Assembly: GCA_947179485.1 (NCBI GenBank)
Contig: OX359247.1
Coordinates: 52,239,131 to 52,303,130, forward strand
DNA: 64,000 nucleotides
Origin: Allacma fusca
Taxonomy: Eukaryota > Arthropoda > Collembola > Symphypleona > Sminthuridae
Direction of reading: 5' to 3'
Below the pieces are notes generated by a model, which ran no database searches, was not told the origin of the DNA, and saw nothing but the letters and a program-made list of their open reading frames with translations. This document shows, piece after piece, positions 1 to 64,000 of this stretch; positions within the stretch are counted from its first letter, which is position 1; each line of letters begins with the position of its first letter. Made by a program: the position numbers and the translations under genes.

Positions 1-1084
1 GTTTCAAATTGCAGTTTCAAATTGCAGTTTCAAATTGCAGTTTCAAAATGCAGTTTCAAATTGCAGTTTCAAATTGCAGTTTCAAATTGCAGTTTCAAAT
101 TGCAGTTTCAAATTGCAGTTTCAAATTGCAGTTTCAAATTGCAGTTTCAAATTGCAGTTTCAAATTGCAGTTTCAAATTGCAGTTTCAAATTGCAGTTTC
201 AAATTGCAGTTTCAAATTGCAGTTTCAAATTGCAGTTTCAAATTGCAGTTTCAAATTGCAGTTTCAAATTGCAGTTTCAAATTGCAGTTTCAAATTGCAG
301 TTTCAAATTGCAGTTTCAAATTGCAGTTTCAAATTGCAGTTTCAAATTGCAGTTTCAAATTGCAGTTTCAAATTGCAGTTTCAAATTGCAGTTTCAAATT
401 GCAGTTTCAAATTGCAGTTTCAAATTGCAGTTTCAAATTGCAGTTTCAAATTGCAGTTTCAAATTGCAGTTTCAAATTGCAGTTTCAAATTGCAGTTTCA
501 AATTGCAGTTTCAAATTGCAGTTTCAAATTGCAGTTTCAAATTGCAGTTTCAAATTGCAGTTTCAAATTGCAGTTTCAAATTGCAGTTTCAAATTGCAGT
601 TTCAAATTGCAGTTTCAAATTGCAGTTTCAAATTGCAGTTTCAAATTGCAGTTTCAAATTGCAGTTTCAAATTGCAGTTTCAAATTGCAGTTTCAAATTG
701 CAGTTTCAAATTGCAGTTTCAAATTGCAGTTTCAAATTGCAGTTTCAAATTGCAGTTTCAAATTGCAGTTTCAAATTGCAGTTTCAAATTGCAGTTTCAA
801 ATTGCAGTTCCAAATTGCAGTTTCAAATTGCAGTTTCAAATTGCAGTTTCAAATTGCAGTTTCAAATTGCAGTTTCAAATTGCAGTTTCAAATTGCAGTT
901 TCAAATTGCAGTTTCAAATTGCAGTTTCAAATTGCAGTTTCAAATTGCAGTTTCAAATTGCAGTTTCAAATTGCAGTTTCAAATTGCAGTTTCAAATTGC
1001 AGTTTCAAATTGCAGTTTCAAATTGCAGTTTCAAATTGCAGTTTCAAATTGCAGTTTCAAATTGCAGTTTCAAATTGCAGTTTC
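1..1084 (+). repeat. Near-pure consensus block, left edge
   Basis: Apart from a T-to-A change at 49 region (unit reads caaaatgca, giving an ATG at 48-50) and a T-to-C change at 810 (gttcc), every unit I read here equals the consensus. Bases 51-809 form an unbroken run of about 58 identical units. Such uniformity suggests recent amplification or collapse during assembly. No gene or regulatory site is visible. Confidence 0.85.
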
Positions 1085-2407
1085 GCATTGCAGTTTCAAA
1101 TTGCAGTTTCAAATTGCAGTTTCAAATTGCAGTTTCGCATTGCAGTTTCAAATTGCAGTTTCAAATTGCAGTTTCAAATTGCAGTTTCGCATTGCAGTTT
1201 CAAATTGCAGTTTCAAATTGCAATTTCAAATTGCAGTTTCAAATTGCAGTTTCAAATTGCAGTTTCAAATTGCAGTTTCAAATTGCAGTTTCAAATTGCA
1301 GTTTCAAATTGCAGTTTCAAATTGCAGTTTCAAATTGCAGTTTCAAATTGCAGTTTCAAATTGCAGTTTCAAATTGCAGTTTCAAATTGCAGTTTCAAAT
1401 TGCAGTTTCAAATTGCAGTTTCAAATTGCAGTTTCAAATTGCAGTTTCAAATTGCAGTTTCAAATTGCAGTTTCAAATTGCAGTTTCAAATTGCAGTTTC
1501 AAATTGCAGTTTCAAATTGCAGTTCCAAATTGCAGTTTCAAATTGCAGTTTCAAATTGCAGTTTCAAATTGCAGTTTCAAATTGCAGTTTCAAATTGCAG
1601 TTTCAAATTGCAGTTTCGCATGGCAGTTTTAAATTGCAGTTTCAAATTGCAGTTTCGCATTGCAATTTCAAATTGCAGTTTCAAATTGCAGTTTCAAATT
1701 GCAGTTTCAAATTGCAGTTTCAAATTGCAGTTTCAAATTGCAGTTTCAAATTGCAGTTTCAAATTGCAGTTTCAAATTGCAGTTTCAAATTGCAGTTTCA
1801 AATTGCAGTTTCAAATTGCAGTTTCAAATTGCAGTTTCAAATTGCAGTTTCAAATTGCAGTTTCAAATTGCAGTTTCAAATTGCAGTTTCAAATTGCAGT
1901 TTCAAATTGCAGTTTCAAATTGCAGTTTCGCATTGCAGTTTCAAATTGCAGTTTCAAATTGCAGTTTCAAATTGCAGTTTCAAATTGCAGTTTCAAATTG
2001 CAGTTTCAAATTGCAGTTTCGCATTGCAGTTTCAAATTGCAGTTTCAAATTGCAGTTTCAAATTGCAGTTTCGCATTGCAGTTTCAAATTGCAGTTTCAA
2101 ATTGCAGTTTCAAATTGCAGTTTCGCATTGCAGTTTCAAATTGCAGTTTCAAATTGCAATTTCAAATTGCAGTTTCAAATTGCAGTTTCAAATTGCAGTT
2201 TCAAATTGCAGTTTCAAATTGCAGTTTCAAATTGCAGTTTCAAATTGCAGTTTCAAATTGCAGTTTCAAATTGCAGTTTCAAATTGCAGTTTCAAATTGC
2301 AGTTTCAAATTGCAGTTTCAAATTGCAGTTTCAAATTGCAGTTTCAAATTGCAGTTTCAAATTGCAGTTTCAAATTGCAGTTTCAAATTGCAGTTTCAAA
2401 TTGCAGT

Positions 2408-2433
2408 AGTACTCTGCGTTGATACCACTGCTT
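2408..2433 (-). other. Untrimmed amplification adapter (artefact)
   Basis: These 26 bases are unrelated to the satellite. Read on the - strand they equal the SMART-type PCR adapter that begins AAGCAGTGGTATCAACGC, with the GTAC end and one further T next to the repeat; the + strand ends with gttgataccactgctt at 2418-2433. From memory this oligo is used in cDNA synthesis and in PacBio amplified low-input genomic libraries. Its orientation puts the genuine insert on the left (bases up to 2407). It is library DNA, not part of the genome. The match is by recall, but 26 consecutive matching bases make chance very unlikely. Confidence 0.95.
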
Positions 2434-2450
2434 AACATCGTCGTGTCGTG
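2434..2450 (-). other. Sequencing barcode remnant plus ligation base (artefact)
   Basis: After a single A at 2434 (fits T/A ligation), 2435-2450 reads acatcgtcgtgtcgtg. Its reverse complement CACGACACGACGATGT is a 16-mer without homopolymers, and I recall it as PacBio barcode bc1020; the number should be confirmed. The order on the - strand (barcode, T, amplification adapter, T, insert) is that of a barcoded, PCR-amplified SMRTbell library. Beyond the barcode one would expect the hairpin, but the contig jumps straight to satellite at 2451 (unit base 7), while the left side stopped at unit base 2. The junction was therefore made by the assembler or by a chimeric read. Confidence 0.85.
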
Positions 2451-4538
2451 AATTGCAGTTTCAAATTGCAGTTTCAAATTGCAGTTTCAAATTGCAGTTC
2501 CAAATTGCAGTTTCAAATTGCAGTTTCAAATTGCAGTTTCAAATTGCAGTTTCAAATTGCAGTTTCAAATTGCAGTTTCAAATTGCAGTTTCGCATGGCA
2601 GTTTCAAATTGCAGTTTCAAATTGCAGTTTCGCATTGCAATTTCAAATTGCAGTTTCAAATTGCAGTTTCAAATTGCAGTTTCAAATTGCAGTTTCAAAT
2701 TGCAGTTTCAAATTGCAGTTTCAAATTGCAGTTTCAAATTGCAGTTTCAAATTGCAGTTTCAAATTGCAGTTTCAAATTGCAGTTTCAAATTGCAGTTTC
2801 AAATTGCAGTTTCAAATTGCAGTTTCAAATTGCAGTTTCAAATTGCAGTTTCAAATTGCAGTTTCAAATTGCAGTTTCAAATTGCAGTTTCAAATTGCAG
2901 TTTCAAATTGCAGTTTCAAATTGCAGTTCCAAATTGCAGTTTCAAATTGCAGTTTCAAATTGCAGTTTCAAATTGCAGTTTCAAATTGCAGTTTCAAATT
3001 GCAGTTTCAAATTGCAGTTTCAAATTGCAGTTTCAAATTGCAGTTTCAAATTGCAGTTTCAAATTGCAGTTTCAAATTGCAGTTTCAAATTGCAGTTTCA
3101 AATTGCAGTTTCGCATTGCAGTTTCAAATTGCAGTTTCAAATTGCAGTTTCAAATTGCAGTTTCAAATTGCAGTTTCAAATTGCAGTTTCAAATTGCAGT
3201 TTCAAATTGCAGTTTCAAATTGCAGTTTCAAATTGCAGTTTCGCATTGCAGTTTCAAATTGCAGTTTCAAATTGCAGTTTCAAATTGCAGTTTCGCATTG
3301 CAGTTTCAAATTGCAGTTTCAAATTGCAGTTTCAAATTGCAGTTTCGCATTGCAGTTTCAAATTGCAGTTTCAAATTGCAATTTCAAATTGCAGTTTCAA
3401 ATTGCAGTTTCAAATTGCAGTTTCAAATTGCAGTTTCAAATTGCAGTTTCAAATTGCAGTTTCAAATTGCAGTTTCAAATTGCAGTTTCAAATTGCAGTT
3501 TCAAATTGCAGTTTCAAATTGCAGTTTCAAATTGCAGTTTCAAATTGCAGTTTCAAATTGCAGTTTCAAATTGCAGTTTCGCATTGCAGTTTCAAATTGC
3601 AGTTTCAAATTGCAGTTTCAAATTGCAGTTTCAAATTGCAGTTTCAAATTGCAGTTTCAAATTGCAGTTTCAAATTGCAGTTTCAAATTGCAGTTTCGCA
3701 TTGCAGTTTCAAATTGCAGTTTCAAATTGCAGTTTCAAATTGCAGTTTCAAATTGCAGTTTCAAATTGCAGTTTCAAATTGCAGTTTCGCATTGCAGTTT
3801 CAAATTGCAGTTTCAAATTGCAGTTTCAAATTGCAGTTTCGCATTGCAGTTTCAAATTGCAGTTTCAAATTGCAGTTTCAAATTGCAGTTTCGCATTGCA
3901 GTTTCAAATTGCAGTTTCAAATTGCAATTTCAAATTGCAGTTTCAAATTGCAGTTTCAAATTGCAGTTTCAAATTGCAGTTTCAAATTGCAGTTTCAAAT
4001 TGCAGTTTCAAATTGCAGTTTCAAATTGCAGTTTCAAATTGCAGTTTCAAATTGCAGTTTCAAATTGCAGTTTCAAATTGCAGTTTCAAATTGCAGTTTC
4101 AAATTGCAGTTTCAAATTGCAGTTTCAAATTGCAGTTTCAAATTGCAGTTTCAAATTGCAGTTTCAAATTGCAGTTTCAAATTGCAGTTTCAAATTGCAG
4201 TTCCAAATTGCAGTTTCAAATTGCAGTTTCAAATTGCAGTTTCAAATTGCAGTTTCAAATTGCAGTTTCAAATTGCAGTTTCAAATTGCAGTTTCGCATG
4301 GCAGTTTCAAATTGCAGTTTCAAATTGCAGTTTCGCATTGCAATTTCAAATTGCAGTTTCAAATTGCAGTTTCAAATTGCAGTTTCAAATTGCAGTTTCA
4401 AATTGCAGTTTCAAATTGCAGTTTCAAATTGCAGTTTCAAATTGCAGTTTCAAATTGCAGTTTCAAATTGCAGTTTCAAATTGCAGTTTCAAATTGCAGT
4501 TTCGCATTGCAGTTTCAAATTGCAGTTTCAAATTGCAA

Positions 4539-6187
4539 TTTCAAATTGCAGTTTCAAATTGCAGTTTCAAATTGCAGTTTCAAATTGCAGTTTCAAATTG
4601 CAGTTTCAAATTGCAGTTTCAAATTGCAGTTTCAAATTGCAGTTTCAAATTGCAGTTTCAAATTGCAGTTTCAAATTGCAGTTTCAAATTGCAGTTTCAA
4701 ATTGCAGTTTCAAATTGCAGTTTCAAATTGCAGTTTCAAATTGCAGTTTCAAATTGCAGTTTCAAATTGCAGTTTCAAATTGCAGTTTCAAATTGCAGTT
4801 TCAAATTGCAGTTTCAAATTGCAGTTTCAAATTGCAGTTTCAAATTGCAGTTTCAAATTGCAGTTTCAAATTGCAGTTTCAAATTGCAGTTTCAAATTGC
4901 AGTTTCAAATTGCAGTTTCAAATTGCAGTTTCAAATTGCAGTTTCAAATTGCAGTTTCAAATTGCAGTTTCAAATTGCAGTTTCAAATTGCAGTTTCAAA
5001 TTGCAGTTTCAAATTGCAGTTTCAAATTGCAGTTTCAAATTGCAGTTTCAAATTGCAGTTTCAAATTGCAGTTTCAAATTGCAGTTTCAAATTGCAGTTT
5101 CAAATTGCAGTTTCAAATTGCAGTTTCAAATTGCAGTTTCAAATTGCAGTTTCAAATTGCAGTTTCAAATTGCAGTTTCAAATTGCAGTTTCAAATTGCA
5201 GTTTCAAATTGCAGTTTCAAATTGCAGTTTCAAATTGCAGTTTCAAATTGCAGTTTCAAATTGCAGTTTCAAATTGCAGTTTCAAATTGCAGTTTCAAAT
5301 TGCAGTTTCAAATTGCAGTTTCAAATTGCAGTTTCAAATTGCAGTTTCAAATTGCAGTTTCAAATTGCAGTTTCAAATTGCAGTTTCAAATTGCAGTTTC
5401 AAATTGCAGTTTCAAATTGCAGTTTCAAATTGCAGTTTCAAATTGCAGTTTCAAATTGCAGTTTCAAATTGCAGTTTCAAATTGCAGTTTCAAATTGCAG
5501 TTTCAAATTGCAGTTTCAAATTGCAGTTTCAAATTGCAGTTTCAAATTGCAGTTTCAAATTGCAGTTTCAAATTGCAGTTTCAAATTGCAGTTTCAAATT
5601 GCAGTTTCAAATTGCAGTTTCAAATTGCAGTTTCAAATTGCAGTTTCAAATTGCAGTTTCAAATTGCAGTTTCAAATTGCAGTTTCAAATTGCAGTTTCA
5701 AATTGCAGTTTCAAATTGCAGTTTCAAATTGCAGTTTCAAATTGCAGTTTCAAATTGCAGTTTCAAATTGCAGTTTCAAATTGCAGTTTCAAATTGCAGT
5801 TTCAAATTGCAGTTTCAAATTGCAGTTTCAAATTGCAGTTTCAAATTGCAGTTTCAAATTGCAGTTTCAAATTGCAGTTTCAAATTGCAGTTTCAAATTG
5901 CAGTTTCAAATTGCAGTTTCAAATTGCAGTTTCAAATTGCAGTTTCAAATTGCAGTTTCAAATTGCAGTTTCAAATTGCAGTTTCAAATTGCAGTTTCAA
6001 ATTGCAGTTTCAAATTGCAGTTTCAAATTGCAGTTTCAAATTGCAGTTTCAAATTGCAGTTTCAAATTGCAGTTTCAAATTGCAGTTTCAAATTGCAGTT
6101 TCAAATTGCAGTTTCAAATTGCAGTTTCAAATTGCAGTTTCAAATTGCAGTTTCAAATTGCAGTTTCAAATTGCAGTTTCAAATTGC
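4539..6187 (+). repeat. Longest invariant block (about 127 units)
   Basis: Between the gcaattt unit beginning at 4538 and the first gcgtttt unit at 6187-6188 I found no deviation from the 13-bp consensus over about 1.65 kb. This is the longest homogeneous stretch in the window. It is either a recent local expansion or a place where near-identical reads were merged. No other feature is visible. Confidence 0.8.
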
Positions 6188-7010
6188 GTTTTCAAATTGC
6201 AGTTTCAAATTGCAGTTTCAAATTGCAGTTTCAAATTGCAGTTTCAAATTGCAGTTTCAAATTGCGTTTTCAAATTGCAGTTTCAAATTGCAGTTTCAAA
6301 TTGCAGTTTCAAATTGCAGTTTCAAATTGCAGTTTCAAATTGCGTTTTCAAATTGCAGTTTCAAATTGCAGTTTCAAATTGCAGTTTCAAATTGCGTTTT
6401 CAAATTGCAGTTTCAAATTGCAGTTTCAAATTGCAGTTTCAAATTGCGTTTTCAAATTGCAGTTTCAAATTGCAGTTTCAAATTGCGTTTTCAAATTGCA
6501 GTTTCAAATTGCAGTTTCAAATTGCCGTTTCAAATTGCAGTTTCAAATTGCAGTTTCAAATTGCAGTTTCAAAATGCAGTTTCAAACTGCAGTTTCAAAT
6601 TGCAGTTTCAAATTGCAGTTTCAAATTGCAGTTTCAAATTGCGTTTTCAAATTGCAGTTTCAAATTGCAGTTTCAAATTGCAGTTTCAAATTGCAGTTAT
6701 AAATTGCAGTTTCAAATTGCAGTTTCAAATTGCAGTTTCAAATTGCAGTTATAAATTGCAGTTTCAAATTGCAGTTTCAAATTGCAGTTTCAAATTGCAG
6801 TTTCAAATTGCAGTTTCAAATTGCAGTTTCAAATTGCAGTTTCAAATTGCAGTTTCAAATTGCAGTTTCAAATTGCAGTTTCAAATTGCAGTTTCAAATT
6901 GCAGTTTCAAATTGCAGTTTCAAATTGCGTTTTCAAATTGCAGTTTCAAATTGCAGTTTCAAATTGCAGTTTCAAATTGCGTTTTCAAATTGCAGTTTCA
7001 AATTGCGTTT
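6188..7010 (+). repeat. First cgtttt-variant domain
   Basis: Units reading ttgcgttttc instead of ttgcagtttc appear at 6188 and then repeatedly to about 7005, often 3-7 units apart. One-off variants are mixed in: ttgccgttt near 6525, caaaatgc and caaactgc near 6572-6590, and gttata near 6697 and 6750. The cgtttt form carries a CpG that the consensus lacks. It differs by two substitutions or by loss of an A with gain of a T. Confidence 0.8.
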
Positions 7011-7039
7011 TCAAATTGCAGTTTCAAATTGCAGTTTCA

Positions 7040-10000
7040 AATTGCAGTTTCAAATTGCAGTTTCAAATTGCAGTTTCAAATTGCAGTTTCAAATTGCAGT
7101 TTCAAATTGCAGTTTCAAATTGCAGTTTCAAATTGCAGTTTCAAATTGCAGTTTCAAATTGCAGTTTCAAATTGCAGTTTCAAATTGCAGTTTCAAATTG
7201 CAGTTTCAAATTGCAGTTTCAAATTGCAGTTTCAAATTGCAGTTTCAAATTGCAGTTTCAAATTGCAGTTTCAAATTGCAGTTTCGCATTGCAGTTTCAA
7301 ATTGCAGTTTCAAATTGCAGTTTCAAATTGCAGTTTCAAATTGCAGTTTCAAATTGCAGTTTCAAATTGCAGTTTCAAATTGCAGTTTCGCATTGCAGTT
7401 TCAAATTGCAGTTTCAAATTGCAGTTTCAAATTGCAGTTTCAAATTGCGTTTTCAAATTGCAGTTTCAAATTGCAGTTTCAAATTGCGTTTTCAAATTGC
7501 AGTTTCAAATTGCAGTTTCAAATTGCAGTTTCAAATTGCAGTTTCAAATTGCAGTTTCGCATTGCAGTTTCAAATTGCAGTTTCAAATTGCAGTTTCAAA
7601 TTGCAGTTTCGCATTGCAGTTTCAAATTGCAGTTTCAAATTGCAATTTCAAATTGCAGTTTCAAATTGCAGTTTCAAATTGCAGTTTCAAATTGCAGTTT
7701 CAAATTGCAGTTTCAAATTGCAGTTTCAAATTGCAGTTTCAAATTGCAGTTTCAAATTGCAGTTTCAAATTGCAGTTTCAAATTGCAGTTTCAAATTGCA
7801 GTTTCAAATTGCAGTTCCAAATTGCAGTTTCAAATTGCAGTTTCAAATTGCAGTTTCAAATTGCAGTTTCAAATTGCAGTTTCAAATTGCAGTTTCAAAT
7901 TGCAGTTTCAAATTGCAGTTTCAAATTGCAGTTTCAAATTGCAGTTTCAAATTGCAGTTTCAAATTGCAGTTTCAAATTGCAGTTTCAAATTGCAGTTTC
8001 GCATTGCAGTTTCAAATTGCAGTTTCAAATTGCAGTTTCAAATTGCAGTTTCAAATTGCAGTTTCAAATTGCAGTTTCAAATTGCAGTTTCAAATTGCAG
8101 TTTCGCATTGCAGTTTCAAATTGCAGTTTCAAATTGCAGTTTCAAATTGCAGTTTCAAATTGCAGTTTCAAATTGCAGTTTCAAATTGCAGTTTCGCATT
8201 GCAGTTTCAAATTGCAGTTTCAAATTGCAGTTTCAAATTGCAGTTTCGCATTGCAGTTTCAAATTGCAGTTTCAAATTGCAGTTTCAAATTGCAGTTTCG
8301 CATTGCAGTTTCAAATTGCAGTTTCAAATTGCAATTTCAAATTGCAGTTTCAAATTGCAGTTTCAAATTGCAGTTTCAAATTGCAGTTTCAAATTGCAGT
8401 TTCAAATTGCAGTTTCAAATTGCAGTTTCAAATTGCAGTTTCAAATTGCAGTTTCAAATTGCAGTTTCAAATTGCAGTTTCAAATTGCAGTTTCAAATTG
8501 CAGTTTCAAATTGCAGTTTCAAATTGCAGTTTCAAATTGCAGTTCCAAATTGCAGTTTCAAATTGCAGTTTCAAATTGCAGTTTCAAATTGCAGTTTCAA
8601 ATTGCAGTTTCAAATTGCAGTTTCAAATTGCAGTTTCGCATGGCAGTTTCAAATTGCAGTTTCAAATTGCAGTTTCGCATTGCAATTTCAAATTGCAGTT
8701 TGAAATTGCAGTTTCAAATTGCAGTTTCAAATTGCAGTTTCAAATTGCAGTTTCAAGTTGCAGTTTCAAATTGCAGTTTCAAATTGCAGTTTCAAATTGC
8801 AGTTTCAAATTGCAGTTTCAAATTGCAGTTTCAAATTGCAGTTTCAAATTGCAGTTTCAAATTGCAGTTTCAAATTGCAGTTTCAAATTGCAGTTTCAAA
8901 TTGCAGTTTCAAATTGCAGTTTCAAATTGCAGTTTCAAATTGCAGTTTCAAATTGCAGTTTCAAATTGCAGTTTCAAATTGCAGTTTCAAATTGCAGTTT
9001 CAAATTGCAGTTCCAAATTGCAGTTTCAAATTGCAGTTTCAAATTGCAGTTTCAAATTGCAGTTTCAAATTGCAGTTTCAAATTGCAGTTTCAAATTGCA
9101 GTTTCGCATTGCAATTTCAAATTGCAGTTTCAAATTGCAGTTTCGCATTGCAATTTCAAATTGCAGTTTCAAATTGCAGTTATAAATTGCAGTTTCAAAT
9201 TGCAGTTTCAAATTGCAGTTTCAAATTGCAGTTTCAAATTGCAGTTATAAATTGCAGTTTCAAATTGCAGTTTCAAATTGCAGTTTCAAATTGCAGTTTC
9301 AAATTGCAGTTTCAAATTGCAGTTTCAAATTGCAGTTTCAAATTGCAGTTTCAAATTGCAGTTTCAAATTGCAGTTTCAAATTGCAGTTTCAAATTGCAG
9401 TTTCAAATTGCAGTTTCAAATTGCAGTTTCAAATTGCAGTTTCAAATTGCAGTTTCAAATTGCAGTTTCGCATTGCAGTTTCAAATTGCAGTTTCAAATT
9501 GCAGTTTCAAATTGCAGTTTCAAATTGCAGTTTCAAATTGCAGTTTCAAATTGCAGTTTCAAATTGCAGTTTCGCATTGCAGTTTCAAATTGCAGTTTCA
9601 AATTGCAGTTTCAAATTGCAGTTTCAAATTGCGTTTTCAAATTGCAGTTTCAAATTGCAGTTTCAAATTGCGTTTTCAAATTGCAGTTTCAAATTGCAGT
9701 TTCAAATTGCAGTTTCAAATTGCAGTTTCAAATTGCAGTTTCGCATTGCAGTTTCAAATTGCAGTTTCAAATTGCAGTTTCAAATTGCAGTTTCGCATTG
9801 CAGTTTCAAATTGCAGTTTCAAATTGCAATTTCAAATTGCAGTTTCAAATTGCAGTTTCAAATTGCAGTTTCAAATTGCAGTTTCGCATTGCAGTTTCAA
9901 ATTGCAGTTTCAAATTGCAGTTTCAAATTGCAGTTTCAAATTGCAGTTTCAAATTGCAGTTTCAAATTGCAGTTTCAAATTGCAGTTTCAAATTGCAGTT

Positions 10001-13000
10001 CCAAATTGCAGTTTCAAATTGCAGTTTCAAATTGCAGTTTCAAATTGCAGTTTCAAATTGCAGTTTCAAATTGCAGTTTCAAATTGCAGTTTCAAATTGC
10101 AGTTTCAAATTGCAGTTTCAAATTGCAGTTTCAAATTGCAGTTTCAAATTGCAGTTTCAAATTGCAGTTTCGCATTGCAGTTTCAAATTGCAGTTTCAAA
10201 TTGCAGTTTCAAATTGCAGTTTCAAATTGCAGTTTCAAATTGCAGTTTCAAATTGCAGTTTCAAATTGCAGTTTCGCATTGCAGTTTCAAATTGCAGTTT
10301 CAAATTGCAGTTTCAAATTGCAGTTTCAAATTGCAGTTTCAAATTGCAGTTTCAAATTGCAGTTTCGCATTGCAGTTTCAAATTGCAGTTTCAAATTGCA
10401 GTTTCAAATTGCAGTTTCGCATTGCAGTTTCAAATTGCAGTTTCAAATTGCAGTTTCAAATTGCAGTTTCGCATTGCAGTTTCAAATTGCAGTTTCAAAT
10501 TGCAATTTCAAATTGCAGTTTCAAATTGCAGTTTCAAATTGCAGTTTCAAATTGCAGTTTCAAATTGCAGTTTCAAATTGCAGTTTCAAATTGCAGTTTC
10601 AAATTGCAGTTTCAAATTGCAGTTTCAAATTGCAGTTTCAAATTGCAGTTTCAAATTGCAGTTTCAAATTGCAGTTTCAAATTGCAGTTTCAAATTGCAG
10701 TTTCAAATTGCAGTTCCAAATTGCAGTTTCAAATTGCAGTTTCAAATTGCAGTTTCAAATTGCAGTTTCAAATTGCAGTTTCAAATTGCAGTTTCAAATT
10801 GCAGTTTCGCATGGCAGTTTCAAATTGCAGTTTCAAATTGCAGTTTCGCATTGCAATTTCAAATTGCAGTTTCAAATTGCAGTTTCAAATTGCAGTTTCA
10901 AATTGCAGTTTCAAATTGCAGTTTCAAATTGCAGTTTCAAATTGCAGTTTCAAATTGCAGTTTCAAATTGCAGTTTCAAATTGCAGTTTCAAATTGCAGT
11001 TTCAAATTGCAGTTTCAAATTGCAGTTTCAAATTGCAGTTTCAAATTGCAGTTTCGCATTGCAGTTTCAAATTGCAGTTTCAAATTGCAGTTTCAAATTG
11101 CAGTTTCAAATTGCAGTTTCAAATTGCAGTTTCAAATTGCAGTTTCAAATTGCAGTTTCGCATTGCAGTTTCAAATTGCAGTTTCAAATTGCAATTTCAA
11201 ATTGCAGTTTCAAATTGCAGTTTCAAATTGCAGTTTCAAATTGCAGTTTCAAATTGCAGTTTCAAATTGCAGTTTCAAATTGCAGTTTCAAATTGCAGTT
11301 TCAAATTGCAGTTTCGCATTGCAGTTTCGCATTGCAGTTTCAAATTGCAGTTTCAAATTGCAGTTTCAAATAGCAGTTTCAAATTGCAGTTTCAAATTGC
11401 AGTTTCAAATTGCAGTTTCAAATTGCAGTTTCGCATTGCAGTTTCAAATTGCAGTTTCAAATTGCAGTTTCAAATTGCAGTTTCAAATTGCAGTTTCAAA
11501 TTGCAGTTTCAAATTGCAGTTTCAAATTGCAGTTTCAAATTGCAGTTTCAAATTGCAGTTTCAAATTGCAGTTTCAAATTGCAGTTTCGCATTGCAGTTT
11601 CAAATTGCAGTTTCAAATTGCAGTTTCAAATTGCAATTTCAAATTGCAGTTTCGCATTGCAGTTTCAAATTGCAGTTTCAAATTGCAGTTTCAAATTGCA
11701 GTTTCAAATTGCAGTTTCAAATTGCAGTTTCAAATTGCAGTTTCAAATTGCAGTTTCAAATTGCAGTTTCAAATTGCAGTTTCAAATTGCAGTTTCAAAT
11801 TGTGTTTTCAAATTGCAGTTTCAAATTGCAGTTTCAAATTGCAGTTTCAAATTGCAGTTTCAAATTGCAGTTTCAAATTGCAGTTTCAAATTGCAGTTTC
11901 GCATTGCAGTTTCAAATTGCAGTTTCAAATTGCAGTTTCAAATTGCAGTTTCAAATTGCAGTTTCAAATTGCAGTTTCAAATTGCAGTTTCAAATTGCAG
12001 TTTCGCATTGCAGTTTCAAATTGCAGTTTCAAATTGCAGTTTCAAATTGCAGTTTCAAATTGCAGTTTCAAATTGCAGTTTCAAATTGCAGTTTCGCATT
12101 GCAGTTTCAAATTGCAGTTTCAAATTGCAGTTTCAAATTGCAGTTTCGCATTGCAGTTTCAAATTGCAGTTTCAAATTGCAGTTTCAAATTGCAGTTTCG
12201 CATTGCAGTTTCAAATTGCAGTTTCAAATTGCAATTTCAAATTGCAGTTTCAAATTGCAGTTATAAATTGCAGTTTCAAATTGCAGTTTCAAATTGCAGT
12301 TTCAAATTGCAGTTTCAAATTGCAGTCTCAAATTGCAGTTTCAAATTGCAGTTTCAAATTGCAGTTTCAAATTGCAGTTTGAATTGCAGTTTCGCATTGC
12401 AATTTCAAATTGCAGTTTCAAATTGCAGTTTCAAATTGCAGTTATAAATTGCAGTTTCAAATTGCAGTTTCAAATTGCAGTTTCAAATTGCAGTTTCAAA
12501 TTGCAGTTTCAAATTGCAGTTTCAAATTGCAGTTTCAAATTGCAGTTTCAAATTGCAGTTTCAAATTGCAGTTTCAAATTGCAGTTTCAAATTGCAGTTT
12601 CAAATTGCAGTTTCAAATTGCAGTTTCAAATTGCAGTTTCAAATTGCAGTTTCAAATTGCAATTTCAAATTGCAGTTTCAAATTGCAGTTCAAATTGCAG
12701 TTTCGCATTGCAGTTTCAAATTGCAGTTTCAAATTGCAGTTTCAAATTGCAGTTTCAAATTGCAGTTTCAAATTGCAGTTTCAAATAGCAGTTTCAAATT
12801 GCAGTTTCAAATTGCAGTTTCAAATTGCAGTTTCAAATTGCAGTTTCAAATTGCAGTTTCAAATTGCAGTTTCGCATTGCAGTTTCAAATTGCAGTTTCA
12901 AATTGCAGTTTCGCATTGCAGTTTCAAATTGCAGTTATAAATTGCAGTTTCAAATTGCAGTTTCAAATTGCAGTTTCAAATTGCAGTTTCAAATTGCAGT
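7040..13000 (+). repeat. Second gcat domain with repeated composite blocks
   Basis: The three-gcat cassette returns near 8196-8333, 10367-10504 and 12097-12232, and a two-gcat form lies near 7559-7645. The gttcc / gcatggc / gcattgcaattt composite recurs near 8543 and 10712. cgtttt units are present at about 7449-7490 and 9632-9671. Two 12-bp units break the register: gtttgaattgca at 12377 and one lacking a T near 12689. The first tgtttt unit of the window is at about 11811. Confidence 0.75.
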
Positions 13001-13518
13001 TTCAAATTGCAGTTTCAAATTGCAGTTTCAAATTGCAGTTTCAAATTGCAATTTCAAATTGCAGTTTCGCATTGCAGTTTCAAATTGCAGTTTCAAATTG
13101 CAGTTTCAAATTGCAGTTTCAAATTGCAGTTTCAAATTGCAGTTTCAAATTGCAGTTTCAAATTGCAGTTTCAAATTGCAGTTTCAAATTGCAGTTTCAA
13201 ATTGCAGTTTCAAATTGCAGTTTCAAATTGCAGTTTCAAATTGCAGTTTCAAATTGCAGTTTCAAATTGCAGTTTCAAATTGCAGTTTCAAATTGCAGTT
13301 TCAAATTGCAGTTTCAAATTGCAGTTTCAAATTGCAGTTTCGCATTGCAATTTCAAATTGCAGTTTCAAATTGCAGTTTCAAATTGCAGTTTCAAATTGC
13401 AGTTTCAAATTGCAGTTTCAAATTGCAGTTTCAAATTGCAGTTTCAAATTGCAGTTTCAAATTGCAGTTTCAAATTGCAGTTTCAAATTGCAGTTTCAAA
13501 TTGCAGTTTCAAATTGCA

Positions 13519-14250
13519 GTTTGAATTGCAGTTTCGCATTGCAATTTCAAATTGCAGTTTCAAATTGCAGTTTCAAATTGCAGTTATAAATTGCAGTTTC
13601 AAATTGCAGTTTCAAATTGCAGTTTCAAATTGCAGTTTCAAATTGCAGTTTCAAATTGCAGTTTCAAATTGCAGTTTCAAATTGCAGTTTCAAATTGCAG
13701 TTTCAAATTGCAGTTTCAAATTGCAGTTTAAAATTGCAGTTTCAAATTGCAGTTTCAAATTGCAGTTTCAAATTGCAGTTTCAAATTGCAGTTTCGCATT
13801 GCAGTTTCAAATTGCAGTTTCAAATTGCAGTTTCGTATTGCAGTTTCAAATTGCAGTTTCAAATTGAAGTTTCGCATGGCAGTTTCAAATTGCAGTTTCA
13901 AATTGCAGTTTCGCATTGCAATTTTAAATTGCAGTTTCAAATTGCAGTTTCAAATTGCAGTTATAAATTGCAGTTTCAAATTGCAGTTTCAAATTGCAGT
14001 TTCAAATTCCAGTTTCAAATTGCAGTTTCAAATTGCAGTTTCAAATTGCAGTTTCAAATTGCAGTTTCAAATTGCGTTTTCAAATTGCAGTTTCAAATTG
14101 CAGTTTCAAATTGCAGTTTCAAATTGCAGTTTCAAATTGCAGTTTCAAATTGCAGTTTCAAATTGCAGTTTTAAATTGCAGTTTCAAATTGCAGTTTCAA
14201 ATTGCAGTTTCAAATTGCAGTTTCAAATTGCGTTTTTAAATTGCAATTTC
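13519..14250 (+). repeat. Segmental duplication, copy 1
   Basis: Rare markers run in the same order here and in 18275-18995: the 12-bp unit gtttgaattgca (13519 and 18275), gttata (13583 and 18339), cgtattg and a gaagtttcgcatggc unit (about 13833-13875), gcaatttta (about 13920), aaattccag (about 14008), and gcgtttt just before gcaattt (14231 and 18974). The offset is 4756 bp at the left and 4743 bp at the right, so one unit was gained or lost. Part of the block, the cgtattg to gcaatttta stretch, has a third copy at about 21000-21150. Confidence 0.8.
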
Positions 14251-17200
14251 AAATTGCAGTTTCAAATTGCAGTTTCAAATTGCAGTTTCAAATTGCAGTT
14301 TCAAATTGCAGTTTCAAATTGCAGTTTCAAATTGCAGTTTCAAATTGCAGTTTCAAATTGCAGTTTCAAATTGCAGTTTCAAATTGCAGTTTCAAATTGC
14401 AGTTTCAAATTGCAGTTTCAAATAGCAGTTTCAAATTGCAGTTTCAAATTGCAGTTTCAAATTGCAGTTTCAAATTGCAGTTTCGCATTGCAGTTTCAAA
14501 TTGCAGTTTCAAATTGCAGTTTCGCATTGCAGTTTCAAATTGCAGTTATAAATTGCAGTTTCAAATTGCAGTTTCAAATTGCAGTTTCAAATTGCAGTTT
14601 CAAATTGCAGTTTCAAATTGCAGTTTCAAATTGCAGTTTCAAATTGCAGTTTCAAATTGCAGTTTCAAATTGCAGTTTCAAATTGCAGTTTCAAATTGCA
14701 GTTTCAAATTGCAGTTTCAAATTGCAGTTTCAAATTGCAGTTTCAAATTGCAGTTTCAAATTGCAGTTTCAAATTGCAGTTTCAAATTGCAGTTTCAAAT
14801 TGCAGTTTCAAATTGCAGTTTCAAATTGCAGTTTCAAATTGCAGTTTCAAATTGCAGTTTCAAATTGCAGTTTCAAATTGCAGTTTCAAATTGCAGTTTC
14901 AAATTGCGTTTTCAAATTGCAGTTTCAAATTGCAGTTTCAAATTGCGTTTTCAAATTGCAGTTTCAAATTGCAGTTTCAAATTGCAGTTTCAAATTGCAG
15001 TTTCGCATGGCAGTTTCAAATTGCAGTTTCAAATTGCAGTTTCGCATTGCAATTTCAAATTGCAGTTTCAAATTGCAGTTTCAAATTGCAGTTTCAAATT
15101 GCAGTTTCAAATTGCAGTTTCAAATTGCAGTTTCAAATTGCAGTTTCAAATTGCAGTTTCAAATTGCAGTTTCAAATTGCAGTTTCAAATTGCAGTTTCA
15201 AATTGCAGTTTCAAATTGCAGTTTCAAATTGCAGTTTCAAATTGCAGTTTCAAATTGCAGTTTCAAATTGCAGTTTCAAATTGCAGTTATAAATTGCAGT
15301 TTCAAATTGCAGTTTCAAATTGCAGTTTCAAATTGCAGTTTCAAATTGCAGTTTCAAATTGCAGTTTCAAATTGCAGTTTCAAATTGCAGTTTCAAATTG
15401 CAGTTTCAAATTGCAGTTTCAAATTGCAGTTTCAAATTGCAGTTTCAAATTGCAGTTTCAAATTGCAGTTTCAAATTGTGTTTTCAAATTGCAGTTTCAA
15501 ATTGCAGTTTCAAATTGCAGTTTCAAATTGCAGTTTCAAATTGCAGTTTCAAATTGCAGTTTCAAATTGCAGTTTCAAATTGCAGTTTCAAATTGCAGTT
15601 TCAAATTGCAGTTTCAAATTGCAGTTTCGCATTGCAGTTTCAAATTGCAGTTTCAAATTGCAGTTTCAAATTGCAGTTTCAAATTGCAGTTTCAAATTGC
15701 AGTTTCAAATTGCAGTTTCAAATTGCAGTTTCAAATTGCAGTTTCAAATTGCAGTTTCAAATTGCAGTTTCAAATTGCAGTTTCAAATTGCAGTTTGAAT
15801 TGCAGTTTCGCATTGCAATTTCAAATTGCAGTTTCAAATTGCAGTTTCAAATTGCAGTTTCAAATTGCAGTTTCGCATTGCAGTTTCAAATTGCAGTTTC
15901 AAATTGCAGTTTCAAATTGCAGTTTCGCATTGCAGTTTCAAATTGCAGTTTCAAATTGCAATTTCAAATTGCAGTTTCAAATTGCAGTTTCAAATTGCAG
16001 TTTCAAATTGCAGTTTCAAATTGCAGTTTCAAATTGCAGTTTCAAATTGCAGTTTCAAATTGCAGTTTCGCATTGCAGTTTCAAATAGCAGTTTCAAATT
16101 GCAGTTTCAAATTGCAGTTTCAAATTGCAGTTTCAAATTGCAGTTTCAAATTGCAGTTTCGCATTGCAGTTTCAAATTGCAGTTTCAAATTGCAGTTTCA
16201 AATTGCAGTTTCAAATTGCAGTTTCAAATTGCAGTTTCAAATTGCAGTTTCAAATTGCAGTTTCAAATTGCAGTTTCGCATTGCAGTTTCAAATAGCAGT
16301 TTCAAATAGCAGTTTCAAATTGCAGTTTCAAATTGCAGTTTCAAATTGCAGTTTCGCATTGCAGTTTCAAATTGCAGTTTCAAATTGCAGTTTCAAATTG
16401 CAGTTTCGCATTGCAGTTTCAAATTGCAGTTTCAAATTGCAGTTTCAAATTGCAGTTTCAAATTGCAGTTTTAAATTGCAGTTTCAAATTGCAGTTTCAA
16501 ATTGCAGTTTCGCATTGCAGTTTCAAATTGCAGTTTCAAATTGCAGTTTCAAATTGTAATTTCAAATTGCAGTTTCGCATTGCAGTTTCAAATTGCAGTT
16601 TCAAATTGCAGTTTCAAATTGCAGTTTCAAATTGCAGTTTCAAATTGCAGTTTCAAATTGCAGTTTCAAACTGCAGTTTCAAATTGCAGTTTCAAATTGC
16701 AGTTTCAAATTGTGTTTTCAAATTGCAGTTTCAAATTGCAGTTTCAAATTGCAGTTTCAAATTGCAGTTTCAAATTGCAGTTTCAAATTGCAGTTTCAAA
16801 TTGCAGTTTCAAATTGCAGTTTCAAATTGCAGTTTCAAATTGCAGTTTCGCATTGCAGTTTCAAATTGCAGTTTCAAATTGCAGTTTCAAATTGCAGTTT
16901 CAAAATGCAGTTTCAAATTGCAGTTTCAAATTGCAGTTTCAAATTGCAGTTTCGCATTGCAGTTTCAAATTGCAGTTTCGCATTGCAGTTTCAAATTGCA
17001 GTTTCAAATTGCAGTTTCAAATTGCAGTTTCAAATTGCAGTTTCAAATTGCAGTTTCAAATTGCAGTTTCAAATTGCAGTTTCGCATTGCAGTTTCAAAT
17101 TGCAGTTTTAAATTGCAGTTTCAAATTGCAGTTTCGCATTGCAGTTTCAAATTGCAGTTTCAAATTGCAGTTTCAAATTGCAGTTTCGCATTGCAGTTTC

Positions 17201-18274
17201 AAATTGCAGTTTCAAATTGCAATTTCAAATTGCAGTTTCAAATTGCAGTTTCAAATTGCAGTTTCGCATTGCAGTTTCAAATTGCAGTTTCAAATTGCAG
17301 TTTCAAATAGCAGTTTCAAATAGCAGTTTCAAATTGCAGTTTCAAATTGCAGTTTCAAATTGCAGTTTCAAATTGCAGTTTCGCATTGCAGTTTCAAATT
17401 GCAGTTTCAAATTGCAGTTTCAAATTGCAGTTTCGCATTGCAGTTTCAAATTGCAGTTTCAAATTGCAGTTTCAAATTGCAGTTACGCATTGCAGTTTCA
17501 AATTGCAGTTTCAAATTGCAGTTTCAAATTGCAGTTTCGCATTGCAGTTTCAAATTGCAGTTTCAAATTGCAGTTTCAAATTGCAATTTCAAATTGCAGT
17601 TTCGCATTGCAGTTTCAAATTGCAGTTTCAAATTGCAGTTTCAAATTGCAGTTTCAAATTGCAGTTTCAAATTGCAGTTTCAAATTGCAGTTTCAAATTG
17701 CAGTTTCAAATTGCAGTTTCAAATTGCAGTTTCAAATTGCAGTTTCAAATTGCAGTTTCAAATTGCAGTTTCAAATTGCAGTTTCAAATTGCAGTTTCAA
17801 ATTGCAGTTTCAAATTGCAGTTTCAAATTGCAGTTTCAAATTGCAGTTTCAAATTGCAGTTTCAAATTGCAGTTTCAAATTGCAGTTTCAAATTGCAGTT
17901 TCAAATTGCAGTTTCAAATTGCAGTTATAAATTGCAGTTTCAAATTGCAGTTTCAAATTGCAGTTTCAAATTGCAGTTTCAAATTGCAGTTTCAAATTGC
18001 AGTTTCAAATTGCAGTTTCAAATTGCAGTTTCAAATTGCAGTTTCAAATTGCAGTTTCAAATTGCAGTTTCGCATTGCAATTTCAAATTGCAGTTTCAAA
18101 TTGCAGTTTCAAATTGCAGTTATAAATTGCAGTTTCAAATTGCAGTTTCAAATTGCAGTTTCAAATTGCAGTTTCAAATTGCAGTTTCAAATTGCAGTTT
18201 CAAATTGCAGTTTCAAATTGCAGTTTCAAATTGCAGTTTCAAATTGCAGTTTCAAATTGCAGTTTCAAATTGCA

Positions 18275-18995
18275 GTTTGAATTGCAGTTTCGCATTGCAA
18301 TTTCAAATTGCAGTTTCAAATTGCAGTTTCAAATTGCAGTTATAAATTGCAGTTTCAAATTGCAGTTTCAAATCGCAGTTTCAAATTGAAGTTTCAAATT
18401 GCAGTTTCAAATTGCAGTTTCAAATTGCAGTTTCAAATTGCAGTTTCAAATTGCAGTTTCAAATTGCAGTTTCAAATTGCAGTTTCAAATTGCAGTTTCA
18501 AATTGCAGTTTCAAATTGCAGTTTCAAATTGCAGTTTCGCATTGCAGTTTCAAATTGCAGTTTCAAATTGCAGTTTCGTATTGCAGTTTCAAATTGCAGT
18601 TTCAAATTGAAGTTTCGCATGGCAGTTTCAAATTGCAGTTTCAAATTGCAGTTTCGCATTGCAATTTTAAATTGCAGTTTCAAATTGCAGTTTCAAATTG
18701 CAGTTATAAATTGCAGTTTCAAATTGCAGTTTCAAATTGCAGTTTCAAATTCCAGTTTCAAATTGCAGTTTCAAATTGCAGTTTCAAATTGCAGTTTCAA
18801 ATTGCAGTTTCAAATTGCGTTTTCAAATTGCAGTTTCAAATTGCAGTTTCAAATTGCAGTTTCAAATTGCAGTTTCAAATTGCAGTTTCAAATTGCAGTT
18901 TCAAATTGCAGTTTTAAATTGCAGTTTCAAATTGCAGTTTCAAATTGCAGTTTCAAATTGCAGTTTCAAATTGCGTTTTCAAATTGCAATTTCAA
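18275..18995 (+). repeat. Segmental duplication, copy 2
   Basis: This is the partner of 13519-14250, with the same order of rare variant units. It differs by one unit in length and by point changes such as aaatcgcag and ttgaagttt near 18373-18392. The two copies are separated by unrelated variant patterns, so this is not a simple adjacent tandem duplication. Confidence 0.8.
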
Positions 18996-20678
18996 ATTGC
19001 AGTTTCAAATTGCAGTTTCAAATTGCAGTTTCAAATTGCAGTTTCAAATTGCAGTTTCAAATTGCAGTTTCAAATTGTGTTTTCAAATTGCAGTTTCAAA
19101 TTGCAGTTTCAAATTGCAGTTTCAAATTGCAGTTTCAAATTGCAGTTTCAAATTGCAGTTTCAAATTGCAGTTTCAAATTGCAGTTTCAAATTGCAGTTT
19201 CAAATTGCAGTTTCAAATTGCAGTTTCAAATAGCAGTTTCAAATTGCAGTTTAAAATTGTGTTTTCAAATTGCAGTTTCAAATTGCAGTTTCAAATTGCA
19301 GTTTCAAATTGCAGTTTCAAATTGCAGTTTCAAATTGCAGTTTCAAATTGCAGTTTCAAATTGCAGTTTCAAATTGCAGTTTCAAATTGCAGTTTCAAAT
19401 TGCAGTTTCAAATTGCAGTTTCAAATTGCAGTTTCAAATTGCAGTTTCAAATTGCAGTTTCAAATTCCAGTTTCAAATTGCAGTTTCGCATTGCAGTTTC
19501 AAATTGCAGTTTCAAATTGCAGTTTCAAATTGCAGTTTCAAATTGCAGTTTCAAATAGCAGTTTCAAATTGCAGTTTCAAATTGCAGTTTCAATTTGCAG
19601 TTTCAAATTGCAGTTTCAAATTGCAGTTTCAAATTGCAGTTTCGCATTGCAGTTTCAAATTGCAGTTTCAAATTGCAGTTTCGCATTGCAGTTTCAAATT
19701 GCAGTTATAAATTGCAGTTTCAAATTGCAGTTTCAAATTGCAGTTTCAAATTGCAGTTTCAAATTGCAGTTTCAAATTGCAGTTTCAAATTGCAGTTTTA
19801 AATTGCAGTTTCAAATTGCAGTTTCAAATTGCAGTTTCAAATTGCAGTTTCAAATTGCGTTTTCAAATTGCAATTTCAAATTGCAGTTTCAAATTGCAGT
19901 TTCAAATTGCAGTTTCAAATTGCAGTTTCAAATTGCAGTTTCAAATTGCAGTTTCAAATTGTGTTTTCAAATTGCAGTTTCAAATTGCAGTTTCAAATTG
20001 CAGTTTCAAATTGCAGTTTCAAATTGCAGTTTCAAATTGCAGTTTCAAATTGCAGTTTCAAATTGCAGTTTCAAATTGCAGTTTCAAATTGCAGTTTCAA
20101 ATTGCAGTTTCAAATAGCAGTTTCAAATTGCAGTTTAAAATTGTGTTTTCAAATTGCAGTTTCAAATTGCAGTTTCAAATTGCAGTTTCAAATTGCAGTT
20201 TCAAATTGCAGTTTCAAATTGCAGTTTCAAATTGCAGTTTCAAATTGCAGTTTCAAATTGCAGTTTCAAATTGCAGTTTCAAATTGCAGTTTCAAATTGC
20301 AGTTTCAAATTGCAGTTTCAAATTGCAGTTTCAAATTGCAGTTTCAAATTCCAGTTTCAAATTGCAGTTTCGCATTGCAGTTTCAAATTGCAGTTTCAAA
20401 TTGCAGTTTCAAATTGCAGTTTCAAATTGCAGTTTCAAATAGCAGTTTCAAATTGCAGTTTCAAATTGCAGTTTCAATTTGCAGTTTCAAATTGCAGTTT
20501 CAAATTGCAGTTTCAAATTGCAGTTTCGCATTGCAGTTTCAAATTGCAGTTTCAAATTGCAGTTTCGCATTGCAGTTTCAAATTGCAGTTATAAATTGCA
20601 GTTTCAAATTGCAGTTTCAAATTGCAGTTTCAAATTGCAGTTTCAAATTGCAGTTTCAAATTGCAGTTTCAAATTGCA
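18911..20678 (+). repeat. 884-bp tandem duplication
   Basis: Two adjacent copies (about 18911-19794 and 19795-20678) share every rare marker at an offset of exactly 884 bp (68 units): gtttta at 18911/19795, gcgtttt then gcaattt at 18974/19858, gtttaaaattgtg near 19250/20134, aaattccag near 19467/20351, gtttcaattt near 19590/20474 and gttata at 19704/20588. I saw no difference between the copies among the markers checked, so the event is recent. Outer limits are approximate because the flanks are the same satellite. Confidence 0.85.
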
Positions 20679-21899
20679 GTTTCAAATTGCAGTTTCAAAT
20701 TGCAGTTTCAAATTGCAGTTTCAAATTGCAGTTTCAAATTGCAGTTTCAAATTGCAGTTTCAAATTGCAGTTTCAAATTGCAGTTTCAAATTGCAGTTTC
20801 AAATTGCGTTTTCAAATTGCAGTTTCAAATTGCAGTTTCAAATTGCGTTTTCAAATTGCAGTTTCAAATTGCAGTTTCAAATTGCAGTTTCAAATTGCAG
20901 TTTCGCATGGCAGTTTCAAATTGCAGTTTCAAATTGCAGTTTCGCATTGCAATTTCAAATTGCAGTTTCAAATTGCAAATTCAAATTGCAGTTTCAAATT
21001 GCAGTTTCGCATTGCAGTTTCAAATTGCAGTTTCAAATTGCAGTTTCGTATTGCAGTTTCAAATTGCAGTTTCAAATTGAAGTTTCGCATGGCAGTTTCA
21101 AATTGCAGTTTCAAATTGCAGTTTCGCATTGCAATTTTAAATTGCAGTTTCAAATTGCAATTTTAAATTGCAGTTTCAAATTGCAGTTTCAAATTGCAGT
21201 TATAAATTGCAGTTTCAAATTGCAGTTTCAAATTGCAGTTTCAAATTGCAGTTTCAAATTGCAGTTTCAAATTGCAGTTTCAAATTGCAGTTTCAAATTG
21301 CAGTTTCAAATTGCAGTTTCAAATTGCAGTTTCAAATTGCAGTTTCAAATTGCAGTTTCAAATTGCAGTTTCAAATTGCAGTTTCAAATTGCAGTTTCAA
21401 ATTGCAGTTTCAAATTGCAGTTTCAAATTGCAGTTTCAAATTGCAGTTTCAAATTGCAGTTTCAAATTGCAGTTTCAAATTGCAGTTTCAAATTGCAGTT
21501 TCAAATTGCAGTTTCAAATTGCAGTTTCAAATTGCAGTTTCAAATTGCAGTTTCAAATTGCAGTTTCAAATTGCAGTTTCAAATTGCAGTTTCAAATTGC
21601 AGTTTGAATTGCAGTTTCGCATTGCAATTTCAAATTGCAGTTTCAAATTGCAGTTTCAAATTGCAGTTATAAATTGCAGTTTCAAATTGCAGTTTCAAAT
21701 TGCAGTTTCAAATTGCAGTTATAAATTGCAGTTTCAAATTGCAGTTTCAAATTGCAGTTTCAAATTGCAGTTTCAAATTGCAGTTTCGCATTGCAGTTTC
21801 AAATTGCAGTTTCAAATTGCAGTTTCAAATTGCAGTTTCGCATTGCAGTTTCAAATTGCAGTTTCAAATTGCAATTTCAAATTGCAGTTTCAAATTGCA

Positions 21900-24800
21900 G
21901 TTTCAAATTGCAGTTTCAAATTGCAGTTTCAAATTGCAGTTTCAAATTGCAGTTTCAAATTGCAGTTTCAAATTGCAGTTTCAAATTGCAGTTTCAAATT
22001 GTGTTTTCAAATTGCAGTTTCAAATTGCAGTTTCAAATTGCAGTTTCAAATTGCAGTTTCAAATTGCAGTTTCAAATTGTGTTTTCAAATTGTGTTTTAA
22101 AATTGCAGTTTCAAATTGTAGTTTCAAATTGCAGTTTCAAATTGTGTTTTCAAATTGCAGTTTCAAATTGCAGTTTCAAATTGCAGTTTTAAATTGCAGT
22201 TTCAAATTGCAGTTTCAAATTGCAGTTTCAAATTGCAGTTTCAAATTGCAGTTTCAAATTGCAGTTTCAAATTGCAGTTTCAAATTGCAGTTTCAAATTG
22301 CAGTTTCAAATTGCAGTTTCAAATTGCAGTTTCAAATTGCAGTTTCAAATTGCAGTTTCAAATTGCAGTTTCAAATTGCAGTTTCAAATTGCAGTTTCAA
22401 ATTGCAGTTTCAAATTGCAGTTTCGCATTGCAGTTTCAAATTGCAGTTTCAAATTGCAGTTTCAAATTGCAGTTTCAAATAGCAGTTTCAAATTGCAGTT
22501 TCAAATTGCAGTTTCAAATTGCAGTTTCAAATTGCAGTTTCGCATTGCAGTTTCGCATTGCAGTTTCAAATTGCAGTTTCAAATTGCAGTTTCGCATTGC
22601 AGTTTCAAATTGCAGTTTCAAATTGCAGTTTCGCATTGCAGTTTCAAATTGCAGTTTTGCATTGCAGTTTCAAATTGCAGTTTCAAATTGCAGTTTCGCA
22701 TTGCAGTTTCAAATTGTGTTTTCAAATTGCAGTTTCAAATTGCAGTTTCAAATTGCAGTTTCAAATTGTGTTTTCAAATTGCAGTTTCAAATTGCAGTTT
22801 CAAATTGCAGTTTCAAATTGTGTTTTCAAATTGTGTTTTCAAATTGCAGTTTCAAATTGCAGTTTCAAATTGCAGTTTCAAATTGCAGTTTCAAATTGTG
22901 TTTTCAAATTGCAGTTTCAAATTGCAGTTTCAAATTGCAGTTTCAAATATCAGTTTCAAATTGCAGTTTCAAATTGCAGTTTCAAATTGCAGTTTTAAAT
23001 TGCAGTTTCAAATTGCAGTTTCAAATTGCAGTTTCAAATTGCAGTTTCAAATTGCAGTTTCAAATTGCAGTTTCAAATTGCAGTTTCAAATTGCAGTTTC
23101 AAATTGCAGTTTCAAATTGCAGTTTCAAATTGCAGTTTCAAATTGCAGTTTCAAATTGCAGTTTCAAATTGCAGTTTCAAATTGCAGTTTCAAATTGCAG
23201 TTTCAAATTGCAGTTTCGCATTGCAGTTTCAAATTGCAGTTTCAAATTGCAGTTTCAAATTGCAGTTTCAAATAGCAGTTTCAAATTGCAGTTTCAAATT
23301 GCAGTTTCAAATTGCAGTTTCAAATTTCGGTTTCGCATTGCAGTTTCAAATTGCAGTTTCAAATTGCAGTTTCGCATTGCAGTTTCAAATTGCAGTTTCA
23401 AATTGCAGTTTCGCATTGCAGTTTCAAATTGCAGTTTTGCATTGCAGTTTCAAATTGCAGTTTCGCACTGCAGTTTAAATTGTGTTTTCAAATTGCAGTT
23501 TCAAATTGCAGTTTCAAATTGCAGTTTCAAATTGTGTTTTCAAATTGCAGTTTCAAATTGCAGTTTCAAATTGCAGTTTCAAATTTCAGTTTCAAATTGT
23601 GTTTTCAAATTGCAGTTTCAAATTACAGTTTCAAATTGCAGTTTCAAATTGCAGTTTCAAATTGTGTTTTCAAATTGCAGTTTCAAATTGTGTTTTAAAA
23701 TTACAGTTTTAAATTGCAGTTTCAAATTGCAGTTTCAAATTGCAGTTTCAAATTGTGTTTTCAAATTGTGTTTTCAAATTGCAGTTTCAAATTGCAGTTT
23801 CAAATTGCAGTTTCAAATTGCAGTTTCAAATTGTGTTTTCAAATTGCAGTTTCAAATTGCAGTTTCAAATTGCAGTTTTAAATTGCAGTTTCAAATTGCA
23901 GTTTCAAATTGCAGTTTCAAATTGCAGTTTCAAATTGCAGTTTCAAATTGCAGTTTCAAATTGCAGTTTCAAATTGCAGTTTCAAATTGCAGTTTCAAAT
24001 TGCAGTTTCGCATTGCAGTTTCAAATTGCAGTTTCAAATTGCAGTTTCAAATTGCAGTTTCAAATTGCAGTTTCAAATTGCAGTTTCAAATTGCAGTTTC
24101 AAATTGCAGTTTCGCATTGCAGTTTCAAATTGCAGTTTCAAATTGCAGTTTCAAATTGCAGTTTCAAATAGCAGTTTCAAATTGCAGGTTCAAATTGCAG
24201 TTTCAAATTGCAGTTTCAAATTGCAGTTTCAAATTGCAGTTTCGCATTGCAGTTTCAAATTGCAGTTTCAAATTGCAGTTTCGCATTGCAGTTTCAAATT
24301 GCAGTTTCAAATTGCAGTTTCGCATTGCAGTTTCAAATTGCAGTTTTGCATTGCAGTTTCAAATTGCAGTTTCAAATTGCAGTTTCGCACTGCAGTTTCA
24401 AATTGTGTTTTCAAATTGCAGTTTCAAATTGCAGTTTCAAATTGCAGTTTCAAATTGTGTTTTCAAATTGCAGTTTCAAATTGCAGTTTCAAATTGCAGT
24501 TTCAAATTTCAGTTTCAAATTGTGTTTTCAAATTGCAGTTTCAAATTACAGTTTCAAATTGCAGTTTCAAATTGCAGTTTCAAATTGTGTTTTCAAATTG
24601 CAGTTTCAAATTGTGTTTTAAAATTACGGTTTTAAATTGCAGTTTCAAATTGCAGTTTCAAATTGCAGTTTCAAATTGTGTTTTCAAATTGTGTTTTCAA
24701 ATTGCAGTTTCAAATTGCAGTTTCAAATTGCAGTTTCAAATTGCAGTTTCAAATTGTGTTTTCAAATTGCAGTTTCAAATTGCAGTTTCAAATTGCAGTT

Positions 24801-26900
24801 TTAAATTGCAGTTTCAAATTGCAGTTTCAAATTGCAGTTTCAAATTGCAGTTTCAAATTGCAGTTTCAAATTGCAGTTTCAAATTGCAGTTTCGCATTGC
24901 AGTTTCAAATTGCAGTTTCAAATTGCAGTTTCAAATTGCAGTTTCAAATAGCAGTTTCAAATTGCAGTTTCAAATTGCAGTTTCAAATTGCAGTTTCAAA
25001 TAGCAGTTTCAAATTGCAGTTTCAAATTGCAGTTTCAAATTGCAGTTTCAAATTGCAGTTTCGCATTGCAGTTTCAAATTGCAGTTTCAAATTGCAGTTT
25101 CGCATTGCAGTTTCGCATTGCAGTTTCAAATTGCAGTTTCGCATTGCAGTTTCAAATTGCAGTTTTGCATTGCAGTTTCAAATTGCAGTTTCAAATTGCA
25201 GTTTCGCACTGCAGTTTCAAATTGTGTTTTCAAATTGCAGTTTCAAATTGCAGTTTCAAATTGCAGTTTCAAATTGTGTTTTCAAATTGCAGTTTCAAAT
25301 TGCAGTTTCAAATTGCAGTTTCAAATTGCAGTTTCAAATTGCAGTTTCAAATTTCAGTTTCAAATTGTGTTTTCAAATTGCAGTTTCAAATTACAGTTTC
25401 AAATTGCAGTTTCAAATTGCAGTTTCAAATTGTGTTTTCAAATTGCAGTTTCAAATTGCAGTTTCAAATAGCAGTTTCAAATTGCAGTTTCAAATAGCAG
25501 TTTCAAATTGCAGTTTCAAATTGCAGTTTCAAATTGCAGTTTCGCATTGCAGTTTCAAATTGCAGTTTCAAATTGCAGTTTCGCATTGCAGTTTCAAATT
25601 GCAGTTTCAAATTGCAGTTTCGCATTGCAGTTTCAAATTGCAGTTTTGCATTGCAGTTTCAAATTGCAGTTTCAAATTGCAGTTTCGCACTGCAGTTTCA
25701 AATTGTGTTTTCAAATTGCAGTTTCAAATTGCAGTTTCAAATTGCAGTTTCAAATTGTGTTTTCAAATTGCAGTTTCAAATTGCAGTTTCAAATTGCAGT
25801 TTCAAATTTCAGTTTCAAATTGTGTTTTCAAATTGCAGTTTAAAATTACAGTTTCAAATTGCAGTTTCAAATTGCAGTTTCAAATTGTGTTTTCAAATTG
25901 CAGTTTCAAATTGTGTTTTAAAATTACAGTTTTAAATTGCAGTTTCAAATTGCAGTTTCAAATTGCAGTTTCAAATTGTGTTTTCAAATTGTGTTTTCAA
26001 ATTGCAGTTTCAAATTGCAGTTTCAAATTGCAGTTTCAAATTGCAGTTTCAAATTGCGTTTTCAAATTGCAGTTTCAAATTGCAGTTTCAAATTGCAGTT
26101 TTAAATTGCAGTTTCAAATTGCAGTTTCAAATTGCAGTTTCAAATTGCAGTTTCAAATTGCAGTTTCAAATTGCAGTTTCAAATTGCAGTTTCAAATTGC
26201 AGTTTCGCATTGCAGTTTCAAATTGCAGTTTCAAATTGCAGTTTCAAATTGCAGTTTCAAATAGCAGTTTCAAATTGCAGTTTCAAATTGCAGTTTCAAA
26301 TTGCAGTTTCAAATTGCAGTTTCAAATTGCAGTTTCAAATTGCAGTTTCGCATTGCAGTTTCAAATTGCAGTTTCAAATTGCAGTTTCGCATTGCAGTTT
26401 CGCATTGCAGTTTCAAATTGCAGTTTCGCATTGCAGTTTCAAATTGCAGTTTTGCATTGCAGTTTCAAATTGCAGTTTCAAATTGCAGTTTCGCACTGCA
26501 GTTTCAAATTGTGTTTTCAAATTGCAGTTTCAAATTGCAGTTTCAAATTGCAGTTTCAAATTGTGTTTTCAAATTGCAGTTTCAAATTGCAGTTTCAAAT
26601 TGCAGTTTCAAATTTCAGTTTCAAATTGTGTTTTCAAATTGCAGTTTCAAATTACAGTTTCAAATTGCAGTTTCAAATTGTGTTTTAAAATTACAGTTTT
26701 AAATTGCAGTTTCAAATTGCAGTTTCAAATTGCAGTTTCAAATTGTGTTTTCAAATTGTGTTTTCAAATTGCAGTTTCAAATTGCAGTTTCAAATTGCAG
26801 TTTCAAATTGCAGTTTCAAATTGTGTTTTCAAATTGCAGTTTCAAATTGCAGTTTCAAATTGCAGTTTCAAATTGCAGTTTCAAATTGCAGTTTCAAATT
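21900..26900 (+). repeat. gcat plus tgtttt modular domain
   Basis: A module recurs with the rare unit cgcactgcag starting at about 23464, 24386, 25205, 25686 and 26492. In most copies it is preceded by gttttgcattg and followed by tgtttt units, aaatttcag, aaattacag and a tgttttaaaattac pair. Copy spacings vary (about 922, 819, 481 and 806 bp), so modules were shortened or extended after duplication. A unit missing its C (gtttaaattg, near 23473) shifts the register in one copy only. No gene is visible. Confidence 0.75.
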
Positions 26901-29900
26901 GCAGTTTCAAATTGCAGTTTCAAATTGCAGTTTCAAATTGCAGTTTCAAATTGCAGTTTCAAATTGCAGTTTCAAATTGCAGTTTCAAATTGCAGTTTCA
27001 AATTGCAGTTTCAAATTGCAGTTTCAAATTGCAGTTTCAAATTGCAGTTTCAAATTGCAGTTTCAAATTGCAGTTTCAAATTGCAGTTTCAAATTGCAGT
27101 TTCAAATTGCAGTTTCAAATTGCAGTTTCGCATTGCAGTTTCAAATTGCAGTTTCAAATTGCAGTTTCAAATTGCAGTTTCGCATTGCAGTTTCAAATTG
27201 CAGTTTCAAATTGTGTTTTCAAATTGCAGTTTCAAATTGTGTTTTCAAATTGCAGTTTCAAATTGCAGTTTCAAATTGCAGTTTCAAATTGCAGTTTCAA
27301 ATTGCAGTTTCAAATTGTGATTTCAAATTGCAGTTTCAAATTGCAGTTTCAAATTGCAGTTTCAAATTGCAGTTTCAAATTGCAGTTTCAAATTGCAGTT
27401 TCAAATTGTGTTTTCAAATTGCAGTTTCAAATAGCAGTTTCAAATTGCAGTTTCAAATTGCAGTTTCAAATTGCAGTTTCGCATTGCAGTTTCAAATTGC
27501 AGTTTCAAATTGCAGTTTCAAATTGCAGTTTCAAATTGCAGTTTCAAATTGCAGTTTCAAATTGCAGTTTCAAATTGCAGTTTCAAATTGCAGTTTCAAA
27601 TTGCAGTTTCAAATTGCAGTTTCAAATTGCAGTTTCAAATTGCAGTTTCAAATTGCAGTTTCAAATTGCAGTTTCAAATTGCAGTTTCAAATTGCAGTTT
27701 CAAATTATGTTTTCAAATTGCGATTTCAAATTGCAGTTTCAAATTGCAGTTTCAAATTGCAGTTTCAAATTGCAGTTTCAAATTGCAGTTTCAAATTGCA
27801 GTTTCAAATTGCAGTTTCAAATTGCAGTTTCAAATTGCAGTTTCAAATTGCAGTTTCAAATTGCAGTTTCAAATTGCAGTTTCAAATTGCAGTTTCAAAT
27901 TATGTTTTCAAATTGCGGTTTCAAATTGCAGTTTCAAATTGCAGTTTCAAATTGCAGTTTCAAATTGCAGTTTCAAATTGCAGTTTCAAATTGTGTTTTC
28001 AAATTGCAGTTTCAAATTGTGTTTTCAAATTGCAGTTTCAAATTGCAGTTTCAAATTGCAGTTTCAAATTGCAGTTTCAAATTGCAGTTTCAAATTGCAG
28101 TTTCAAATTGCAGTTTCAAATTGCAGTTTCAAATTGCAGTTTTAAATTGCAGTTTCAAATTGCAGTTTCAAATTGCAGTTTCAAATTGCAGTTTCAAATT
28201 GCAGTTTCAAATTGCAGTTTTAAATTGCAGTTTCAAATTGCAGTTTCAAATTGCAGTTTCAAATTGCAGTTTCAAATTGCAGTTTCAAATTGCAGTTTCA
28301 AATTGCAGTTTCAAATTGCAGTTTCAAATTGCAGTTTCAAATTGCAGTTTCAAATTGCAGTTTCAAATTGCAGTTTCAAATTGCAGTTTCAAATTGCAGT
28401 TTCAAATTGCAGTTTCAAATTGCAGTTTCAAATTGTGTTTTCAAATTGCAGTTTCAAATTGCAGTTTCAAATTGCAGTTTCAAATTGTGTTTTCAAATTG
28501 CAGTTTCAAATTGCAGTTTCAAATTGCAGTTTCAAATTGCAGTTTCAAATTGCAGTTTCAAATTGTGTTTTCAAATTGCAGTTTCAAATTGCAGTTTCAA
28601 ATTGCAGTTTCAAATTGCAGTTTCAAATTGCAGTTTCAAATTGCAGTTTCAAATTGCAGTTTCAAATTGCAGTTTCAAATTATGTTTTCAAATTGCAGTT
28701 TCAAATTGCAGTTTCAAATTGCAGTTTCAAATTGCAGTTTCAAATTGCAGTTTCAAATTGTGTTTCCAAATTGCAGTTTCAAATTGCAGTTTCAAATTGC
28801 AGTTTCAAATTGCAGTTTCAAATTGCAGTTTCAAATTGCAGTTTCAAATTGCAGTTTCAAATTGCAGTTTCAAATTGCAGTTTCAAATTGCAGTTTCAAA
28901 TTGCAGTTTCAAATTGTGTTTTCAAATTGCAGTTTCAAATTGCAGTTTCAAATTGCAGTTTCAAATTGCAGTTTCAAATTGCAGTTTCAAATTGTGTTTT
29001 CAAATTGCAGTTTCAAATTGCAGTTTCAAATTGCAGTTTCAAATTGCAGTTTCGCATTGCAGTTTCAAATTGAAGTTTCAAATTGTGTTTTCAAATTGCA
29101 GTTTCAAATTGCAGTTTTAAATTGCAGTTTCAAATTGCAGTTTCAAATTTTAATTTCAAATTGCAGTTTCAAATTGCAGTTTCAAATTGCAGTTTCAAAT
29201 TGCAGTTTCAAATTGCAGTTTCAAATTGCAGTTTCAAATTGCAGTTTCAAATTGCAGTTTCAAATTGTGTTTTCAAATTGCAGTTTCAAATTGCAGTTTC
29301 AAATTGCAGTTTCAAATTGCAGTTTCGCATTGCAGTTTCAAATTGCTGTTTCAAATTGTGTTTTCAAATGCAGTTTCAAATTGCAGTTTCAAATTGCAGT
29401 TTCAAATTGCAGTTTCAAATTTTGTTTTCAAATTGCAGTTTCAAATTGCAGTTTCAAATTGCAGTTTCAAATTGCAGTTTCAAATGGCAGTTTCAAATTG
29501 CAGTTTCAAATTGCAGTTTCAAATTGCAGTTTCAAATTGCAGTTTCAAATTGCAGTTTCAAATTGCAGTTTCAAATTGCAGTTTCAAATTGCAGTTTTAA
29601 ATTGCAGTTTCAAATTGCAGTTTCAAATTGCAGTTTCATATTGCAGTTTCAAATTGCAGTTTCAAATTGTGTTTTCAAATTGCAGTTTCAAATTGATGTT
29701 TCAAATTGCAGTTTCAAATTGCAGTTTCAAATTGCAGTTTCAAATTGTGTTTTCAAATTGCAGTTTCAAATTGCAGTTTCAAATTGCAGTTTCAAATTGC
29801 AGTTTCAAATTGCAGTTTCAAATTGTGTTTTCAAATTGCAGTTTCAAATTGCAGTTTCAAATTGCAGTTTCAAATTGTGTTTTCAAATTGCAGTTTCAAA

Positions 29901-30785
29901 TTGCAGTTTCAAATTGCAGTTTCAAATTGCAGTTTCAAATTGCAGTTTCAAATTGCAGTTTCAAATTGCAGTTTCAAATTGCAGTTTCAAATTGCAGTTT
30001 CAAATTGTGTTTTCAAATTGCAGTTTCAAATTGCAGTTTCAAATTGCAGTTTCAAATTGTGTTTTCAAATTGCAGTTTCAAATTGCAGTTTCAAATTGCA
30101 GTTTCAAATTGCAGTTTCAAATTGCAGTTTCAAATTGTGTTTTCAAATTGCAGTTTCAAATTGCAGTTTCAAATTGCAGTTTCAAATTGCAGTTTCAAAT
30201 TGCAGTTTCAAATTGCAGTTTCAAATTGCAGTTTCAAATTGCAGTTTCAAATTATGTTTTCAAATTGCAGTTTCAAATTGCAGTTTCAAATTGCAGTTTC
30301 AAATTGCAGTTTCAAATTGTGTTTTCAAATTGCAGTTTCAAATTGCAGTTTCAAATTGCAGTTTCGCATTGCAGTTTCAAATTGCAGTTTCAAATTGCAG
30401 TTTCGCATTGCAGTTTCAAATTGCAGTTATAAATTGCAGTTTCAAATTGCAGTTTCAAATTGCAGTTTCAAATTGCAGTTTCAAATTGCAGTTTCAAATT
30501 GTGTTTTCAAATTGCAGTTTCAAATTGCAGTTTCAAATTGCAGTTTCAAATTGCAGTTTCAAATTGCAGTTTCAAATTGCAGTTTCGCATTGCAGTTTCA
30601 AATTGCAGTTTCAAATTGCAGTTTCAAATTGCAGTTTCAAATTGCAGTTTCAAATTGCAGTTTCAAATTGCAGTTTCAAATTGCAGTTTCAAATTGCAGT
30701 TTCAAATTGCAGTTTCAAATTGCAGTTTCAAATTGCAGTTTCGCATTGCAGTTTCAAATTGCAGTTTCAAATTGCAATTTCAAAT
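26900..30785 (+). repeat. tgtttt domain with ttatgtttt units
   Basis: Units with ttgtgttttc alternate with runs of consensus units. A variant with ttatgttttc occurs near 27706, 27901, 28680 and 30253. The first two are 195 bp (15 units) apart and each is followed by an altered unit, ttgcgattt in one and ttgcggttt in the other. A base is missing near 29367 (caaatgcag). Nothing other than satellite is visible. Confidence 0.75.
29050..29900 (+). repeat. Segmental duplication partner A
   Basis: Markers shared in order with 32270-33110: ttgaagttt, aaattttaattt (29141 and 32364), aaatggca (29481 and 32705), gtttcatatt (near 29633 and 32844) and ttgatgttt (29691 and 32902). The offset changes from 3223 to 3224 at the 1-bp deletion near 29367, then to 3211 after loss of one unit. 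Confidence 0.8.
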
Positions 30786-31730
30786 AGCAGTTTCAAACTG
30801 CAGTTTTAAATTGCAGTTTCAAATTGCAGTTTCAAATAGCTGTTTCAAATTGCAGTTTCAAATTGCAGTTTCAAATTGCAGTTTCAAATTGCAGTTTCAA
30901 ATTGCAGTTTTAAATTGCAGTTTCAAATTGCAGTTTCAAATAGCTGTTTCAAATTGCATTTTCAAATTGCAGTTTCAAATTGCAGTTTCAAATTGCAGTT
31001 TCAAATTGCAGTTTCCAATTGCAGTTTCAAATTGCAGTTTCGCATTGGAGTTTCAAATTGGAGTTTCAAATTGGAGTTTCAAATTGCAGTTTCGCATTGC
31101 AGTTTCAAATTGGAGTTTCAAATTGCAGTTTCAAATAGCAGTTTCGCATTGCAGTTTCAAATTGGAGTTTCAAATTGCAGTTTCAAATTGCAGTTTCGCA
31201 TTGCAGTTTCAAATTGCAGTTTCAAATTGCAGTTTCAAATTGCAGTTTCAAATTGCAGTTTCAAATTGCAGTTTCAAATTGCAGTTTCAAATTGCAGTTT
31301 CAAATTGCAGTTTCGCATTGCAGTTTCAAATTGCAGTTTCAAATTGCAGTTTCAAATTGCAGTTTCGCATTGCAGTTTCAAATTGCAGTTTCAAATTGCA
31401 GTTTCAAATTGCAGTTTCAAATTGCAGTTTCGCATTGCAGTTTCAAATTGCAGTTTCAAATTGCAGTTTCAAATTGCAGTTTCGCATTGCAGTTTCAAAT
31501 TGCAGTTTCAAATTGCAGTTTCGCATTGCAGTTTCAAATTGCAGTTTCAAATTGCAGTTTCAAATTGCAGTTTCAAATTGCAGTTTCAAATTGCAGTTTC
31601 GCATTGGAGTTTCAAATTGCAGTTTCAAATTGCAGTTTCAAATTGCAGTTTCGCATTGCAGTTTCAAATTGCAGTTTCAAATTGCAGTTTCAAATTGCAG
31701 TTTCAAATTGCAGTTTCGCATTGCAGTTTC
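30786..31730 (+). repeat. gcat and ggag island
   Basis: In an otherwise tgtttt-rich region, gcat units return in number and a variant ttggagttt (C to G) appears, in consecutive units at about 31046-31076 and again near 31110, 31165 and 31605. caaatagctg and ttgcatttt variants sit at its left edge (30836-30960), where a stretch around 30800-30845 is repeated about 106 bp later. I saw ggag outside the island only as a single unit near 50843. Confidence 0.8.
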
Positions 31731-31739
31731 AAATTGCAG

Positions 31740-34700
31740 TTTCAAATTGCAGTTTCAAATTGTGTTTTCAAATTGCAGTTTCAAATTGCAGTTTCAAATT
31801 GCAGTTTCAAATTGCAGTTTCAAATTGCAGTTTCAAATTGCAGTTTCAAATTGCAGTTTCAAATTGCAGTTTCAAATTGCAGTTTCAAATTATGTTTTCA
31901 AATTGCAGTTTCAAATTGCAGTTTCAAATTGCAGTTTCAAATTGCAGTTTCAAATTGTGTTTTCAAATTGCAGTTTCAAATTGCAGTTTCAAATTGCAGT
32001 TTCAAATTGCAGTTTCAAATTGCAGTTTCAAATTGCAGTTTCAAATTGCAGTTTCAAATTGCAGTTTCAAATTGCAGTTTCAAATTGCAGTTTCAAATTG
32101 CAGTTTCAAATTGTGTTTTCAAATTGCAGTTTCAAATTGCAGTTTCAAATTGCAGTTTCAAATTGCAGTTTCAAATTGCAGTTTCAAATTGCAGTTTCAA
32201 ATTGCAGTTTCAAATTGTGTTTTCAAATTGCAGTTTCAAATTGCAGTTTCAAATTGCAGTTTCAAATTGCAGTTTCGCATTGCAGTTTCAAATTGAAGTT
32301 TCAAATTGTGTTTTCAAATTGCAGTTTCAAATTGCAGTTTTAAATTGCAGTTTCAAATTGCAGTTTCAAATTTTAATTTCAAATTGCAGTTTCAAATTGC
32401 AGTTTCAAATTGCAGTTTCAAATTGCAGTTTCAAATTGCAGTTTCAAATTGCAGTTTCAAATTGCAGTTTCAAATTGTGTTTTCAAATTGCAGTTTCAAA
32501 TTGCAGTTTCAAATTGCAGTTTCAAATTGCAGTTTCGCATTGCAGTTTCGCATTGCAGTTTCAAATTGCAGTTTCAAATTGTGTTTTCAAATTGCAGTTT
32601 CAAATTGCAGTTTCAAATTGCAGTTTCAAATTGCAGTTTCAAATTTTGTTTTCAAATTGCAGTTTCAAATTGCAGTTTCAAATTGCAGTTTCAAATTGCA
32701 GTTTCAAATGGCAATTTCAAATTGCAGTTTCAAATTGCAGTTTCAAATTGCAGTTTCAAATTGCAGTTTCAAATTGCAGTTTCAAATTGCAGTTTCAAAT
32801 TGCAGTTTCAAATTGCAGTTTCAAATTGCAGTTTCAAATTGCAGTTTCATATTGCAGTTTCAAATTGCAGTTTCAAATTGTGTTTTCAAATTGCAGTTTC
32901 AAATTGATGTTTCAAATTGCAGTTTCAAATTGCAGTTTCAAATTGCAGTTTCAAATTGTGTTTTCAAATTGCAGTTTCAAATTGCAGTTTCAAATTGCAG
33001 TTTCAAATTGCAGTTTCAAATTGCAGTTTCAAATTGTGTTTTCAAATTGCAGTTTCAAATTGCAGTTTCAAATAACAGTTTCAAATTGTGTTTTCAAATT
33101 GCAGTTTCAAATTGCAGTTTCAAATTGCAGTTTCAAATTGCAGTTTCAAATTGTGTTTTGAAATTGCAGTTTTAAATTGCAGTTTCAAATTGCAGTTTCA
33201 AATTGCAGTTTCAAATAGCAGTTTCAAATTGCAGTTTCAAATTGCAGTTTCAAATTGTGTTTTCAAATTGCAGTTTCAAATTGCAGTTTCAAATTGCAGT
33301 TTCAAATTGCAGTTTCAAATTGCAGTTTCAAATTGCAGTTTCAAATTGCAGTTTCAAATTGCAGTTTCAAATTGCAGTTTCAAATTGCAGTTTCAAATTG
33401 CAGTTTCAAATTGCAGTTTCAAATTGCAGTTTCAAATTGCAGTTTCAAATTGTGTTTTCAAATTGCAGTTTCAAATTGCAGTTTCAAATTGCAGTTTCAA
33501 ATTGTGTTTTCAAATTGCAGTTTCAAATTGCAGTTTCAAATTGCAGTTTCAAATTGCAGTTTCAAATTGTGTTTTCAAATTGCAGTTTCAAATTGCAGTT
33601 TCAAATTGCAGTTTCAAATTGCAGTTTCAAATTGTGTTTTCAAATTGCAGTTTCAAATTGCAGTTTCAAATGGCAGTTTGAAATTGCAGTTTCAAATTGC
33701 AGTTTCAAATGGCAGTTTGAAATTGCAGTTTGAAATTGCAGTTTCAAATTGCAGTTTTAAATTGCAGTTTCAAATTGCAGTTTCAAATTGCAGTTTCAAA
33801 TTGCAGTTTCAAATTGCAGTTTCAAATTGTGTTTTCAAATTGCAGTTTCAAATTGCAGTTTCAAATTGCAGTTTCAAATTGCAGTTTCGCATTGCAGTTT
33901 CAAATTGCAGTTTCAAATTGTGTTTTCAAATTGCAGTTTCAAATTGCAGTTTCAAATTGCAGTTTCAAATTGCAGTTTCAAATTGCAGTTTCAAATTGCA
34001 GTTTCAAATTGCAGTTTCAAATTGCAGTTTCAAATTGCAGTTTCAAATTGCAGTTTCAAATTGCAGTTTCAAATTGCAGTTTCAAATTGCAGTTTCAAAT
34101 TGCAGTTTCAAATTGCAGTTTCAAATTGCAGTTTCAAATTGCAGTTTCAAATTGCAGTTTCAAATTGCAGTTTCAAATTGCAGTTTCAAATTGCAGTTTC
34201 ATATTGCAGTTTCAAATTGCAGTTTCAAATTGCAGTTTCAAATTGTGTTTTCAAATTGCAGTTTCAAATTGCAGTTTCAAATTGCAGTTTCAAATTGCAG
34301 TTTCAAATTGCAGTTTCAAATTGCAGTTTCAAATTGCAGTTTCAAATTGCAGTTTCAAATTGCAGTTTCAAATTGCAGTTTCAAATTGCAGTTTCAAATT
34401 GCAGTTTCAAATTGCAGTTTCAAATTGTGTTTTCAAATTGCAGTTTCAAATTGCAGTTTCAAATTGCAGTTTCAAATTGCAGTTTCAAATTGCAGTTTCA
34501 AATTGCAGTTTCAAATTGCAGTTTCAAATTGTGTTTTCAAATTGCAGTTTCAAATTGCAGTTTCAAATTGCAGTTTCAAATTGCAGTTTCAAATTGCAGT
34601 TTCAAATTGTGTTTTCAAATTGCAGTTTCAAATTGCAGTTTCAAATTGCAGTTTCAAATTGCAGTTTCAAATTGCAGTTTCAAATTGTGTTTTCAAATTG

Positions 34701-37700
34701 CAGTTTCAAATTGCAGTTTCAAATTGCAGTTTCAAATTGTGTTTTCAAATTGCAGTTTCAAATTGCAGTTTCAAATTGCAGTTTCAAATTGCAGTTTCAA
34801 ATTGCAGTTTCAAATTGCAGTTTCAAATTGCAGTTTCAAATTGTGTTTTCAAATTGCAGTTTTAAATTGCAGTTTCAAATTGCAGTTTCAAATTGCAGTT
34901 TCAAATAGCAGTTTCAAATAGCAGTTTCAAATTGCAGTTTCAAATTGCAGTTTCAAATTGTGTTTTCAAATTGCAGTTTCAAATTGCAGTTTCAAATTGC
35001 AGTTTCAAATTGCAGTTTCAAATTGCAGTTTCAAATTGTGTTTTCAAATTGCAGTTTCAAATTGCAGTTTCAAATTGCAGTTTCAAATTGCAGTTTCAAA
35101 TTGCAGTTTCAAATTGCAGTTTCAAATTGCAGTTTCAAATTGTGTTTTCAAATTGCAGTTTCAAATTGCAGTTTCAAATTGTGTTTTCAAATTGCAGTTT
35201 CAAATTGCAGTTTCAAATTGCAGTTTCAAATTGCAGTTTCAAATTGCAGTTTCAAATTGTGTTTTCAAATTGCAGTTTCAAATTGCAGTTTCAAATTGCA
35301 GTTTCAAATTGCAGTTTCAAATTGCAGTTTCAAATTGCAGTTTCAAATTGTGTTTTCAAATTGCAGTTTTAAATTGCAGTTTCAAATTGCAGTTTCAAAT
35401 TGTGTTTTCAAATTGCAGTTTCAAATTGCAGTTTCAAATTGCAGTTTCAAATTGCAGTTTCAAATTGTGTTTTCAAATTGCAGTTTTAAATTGCAGTTTC
35501 AAATTGCAGTTTCAAATTGCAGTTTCAAATTGTGTTTTCAAATTGCAGTTTCAAATTGCAGTTTCAAATTGCAGTTTCAAATTGCAGTTTCAAATTGCAG
35601 TTTCAAATTGCAGTTTCAAATTGCAGTTTCAAATTGCAGTTTCAAATTGCAGTTTCAAATTGCAGTTTCAAATTGCAGTTTCAAATTGCAGTTTCAAATT
35701 GCAGTTTCAAATTGCAGTTTCAAATTGTGTTTTCAAATTGCAGTTTCAAATTGCAGTTTCAAATTGTGTTTTCAAATTGCAGTTTCAAATTGCAGTTTCA
35801 AATTGCAGTTTCAAATTGCAGTTTCAAATTGCAGTTTCAAATTGCAGTTTCAAATTGCAGTTTCAAATTGTGTTTTCAAATTGTGTTTTCAAATTGCAGT
35901 TTCAAATTGCAGTTTCAAATTGCAGTTTCAAATTGCAGTTTCAAATTGCAGTTTCAAATTGCAGTTTCAAATTGCAGTTTCAAATTGCAGTTTCAAATTG
36001 CAGTTTCAAATTGCAGTTTCAAATTGCAGTTTCAAATTGCAGTTTCAAATTGCAGTTTCAAATTGCAGTTTCAAATTGCAGTTTCAAATTGCAGTTTCAA
36101 ATTGTGTTTTCAAATTGCAGTTTTAAATTGCAGTTTCAAATTGCAGTTTCAAATTGCAGTTTCAAATTGCAGTTTCAAATTGCAGTTTCAAATTGCAGTT
36201 TGAAATTGCAGTTTCAAATTGCAGTTTCAAATTGCAGTTTCAAATTGCAGTTTCAAATTGCAGTTTCAAATTGTGTTTTCAAATTGTGTTTTCAAATTGC
36301 AGTTTCAAATTGCAGTTTCAAATTGCAGTTTCAAATTGCAGTTTCAAATTGCAGTTTCAAATTGCAGTTTCAAATTGCAGTTTCAAATTGCAGTTTCAAA
36401 TTGCAGTTTCAAATTGCAGTTTCAAATTGCAGTTTCAAATTGCAGTTTCAAATTGCAGTTTCAAATTGCAGTTTCAAATTGTGTTTTCAAATTGCAGTTT
36501 CAAATTGTGTTTTCAAATTGCAGTTTCAAATTGCAGTTTCAAATTGCAGTTTCAAATTGCAGTTTCAAATTGCAGTTTCAAATTGCAGTTTCAAATTGCA
36601 GGTTCAAATTGCAGTTTCAAATTGCAGTTTCAAATTGCAGTTTCAAATTGCAGTTTCAAATTGCAGTTTCTAATTGCAGTTTCAAATTGCAGTTTCAAAT
36701 TGCAGTTTCAAATTGCAGTTTCAAATTGCAGTTTCAAATTGCAGTTTCAAATTGCAGTTTCAAATTGCAGTTTCAAATTGCAGTTTCAAATTGCAGTTTC
36801 AAATTGTGTTTTCAAATTGCAGTTTTAAATTGCAGTTTCAAATTGCAGTTTCAAATTGCAGTTTCAAATTGCAGTTTCAAATTGCAGTTTGAAATTGCAG
36901 TTTCAAATTGCAGTTTCAAATTGCAGTTTCAAATTGCAGTTTCAAATTGCAGTTTCAAATTGTGTTTTCAAATTGTGTTTTCAAATTGCAGTTTCAAATT
37001 GCAGTTTCAAATTGCAGTTTCAAATTGCAGTTTCAAATTGCAGTTTCAAATTGCAGTTTCAAATTGCAGTTTCAAATTGCAGTTTCAAATTGCAGTTTCA
37101 AATTGCAGTTTCAAATTGTGTTTTCAAATTGCAGTTTCAAATTGCAGTTTCAAATTGTGTTTTCAAATTGCAGTTTCAAATTGCAGTTTCAAATTGCAGT
37201 TTCAAATTGCAGTTTCAAATTGCAGTTTCAAATTGCAGTTTCAAATTGCAGTTTCAAATTGCAGTTTCAAATTGCAGTTTCAAATTGCAGTTTCAAATTG
37301 CAGTTTCAAATTGCAGTTTCTAATTGCAGTTTCAAATTGCAGTTTCAAATTGCAGTTTCAAATTGCAGTTTCAAATTGCAGTTTCAAATTGCAGTTTCAA
37401 ATTGCAGTTTCAAATTGCAGTTTCAAATTGCAGTTTCAAATTGCAGTTTCAAATTGCAGTTTCAAATTGCAGTTTCAAATTGCAGTTAAAAATTGCATTT
37501 TCAAATTGCAGTTTCAAATTGTGTTTTCAAATTGCAGTTTTAAATTGCAGTTTCAAATTGCAGTTTCAAATTGCAGTTTCAAATTGCAGTTTCAAATTGC
37601 AGTTTCAAATTGCAGTTTCAAATTGCAGTTTCAAATTGCAGTTTCAAATTGCAGTTTCAAATTGCAGTTTCAAATTGTGTTTTCAAATTGTGTTTTCAAA

Positions 37701-40560
37701 TTGCAGTTTCAAATTGCAGTTTCAAATTGCAGTTTCAAATTGCAGTTTCAAATTGCAGTTTCAAATTGCAGTTTCAAATTGCAGTTTCAAATTGCAGTTT
37801 CAAATTGCAGTTTCAAATTGCAGTTTCAAATTGTGTTTTCAAATTGCAGTTTTAAATTGCAGTTTCAAATTGCAGTTTCAAATTGTGTTTTCAAATTGCA
37901 GTTTCAAATTGCAGTTTCAAATTGCAGTTTCAAATTGCAGTTTCAAATTGCAGTTTCAAATTGTGTTTTCAAATTGCAGTTTTAAATTGCAGTTTCAAAT
38001 TGCGGTTTAAATTGCAGTTTCAAATTGTGTTTTCAAATTGCAGTTTCAAATTGCAGTTTCAAATTGCAGTTTCAAATTGCAGTTTCAAATTGCAGTTTCA
38101 AATTGCAGTTTCAAATTGCAGTTTCAAATTGCAGTTTCAAATTGCAGTTTCAAATTGCAGTTTCAAATTGCAGTTTCAAATTGCAGTTTCAAATTGCAGT
38201 TTCAAATTGCAGTTTCAAATTGCAGTTTCAAATTGCAGTTTCAAATTGTGTTTTCAAATTGCAGTTTCAAATTGCAGTTTCAAATTGCAGTTTCAAATTG
38301 TGTTTTCAAATTGCAGTTTCAAATTGCAGTTTCAAATTGCAGTTTCAAATTGCAGTTTCAAATTGCAGTTTCAAATTGCAGTTTCAAATTGCAGTTTCAA
38401 ATTGTGTTTTCAAATTGTGTTTTCAAATTGCAGTTTCAAATTGCAGTTTCAAATTGCAGTTTCAAATTGCAGTTTCAAATTGCAGTTTCAAATTGCAGTT
38501 TCAAATTGCAGTTTCAAATTGCAGTTTCAAATTGCAGTTTCAAATTGCAGTTTCAAATTGCAGTTTCAAATTGCAGTTTCAAATTGCAGTTTCAAATTGC
38601 AGTTTCAAATTGCAGTTTCAAATTGCAGTTTCAAATTGCAGTTTCAAATTGTGTTTTCAAATTGCAGTTTTAAATTGCAGTTTCAAATTGCAGTTTCAAA
38701 TTGCAGTTTCAAATTGCAGTTTCAAATTGCAGTTTCAAATTGCAGTTTCAAATTGCAGTTTCAAATTGCAGTTTCAAATTGCAGTTTCAAATTGCAGTTT
38801 CAAATTGTGTTTTCAAATTGTGTTTTCAAATTGCAGTTTCAAATTGCAGTTTCAAATTGCAGTTTCAAATTGCAGTTTCAAATTGCAGTTTCAAATTGCA
38901 GTTTCAAATTGCAGTTTCAAATTGCAGTTTCAAATTGCAGTTTCAAATTGCAGTTTCAAATTGCAGTTTCAAATTGTGTTTTCAAATTGCAGTTTCAAAT
39001 TGCAGTTTCAAATTGCAGTTTCAAATTGCAGTTTCAAATTGCAGTTTCAAATTGTGTTTTCAAATTGCAGTTTCAAATTGCAGTTTCAAATTGCAGTTTC
39101 AAATTGCAGTTTCAAATTGCAGTTTCAAATTGCAGTTTCAAATTGCAGTTTCAAATTGCAGTTTCAAATTGCAGTTTCAAATTGCAGTTTCAAATTGCAG
39201 TTTCAAATTGCAGTTTCAAATTGCAGTTTCAAATTGCAGTTTCAAATTGCAGTTTCAAATTGCAGTTTCAAATTGCAGTTTTAAATTGCAGTTTCAAATT
39301 GCAGTTTCAAATTGCAGTTTCAAATTGTGTTTTCAAATTGTGTTTTCAAATTGCAGTTTCAAATTGCAGTTTCAAATTGCAGTTTCAAATTGCAGTTTCA
39401 AATTGCAGTTTCAAATTGCAGTTTCAAATTGCAGTTTCAAATTGCAGTTTCAAATTGCAGTTTCAAATTGCAGTTTCAAATTGCAGTTTCAAATTGTGTT
39501 TTCAAATTGCAGTTTCAAATTGCAGTTTCAAATTGCAGTTTCAAATTGCAGTTTCAAATTGCAGTTTCAAATTGTGTTTTCAAATTGCAGTTTCAAATTG
39601 CAGTTTCAAATTGCAGTTTCAAATTGCAGTTTCAAATTGCAGTTTCAAATTGCAGTTTCAAATTGCAGTTTCAAATTGCAGTTTCAAATTGCAGTTTCAA
39701 ATTGCAGTTTCAAATTGCAGTTTCAAATTGCAGTTTCAAATTGCAGTTTCAAATTGCAGTTTCAAATTGCAGTTTCAAATTGCAGTTTCAAATTGCAGTT
39801 TCAAATTGCAGTTTCAAATTGTGTTTTCAAATTGCAGTTTTAAATTGCAGTTTCAAATTGCAGTTTCAAATTGTGTTTTCAAATTGCAGTTTCAAATTGC
39901 AGTTTCAAATTGCAGTTTCAAATTGCAGTTTCAAATTGTGTTTTCAAATTGCAGTTTTAAATTGCAGTTTCAAATTGCAGTTTCAAATTGCAGTTTCAAA
40001 TTGTGTTTTCAAATTGCAGTTTCAAATTGCAGTTTCAAATTGCAGTTTCAAATTGCAGTTTCAAATTGCAGTTTCAAATTGCAGTTTCAAATTGCAGTTT
40101 CAAATTGCAGTTTCAAATTGCAGTTTCAAATTGCAGTTTCAAATTGCAGTTTCAAATTGCAGTTTCAAATTGCAGTTTCAAATTGCAGTTTCAAATTGTG
40201 TTTTCAAATTGCAGTTTCAAATTGCAGTTTCAAATTGCAGTTTCAAATTGCAGTTTCAAATTGCAGTTTCAAATTGTGTTTTCAAATTGCAGTTTCAAAT
40301 TGCAGTTTCAAATTGCAGTTTCAAATTGCAGTTTCAAATTGCAGTTTCAAATTGCAGTTTCAAATTGTGTTTTCAAATTGCAGTTTCAAATTGCAGTTTC
40401 AAATTGCAGTTTCAAATTGCAGTTTCAAATTGCAGTTTCAAATTGCAGTTTCAAATTGCAGTTTCAAATTGTGTTTTCAAATTGCAGTTTCAAATTGCAG
40501 TTTCAAATTGCAGTTTCAAATTGCAGTTTCAAATTGTGTTTTCAAATTGCAGTTTTAAAT
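31740..40560 (+). repeat. tgtttt domain, middle part
   Basis: tgtttt units spaced by runs of consensus units dominate. From about 33150 on, a tgtttt unit directly followed by a gttttaaa unit (gtgttttcaaattgcag, then ttttaaa) recurs dozens of times, and doublets of adjacent tgtttt units recur near 35872, 36274, 36963, 37679, 38404, 38812 and 39326. A small 39-bp duplication is visible at 33671-33725 (aaatggcagtttgaaa twice). The region 36198-36670 matches 36887-37320 at an offset of 689 falling to 650 bp. A 12-bp unit occurs near 38005. Confidence 0.75.
32270..33110 (+). repeat. Segmental duplication partner B
   Basis: Second copy of the 29050-29900 block. It has the full-length unit where partner A lacks one base, gcaattt in place of gcagttt after aaatgg near 32710, and a difference of one unit in length. 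The gcat/ggag island at 30786-31730 lies between the two copies. Confidence 0.8.
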
Positions 40561-40585
40561 TGCAGTTTCAAATTGCAGTTTCAAA

Positions 40586-43500
40586 TAGCAGTTTCAAATA
40601 GCAGTTTCAAATAGCAGTTTCAAATAGCAGTTTCAAATTGCAGTTTCAAATTGCAGTTTCAAATTGCAGTTTCAAATTGCAGTTTCAAATTGCAGTTTCA
40701 AATTGCAGTTTCAAATTGTGTTTTCAAATTGCAGTTTCAAATTGCAGTTTCAAATTGCAGTTTCAAATTGTGTTTTCAAATTGCAGTTTTAAATTGCAGT
40801 TTCAAATTGCAGTTTCAAATAGCAGTTTCAAATAGCAGTTTCAAATAGCAGTTTCAAATTGCAGTTTCAAATTGTGTTTTCAAATTGCAGTTTCAAATTG
40901 CAGTTTCAAATTGCAGTTTCAAATTGCAGTTTCAAATTGCAGTTTCAAATTGCAGTTTCAAATTGCAGTTTCAAATTGTGTTTTCAAATTGCAGTTTCAA
41001 ATTGCAGTTTCAAATTGCAGTTTCAAATTGCAGTTTCAAATTGCAGTTTCAAATTGTGTTTTCAAATTGCAGTTTCAAATTGCAGTTTCAAATTGCAGTT
41101 TCAAATTGCAGTTTCAAATTGCAGTTTCAAATTGCAGTTTCAAATTGCAGTTTCAAATTGCAGTTTCAAATTGCAGTTTCAAATTGCAGTTTCAAATTGC
41201 AGTTTCAAATTGCAGTTTCAAATTGCAGTTTCAAATTGCAGTTTCAAATTGCAGTTTCAAATTGCAGTTTCAAATTGCAGTTTCAAATTGCAGTTTCAAA
41301 TTGTGTTTTCAAATTGCAGTTTTAAATTGCAGTTTCAAATTGCAGTTTCAAATTGTGTTTTCAAATTGCAGTTTCAAATTGCAGTTTCAAATTGCAGTTT
41401 CAAATTGCAGTTTCAAATTGTGTTTTCAAATTGCAGTTTTGAATTGCAGTTTCAAATTGCAGTTTCAAATTGCAGTTTCAAATTGTGTTTTCAAATTGCA
41501 GTTTCAAATTGCAGTTTCAAATTGCAGTTTCAAATTGCAGTTTCAAATTGCAGTTTCAAATTGCAGTTTCAAATTGCAGTTTCAAATTGCAGTTTCAAAT
41601 TGCAGTTTCAAATTGCAGTTTCAAATTGCAGTTTCAAATTGCAGTTTCAAATTGTGTTTTCAAATTGCAGTTTCAAATTGCAGTTTCAAATTGCAGTTTC
41701 AAATTGCAGTTTCAAATTGCAGTTTCAAATTGCAGTTTCAAATTGCAGTTTCAAATTGTGTTTTCAAATTGCAGTTTCAAATTGCAGTTTCAAATTGCAG
41801 TTTCAAATTGCAGTTTCAAATTGCAGTTTCAAATTGTGTTTTCAAATTGCAGTTTCAAATTGCAGTTTCAAATTGCAGTTTCAAATTGCAGTTTCAAATT
41901 GCAGTTTCAAATTGCAGTTTCAAATTGTGTTTTCAAATTGCAGTTTCAAATTGCAGTTTCAAATTGCAGTTTCAAATTGCAGTTTCAAATTGCAGTTTCA
42001 AATTGCAGTTTCAAATTGCAGTTTCAAATTGCAGTTTCAAATTGTGTTTTCAAATTGCAGTTTCAAATTGCAGTTTCAAATTGCAGTTTCAAATTGCAGT
42101 TTCAAATTGTGTTTTCAAATTGCAGTTTTAAATTGCAGTTTCAAATTGCAGTTTCAAATAGCAGTTTCAAATAGCAGTTTCAAATAGCAGTTTCAAATAG
42201 CAGTTTCAAATTGTGTTTTCAAATTGCAGTTTCAAATTGCAGTTTCAAATTGCAGTTTCAAATTGCAGTTTCAAATTGCAGTTTCAAATTGCAGTTTCAA
42301 ATTGCAGTTTCAAATTGCAGTTTCAAATTGCAGTTTCAAATTGCAGTTTCAAATTGCAGTTTCAAATTGTGTTTTCAAATTGCAGTTTCAAATTGCAGTT
42401 TCAAATTGCAGTTTCAAATTGTGTTTTCAAATTGCAGTTTCAAATTGCAGTTTCAAATTGCAGTTTCAAATAGCAGTTTCAAATAGCAGTTTCAAATAGC
42501 AGTTTCAAATTGCAGTTTCAAATTGTGTTTTCAAATTGCAGTTTCAAATTGCAGTTTCAAATTGCAGTTTCAAATTGCAGTTTCAAATTGCAGTTTCAAA
42601 TTGCAGTTTCAAATTGCAGTTTCAAATTGTGTTTTCAAATTGCAGTTTCAAATTGCAGTTTCAAATTGCAGTTTCAAATTGCAGTTTCAAATTGCAGTTT
42701 CAAATTGTGTTTTCAAATTGCAGTTTCAAATTGCAGTTTCAAATTGCAGTTTCAAATTGCAGTTTCAAATTGCAGTTTCAAATTGCAGTTTCAAATTGCA
42801 GTTTCAAATTGCAGTTTCAAATTGCAGTTTCAAATTGCAGTTTCAAATTGCAGTTTCAAATTGCAGTTTCAAATTGCAGTTTCAAATTGCAGTTTCAAAT
42901 TGCAGTTTCAAATTGCAGTTTCAAATTGCAGTTTCAAATTGCAGTTTCAAATTGTGTTTTCAAATTGCAGTTTTAAATTGCAGTTTCAAATTGCAGTTTC
43001 AAATTGTGTTTTCAAATTGCAGTTTCAAATTGCAGTTTCAAATTGCAGTTTCAAATTGCAGTTTCAAATTGCAGTTTCAAATTGTGTTTTCAAATTGCAG
43101 TTTTAAATTGCAGTTTCAAATTGCAGTTTCAAATTGCAGTTTCAAATTGTGTTTTCAAATTGCAGTTTCAAATTGCAGTTTCAAATTGCAGTTTCAAATT
43201 GCAGTTTCAAATTGCAGTTTCAAATTGCAGTTTCAAATTGCAGTTTCAAATTGCAGTTTCAAATTGCAGTTTCAAATTGCAGTTTCAAATTGCAGTTTCA
43301 AATTGCAGTTTCAAATTGTGTTTTCAAATTGCAGTTTCAAATTGCAGTTTCAAATTGCAGTTTCAAATTGCAGTTTCAAATTGCAGTTTCAAATTGTGTT
43401 TTCAAATTGCAGTTTCAAATTGCAGTTTCAAATTGCAGTTTCAAATTGCAGTTTCAAATTGCAGTTTCAAATTGCAGTTTCAAATTGTGTTTTCAAATTG

Positions 43501-46500
43501 CAGTTTCAAATTGCAGTTTCAAATTGCAGTTTCAAATTGCAGTTTCAAATTGCAGTTTCAAATTGCAGTTTCAAATTGCAGTTTCAAATTGCAGTTTCAA
43601 ATTGCAGTTTCAAATTGTGTTTTCAAATTGCAGTTTCAAATTGCAGTTTCAAATTGCAGTTTCAAATTGCAGTTTCAAATTGTGTTTTCAAATTGCAGTT
43701 TTAAATTGCAGTTTCAAATTGCAGTTTCAAATAGCAGTTTCAAATAGCAGTTTCAAATAGCAGTTTCAAATAGCAGTTTCAAATTGTGTTTTCAAATTGC
43801 AGTTTCAAATTGCAGTTTCAAATTGCAGTTTCAAATTGCAGTTTCAAATTGCAGTTTCAAATTGCAGTTTCAAATTGCAGTTTCAAATTGCAGTTTCAAA
43901 TTGCAGTTTCAAATTGCAGTTTCAAATTGCAGTTTCAAATTGTGTTTTCAAATTGCAGTTTCAAATTGCAGTTTCAAATTGCAGTTTCAAATTGTGTTTT
44001 CAAATTGCAGTTTTAAATTGCAGTTTCAAATTGCAGTTTCAAATAGCAGTTTCAAATAGCAGTTTCAAATAGCAGTTTCAAATTGCAGTTTCAAATTGTG
44101 TTTTCAAATTGCAGTTTCAAATTGCAGTTTCAAATTGCAGTTTCAAATTGCAGTTTCAAATTGCAGTTTCAAATTGCAGTTTCAAATTGCAGTTTCAAAT
44201 TGCAGTTTCAAATTGCAGTTTCAAATTGCAGTTTCAAATTGCAGTTTCAAATTGCAGTTTCAAATTGCAGTTTCAAATTGCAGTTTCAAATTGCAGTTTC
44301 AAATTGCAGTTTCAAATTGCAGTTTCAAATTGTGTTTTCAAATTGCAGTTTTAAATTGCAGTTTCAAATTGCAGTTTCAAATTGTGTTTTCAAATTGCAG
44401 TTTCAAATTGCAGTTTCAAATTGCAGTTTCAAATTGCAGTTTCAAATTGCAGTTTCAAATTGCAGTTTAAATTGTGTTTTCAAATTGCAGTTTCAAATTG
44501 CAGTTTCAAATTGCAGTTTCAAATTGCAGTTTCAAATTGTGTTTTCAAATTGCAGTTTCAAATTGCAGTTTCAAATTGCAGTTTCAAATTGCAGTTTCAA
44601 ATTGCAGTTTCAAATTGCAGTTTCAAATTGCAGCTTCAAATTGTGTTTTCAAATTGCAGTTTCAAATTGCAGTTTCAAATTGCAGTTTCAAATTGCAGTT
44701 TCAAATTGTGTTTTCAAATTGCAGTTTCAAATTGCAGTTTCAAATTGCAGTTTCAAATTGCAGTTTCAAATTGTGTTTTCAAATTGCAGTTTCAAATTGC
44801 AGTTTCAAATTGCAGTTTCAAATTGCAGTTTCAAATTGCAGTTTCAAATTGTGTTTTCAAATTGCAGTTTCAAATTGCAGTTTCAAATTGCAGTTTCAAA
44901 TTGTGTTTTCAAATTGCAGTTTCAAATTGCAGTTTCAAATTGCAGTTTCAAATTGCAGTTTCAAATTGCAGTTTCAAATTGCAGTTTCAAATTGCAGTTT
45001 CAAATTGCAGTTTCAAATTGCAGTTTCAAATTGTGTTTTCAAATTGCAGTTTCAAATTGCAGTTTCAAATTGTGTTTTCAAATTGCAGTTTCAAATTGCA
45101 GTTTCAAATTGCAGTTTCAAATTGCAGTTTCAAATTGTGTTTTCAAATTGCAGTTTCAAATTGCAGTTTCAAATTGCAGTTTCAAATTGTGTTTTCAAAT
45201 TGCAGTTTCAAATTGCAGTTTCAAATTGTGTTTTCAAATTGCAGTTTCAAATTGCAGTTTCAAATTGCAGTTTCAAATTGCAGTTTCAAATTGCAGTTTC
45301 AAATTGCAGTTTCAAATTGCAGTTTCAAATTGCAGTTTCAAATTGCAGTTTCAAATTGCAGTTTCAAATTGCAGTTTCAAATTGCAGTTTCAAATTGCAG
45401 TTTCAAATTGTGTTTTCAAATTGCAGTTTCAAATTGCAGTTTCAAATTGCAGTTTCAAATTGCAGTTTCAAATTGCAGTTTCAAATTGCAGTTTCAAATT
45501 GTGTTTTCAAATTGCAGTTTTAAATTGCAGTTTCAAATTGCAGTTTCAAATTGCAGTTTCAAATAGCAGTTTCAAATTATAGTTTCAAATTGCAGTTTCA
45601 AATTGCAGTTTCAAATTGTGTTTTCAAATTGCAGTTTCAAATTGCAGTTTCAAATTGCAGTTTCAAATTGCAGTTTCAAATTGTGTTTTCAAATTGCAGT
45701 TTCAAATTGCAGTTTCAAATTGCAGTTTCAAATTGCAGTTTCAAATTGCAGTTTCAAATTGCAGTTTCAAATTGTGTTTTCAAATTGCAGTTTCAAATTG
45801 CAGTTGTAAATTGTGTTTTCAAATTGCAGTTTCAAATTGCAGTTTCAAATTGTGTTTTCAAATTGCAGTTTCAAATTGCAGTTTCAAATTGCAGTTTCAA
45901 ATTGCAGTTTCAAATTGCAGTTTCAAATTGCAGTTTCAAATTGCAGTTTCAAATTGCAGTTTCAAATTGTGTTTTCAAATTGCAGTTTTAAATTGCAGTT
46001 TCAAATTGCAGTTTCAAATTGTGTTTTCAAATTGTGTTTTCAAATTGCAGTTTCAAATTGCAGTTTCAAATTGCAGTTTCAAATTGCAGTTTCAAATTGC
46101 AGTTTCAAATTGCAGTTTCAAATTGCAGTTTCAAATTGCAGTTTCAAATTGCAGCTTCAAATTGTGTTTTCAAATTGCAGTTTCAAATTGCAGTTTCAAA
46201 TTGCAGTTTCAAATTGCAGTTTCAAATTGTGTTTTCAAATTGCAGTTTCAAATTGCAGTTTCAAATTGTGTTTTCAAATTGCAGTTTCAAATTGCAGTTT
46301 CAAATTGCAGTTTCAAATTGCAGTTTCAAATTGCAGTTTCAAATTGCAGTTTCAAATTGCAGTTTCAAATTGCAGTTTCAAATTGCAGTTTCAAATTGCA
46401 GTTTCAAATTGCAGTTTCAAATTGCAGTTTCAAATTGTGTTTTCAAATTGCAGTTTCAAATTGCAGTTTCAAATTGCAGTTTCAAATTGCAGTTTCAAAT

Positions 46501-49500
46501 TGCAGTTTCAAATTGTGTTTTCAAATTGCAGTTTCAAATTGCAGTTTCAAATTGCAGTTTCAAATTGCAGTTTCAAATTGCAGTTTCAAATTGCAGTTTC
46601 AAATTGTGTTTTCAAATTGCAGTTTCAAATTGCAGTTTCAAATTGCAGTTTCAAATTGCAGTTTCAAATTGCAGTTTCAAATTGCAGTTTCAAATTGCAG
46701 TTTCAAATTGCAGTTTCAAATTGCAGTTTCAAATTGTGTTTTCAAATTGCAGTTTCAAATTGCAGTTTCAAATTGCAGTTTCAAATTGCAGTTTCAAATT
46801 GTGTTTTCAAATTGCAGTTTTAAATTGCAGTTTCAAATTGCAGTTTCAAATAGCAGTTTCAAATAGCAGTTTCAAATAGCAGTTTCAAATAGCAGTTTCA
46901 AATTGTGTTTTCAAATTGCAGTTTCAAATTGCAGTTTCAAATTGCAGTTTCAAATTGCAGTTTCAAATTGCAGTTTCAAATTGCAGTTTCAAATTGCAGT
47001 TTCAAATTGCAGTTTCAAATTGCAGTTTCAAATTGCAGTTTCAAATTGCAGTTTCAAATTGTGTTTTCAAATTGCAGTTTCAAATTGCAGTTTCAAATTG
47101 CAGTTTCAAATTGTGTTTTCAAATTGCAGTTTTAAATTGCAGTTTCAAATTGCAGTTTCAAATAGCAGTTTCAAATAGCAGTTTCAAATAGCAGTTTCAA
47201 ATTGCAGTTTCAAATTGTGTTTTCAAATTGCAGTTTCAAATTGCAGTTTCAAATTGCAGTTTCAAATTGCAGTTTCAAATTGCAGTTTCAAATTGCAGTT
47301 TCAAATTGCAGTTTCAAATTGCAGTTTCAAATTGCAGTTTCAAATTGCAGTTTCAAATTGCAGTTTCAAATTGCAGTTTCAAATTGCAGTTTCAAATTGC
47401 AGTTTCAAATTGCAGTTTCAAATTGCAGTTTCAAATTGTGTTTTCAAATTGCAGTTTTAAATTGCAGTTTCAAATTGCAGTTTCAAATTGTGTTTTCAAA
47501 TTGCAGTTTCAAATTGCAGTTTCAAATTGCAGTTTCAAATTGCAGTTTCAAATTGCAGTTTCAAATTGCAGTTTAAATTGTGTTTTCAAATTGCAGTTTC
47601 AAATTGCAGTTTCAAATTGCAGTTTCAAATTGCAGTTTCAAATTGTGTTTTCAAATTGCAGTTTCAAATTGCAGTTTCAAATTGCAGTTTCAAATTGCAG
47701 TTTCAAATTGCAGTTTCAAATTGCAGTTTCAAATTGCAGCTTCAAATTGTGTTTTCAAATTGCAGTTTCAAATTGCAGTTTCAAATTGCAGTTTCAAATT
47801 GCAGTTTCAAATTGTGTTTTCAAATTGCAGTTTCAAATTGCAGTTTCAAATTGCAGTTTCAAATTGCAGTTTCAAATTGTGTTTTCAAATTGCAGTTTCA
47901 AATTGCAGTTTCAAATTGCAGTTTCAAATTGCAGTTTCAAATTGCAGTTTCAAATTGTGTTTTCAAATTGCAGTTTCAAATTGCAGTTTCAAATTGCAGT
48001 TTCAAATTGTGTTTTCAAATTGCAGTTTCAAATTGCAGTTTCAAATTGCAGTTTCAAATTGCAGTTTCAAATTGCAGTTTCAAATTGCAGTTTCAAATTG
48101 CAGTTTCAAATTGCAGTTTCAAATTGCAGTTTCAAATTGTGTTTTCAAATTGCAGTTTCAAATTGCAGTTTCAAATTGTGTTTTCAAATTGCAGTTTCAA
48201 ATTGCAGTTTCAAATTGCAGTTTCAAATTGCAGTTTCAAATTGTGTTTTCAAATTGCAGTTTCAAATTGCAGTTTCAAATTGCAGTTTCAAATTGTGTTT
48301 TCAAATTGCAGTTTCAAATTGCAGTTTCAAATTGTGTTTTCAAATTGCAGTTTCAAATTGCAGTTTCAAATTGCAGTTTCAAATTGCAGTTTCAAATTGC
48401 AGTTTCAAATTGCAGTTTCAAATTGCAGTTTCAAATTGCAGTTTCAAATTGCAGTTTCAAATTGCAGTTTCAAATTGCAGTTTCAAATTGCAGTTTCAAA
48501 TTGCAGTTTCAAATTGTGTTTTCAAATTGCAGTTTCAAATTGCAGTTTCAAATTGCAGTTTCAAATTGCAGTTTCAAATTGCAGTTTCAAATTGCAGTTT
48601 CAAATTGTGTTTTCAAATTGCAGTTTTAAATTGCAGTTTCAAATTGCAGTTTCAAATTGCAGTTTCAAATAGCAGTTTCAAATTATAGTTTCAAATTGCA
48701 GTTTCAAATTGCAGTTTCAAATTGTGTTTTCAAATTGCAGTTTCAAATTGCAGTTTCAAATTGCAGTTTCAAATTGCAGTTTCAAATTGTGTTTTCAAAT
48801 TGCAGTTTCAAATTGCAGTTTCAAATTGCAGTTTCAAATTGCAGTTTCAAATTGCAGTTTCAAATTGCAGTTTCAAATTGTGTTTTCAAATTGCAGTTTC
48901 AAATTGCAGTTGTAAATTGTGTTTTCAAATTGCAGTTTCAAATTGCAGTTTCAAATTGTGTTTTCAAATTGCAGTTTCAAATTGCAGTTTCAAATTGCAG
49001 TTTCAAATTGCAGTTTCAAATTGCAGTTTCAAATTGCAGTTTCAAATTGCAGTTTCAAATTGCAGTTTCAAATTGTGTTTTCAAATTGCAGTTTTAAATT
49101 GCAGTTTCAAATTGCAGTTTCAAATTGTGTTTTCAAATTGTGTTTTCAAATTGCAGTTTCAAATTGCAGTTTCAAATTGCAGTTTCAAATTGCAGTTTCA
49201 AATTGCAGTTTCAAATTGCAGTTTCAAATTGCAGTTTCAAATTGCAGTTTCAAATTGCAGCTTCAAATTGTGTTTTCAAATTGCAGTTTCAAATTGCAGT
49301 TTCAAATTGCAGTTTCAAATTGCAGTTTCAAATTGTGTTTTCAAATTGCAGTTTCAAATTGCAGTTTCAAATTGCAGTTTCAAATTGCAGTTTCAAATTG
49401 TGTTTTCAAATTGCAGTTTCAAATTGCAGTTTCAAATTGCAGTTTCAAATTGCAGTTTCAAATTGCAGTTTCAAATTGTGTTTTCAAATTGCAGTTTCAA

Positions 49501-50200
49501 ATTGCAGTTTCAAATTGCAGTTTCAAATTGTGTTTTCAAATTGCAGTTTCAAATTGCAGTTTCAAATTGCAGTTTCAAATTGCAGTTTCAAATTGCAGTT
49601 TCAAATTGCAGTTTCAAATTGCAGTTTCAAATTGCAGTTTCAAATTGCAGTTTCAAATTGTGTTTTCAAATTGCAGTTTCAAATTGCAGTTTCAAATTGT
49701 GTTTTCAAATTGCAGTTTCAAATTGCAGTTTCAAATTGCAGTTTCAAATTGCAGTTTCAAATTGTGTTTTCAAATTGCAGTTTCAAATTGCAGTTTCAAA
49801 TTGCAGTTTCAAATTGTGTTTTCAAATTGCAGTTTCAAATTGCAGTTTCAAATTGTGTTTTCAAATTGCAGTTTCAAATTGCAGTTTCAAATTGCAGTTT
49901 CAAATTGCAGTTTCAAATTGCAGTTTCAAATTGCAGTTTCAAATTGCAGTTTAAAATTGCAGTTTCAAATTGCAGTTTCAAATTGCAGTTTCAAATTGCA
50001 GTTTCAAATTGCAGTTTCAAATTGCAGTTTCAAATTGTGTTTTCAAATTGCAGTTTCAAATTGCAGTTTCAAATTGCAGTTTCAAATTGCAGTTTCAAAT
50101 TGCAGTTTCAAATTGCAGTTTCAAATTGTGTTTTCAAATTGCAGTTTTAAATTGCAGTTTCAAATTGCAGTTTCAAATTGCAGTTTCAAATAGCAGTTTC
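40586..50200 (+). repeat. Higher-order repeat of about 1.52-1.59 kb
   Basis: Runs of consecutive aaatag units give an unmistakable marker. Four in a row start at 40586, 42159, 43732 and 46851; three in a row start at 40820, 42471, 44044 and 47163. Neighbouring four-runs are 1573 bp (121 units) apart twice, then 3119 bp. A second marker, gcagctt before ttgtg, lies at 44634, 46155, 47740 and 49261 (spacings 1521, 1585, 1521). A third, aaatag then attatag, lies at 45564, 48670 and 50191. Spacings of 3119 and 3106 contain one 12-bp unit (near 44467 and 47573). The block is therefore a higher-order array whose period drifts by a few units. Confidence 0.85.
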
Positions 50201-51440
50201 AAATTATAGTTTCAAATTGCAGTTTCAAATTGCAGTTTCAAATTGTGTTTTCAAATTGCAGTTTCAAATTGCAGTTTCAAATTGCAGTTTCAAATTGCAG
50301 TTTCAAATTGTGTTTTCAAATTGCAGTTTCAAATTGCAGTTTCAAATTGCAGTTTCAAATTGCAGTTTCAAATTGCAGTTTCAAATTGCAGTTTCAAATT
50401 GTGTTTTCAAATTGCAGTTTCAAATTGCAGTTGTAAATTGTGTTTTCAAATTGCAGTTTCAAATTGCAGTTTCAAATTGTGTTTTCAAATTGCAGTTTCA
50501 AATTGCAGTTTCAAATTGCAGTTTCAAATTGCAGTTTCAAATTGCAGTTTCAAATTGCAGTTTCAAATTGCAGTTTCAAATTGCAGTTTCAAATTGTGTT
50601 TTCAAATTGCAGTTTTAAATTGCAGTTTCAAATTGCAGTTTCAAATTGTGTTTTCAAATTGCAGTTTCAAATTGCAGTTTCAAATTGCAGTTTCAAATTG
50701 CAGTTTCAAATTGCAGTTTCAAATTGCAGTTTCAAATTGCAGTTTCAAATTGCAGTTTCAAATTGCAGTTTCAAATTGCAGTTTCAAATTGCAGTTTCAA
50801 ATTGCAGTTTCAAATTGTGTTTTCAAATTGCAGTTTTAAATTGGAGTTTCAAATTGCAGTTTCAAATTGTGTTTTCAAATTGTGTTTTCAAATTGCAGTT
50901 TCAAATTGCAGTTTCAAATTGCAGTTTCAAATTGCAGTTTCAAATTGCAGTTTCAAATTGTGTTTTCAAATTGCAGTTTTAAATTGCAGTTTCAAATTGC
51001 AGTTTCAAATTGCAGTTTCAAATAGCAGTTTCAAATTGCAGTTTCAAATTGCAGTTTCAAATTGCAGTTTCAAATTGTGTTTTCAAATTGCAGTTTCAAA
51101 TTGCAGTTTCAAATTGCAGTTTCAAATTGCAGTTTCAAATTGCAGTTTCAAATTGTGTTTTCAAATTGCAGTTTTAAATTGCAGTTTCAAATTGCAGTTT
51201 CAAATTGTGTTTTCAAATTGCAGTTTCAAATTGCAGTTTCAAATTGCAGTTTCAAATTGCAGTTTCAAATTGCAGTTTCAAATTGCAGTTTCAAATTGCA
51301 GTTTCAAATTGCAGTTTCAAATTGCAGTTTCAAATTGCAGTTTCAAATTGCAGTTTCAAATTGCAGTTTCAAATTGCAGTTTCAAATTGCAGTTTCAAAT
51401 TGCAGTTTCAAATTGCAGTTTCAAATTGCAGTTTCAAATT

Positions 51441-53420
51441 GCAAATTCAAATTGCAGTTTCAAATTGCAGTTTCAAATTGCAGTTTCAAATTGCAGTTAT
51501 AAATTGCAGTTTCAAATTGCAGTTTCAAATTGCAGTTTCAAATTGCAGTTTCAAATTTTGTTTTCAAATTGCAGTTTCAAATTGCAGTTTCAAATTGCAG
51601 TTTCAAATTGCAGTTTCAAATTGCAGTTTCAAATTGCAGTTTCAAATTGCAGTTTCAAATTGCAGTTTCAAATTGCAGTTTCAAATTGCAGTTTCAAATT
51701 GCAGTTTCAAATTGCAGTTTCAAATTGTGTTTTCAAATTGCAGTTTCAAATTGCAGTTTCAAATTGCAGTTTCTCATTGCAGTTTCGCATTGCAGTTTCA
51801 AATTGCAGTTTCAAATTGCAGTTTCAAATTGCAGTTTCAAATTGCAGTTTCAAATTGCAGTTTTAAATTGCAGTTTCAAATTGCAGTTTCAAATTATGTT
51901 TTCAAATTGCAGTTTCAAATTGCAGTTTCAAATTGCAGTTTCAAATTGTGTTTTCAAATTGCAGTTTCAAATTGTGTTTTCAAATTGCAGTTTCAAATTG
52001 CAGTTTCAAATTGCAGTTTCAAATTGCAGTTTCAAATTGCAGTTTCAAATTGCAGTTTCAAATTGCAGTTTCAAATTGCAGTTTCAAATTGCAGTTTCAA
52101 ATTGCAGTTTCAAATTGCAGTTTCAAATTGCAGTTTCAAATTGCAGTTTCAAATTGCAGTTTCAAATTGCAGTTTCAAATTGCAGTTTCAAATTGCAGTT
52201 TCAAATTGCAGTTTCAAATTGTGTTTTCAAATTGCAGTTTTAAATTGCAGTTTCAAATTGCAGTTTCAAATTGTGTTTTCAAATTGCAGTTTCAAATTGC
52301 AGTTTCAAATTGCAGTTTCAAATTGCAGTTTCAAATTGCAGTTTCAAATTGCAGTTTCAAATTGCAGTTTCAAATTGTGTTTTCAAATTGCAGTTTTAAA
52401 TTGCAGTTTCAAATTGCAGTTTCAAATTGCAGTTTCAAATTGTGTTTTCAAATTGCAGTTTCAAATTGCAGTTTCAAATTGCAGTTTCAAATTGCAGTTT
52501 CAAATTGCAGTTTCAAATTGCAGTTTCAAATTGCAGTTTCAAATTGTGTTTTCAAATTGCAGTTTCAAATTGCAGTTTCAAATTGCAGTTTCAAATTGCA
52601 GTTTCAAATTGCAGTTTCAAATTGTGTTTTCAAATTGCAGTTTCAAATTGCAGTTTCAAATTGCAGTTTCAAATTGCAGTTTCAAATTGCAGTTTCAAAT
52701 TGTGTTTTCAAATTGCAGTTTCAAATTGCAGTTTCAAATTGCAGTTTCAAATTGCAGTTTCAAATTGCAGTTTCAAATTGTGTTTTCAAATTGCAGTTTC
52801 AAATTGCAGTTTCAAATTGCAGTTTCAAATTGCAGTTTCAAATTGCAGTTTCAAATTGCAGTTTCAAATAGTGTTTTCAAATTGCAGTTTTAAATTGCAG
52901 TTTCAAATTGCAGTTTCAAATTGCAGTTTCAAATAGCAGTTTCAAATTGCAGTTTCAAATTGCAGTTTCAAATTGCAGTTTCAAATTGTGTTTTCAAATT
53001 GCAGTTTCAAATTGCAGTTTCAAATTGCAGTTTCAAATTGTGTTTTCAAATTGCAGTTTCAAATTGCAGTTTCAAATTGCAGTTTCAAATTGCAGTTTCA
53101 AATTGCAGTTTCAAATTGCAGTTTCAAATTGCAGTTTCAAATTGCAGTTTCAAATTGCAGTTTCAAATTGCAGTTTCAAATTGCAGTTTCAAATTGCAGT
53201 TTCAAATTGCAGTTTCAAATTGCAGTTTCAAATTGCAGTTTCAAATTGCAGTTTCAAATTGCAGTTTCAAATTGCAGTTTCAAATTGCAAATTCAAATTG
53301 CAGTTTCAAATTGCAGTTTCAAATTGCAGTTTCAAATTGCAGTTATAAATTGCAGTTTCAAATTGCAGTTTCAAATTGCAGTTTCAAATTGCAGTTTCAA
53401 ATTTTGTTTTCAAATTGCAG
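51441..53420 (+). repeat. Duplicated block with offset 1846 bp
   Basis: gcaaattc (51441 and 53287), gttata (51496 and 53342) and aaattttgtttt (about 51554 and 53400) keep the same spacing in two copies 1846 bp (142 units) apart. The first copy extends right into a gtttctcattgcagtttcg segment near 51771 that the second copy lacks. Confidence 0.8.
52546..52780 (+). repeat. Regular 78-bp (six-unit) sub-repeat
   Basis: tgtttt units fall at 52546, 52624, 52702 and 52780, each exactly 78 bp apart with five consensus units between. The next tgtttt unit is 91 bp on and is preceded by aaatag instead of aaattg. This is the tidiest short-period higher-order repeat in the window. Confidence 0.85.
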
Positions 53421-53499
53421 TTTCAAATTGCAGTTTCAAATTGCAGTTTCAAATTGCAGTTTCAAATTGCAGTTTCAAATTGCAGTTTCAAATTGCAGT

Positions 53500-56400
53500 T
53501 TCAAATTGCAGTTTCAAATTGCAGTTTCAAATTGCAGTTTCAAATTGCAGTTTCAAATTGCAGTTTCAAAATTGTGTTTTCAAATTGCAGTTTCAAATTG
53601 CAGTTTCAAATTGTGTTTTCAAATTGCAGTTTCAAATTGCAGTTTCAAATTGCAGTTTCAAATTTTGTTTTCAAATTGCAGTTTCAAATTGTGTTTTCAA
53701 ATTGCAGTTTCAAATTGCAGTTTCAAATTGCAGTTTCAAATTGCAGTTTCAAATTGCAGTTTCAAATTGCAGTTTCAAATTGTGTTTTCAAATTGCAGTT
53801 TCAAATTGCAGTTTCAAATTGCAGTTTCAAATTGCGTTTTCAAATTGCAGTTTCAAATTGCAGTTTCAAATTGCAGTTTCAAATTGCAGTTTCAAATTGC
53901 AGTTTCAAATTGTGTTTTCAAATTGCAGTTTTAAATTGCAGTTTCAAATTGCAGTTTCAAATTGCAGTTTCAAATTGTGTTTTCAAATTGCAGTTTCAAA
54001 TTGCAGTTTCAAATTGCAGTTTCAAATTGCAGTTTCAAATTGCAGTTTCAAATTGCAGTTTCAAATTGCAGTTTCAAATTGCAGTTTCAAATTGCAGTTT
54101 CAAATTGCAGTTTCAAATTGCAGTTTCAAATTGCAGTTTCAAATTGCAGTTTCAAATTGCAGTTTCAAAATTGTGTTTTCAAATTGCAGTTTCAAATTGC
54201 AGTTTCAAATTGTGTTTTCAAATTGCAGTTTCAAATTGCAGTTTCAAATTGCAGTTTCAAATTTTGTTTTCAAATTGCAGTTTCAAATTGTGTTTTCAAA
54301 TTGCAGTTTCAAATTGCAGTTTCAAATTGCAGTTTCAAATTGCAGTTTCAAATTGCAGTTTCAAATTGCAGTTTCAAATTGCAGTTTCAAATTGTGTTTT
54401 CAAATTGCAGTTTTAAATTGCAGTTTCAAATTGCAGTTTCAAATTGTGTTTTCAAATTGCAGTTTCAAATTGCAGTTTCAAATTGTGTTTTCAAATTGCA
54501 GTTTCAAATTGCAGTTTCAAATTGCAGTTTCAAATTGCAGTTTCAAATTGCAGTTTCAAATTGTGTTTTCAAATTGCAGTTTTAAATTGCAGTTTCAAAT
54601 TGCAGTTTCAAATTGCAGTTTCAAATTGTGTTTTCAAATTGCAGTTTCAAATTGCAGTTTCAAATTGCAGTTTCAAATTGCAGTTTCAAATTGCAGTTTC
54701 AAATTGCAGTTTCAAATTGCAGTTTCAAATTGCAGTTTCAAATTGCAGTTTCAAATTGCAGTTTCAAATTGTGTTTTCAAATTGCAGTTTCAAATTGCAG
54801 TTTCAAATTGCAGTTTCAAATTGCAGTTTCAAATTGCAGTTTCAAATTGCAGTTTCAAATTGCAGTTTCAAATTGCAGTTTCAAATTGCAGTTTCAAATT
54901 GCAGTTTCAAATTGCAGTTTCAAATTGCAGTTTCAAATTGCAGTTTCAAATTGCAGTTTCAAATTGCAGTTTCAAATTGTGTTTTCAAATTGCAGTTTCA
55001 AATTGCAGTTTCAAATTGCAGTTTCAAATTTTGTTTTCAAATTGCAGTTTCAAATTGTGTTTTCAAATTGCAGTTTCAAATTGCAGTTTCAAATTGCAGT
55101 TTCAAATTGCAGTTTCAAATTGCAGTTTCAAATTGCAGTTTCAAATTGCAGTTTCAAATTGTGTTTTCAAATTGCAGTTTCAAATTGCAGTTTCAAATTG
55201 CAGTTTCAAATTGCGTTTTCAAATTGCAGTTTCAAATTGCAGTTTCAAATTGCAGTTTCAAATTGCAGTTTCAAATTGCAGTTTCAAATTGTGTTTTCAA
55301 ATTGCAGTTTTAAATTGCAGTTTCAAATTGCAGTTTCAAATTGCAGTTTCAAATTGTGTTTTCAAATTGCAGTTTCAAATTGCAGTTTCAAATTGCAGTT
55401 TCAAATTGCAGTTTCAAATTGCAGTTTCAAATTGCAGTTTCAAATTGCAGTTTCAAATTGCAGTTTCAAATTGCAGTTTCAAATTGCAGTTTCAAATTGC
55501 AGTTTCAAAATTGTGTTTTCAAATTGCAGTTTCAAATTGCAGTTTCAAATTGTGTTTTCAAATTGCAGTTTCAAATTGCAGTTTCAAATTGCAGTTTCAA
55601 ATTTTGTTTTCAAATTGCAGTTTCAAATTGTGTTTTCAAATTGCAGTTTCAAATTGCAGTTTCAAATTGCAGTTTCAAATTGCAGTTTCAAATTGCAGTT
55701 TCAAATTGCAGTTTCAAATTGCAGTTTCAAATTGTGTTTTCAAATTGCAGTTTTAAATTGCAGTTTCAAATTGCAGTTTCAAATTGTGTTTTCAAATTGC
55801 AGTTTCAAATTGCAGTTTCAAATTGCAGTTTCAAATTGCAGTTTCAAATTGCAGTTTCAAATTGTGTTTTCAAATTGCAGTTTTAAATTGCAGTTTCAAA
55901 TTGCAGTTTCAAATTGCAGTTTCAAATTGTGTTTTCAAATTGCAGTTTCAAATTGCAGTTTCAAATTGCAGTTTCAAATTGCAGTTTCAAATTGCAGTTT
56001 CAAATTGCAGTTTCAAATTGCAGTTTCAAATTGCAGTTTCAAATTGCAGTTTCAAATTGCAGTTTCAAATTGTGTTTTCAAATTGCAGTTTCAAATTGCA
56101 GTTTCAAATTGCAGTTTCAAATTGCAGTTTCAAATTGCAGTTTCAAATTGCAGTTTCAAATTGCAGTTTCAAATTGCAGTTTCAAATTGCAGTTTCAAAT
56201 TGCAGTTTCAAATTGCAGTTTCAAATTGCAGTTTCAAATTGCAGTTTCAAATTGCAGTTTCAAATTGCAGTTTCAAATTGCAGTTTCAAATTGCAGTTTC
56301 AAATTGCAGTTTCAAATTGCAGTTTCAAATTGTGTTTTCAAATTGCAGTTTTAAATTGCAGTTTCAAATTGCAGTTTCAAATTGTGTTTTCAAATTGCAG

Positions 56401-58900
56401 TTTCAAATTGCAGTTTCAAATTGCAGTTTCAAATTGCAGTTTCAAATTGCAGTTTCAAATTGTGTTTTCAAATTGCAGTTTTAAATTGCAGTTTCAAATT
56501 GCAGTTTCAAATTGCAGTTTCAAATTGTGTTTTCAAATTGCAGTTTCAAATTGCAGTTTCAAATTGCAGTTTCAAATTGCAGTTTCAAATTGCAGTTTCA
56601 AATTGCAGTTTCAAATTGCAGTTTCAAATTGCAGCTTCAAATTGTGTTTTCAAATTGCAGTTTCAAATTGCAGTTTCAAATTGCAGTTTCAAATTGCAGT
56701 TTCAAATTGCAGTTTCAAATTGTGTTTTCAAATTGCAGTTTCAAATTGCAGTTTCAAATTGCAGTTTCAAATTGCAGTTTCAAATTGCAGTTTCAAATTG
56801 CAGTTTCAAATTGCAGTTTCAAATTGCAGTTTCAAATTGCAGTTTCAAATTGCAGTTTCAAATTGCAGTTTCAAATTGCAGTTTCAAATTGCAGTTTCAA
56901 ATTGCAGTTTCAAATTGCAGTTTCAAAATTGTGTTTTCAAATTGCAGTTTCAAATTGCAGTTTCAAATTGTGTTTTCAAATTGCAGTTTCAAATTGCAGT
57001 TTCAAATTGCAGTTTCAAATTTTGTTTTCAAATTGCAGTTTCAAATTGTGTTTTCAAATTGCAGTTTCAAATTGCAGTTTCAAATTGCAGTTTCAAATTG
57101 CAGTTTCAAATTGCAGTTTCAAATTGCAGTTTCAAATTGCAGTTTCAAATTGTGTTTTCAAATTGCAGTTTTAAATTGCAGTTTCAAATTGCAGTTTCAA
57201 ATTGTGTTTTCAAATTGCAGTTTCAAATTGCAGTTTCAAATTGCAGTTTCAAATTGCAGTTTCAAATTGCAGTTTCAAATTGTGTTTTCAAATTGCAGTT
57301 TTAAATTGCAGTTTCAAATTGCAGTTTCAAATTGCAGTTTCAAATTGTGTTTTCAAATTGCAGTTTCAAATTGCAGTTTCAAATTGCAGTTTCAAATTGC
57401 AGTTTCAAATTGCAGTTTCAAATTGCAGTTTCAAATTGCAGTTTCAAATTGCAGTTTCAAATTGCAGTTTCAAATTGCAGTTTCAAATTGTGTTTTCAAA
57501 TTGCAGTTTCAAATTGCAGTTTCAAATTGCAGTTTCAAATTGCAGTTTCAAATTGCAGTTTCAAATTGCAGTTTCAAATTGCAGTTTCAAATTGCAGTTT
57601 CAAATTGCAGTTTCAAATTGCAGTTTCAAATTGCAGTTTCAAATTGCAGTTTCAAATTGCAGTTTCAAATTGCAGTTTCAAATTGCAGTTTCAAATTGCA
57701 GTTTCAAATTGCAGTTTCAAATTGCAGTTTCAAATTGCAGTTTCAAATTGCAGTTTCAAATTGCAGTTTCAAATTGTGTTTTCAAATTGCAGTTTTAAAT
57801 TGCAGTTTCAAATTGCAGTTTCAAATTGTGTTTTCAAATTGCAGTTTCAAATTGCAGTTTCAAATTGCAGTTTCAAATTGCAGTTTCAAATTGCAGTTTC
57901 AAATTGTGTTTTCAAATTGCAGTTTTAAATTGCAGTTTCAAATTGCAGTTTCAAATTGCAGTTTCAAATTGTGTTTTCAAATTGCAGTTTCAAATTGCAG
58001 TTTCAAATTGCAGTTTCAAATTGCAGTTTCAAATTGCAGTTTCAAATTGCAGTTTCAAATTGCAGTTTCAAATTGCAGCTTCAAATTGTGTTTTCAAATT
58101 GCAGTTTCAAATTGCAGTTTCAAATTGCAGTTTCAAATTGCAGTTTCAAATTGCAGTTTCAAATTGTGTTTTCAAATTGCAGTTTCAAATTGCAGTTTCA
58201 AATTGCAGTTTCAAATTGCAGTTTCAAATTGCAGTTTCAAATTGCAGTTTCAAATTGCAGTTTCAAATTGCAGTTTCAAATTGCAGTTTCAAATTGCAGT
58301 TTCAAATTGCAGTTTCAAATTGCAGTTTCAAATTGCAGTTTCAAATTGCAGTTTCAAATTGCAGTTTCAAATTGCAGTTTCAAATTGCAGTTTCAAATTG
58401 CAGTTTTAAATTGCAGCTTCAAATTGCAGTTTCAAATTATGTTTTCAAATTGCAGTTTCAAATTGCAGTTTCAAATTGCAGTTTCAAATTGCAGTTTCAA
58501 ATTGTGTTTTCAAATTGCAGTTTCAAATTGTGTTTTCAAATTGCAGTTTCAAATTGCAGTTTCAAATTGCAGTTTCAAATTGCAGTTTCAAATTGCAGTT
58601 TCAAATTGCAGTTTCAAATTGCAGTTTCAAATTGCAGTTTCAAATTGCAGTTTCAAATTGCAGTTTCAAATTGCAGTTTCAAATTGCAGTTTCAAATTGC
58701 AGTTTCAAATTGCAGTTTCAAATTGCAGTTTCAAATTGCAGTTTCAAAATTGTGTTTTCAAATTGCAGTTTCAAATTGCAGTTTCAAATTGTGTTTTCAA
58801 ATTGCAGTTTCAAATTGCAGTTTCAAATTGCAGTTTCAAATTTTGTTTTCAAATTGCAGTTTCAAATTGTGTTTTCAAATTGCAGTTTCAAATTGCAGTT
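53500..58900 (+). repeat. Modules marked by a shared 1-bp insertion
   Basis: A 14-bp unit with four A's (tttcaaaattgtg) occurs at 53568, 54167, 55507, 56925 and 58746. Each is followed by the same series: a tgtttt unit, then aaattttgtttt, then another tgtttt. Spacings are 599, 1340, 1418 and 1821 bp, each one more than a multiple of 13, which confirms that each interval carries one extra base. The identical insertion shows common descent of all five modules. Confidence 0.85.
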
Positions 58901-61900
58901 TCAAATTGCAGTTTCAAATTGCAGTTTCAAATTGCAGTTTCAAATTGCAGTTTCAAATTGCAGTTTCAAATTGTGTTTTCAAATTGCAGTTTTAAATTGC
59001 AGTTTCAAATTGCAGTTTCAAATTGTGTTTTCAAATTGCAGTTTCAAATTGCAGTTTCAAATTGCAGTTTCAAATTGCAGTTTCAAATTGCAGTTTCAAA
59101 TTGTGTTTTCAAATTGCAGTTTTAAATTGCAGTTTCAAATTGCAGTTTCAAATTGCAGTTTCAAATTGTGTTTTCAAATTGCAGTTTCAAATTGCAGTTT
59201 CAAATTGCAGTTTCAAATTGCAGTTTCAAATTGCAGTTTCAAATTGCAGTTTCAAATTGCAGTTTCAAATTGCAGTTTCAAATTGCAGTTTCAAATTGCA
59301 GTTTCAAATTGTGTTTTCAAATTGCAGTTTCAAATTGCAGTTTCAAATTGCAGTTTCAAATTGCAGTTTCAAATTGCAGTTTCAAATTGCAGTTTCAAAT
59401 TGCAGTTTCAAATTGCAGTTTCAAATTGCAGTTTCAAATTGCAGTTTCAAATTGCAGTTTCAAATTGCAGTTTCAAATTGCAGTTTCAAATTGCAGTTTC
59501 AAATTGCAGTTTCAAATTGCAGTTTCAAATTGCAGTTTCAAATTGCAGTTTCAAATTGCAGTTTCAAATTGTGTTTTCAAATTGCAGTTTTAAATTGCAG
59601 TTTCAAATTGCAGTTTCAAATTGTGTTTTCAAATTGCAGTTTCAAATTGCAGTTTCAAATTGCAGTTTCAAATTGCAGTTTCAAATTGCAGTTTCAAATT
59701 GTGTTTTCAAATTGCAGTTTTAAATTGCAGTTTCAAATTGCAGTTTCAAATTGCAGTTTCAAATTGTGTTTTCAAATTGCAGTTTCAAATTGCAGTTTCA
59801 AATTGCAGTTTCAAATTGCAGTTTCAAATTGCAGTTTCAAATTGCAGTTTCAAATTGCAGCTTCAAATTGTGTTTTCAAATTGCAGTTTCAAATTGCAGT
59901 TTCAAATTGCAGTTTCAAATTGCAGTTTCAAATTGCAGTTTCAAATTGTGTTTTCAAACTGCAGTTTCAAATTGCAGTTTCAAATTGCAGTTTCAAATTG
60001 CAGTTTCAAATTGCAGTTTCAAATTGCAGTTTCAAATTGCAGTTTCAAATTGCAGTTTCAAATTGCAGTTTCAAATTGCAGTTTCAAATTGCAGTTTCAA
60101 ATTGCAGTTTCAAATTGCAGTTTCAAATTGCAGTTTCAAATTGCAGTTTCAAATTGCAGTTTCAAATTGCAGTTTTAAATTGCAGCTTCAAATTGCAGTT
60201 TCAAATTATGTTTTCAAATTGCAGTTTCAAATTGCAGTTTCAAATTGCAGTTTCAAATTGTGTTTTCAAATTGCAGTTTCAAATTGTGTTTTCAAATTGC
60301 AGTTTCAAATTGCAGTTTCAAATTGCAGTTTCAAATTGCAGTTTCAAATTGCAGTTTCAAATTGCAGTTTCAAATTGCAGTTTCAAATTGCAGTTTCAAC
60401 TTGCAGTTTCAAATTGCAGTTTCAAATTGCAGTTTCAAATTGCAGTTTCAAATTGCAGTTTCAAATTGCAGTTTCAAATTGTGTTTTCAAATTGCAGTTT
60501 CAAATTGCAGTTTCAAATTGCAGTTTCAAATTGCAGTTTCAAATTGCAGTTTCAAATTGCAGTTTCAAATTGTGTTTTCAAATTGCAGTTTCAAATTGCA
60601 GTTTCAAATTGCAGTTTCAAATTGCAGTTTCGCATTGCAGTTTCAAATTGCAGTTTCAAATTGTGTTTTCAAATTGCAGTTTCAAATTGTGTTTTCAAAT
60701 TGCAGTTTCAAATTGCAGTTTCAAATTGCAGTTTCAAATTGCAGTTTCAAATTGCAGTTATAATTTGCAGTTTCAAATTGCAGTTTCAAATTGCAGTTTC
60801 AAATTGCAGTTTCAAATTTTGTTTTCAAATTGCAGTTTCAAATTGCAGTTTCAAATTGCAGTTTCAAATTGCAGTTTCAAATTGCAGTTTCAAATTGCAG
60901 TTTCAAATTGCAGTTTCAAATTGCAGTTTCAAATTGCAGTTTCAAATTGCAGTTTCAAATTGCAGTTTCAAATTGTGTTTTCAAATTGCAGTTTCAAATT
61001 GCAGTTTCAAATTGTGTTTTCAAATTGCAGTTTCAAATTGCAGTTTCAAATTGTGTTTTCAAATTGCAGTTTCAAATTGCAGTTTCAAATTGTGTTTTCA
61101 AATTGCAGTTTCAAATTGCAGTTTCAAATTGCAGTTTCAAATTGCAGTTTCAAATTGCAGTTTCAAATTGTGTTTTCAAATTGCAGTTTCAAATTGCAGT
61201 TTCAAATTGTGTTTTCAAATTGCAGTTTCAAATAGCAGTTTCAAATATCAGTTTCAAATTGCAGTTTCAAATTGCAGTTTCAAATTGTGTTTTCAAATTG
61301 CAGTTTCAAATTGCAGTTTCAAATTGCAGTTTCAAATTGTGTTTTCAAATTGCAGTTTCAAATTGCAATTTCAAATTGCAGTTTCAAATTGTGTTTTCAA
61401 ATTGCAGTTTCAAATTGCAGTTTCAAATTGCAGTTTCAAATTGCAGTTTCAAATTGCAGTTTCAAATTGCAGTTTCAAATTGCAGTTTCAAATTGCAGTT
61501 TCAAATTGCAGTTTCAAATTGCAGTTTCAAATTGCAGTTTCAAATTGCAGTTTCAAATTGCAGTTTCAAATTGCAGTTTCAAATTGCAGTTTCAAATTGC
61601 AGTTTCAAATTGCAGTTTCAAATTGCAGTTTCAAATTGTGTTTTCAAATTGCAGTTTTAAATTGCAGTTTCAAATTGCAGTTTCAAATTGTGTTTTCAAA
61701 TTGCAGTTTCAAATTGCAGTTTCAAATTGCAGTTTCAAATTGCAGTTTCAAATTGCAGTTTCAAATTGCAGTTTCAAATTGCAGTTTCAAATTGTGTTTT
61801 CAAATTGCAGTTTTAAATTGCAGTTTCAAATTGCAGTTTCAAATTGCAGTTTCAAATTGCAGTTTCAAATTGCAGTTTCAAATTGCAGTTTCAAATTGCA

Positions 61901-64000
61901 GTTTCAAATTGCAGTTTCAAATTGCAGTTTCAAATTGCAGTTTCAAATTGTGTTTTCAAATTGCAGTTTCAAATTGCAGTTTCAAATTGCAGTTTCAAAT
62001 TGCAGTTTCAAATTGCAGTTTCAAATTGCAGTTTCAAATTGTGTTTTCAAATTGCAGTTTCAAATTGCAGTTTCAAATTGCAGTTTCAAATTGCAGTTTC
62101 GCATTGCAGTTTCAAATTGCAGTTTCAAATTGTGTTTTCAAATTGCAGTTTCAAATTGCAGTTTCAAATTGCAGTTTCAAATTGCAGTTTCAAATTGCAG
62201 TTATAATTTGCAGTTTCAAATTGCAGTTTCAAATTGCAGTTTCAAATTGCAGTTTCAAATTTTGTTTTCAAATTGCAGTTTCAAATTGCAGTTTCAAATT
62301 GCAGTTTCAAATTGCAGTTTCAAATTGCAGTTTCAAATTGCAGTTTCAAATTGCAGTTTCAAATTGCAGTTTCAAATTGCAGTTTCAAATTGCAGTTTCA
62401 AATTGCAGTTTCAAATTGCAGTTTCAAATTGCAGTTTCAAATTGCAGTTTCAAATTGCAGTTTCAAATTGCAGTTTCAAATTGCAGTTTCAAATTGTGTT
62501 TTCAAATTGCAGTTTTAAATTGCAGTTTCAAATTGCAGTTTCAAATTGTGTTTTCAAATTGCAGTTTCAAATTGCAGTTTCAAATTGCAGTTTCAAATTG
62601 CAGTTTCAAATTGCAGTTTCAAATTGTGTTTTCAAATTGCAGTTTTAAATTGCAGTTTCAAATTGCAGTTTCAAATTGCAGTTTCAAATTGCAGTTTCAA
62701 ATTGCAGTTTCAAATTGCAGTTTCAAATTGCAGTTTCAAATTGCAGTTTCAAATTGCAGTTTCAAATTGCAGTTTCAAATTGCAGTTTCAAATTGTGTTT
62801 TCAAATTGCAGTTTCAAATTGCAGTTTCAAATTGCAGTTTCAAATTGCAGTTTCAAATTGCAGTTTCAAATTGCAGTTTCAAATTGTGTTTTCAAATTGC
62901 AGTTTCAAATTGCAGTTTCAAATTGCAGTTTCAAATTGCAGTTTCGCATTGCAGTTTCAAATTGCAGTTTCAAATTGTGTTTTCAAATTGCAGTTTCAAA
63001 TTGCAGTTTCAAATTGCAGTTTCAAATTGCAGTTTCAAATTGCAGTTATAATTTGCAGTTTCAAATTGCAGTTTCAAATTGCAGTTTCAAATTGCAGTTT
63101 CAAATTTTGTTTTCAAATTGCAGTTTCAAATTGCAGTTTCAAATTGCAGTTTCAAATTGCAGTTTCAAATTGCAGTTTCAAATTGCAGTTTCAAATTGCA
63201 GTTTCAAATTGCAGTTTCAAATTGCAGTTTCAAATTGCAGTTTCAAATTGCAGTTTCAAATTGCAGTTTCAAATTGCAGTTTCAAATTGCAGTTTCAAAT
63301 TGCAGTTTCAAATTGCAGTTTCAAATTGTGTTTTCAAATTGCAGTTTCAAATTGCAGTTTCAAATTGTGTTTTCAAATTGCAGTTTCAAATTGCAGTTTC
63401 AAATTGCAGTTTCAAATTGCAGTTTCAAATTGCAGTTTCAAATTGTGTTTTCAAATTGCAGTTTCAAATTGCAGTTTCAAATTGCAGTTTCAAATTGCAG
63501 TTTCAAATTGCAGTTTCAAATTGCAGTTTCAAATTGTGTTTTCAAATTGCAGTTTTAAATTGCAGTTTCAAATTGCAGTTTCAAATTGTGTTTTCAAATT
63601 GCAGTTTCAAATTGCAGTTTCAAATTGCAGTTTCAAATTGCAGTTTCAAATTGCAGTTTCAAATTGTGTTTTCAAATTGCAGTTTTAAATTGCAGTTTCA
63701 AATTGCAGTTTCAAATTGCAGTTTCAAATTGCAGTTTCAAATTGCAGTTTCAAATTGCAGTTTCAAATTGCAGTTTCAAATTGCAGTTTCAAATTGCAGT
63801 TTCAAATTGCAGTTTCAAATTGCAGTTTCAAATTGCAGTTTCAAATTGCAGTTTCAAATTGTGTTTTCAAATTGCAGTTTCAAATTGCAGTTTCAAATTG
63901 CAGTTTCAAATTGCAGTTTCAAATTGCAGTTTCAAATTGCAGTTTCAAATTGCAGTTTCAAATTGCAGTTTCAAATTGCAGTTTCAAATTGCAGTTTCAA
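58900..64000 (+). repeat. Right-end tgtttt domain with repeated gttataattt modules
   Basis: A block with gcat, then tgtttt, then gttataattt, then aaattttgtttt occurs three times; gttataattt lies at 60757, 62200 and 63045 (spacings 1443 and 845 bp, both multiples of 13). The first copy has two more units between gcat and gttataattt than the others. A gttttaaattgcagctt marker at 58404-58418 recurs about 1769 bp on, at 60173-60187; this offset includes the 1-bp insertion at 58746. The array is still intact at the last base. Confidence 0.8.

Follow-up and report, generated by a model that had tools for sequence, protein, structure and literature searches.

A PacBio amplification adapter and sample barcode embedded in a 13-bp satellite array of Allacma fusca

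The insert and its parts

The window analysed here, i.e., the whole 64,000-nucleotide stretch from Allacma fusca (contig OX359247.1), consists of a 13-bp tandem repeat and contains a single clearly non-satellite stretch, namely the 43 bases at 2408-2450. In a wrap-around alignment to the repeat unit, these bases show 23 mismatches, compared to 9 for the next worst separate stretch of 43 bases. Both borders can be read directly: positions 2406-2407 (GT) still belong to the satellite unit, and from 2451 onwards (AATTGCA) the sequence is satellite again. Between them we read AGTACTCTGCGTTGATACCACTGCTT at 2408-2433, an A at 2434 and ACATCGTCGTGTCGTG at 2435-2450. The respective features are as follows.

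1..64000, plus strand: 13-bp satellite array that carries the insert, unit GTTTCAAATTGCA (Tandem Repeats Finder, wrap-around alignment)
2408..2433, minus strand: SMART-type PCR adapter, 26 bases, AAGCAGTGGTATCAACGCAGAGTACT, present as reverse complement (direct reading, match search, print)
2434..2434, no strand: single A, as expected for the A-tail on a PCR product (direct reading)
2435..2450, minus strand: PacBio barcode bc1020, CACGACACGACGATGT, present as reverse complement (direct reading, match search, print)

That is, satellite is followed by A, adapter, A and barcode, with the barcode outermost, which is the pattern of an untrimmed read end; the first-pass annotation had proposed this order, and it can be read off directly. 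The A at 2408 is the partner of the adapter's 3' T. The A at 2434 presumably results from ligating an A-tailed PCR product to a T-overhang barcoded hairpin adapter, and we take the lone A bases at the insert to be compatible with TA ligation in both steps. Position 2450 is presumed to be the outermost base of the read. Satellite adjoins this base directly and in unchanged orientation and, as the annotation had also stated, without a hairpin in between: with up to 3 mismatches allowed, a SMRTbell hairpin query, the reverse complement of which is printed in the text excerpted from PMC8864876, matches nowhere in the window.

The window was searched for the adapter core and for the 16-mer on both strands, with up to 3 mismatches allowed and 100 shuffles as control. 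The 25-base adapter core (2409-2433) shows one match with 0 mismatches and none in the shuffles (0/100). For the 16-mer, we likewise obtain one match with 0 mismatches, while 1/100 shuffles contains a match. The whole 43-mer has no match among plasmid and phage records (distant mode, E 0.01), and a 26-base piece made of the barcode, a T and the adapter start has no exact match in viral_contigs.

Identity of adapter and barcode

The adapter is identical to AAGCAGTGGTATCAACGCAGAGTACT at 26/26 bases (minus strand, 2408-2433) and the barcode to CACGACACGACGATGT at 16/16 bases (minus strand, 2435-2450). We take the 26-mer to be the PacBio low-input amplification adapter, and a low-input library is presumably its usual use on genomic DNA.

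Both oligos are found in print. In the excerpted text of PMC12613986, the 26-mer is given in its other orientation (AAGCAGTGGTATCAACGCAGAGTACT) as contaminating adapter that was filtered out of a PacBio HiFi library using lima, and the tool used there to mark duplicates is cited under a title that mentions amplified libraries; the term 'ultra-low' is absent from that paper. Table 4 of PMC7962047 lists CACGACACGACGATGT, to which the 16-mer is the reverse complement, as BC1020_Forward, and the bc1020 16-mer also appears, unnamed, as part of barcoded PacBio HiFi primers in two other papers. The first-pass annotation had named a SMART-type adapter, had taken the 16-mer to be bc1020, had suggested a PCR-amplified library as the source and had called for a comparison with known library oligos. 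Both oligos match exactly, such that its reading of an embedded adapter and barcode as well as of a PCR-amplified PacBio library is borne out by the printed sequences.

The adapter core is shared with SMART cDNA work, i.e., literature that combines the adapter with PacBio is by its titles mostly on transcripts, and literature that combines it with ultra-low input is by titles and abstract starts transcriptome or low-cell-number work. No literature naming bc1020 together with ultra-low input and PacBio was found. On the minus strand of our insert, the adapter runs straight into satellite (ACTGCAA). A cDNA (SMART RNA) library is marked by poly-T or template-switch G bases just inside the adapter. 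We rejected a cDNA origin, since such bases are absent where adapter and satellite meet and the contig consists of a genomic array.

The 43-base piece is a technical artefact, i.e., laboratory DNA composed of the amplification adapter and the sample barcode of a PacBio library. Since both oligos match print letter for letter, it is the untrimmed end of a read and has no biological role.

The satellite array and its register

Tandem Repeats Finder reports a single array of period 13 (unit GTTTCAAATTGCA) that spans 1-64000. Unit starts equal 1 mod 13 both left (2406) and right (2458) of the insert. That is, the register is unchanged, as expected for a phase-neutral overwrite in the layout. Since 43 = 3 x 13 + 4 (43 mod 13 = 4), a simple insertion would move the register by 4. 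At a random junction, the register is kept by chance in 1 of 13 cases. If an adapter tail overlies a read whose overlap has been aligned, the register is always preserved. An insertion that preserves the register by coincidence is possible.

Apart from the insert, no register change is observed within 1 to about 12,380. Beyond, a single base is lost at 11 points and gained at 5. The direction of these changes is region-specific, i.e., all losses fall within 12,381-47,575 and all gains within 53,569-58,747. A 14-base monomer, GTTTCAAAATTGTG, is present in 5 copies that coincide with the 5 gains; these therefore probably represent a single old indel that was copied along with its block. The composition of the array also shifts along its length: 152/160 of the GTTTCGCATTGCA monomers are located in the first 32 kb of the window, and GTTTCAAATTGTG, after which TTTTCAAATTGCA usually comes next, is common from about 20 kb onward.

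We also compared the two flanks. All seven variant classes of 1-2407 are seen again among the 17 classes of 2451-12380. Up to 12,380, we found no strong second copy of the left flank (1-2407); the best shared-variant score is 0.32 (the comparison being shortened at the end of the stretch), whereas the maxima obtained with ten control segments range from 0.23 to 0.42. Three satellite units in a row have no exact match in viral_contigs. Searching the literature for the 13-mer unit in six spellings yielded no satellite study by title and abstract start, and the sole literature match to wording on a satellite or tandem repeat of 13 bp concerns Senna tora.

Higher-order blocks

For the block analysis, each monomer type was coded as a letter, with X defined as c...c...c..f and Y as k......l..cf. 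The insert is flanked by one block of each type.

2016..2171, plus strand: block X, left of the insert, monomer string c...c...c..f
2497..2652, plus strand: block Y, right of the insert, monomer string k......l..cf

The window contains 8 X blocks, of which 7 lie in the first 13 kb and the last at 17,079. Full Y blocks number 5 and are confined to the first 13 kb; the one at 1522 holds one additional variant monomer. Each full Y is preceded by an X (5/5), with the following distances.

X 1080 to Y 1522: 34 monomers, uninterrupted, nearest sibling of the insert-spanning pair
X 2016 to Y 2497: 37 monomers (481 bp), across the insert, largest of the five distances
X 3784 to Y 4200: 32 monomers, uninterrupted
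X 8191 to Y 8542: 27 monomers, uninterrupted
X 10362 to Y 10713: 27 monomers, uninterrupted

No full Y follows directly after 3/8 X blocks (3238, 12091, 17079), i.e., the pairing is a tendency and not a strict rule. From the Y count we dropped 5 of the 10 matches to a looser definition (13778, 14909, 18521, 20809, 20991), all of which lie beyond 13 kb, have no k monomer and show no X in the preceding 500 bp. Also left out was a Y-like string near 9,010 that has no l monomer and is preceded by Y rather than X. The pairs 8191-8542 and 10362-10713 show equal spacing and lie 2171 bp apart, which is consistent with a segmental duplication within the array.

When random in-phase joins were simulated for the first 13 kb, 0.83% of 400,000 trials produced X-Y pairs spaced 27-37 monomers apart, where the range had been set so as to cover the observed 37 and the simulated array itself includes the observed pair. 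Since the X-Y order is kept and such pairs are rare in the simulation, we take both sides of the insert to belong to one array region in its natural order. The data fit equally an exact overwrite, with 37 as the true distance, and a slip, be it by a few monomers (e.g., true distance 34) or between like copies; as a counterpoint to an exact overwrite, 37 would correspond to the nearest sibling's 34 plus three added monomers.

The same adapter in public contigs

In an exact-match survey, the 26-mer was present in genome_contigs (12 stretches) and viral_contigs (114 stretches), i.e., at 126 loci, all of which were examined. Of the 136 exact copies in these loci, 112 sit at stretch edges (not necessarily contig ends), 20 are part of dimers and 4 are others. 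Head-to-head dimers or near-dimers off the very edge occur at 12/126 loci (L001-L010, L012, L034 in our numbering). For L002 and L004 the dimer partner is one base short, and L008 and L010 lie less than 100 bases from an edge; head-to-head adapter dimers for comparison are those of L001 and L005-L010. L039 shows a tandem adapter pair close to the edge and L011 one solitary internal copy. The barcode bc1020, the sole barcode searched, is found at 0/126 of these loci.

All 12 genome_contigs loci (L001-L012) come from metagenome-assembled genomes (MAGs) whose isolate names contain FRAM, and 11/12 carry a head-to-head dimer or near-dimer. These contigs resemble our window in having the same adapter inside a contig, for L011 as a solitary copy with other DNA on both sides. 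They differ in their dimers and near-dimers and in the absence of bc1020, while the window shows one adapter plus bc1020.

Errant adapter insertion into an otherwise homologous contig as well as mis-join are error types described in the excerpted text of the HiFiAdapterFilt paper (PMC8864876). The cases given there are alike in that library oligos entered contigs from reads that were not cleaned before assembly. In contrast, they concern the SMRTbell blunt adapter (and the C2 primer), whereas we observe a PCR adapter with a sample barcode and without hairpin.

Discussion

We consider it probable (roughly 0.78) that the end of a bc1020-tagged read from a PCR-amplified genomic PacBio library overwrote about 43 bases of satellite and that the flanks are true neighbours. 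The 43 bases would be the outer end of this one read. Because of the order of the parts, trimming would have removed the hairpin only, such that barcode and PCR adapter stayed on the read. The assembler would then have superimposed the tailed read on a satellite read that overlaps it, in spite of the 43-base overhang. Since the register is kept, the tail would have taken the place of some 43 bases of true satellite sequence. String-graph layouts usually let the first bases of a read supplant the end of the preceding read. The contig was therefore probably built along the minus strand, and the read would begin at 2450 and extend to lower coordinates.

The flanks look collinear because the 13-bp register is exact across the insert and the X-Y order is that of the four other pairs; we infer that the satellite segments on either side are probably truly adjacent. 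The first-pass annotation had concluded that the contig join is artificial, with two molecules or read ends joined. An embedded read end is indeed present, but a join of two unrelated molecules is not supported, as the register is exact and the X-Y order preserved.

An unlikely alternative that still deserves weight is a false join in silico, where a read end was attached to a read from another array copy and the contig was collapsed or expanded at the insert by a slip of whole monomers or whole higher-order units. Read overlaps would be ambiguous where the array is almost pure 13-bp repeat, adapter sites with mis-joins are on record (excerpted text of PMC8864876), and the insert-spanning X-Y distance is the longest of the five. 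Against such a join stand the intact register and block order and the recurrence of all left-flank variant classes on the right, although a slip between like copies is compatible with these as well. That is, the assembler can join wrong copies in a repeat array with register and block order still intact.

We judge it very improbable that two amplified molecules were ligated or template-switched in the laboratory with adapter and barcode trapped between them. Internal adapter pairs resembling ligated amplicons do exist in public data, namely the head-to-head dimers and near-dimers at 12/126 loci with the 26-mer. Here, the junction carries no head-to-head dimer: the single adapter copy of the window is followed by the barcode, with neither second adapter nor hairpin, and the satellite continues in the same orientation and register. 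A hairpin should moreover block ligation beyond the barcode. Since the single adapter is tipped by a barcode, the insert is best taken for the end of a read, and its junction would have been made in the computer. A palindromic read with a missed hairpin was rejected too, for which hairpin, inverted barcode, adapter and insert are expected in sequence, while no hairpin matches and the satellite orientation is unchanged. Real genomic sequence within the satellite, e.g., a short mobile or regulatory element, would fit the only clearly non-satellite stretch of the window but is refuted in practice, as two published library oligos in library order account for 42/43 bases.

Adapter integration in HiFi contigs is an already known error type, as the excerpted text of PMC8864876 documents, and a library oligo inside a contig is by itself no proof of a wrong join. 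Array length at the insert is trustworthy no better than to a few monomers. The relevance of the finding is one of data quality only, i.e., the 43 bases should be masked and the assembly screened for the same adapter and barcode. More speculatively, a barcode-tipped adapter in a satellite array may mark the exact base where the layout hung on one read end; combined with register and block-order tests, such scars could conceivably serve to audit collinear versus slipped satellite joins in low-input assemblies.
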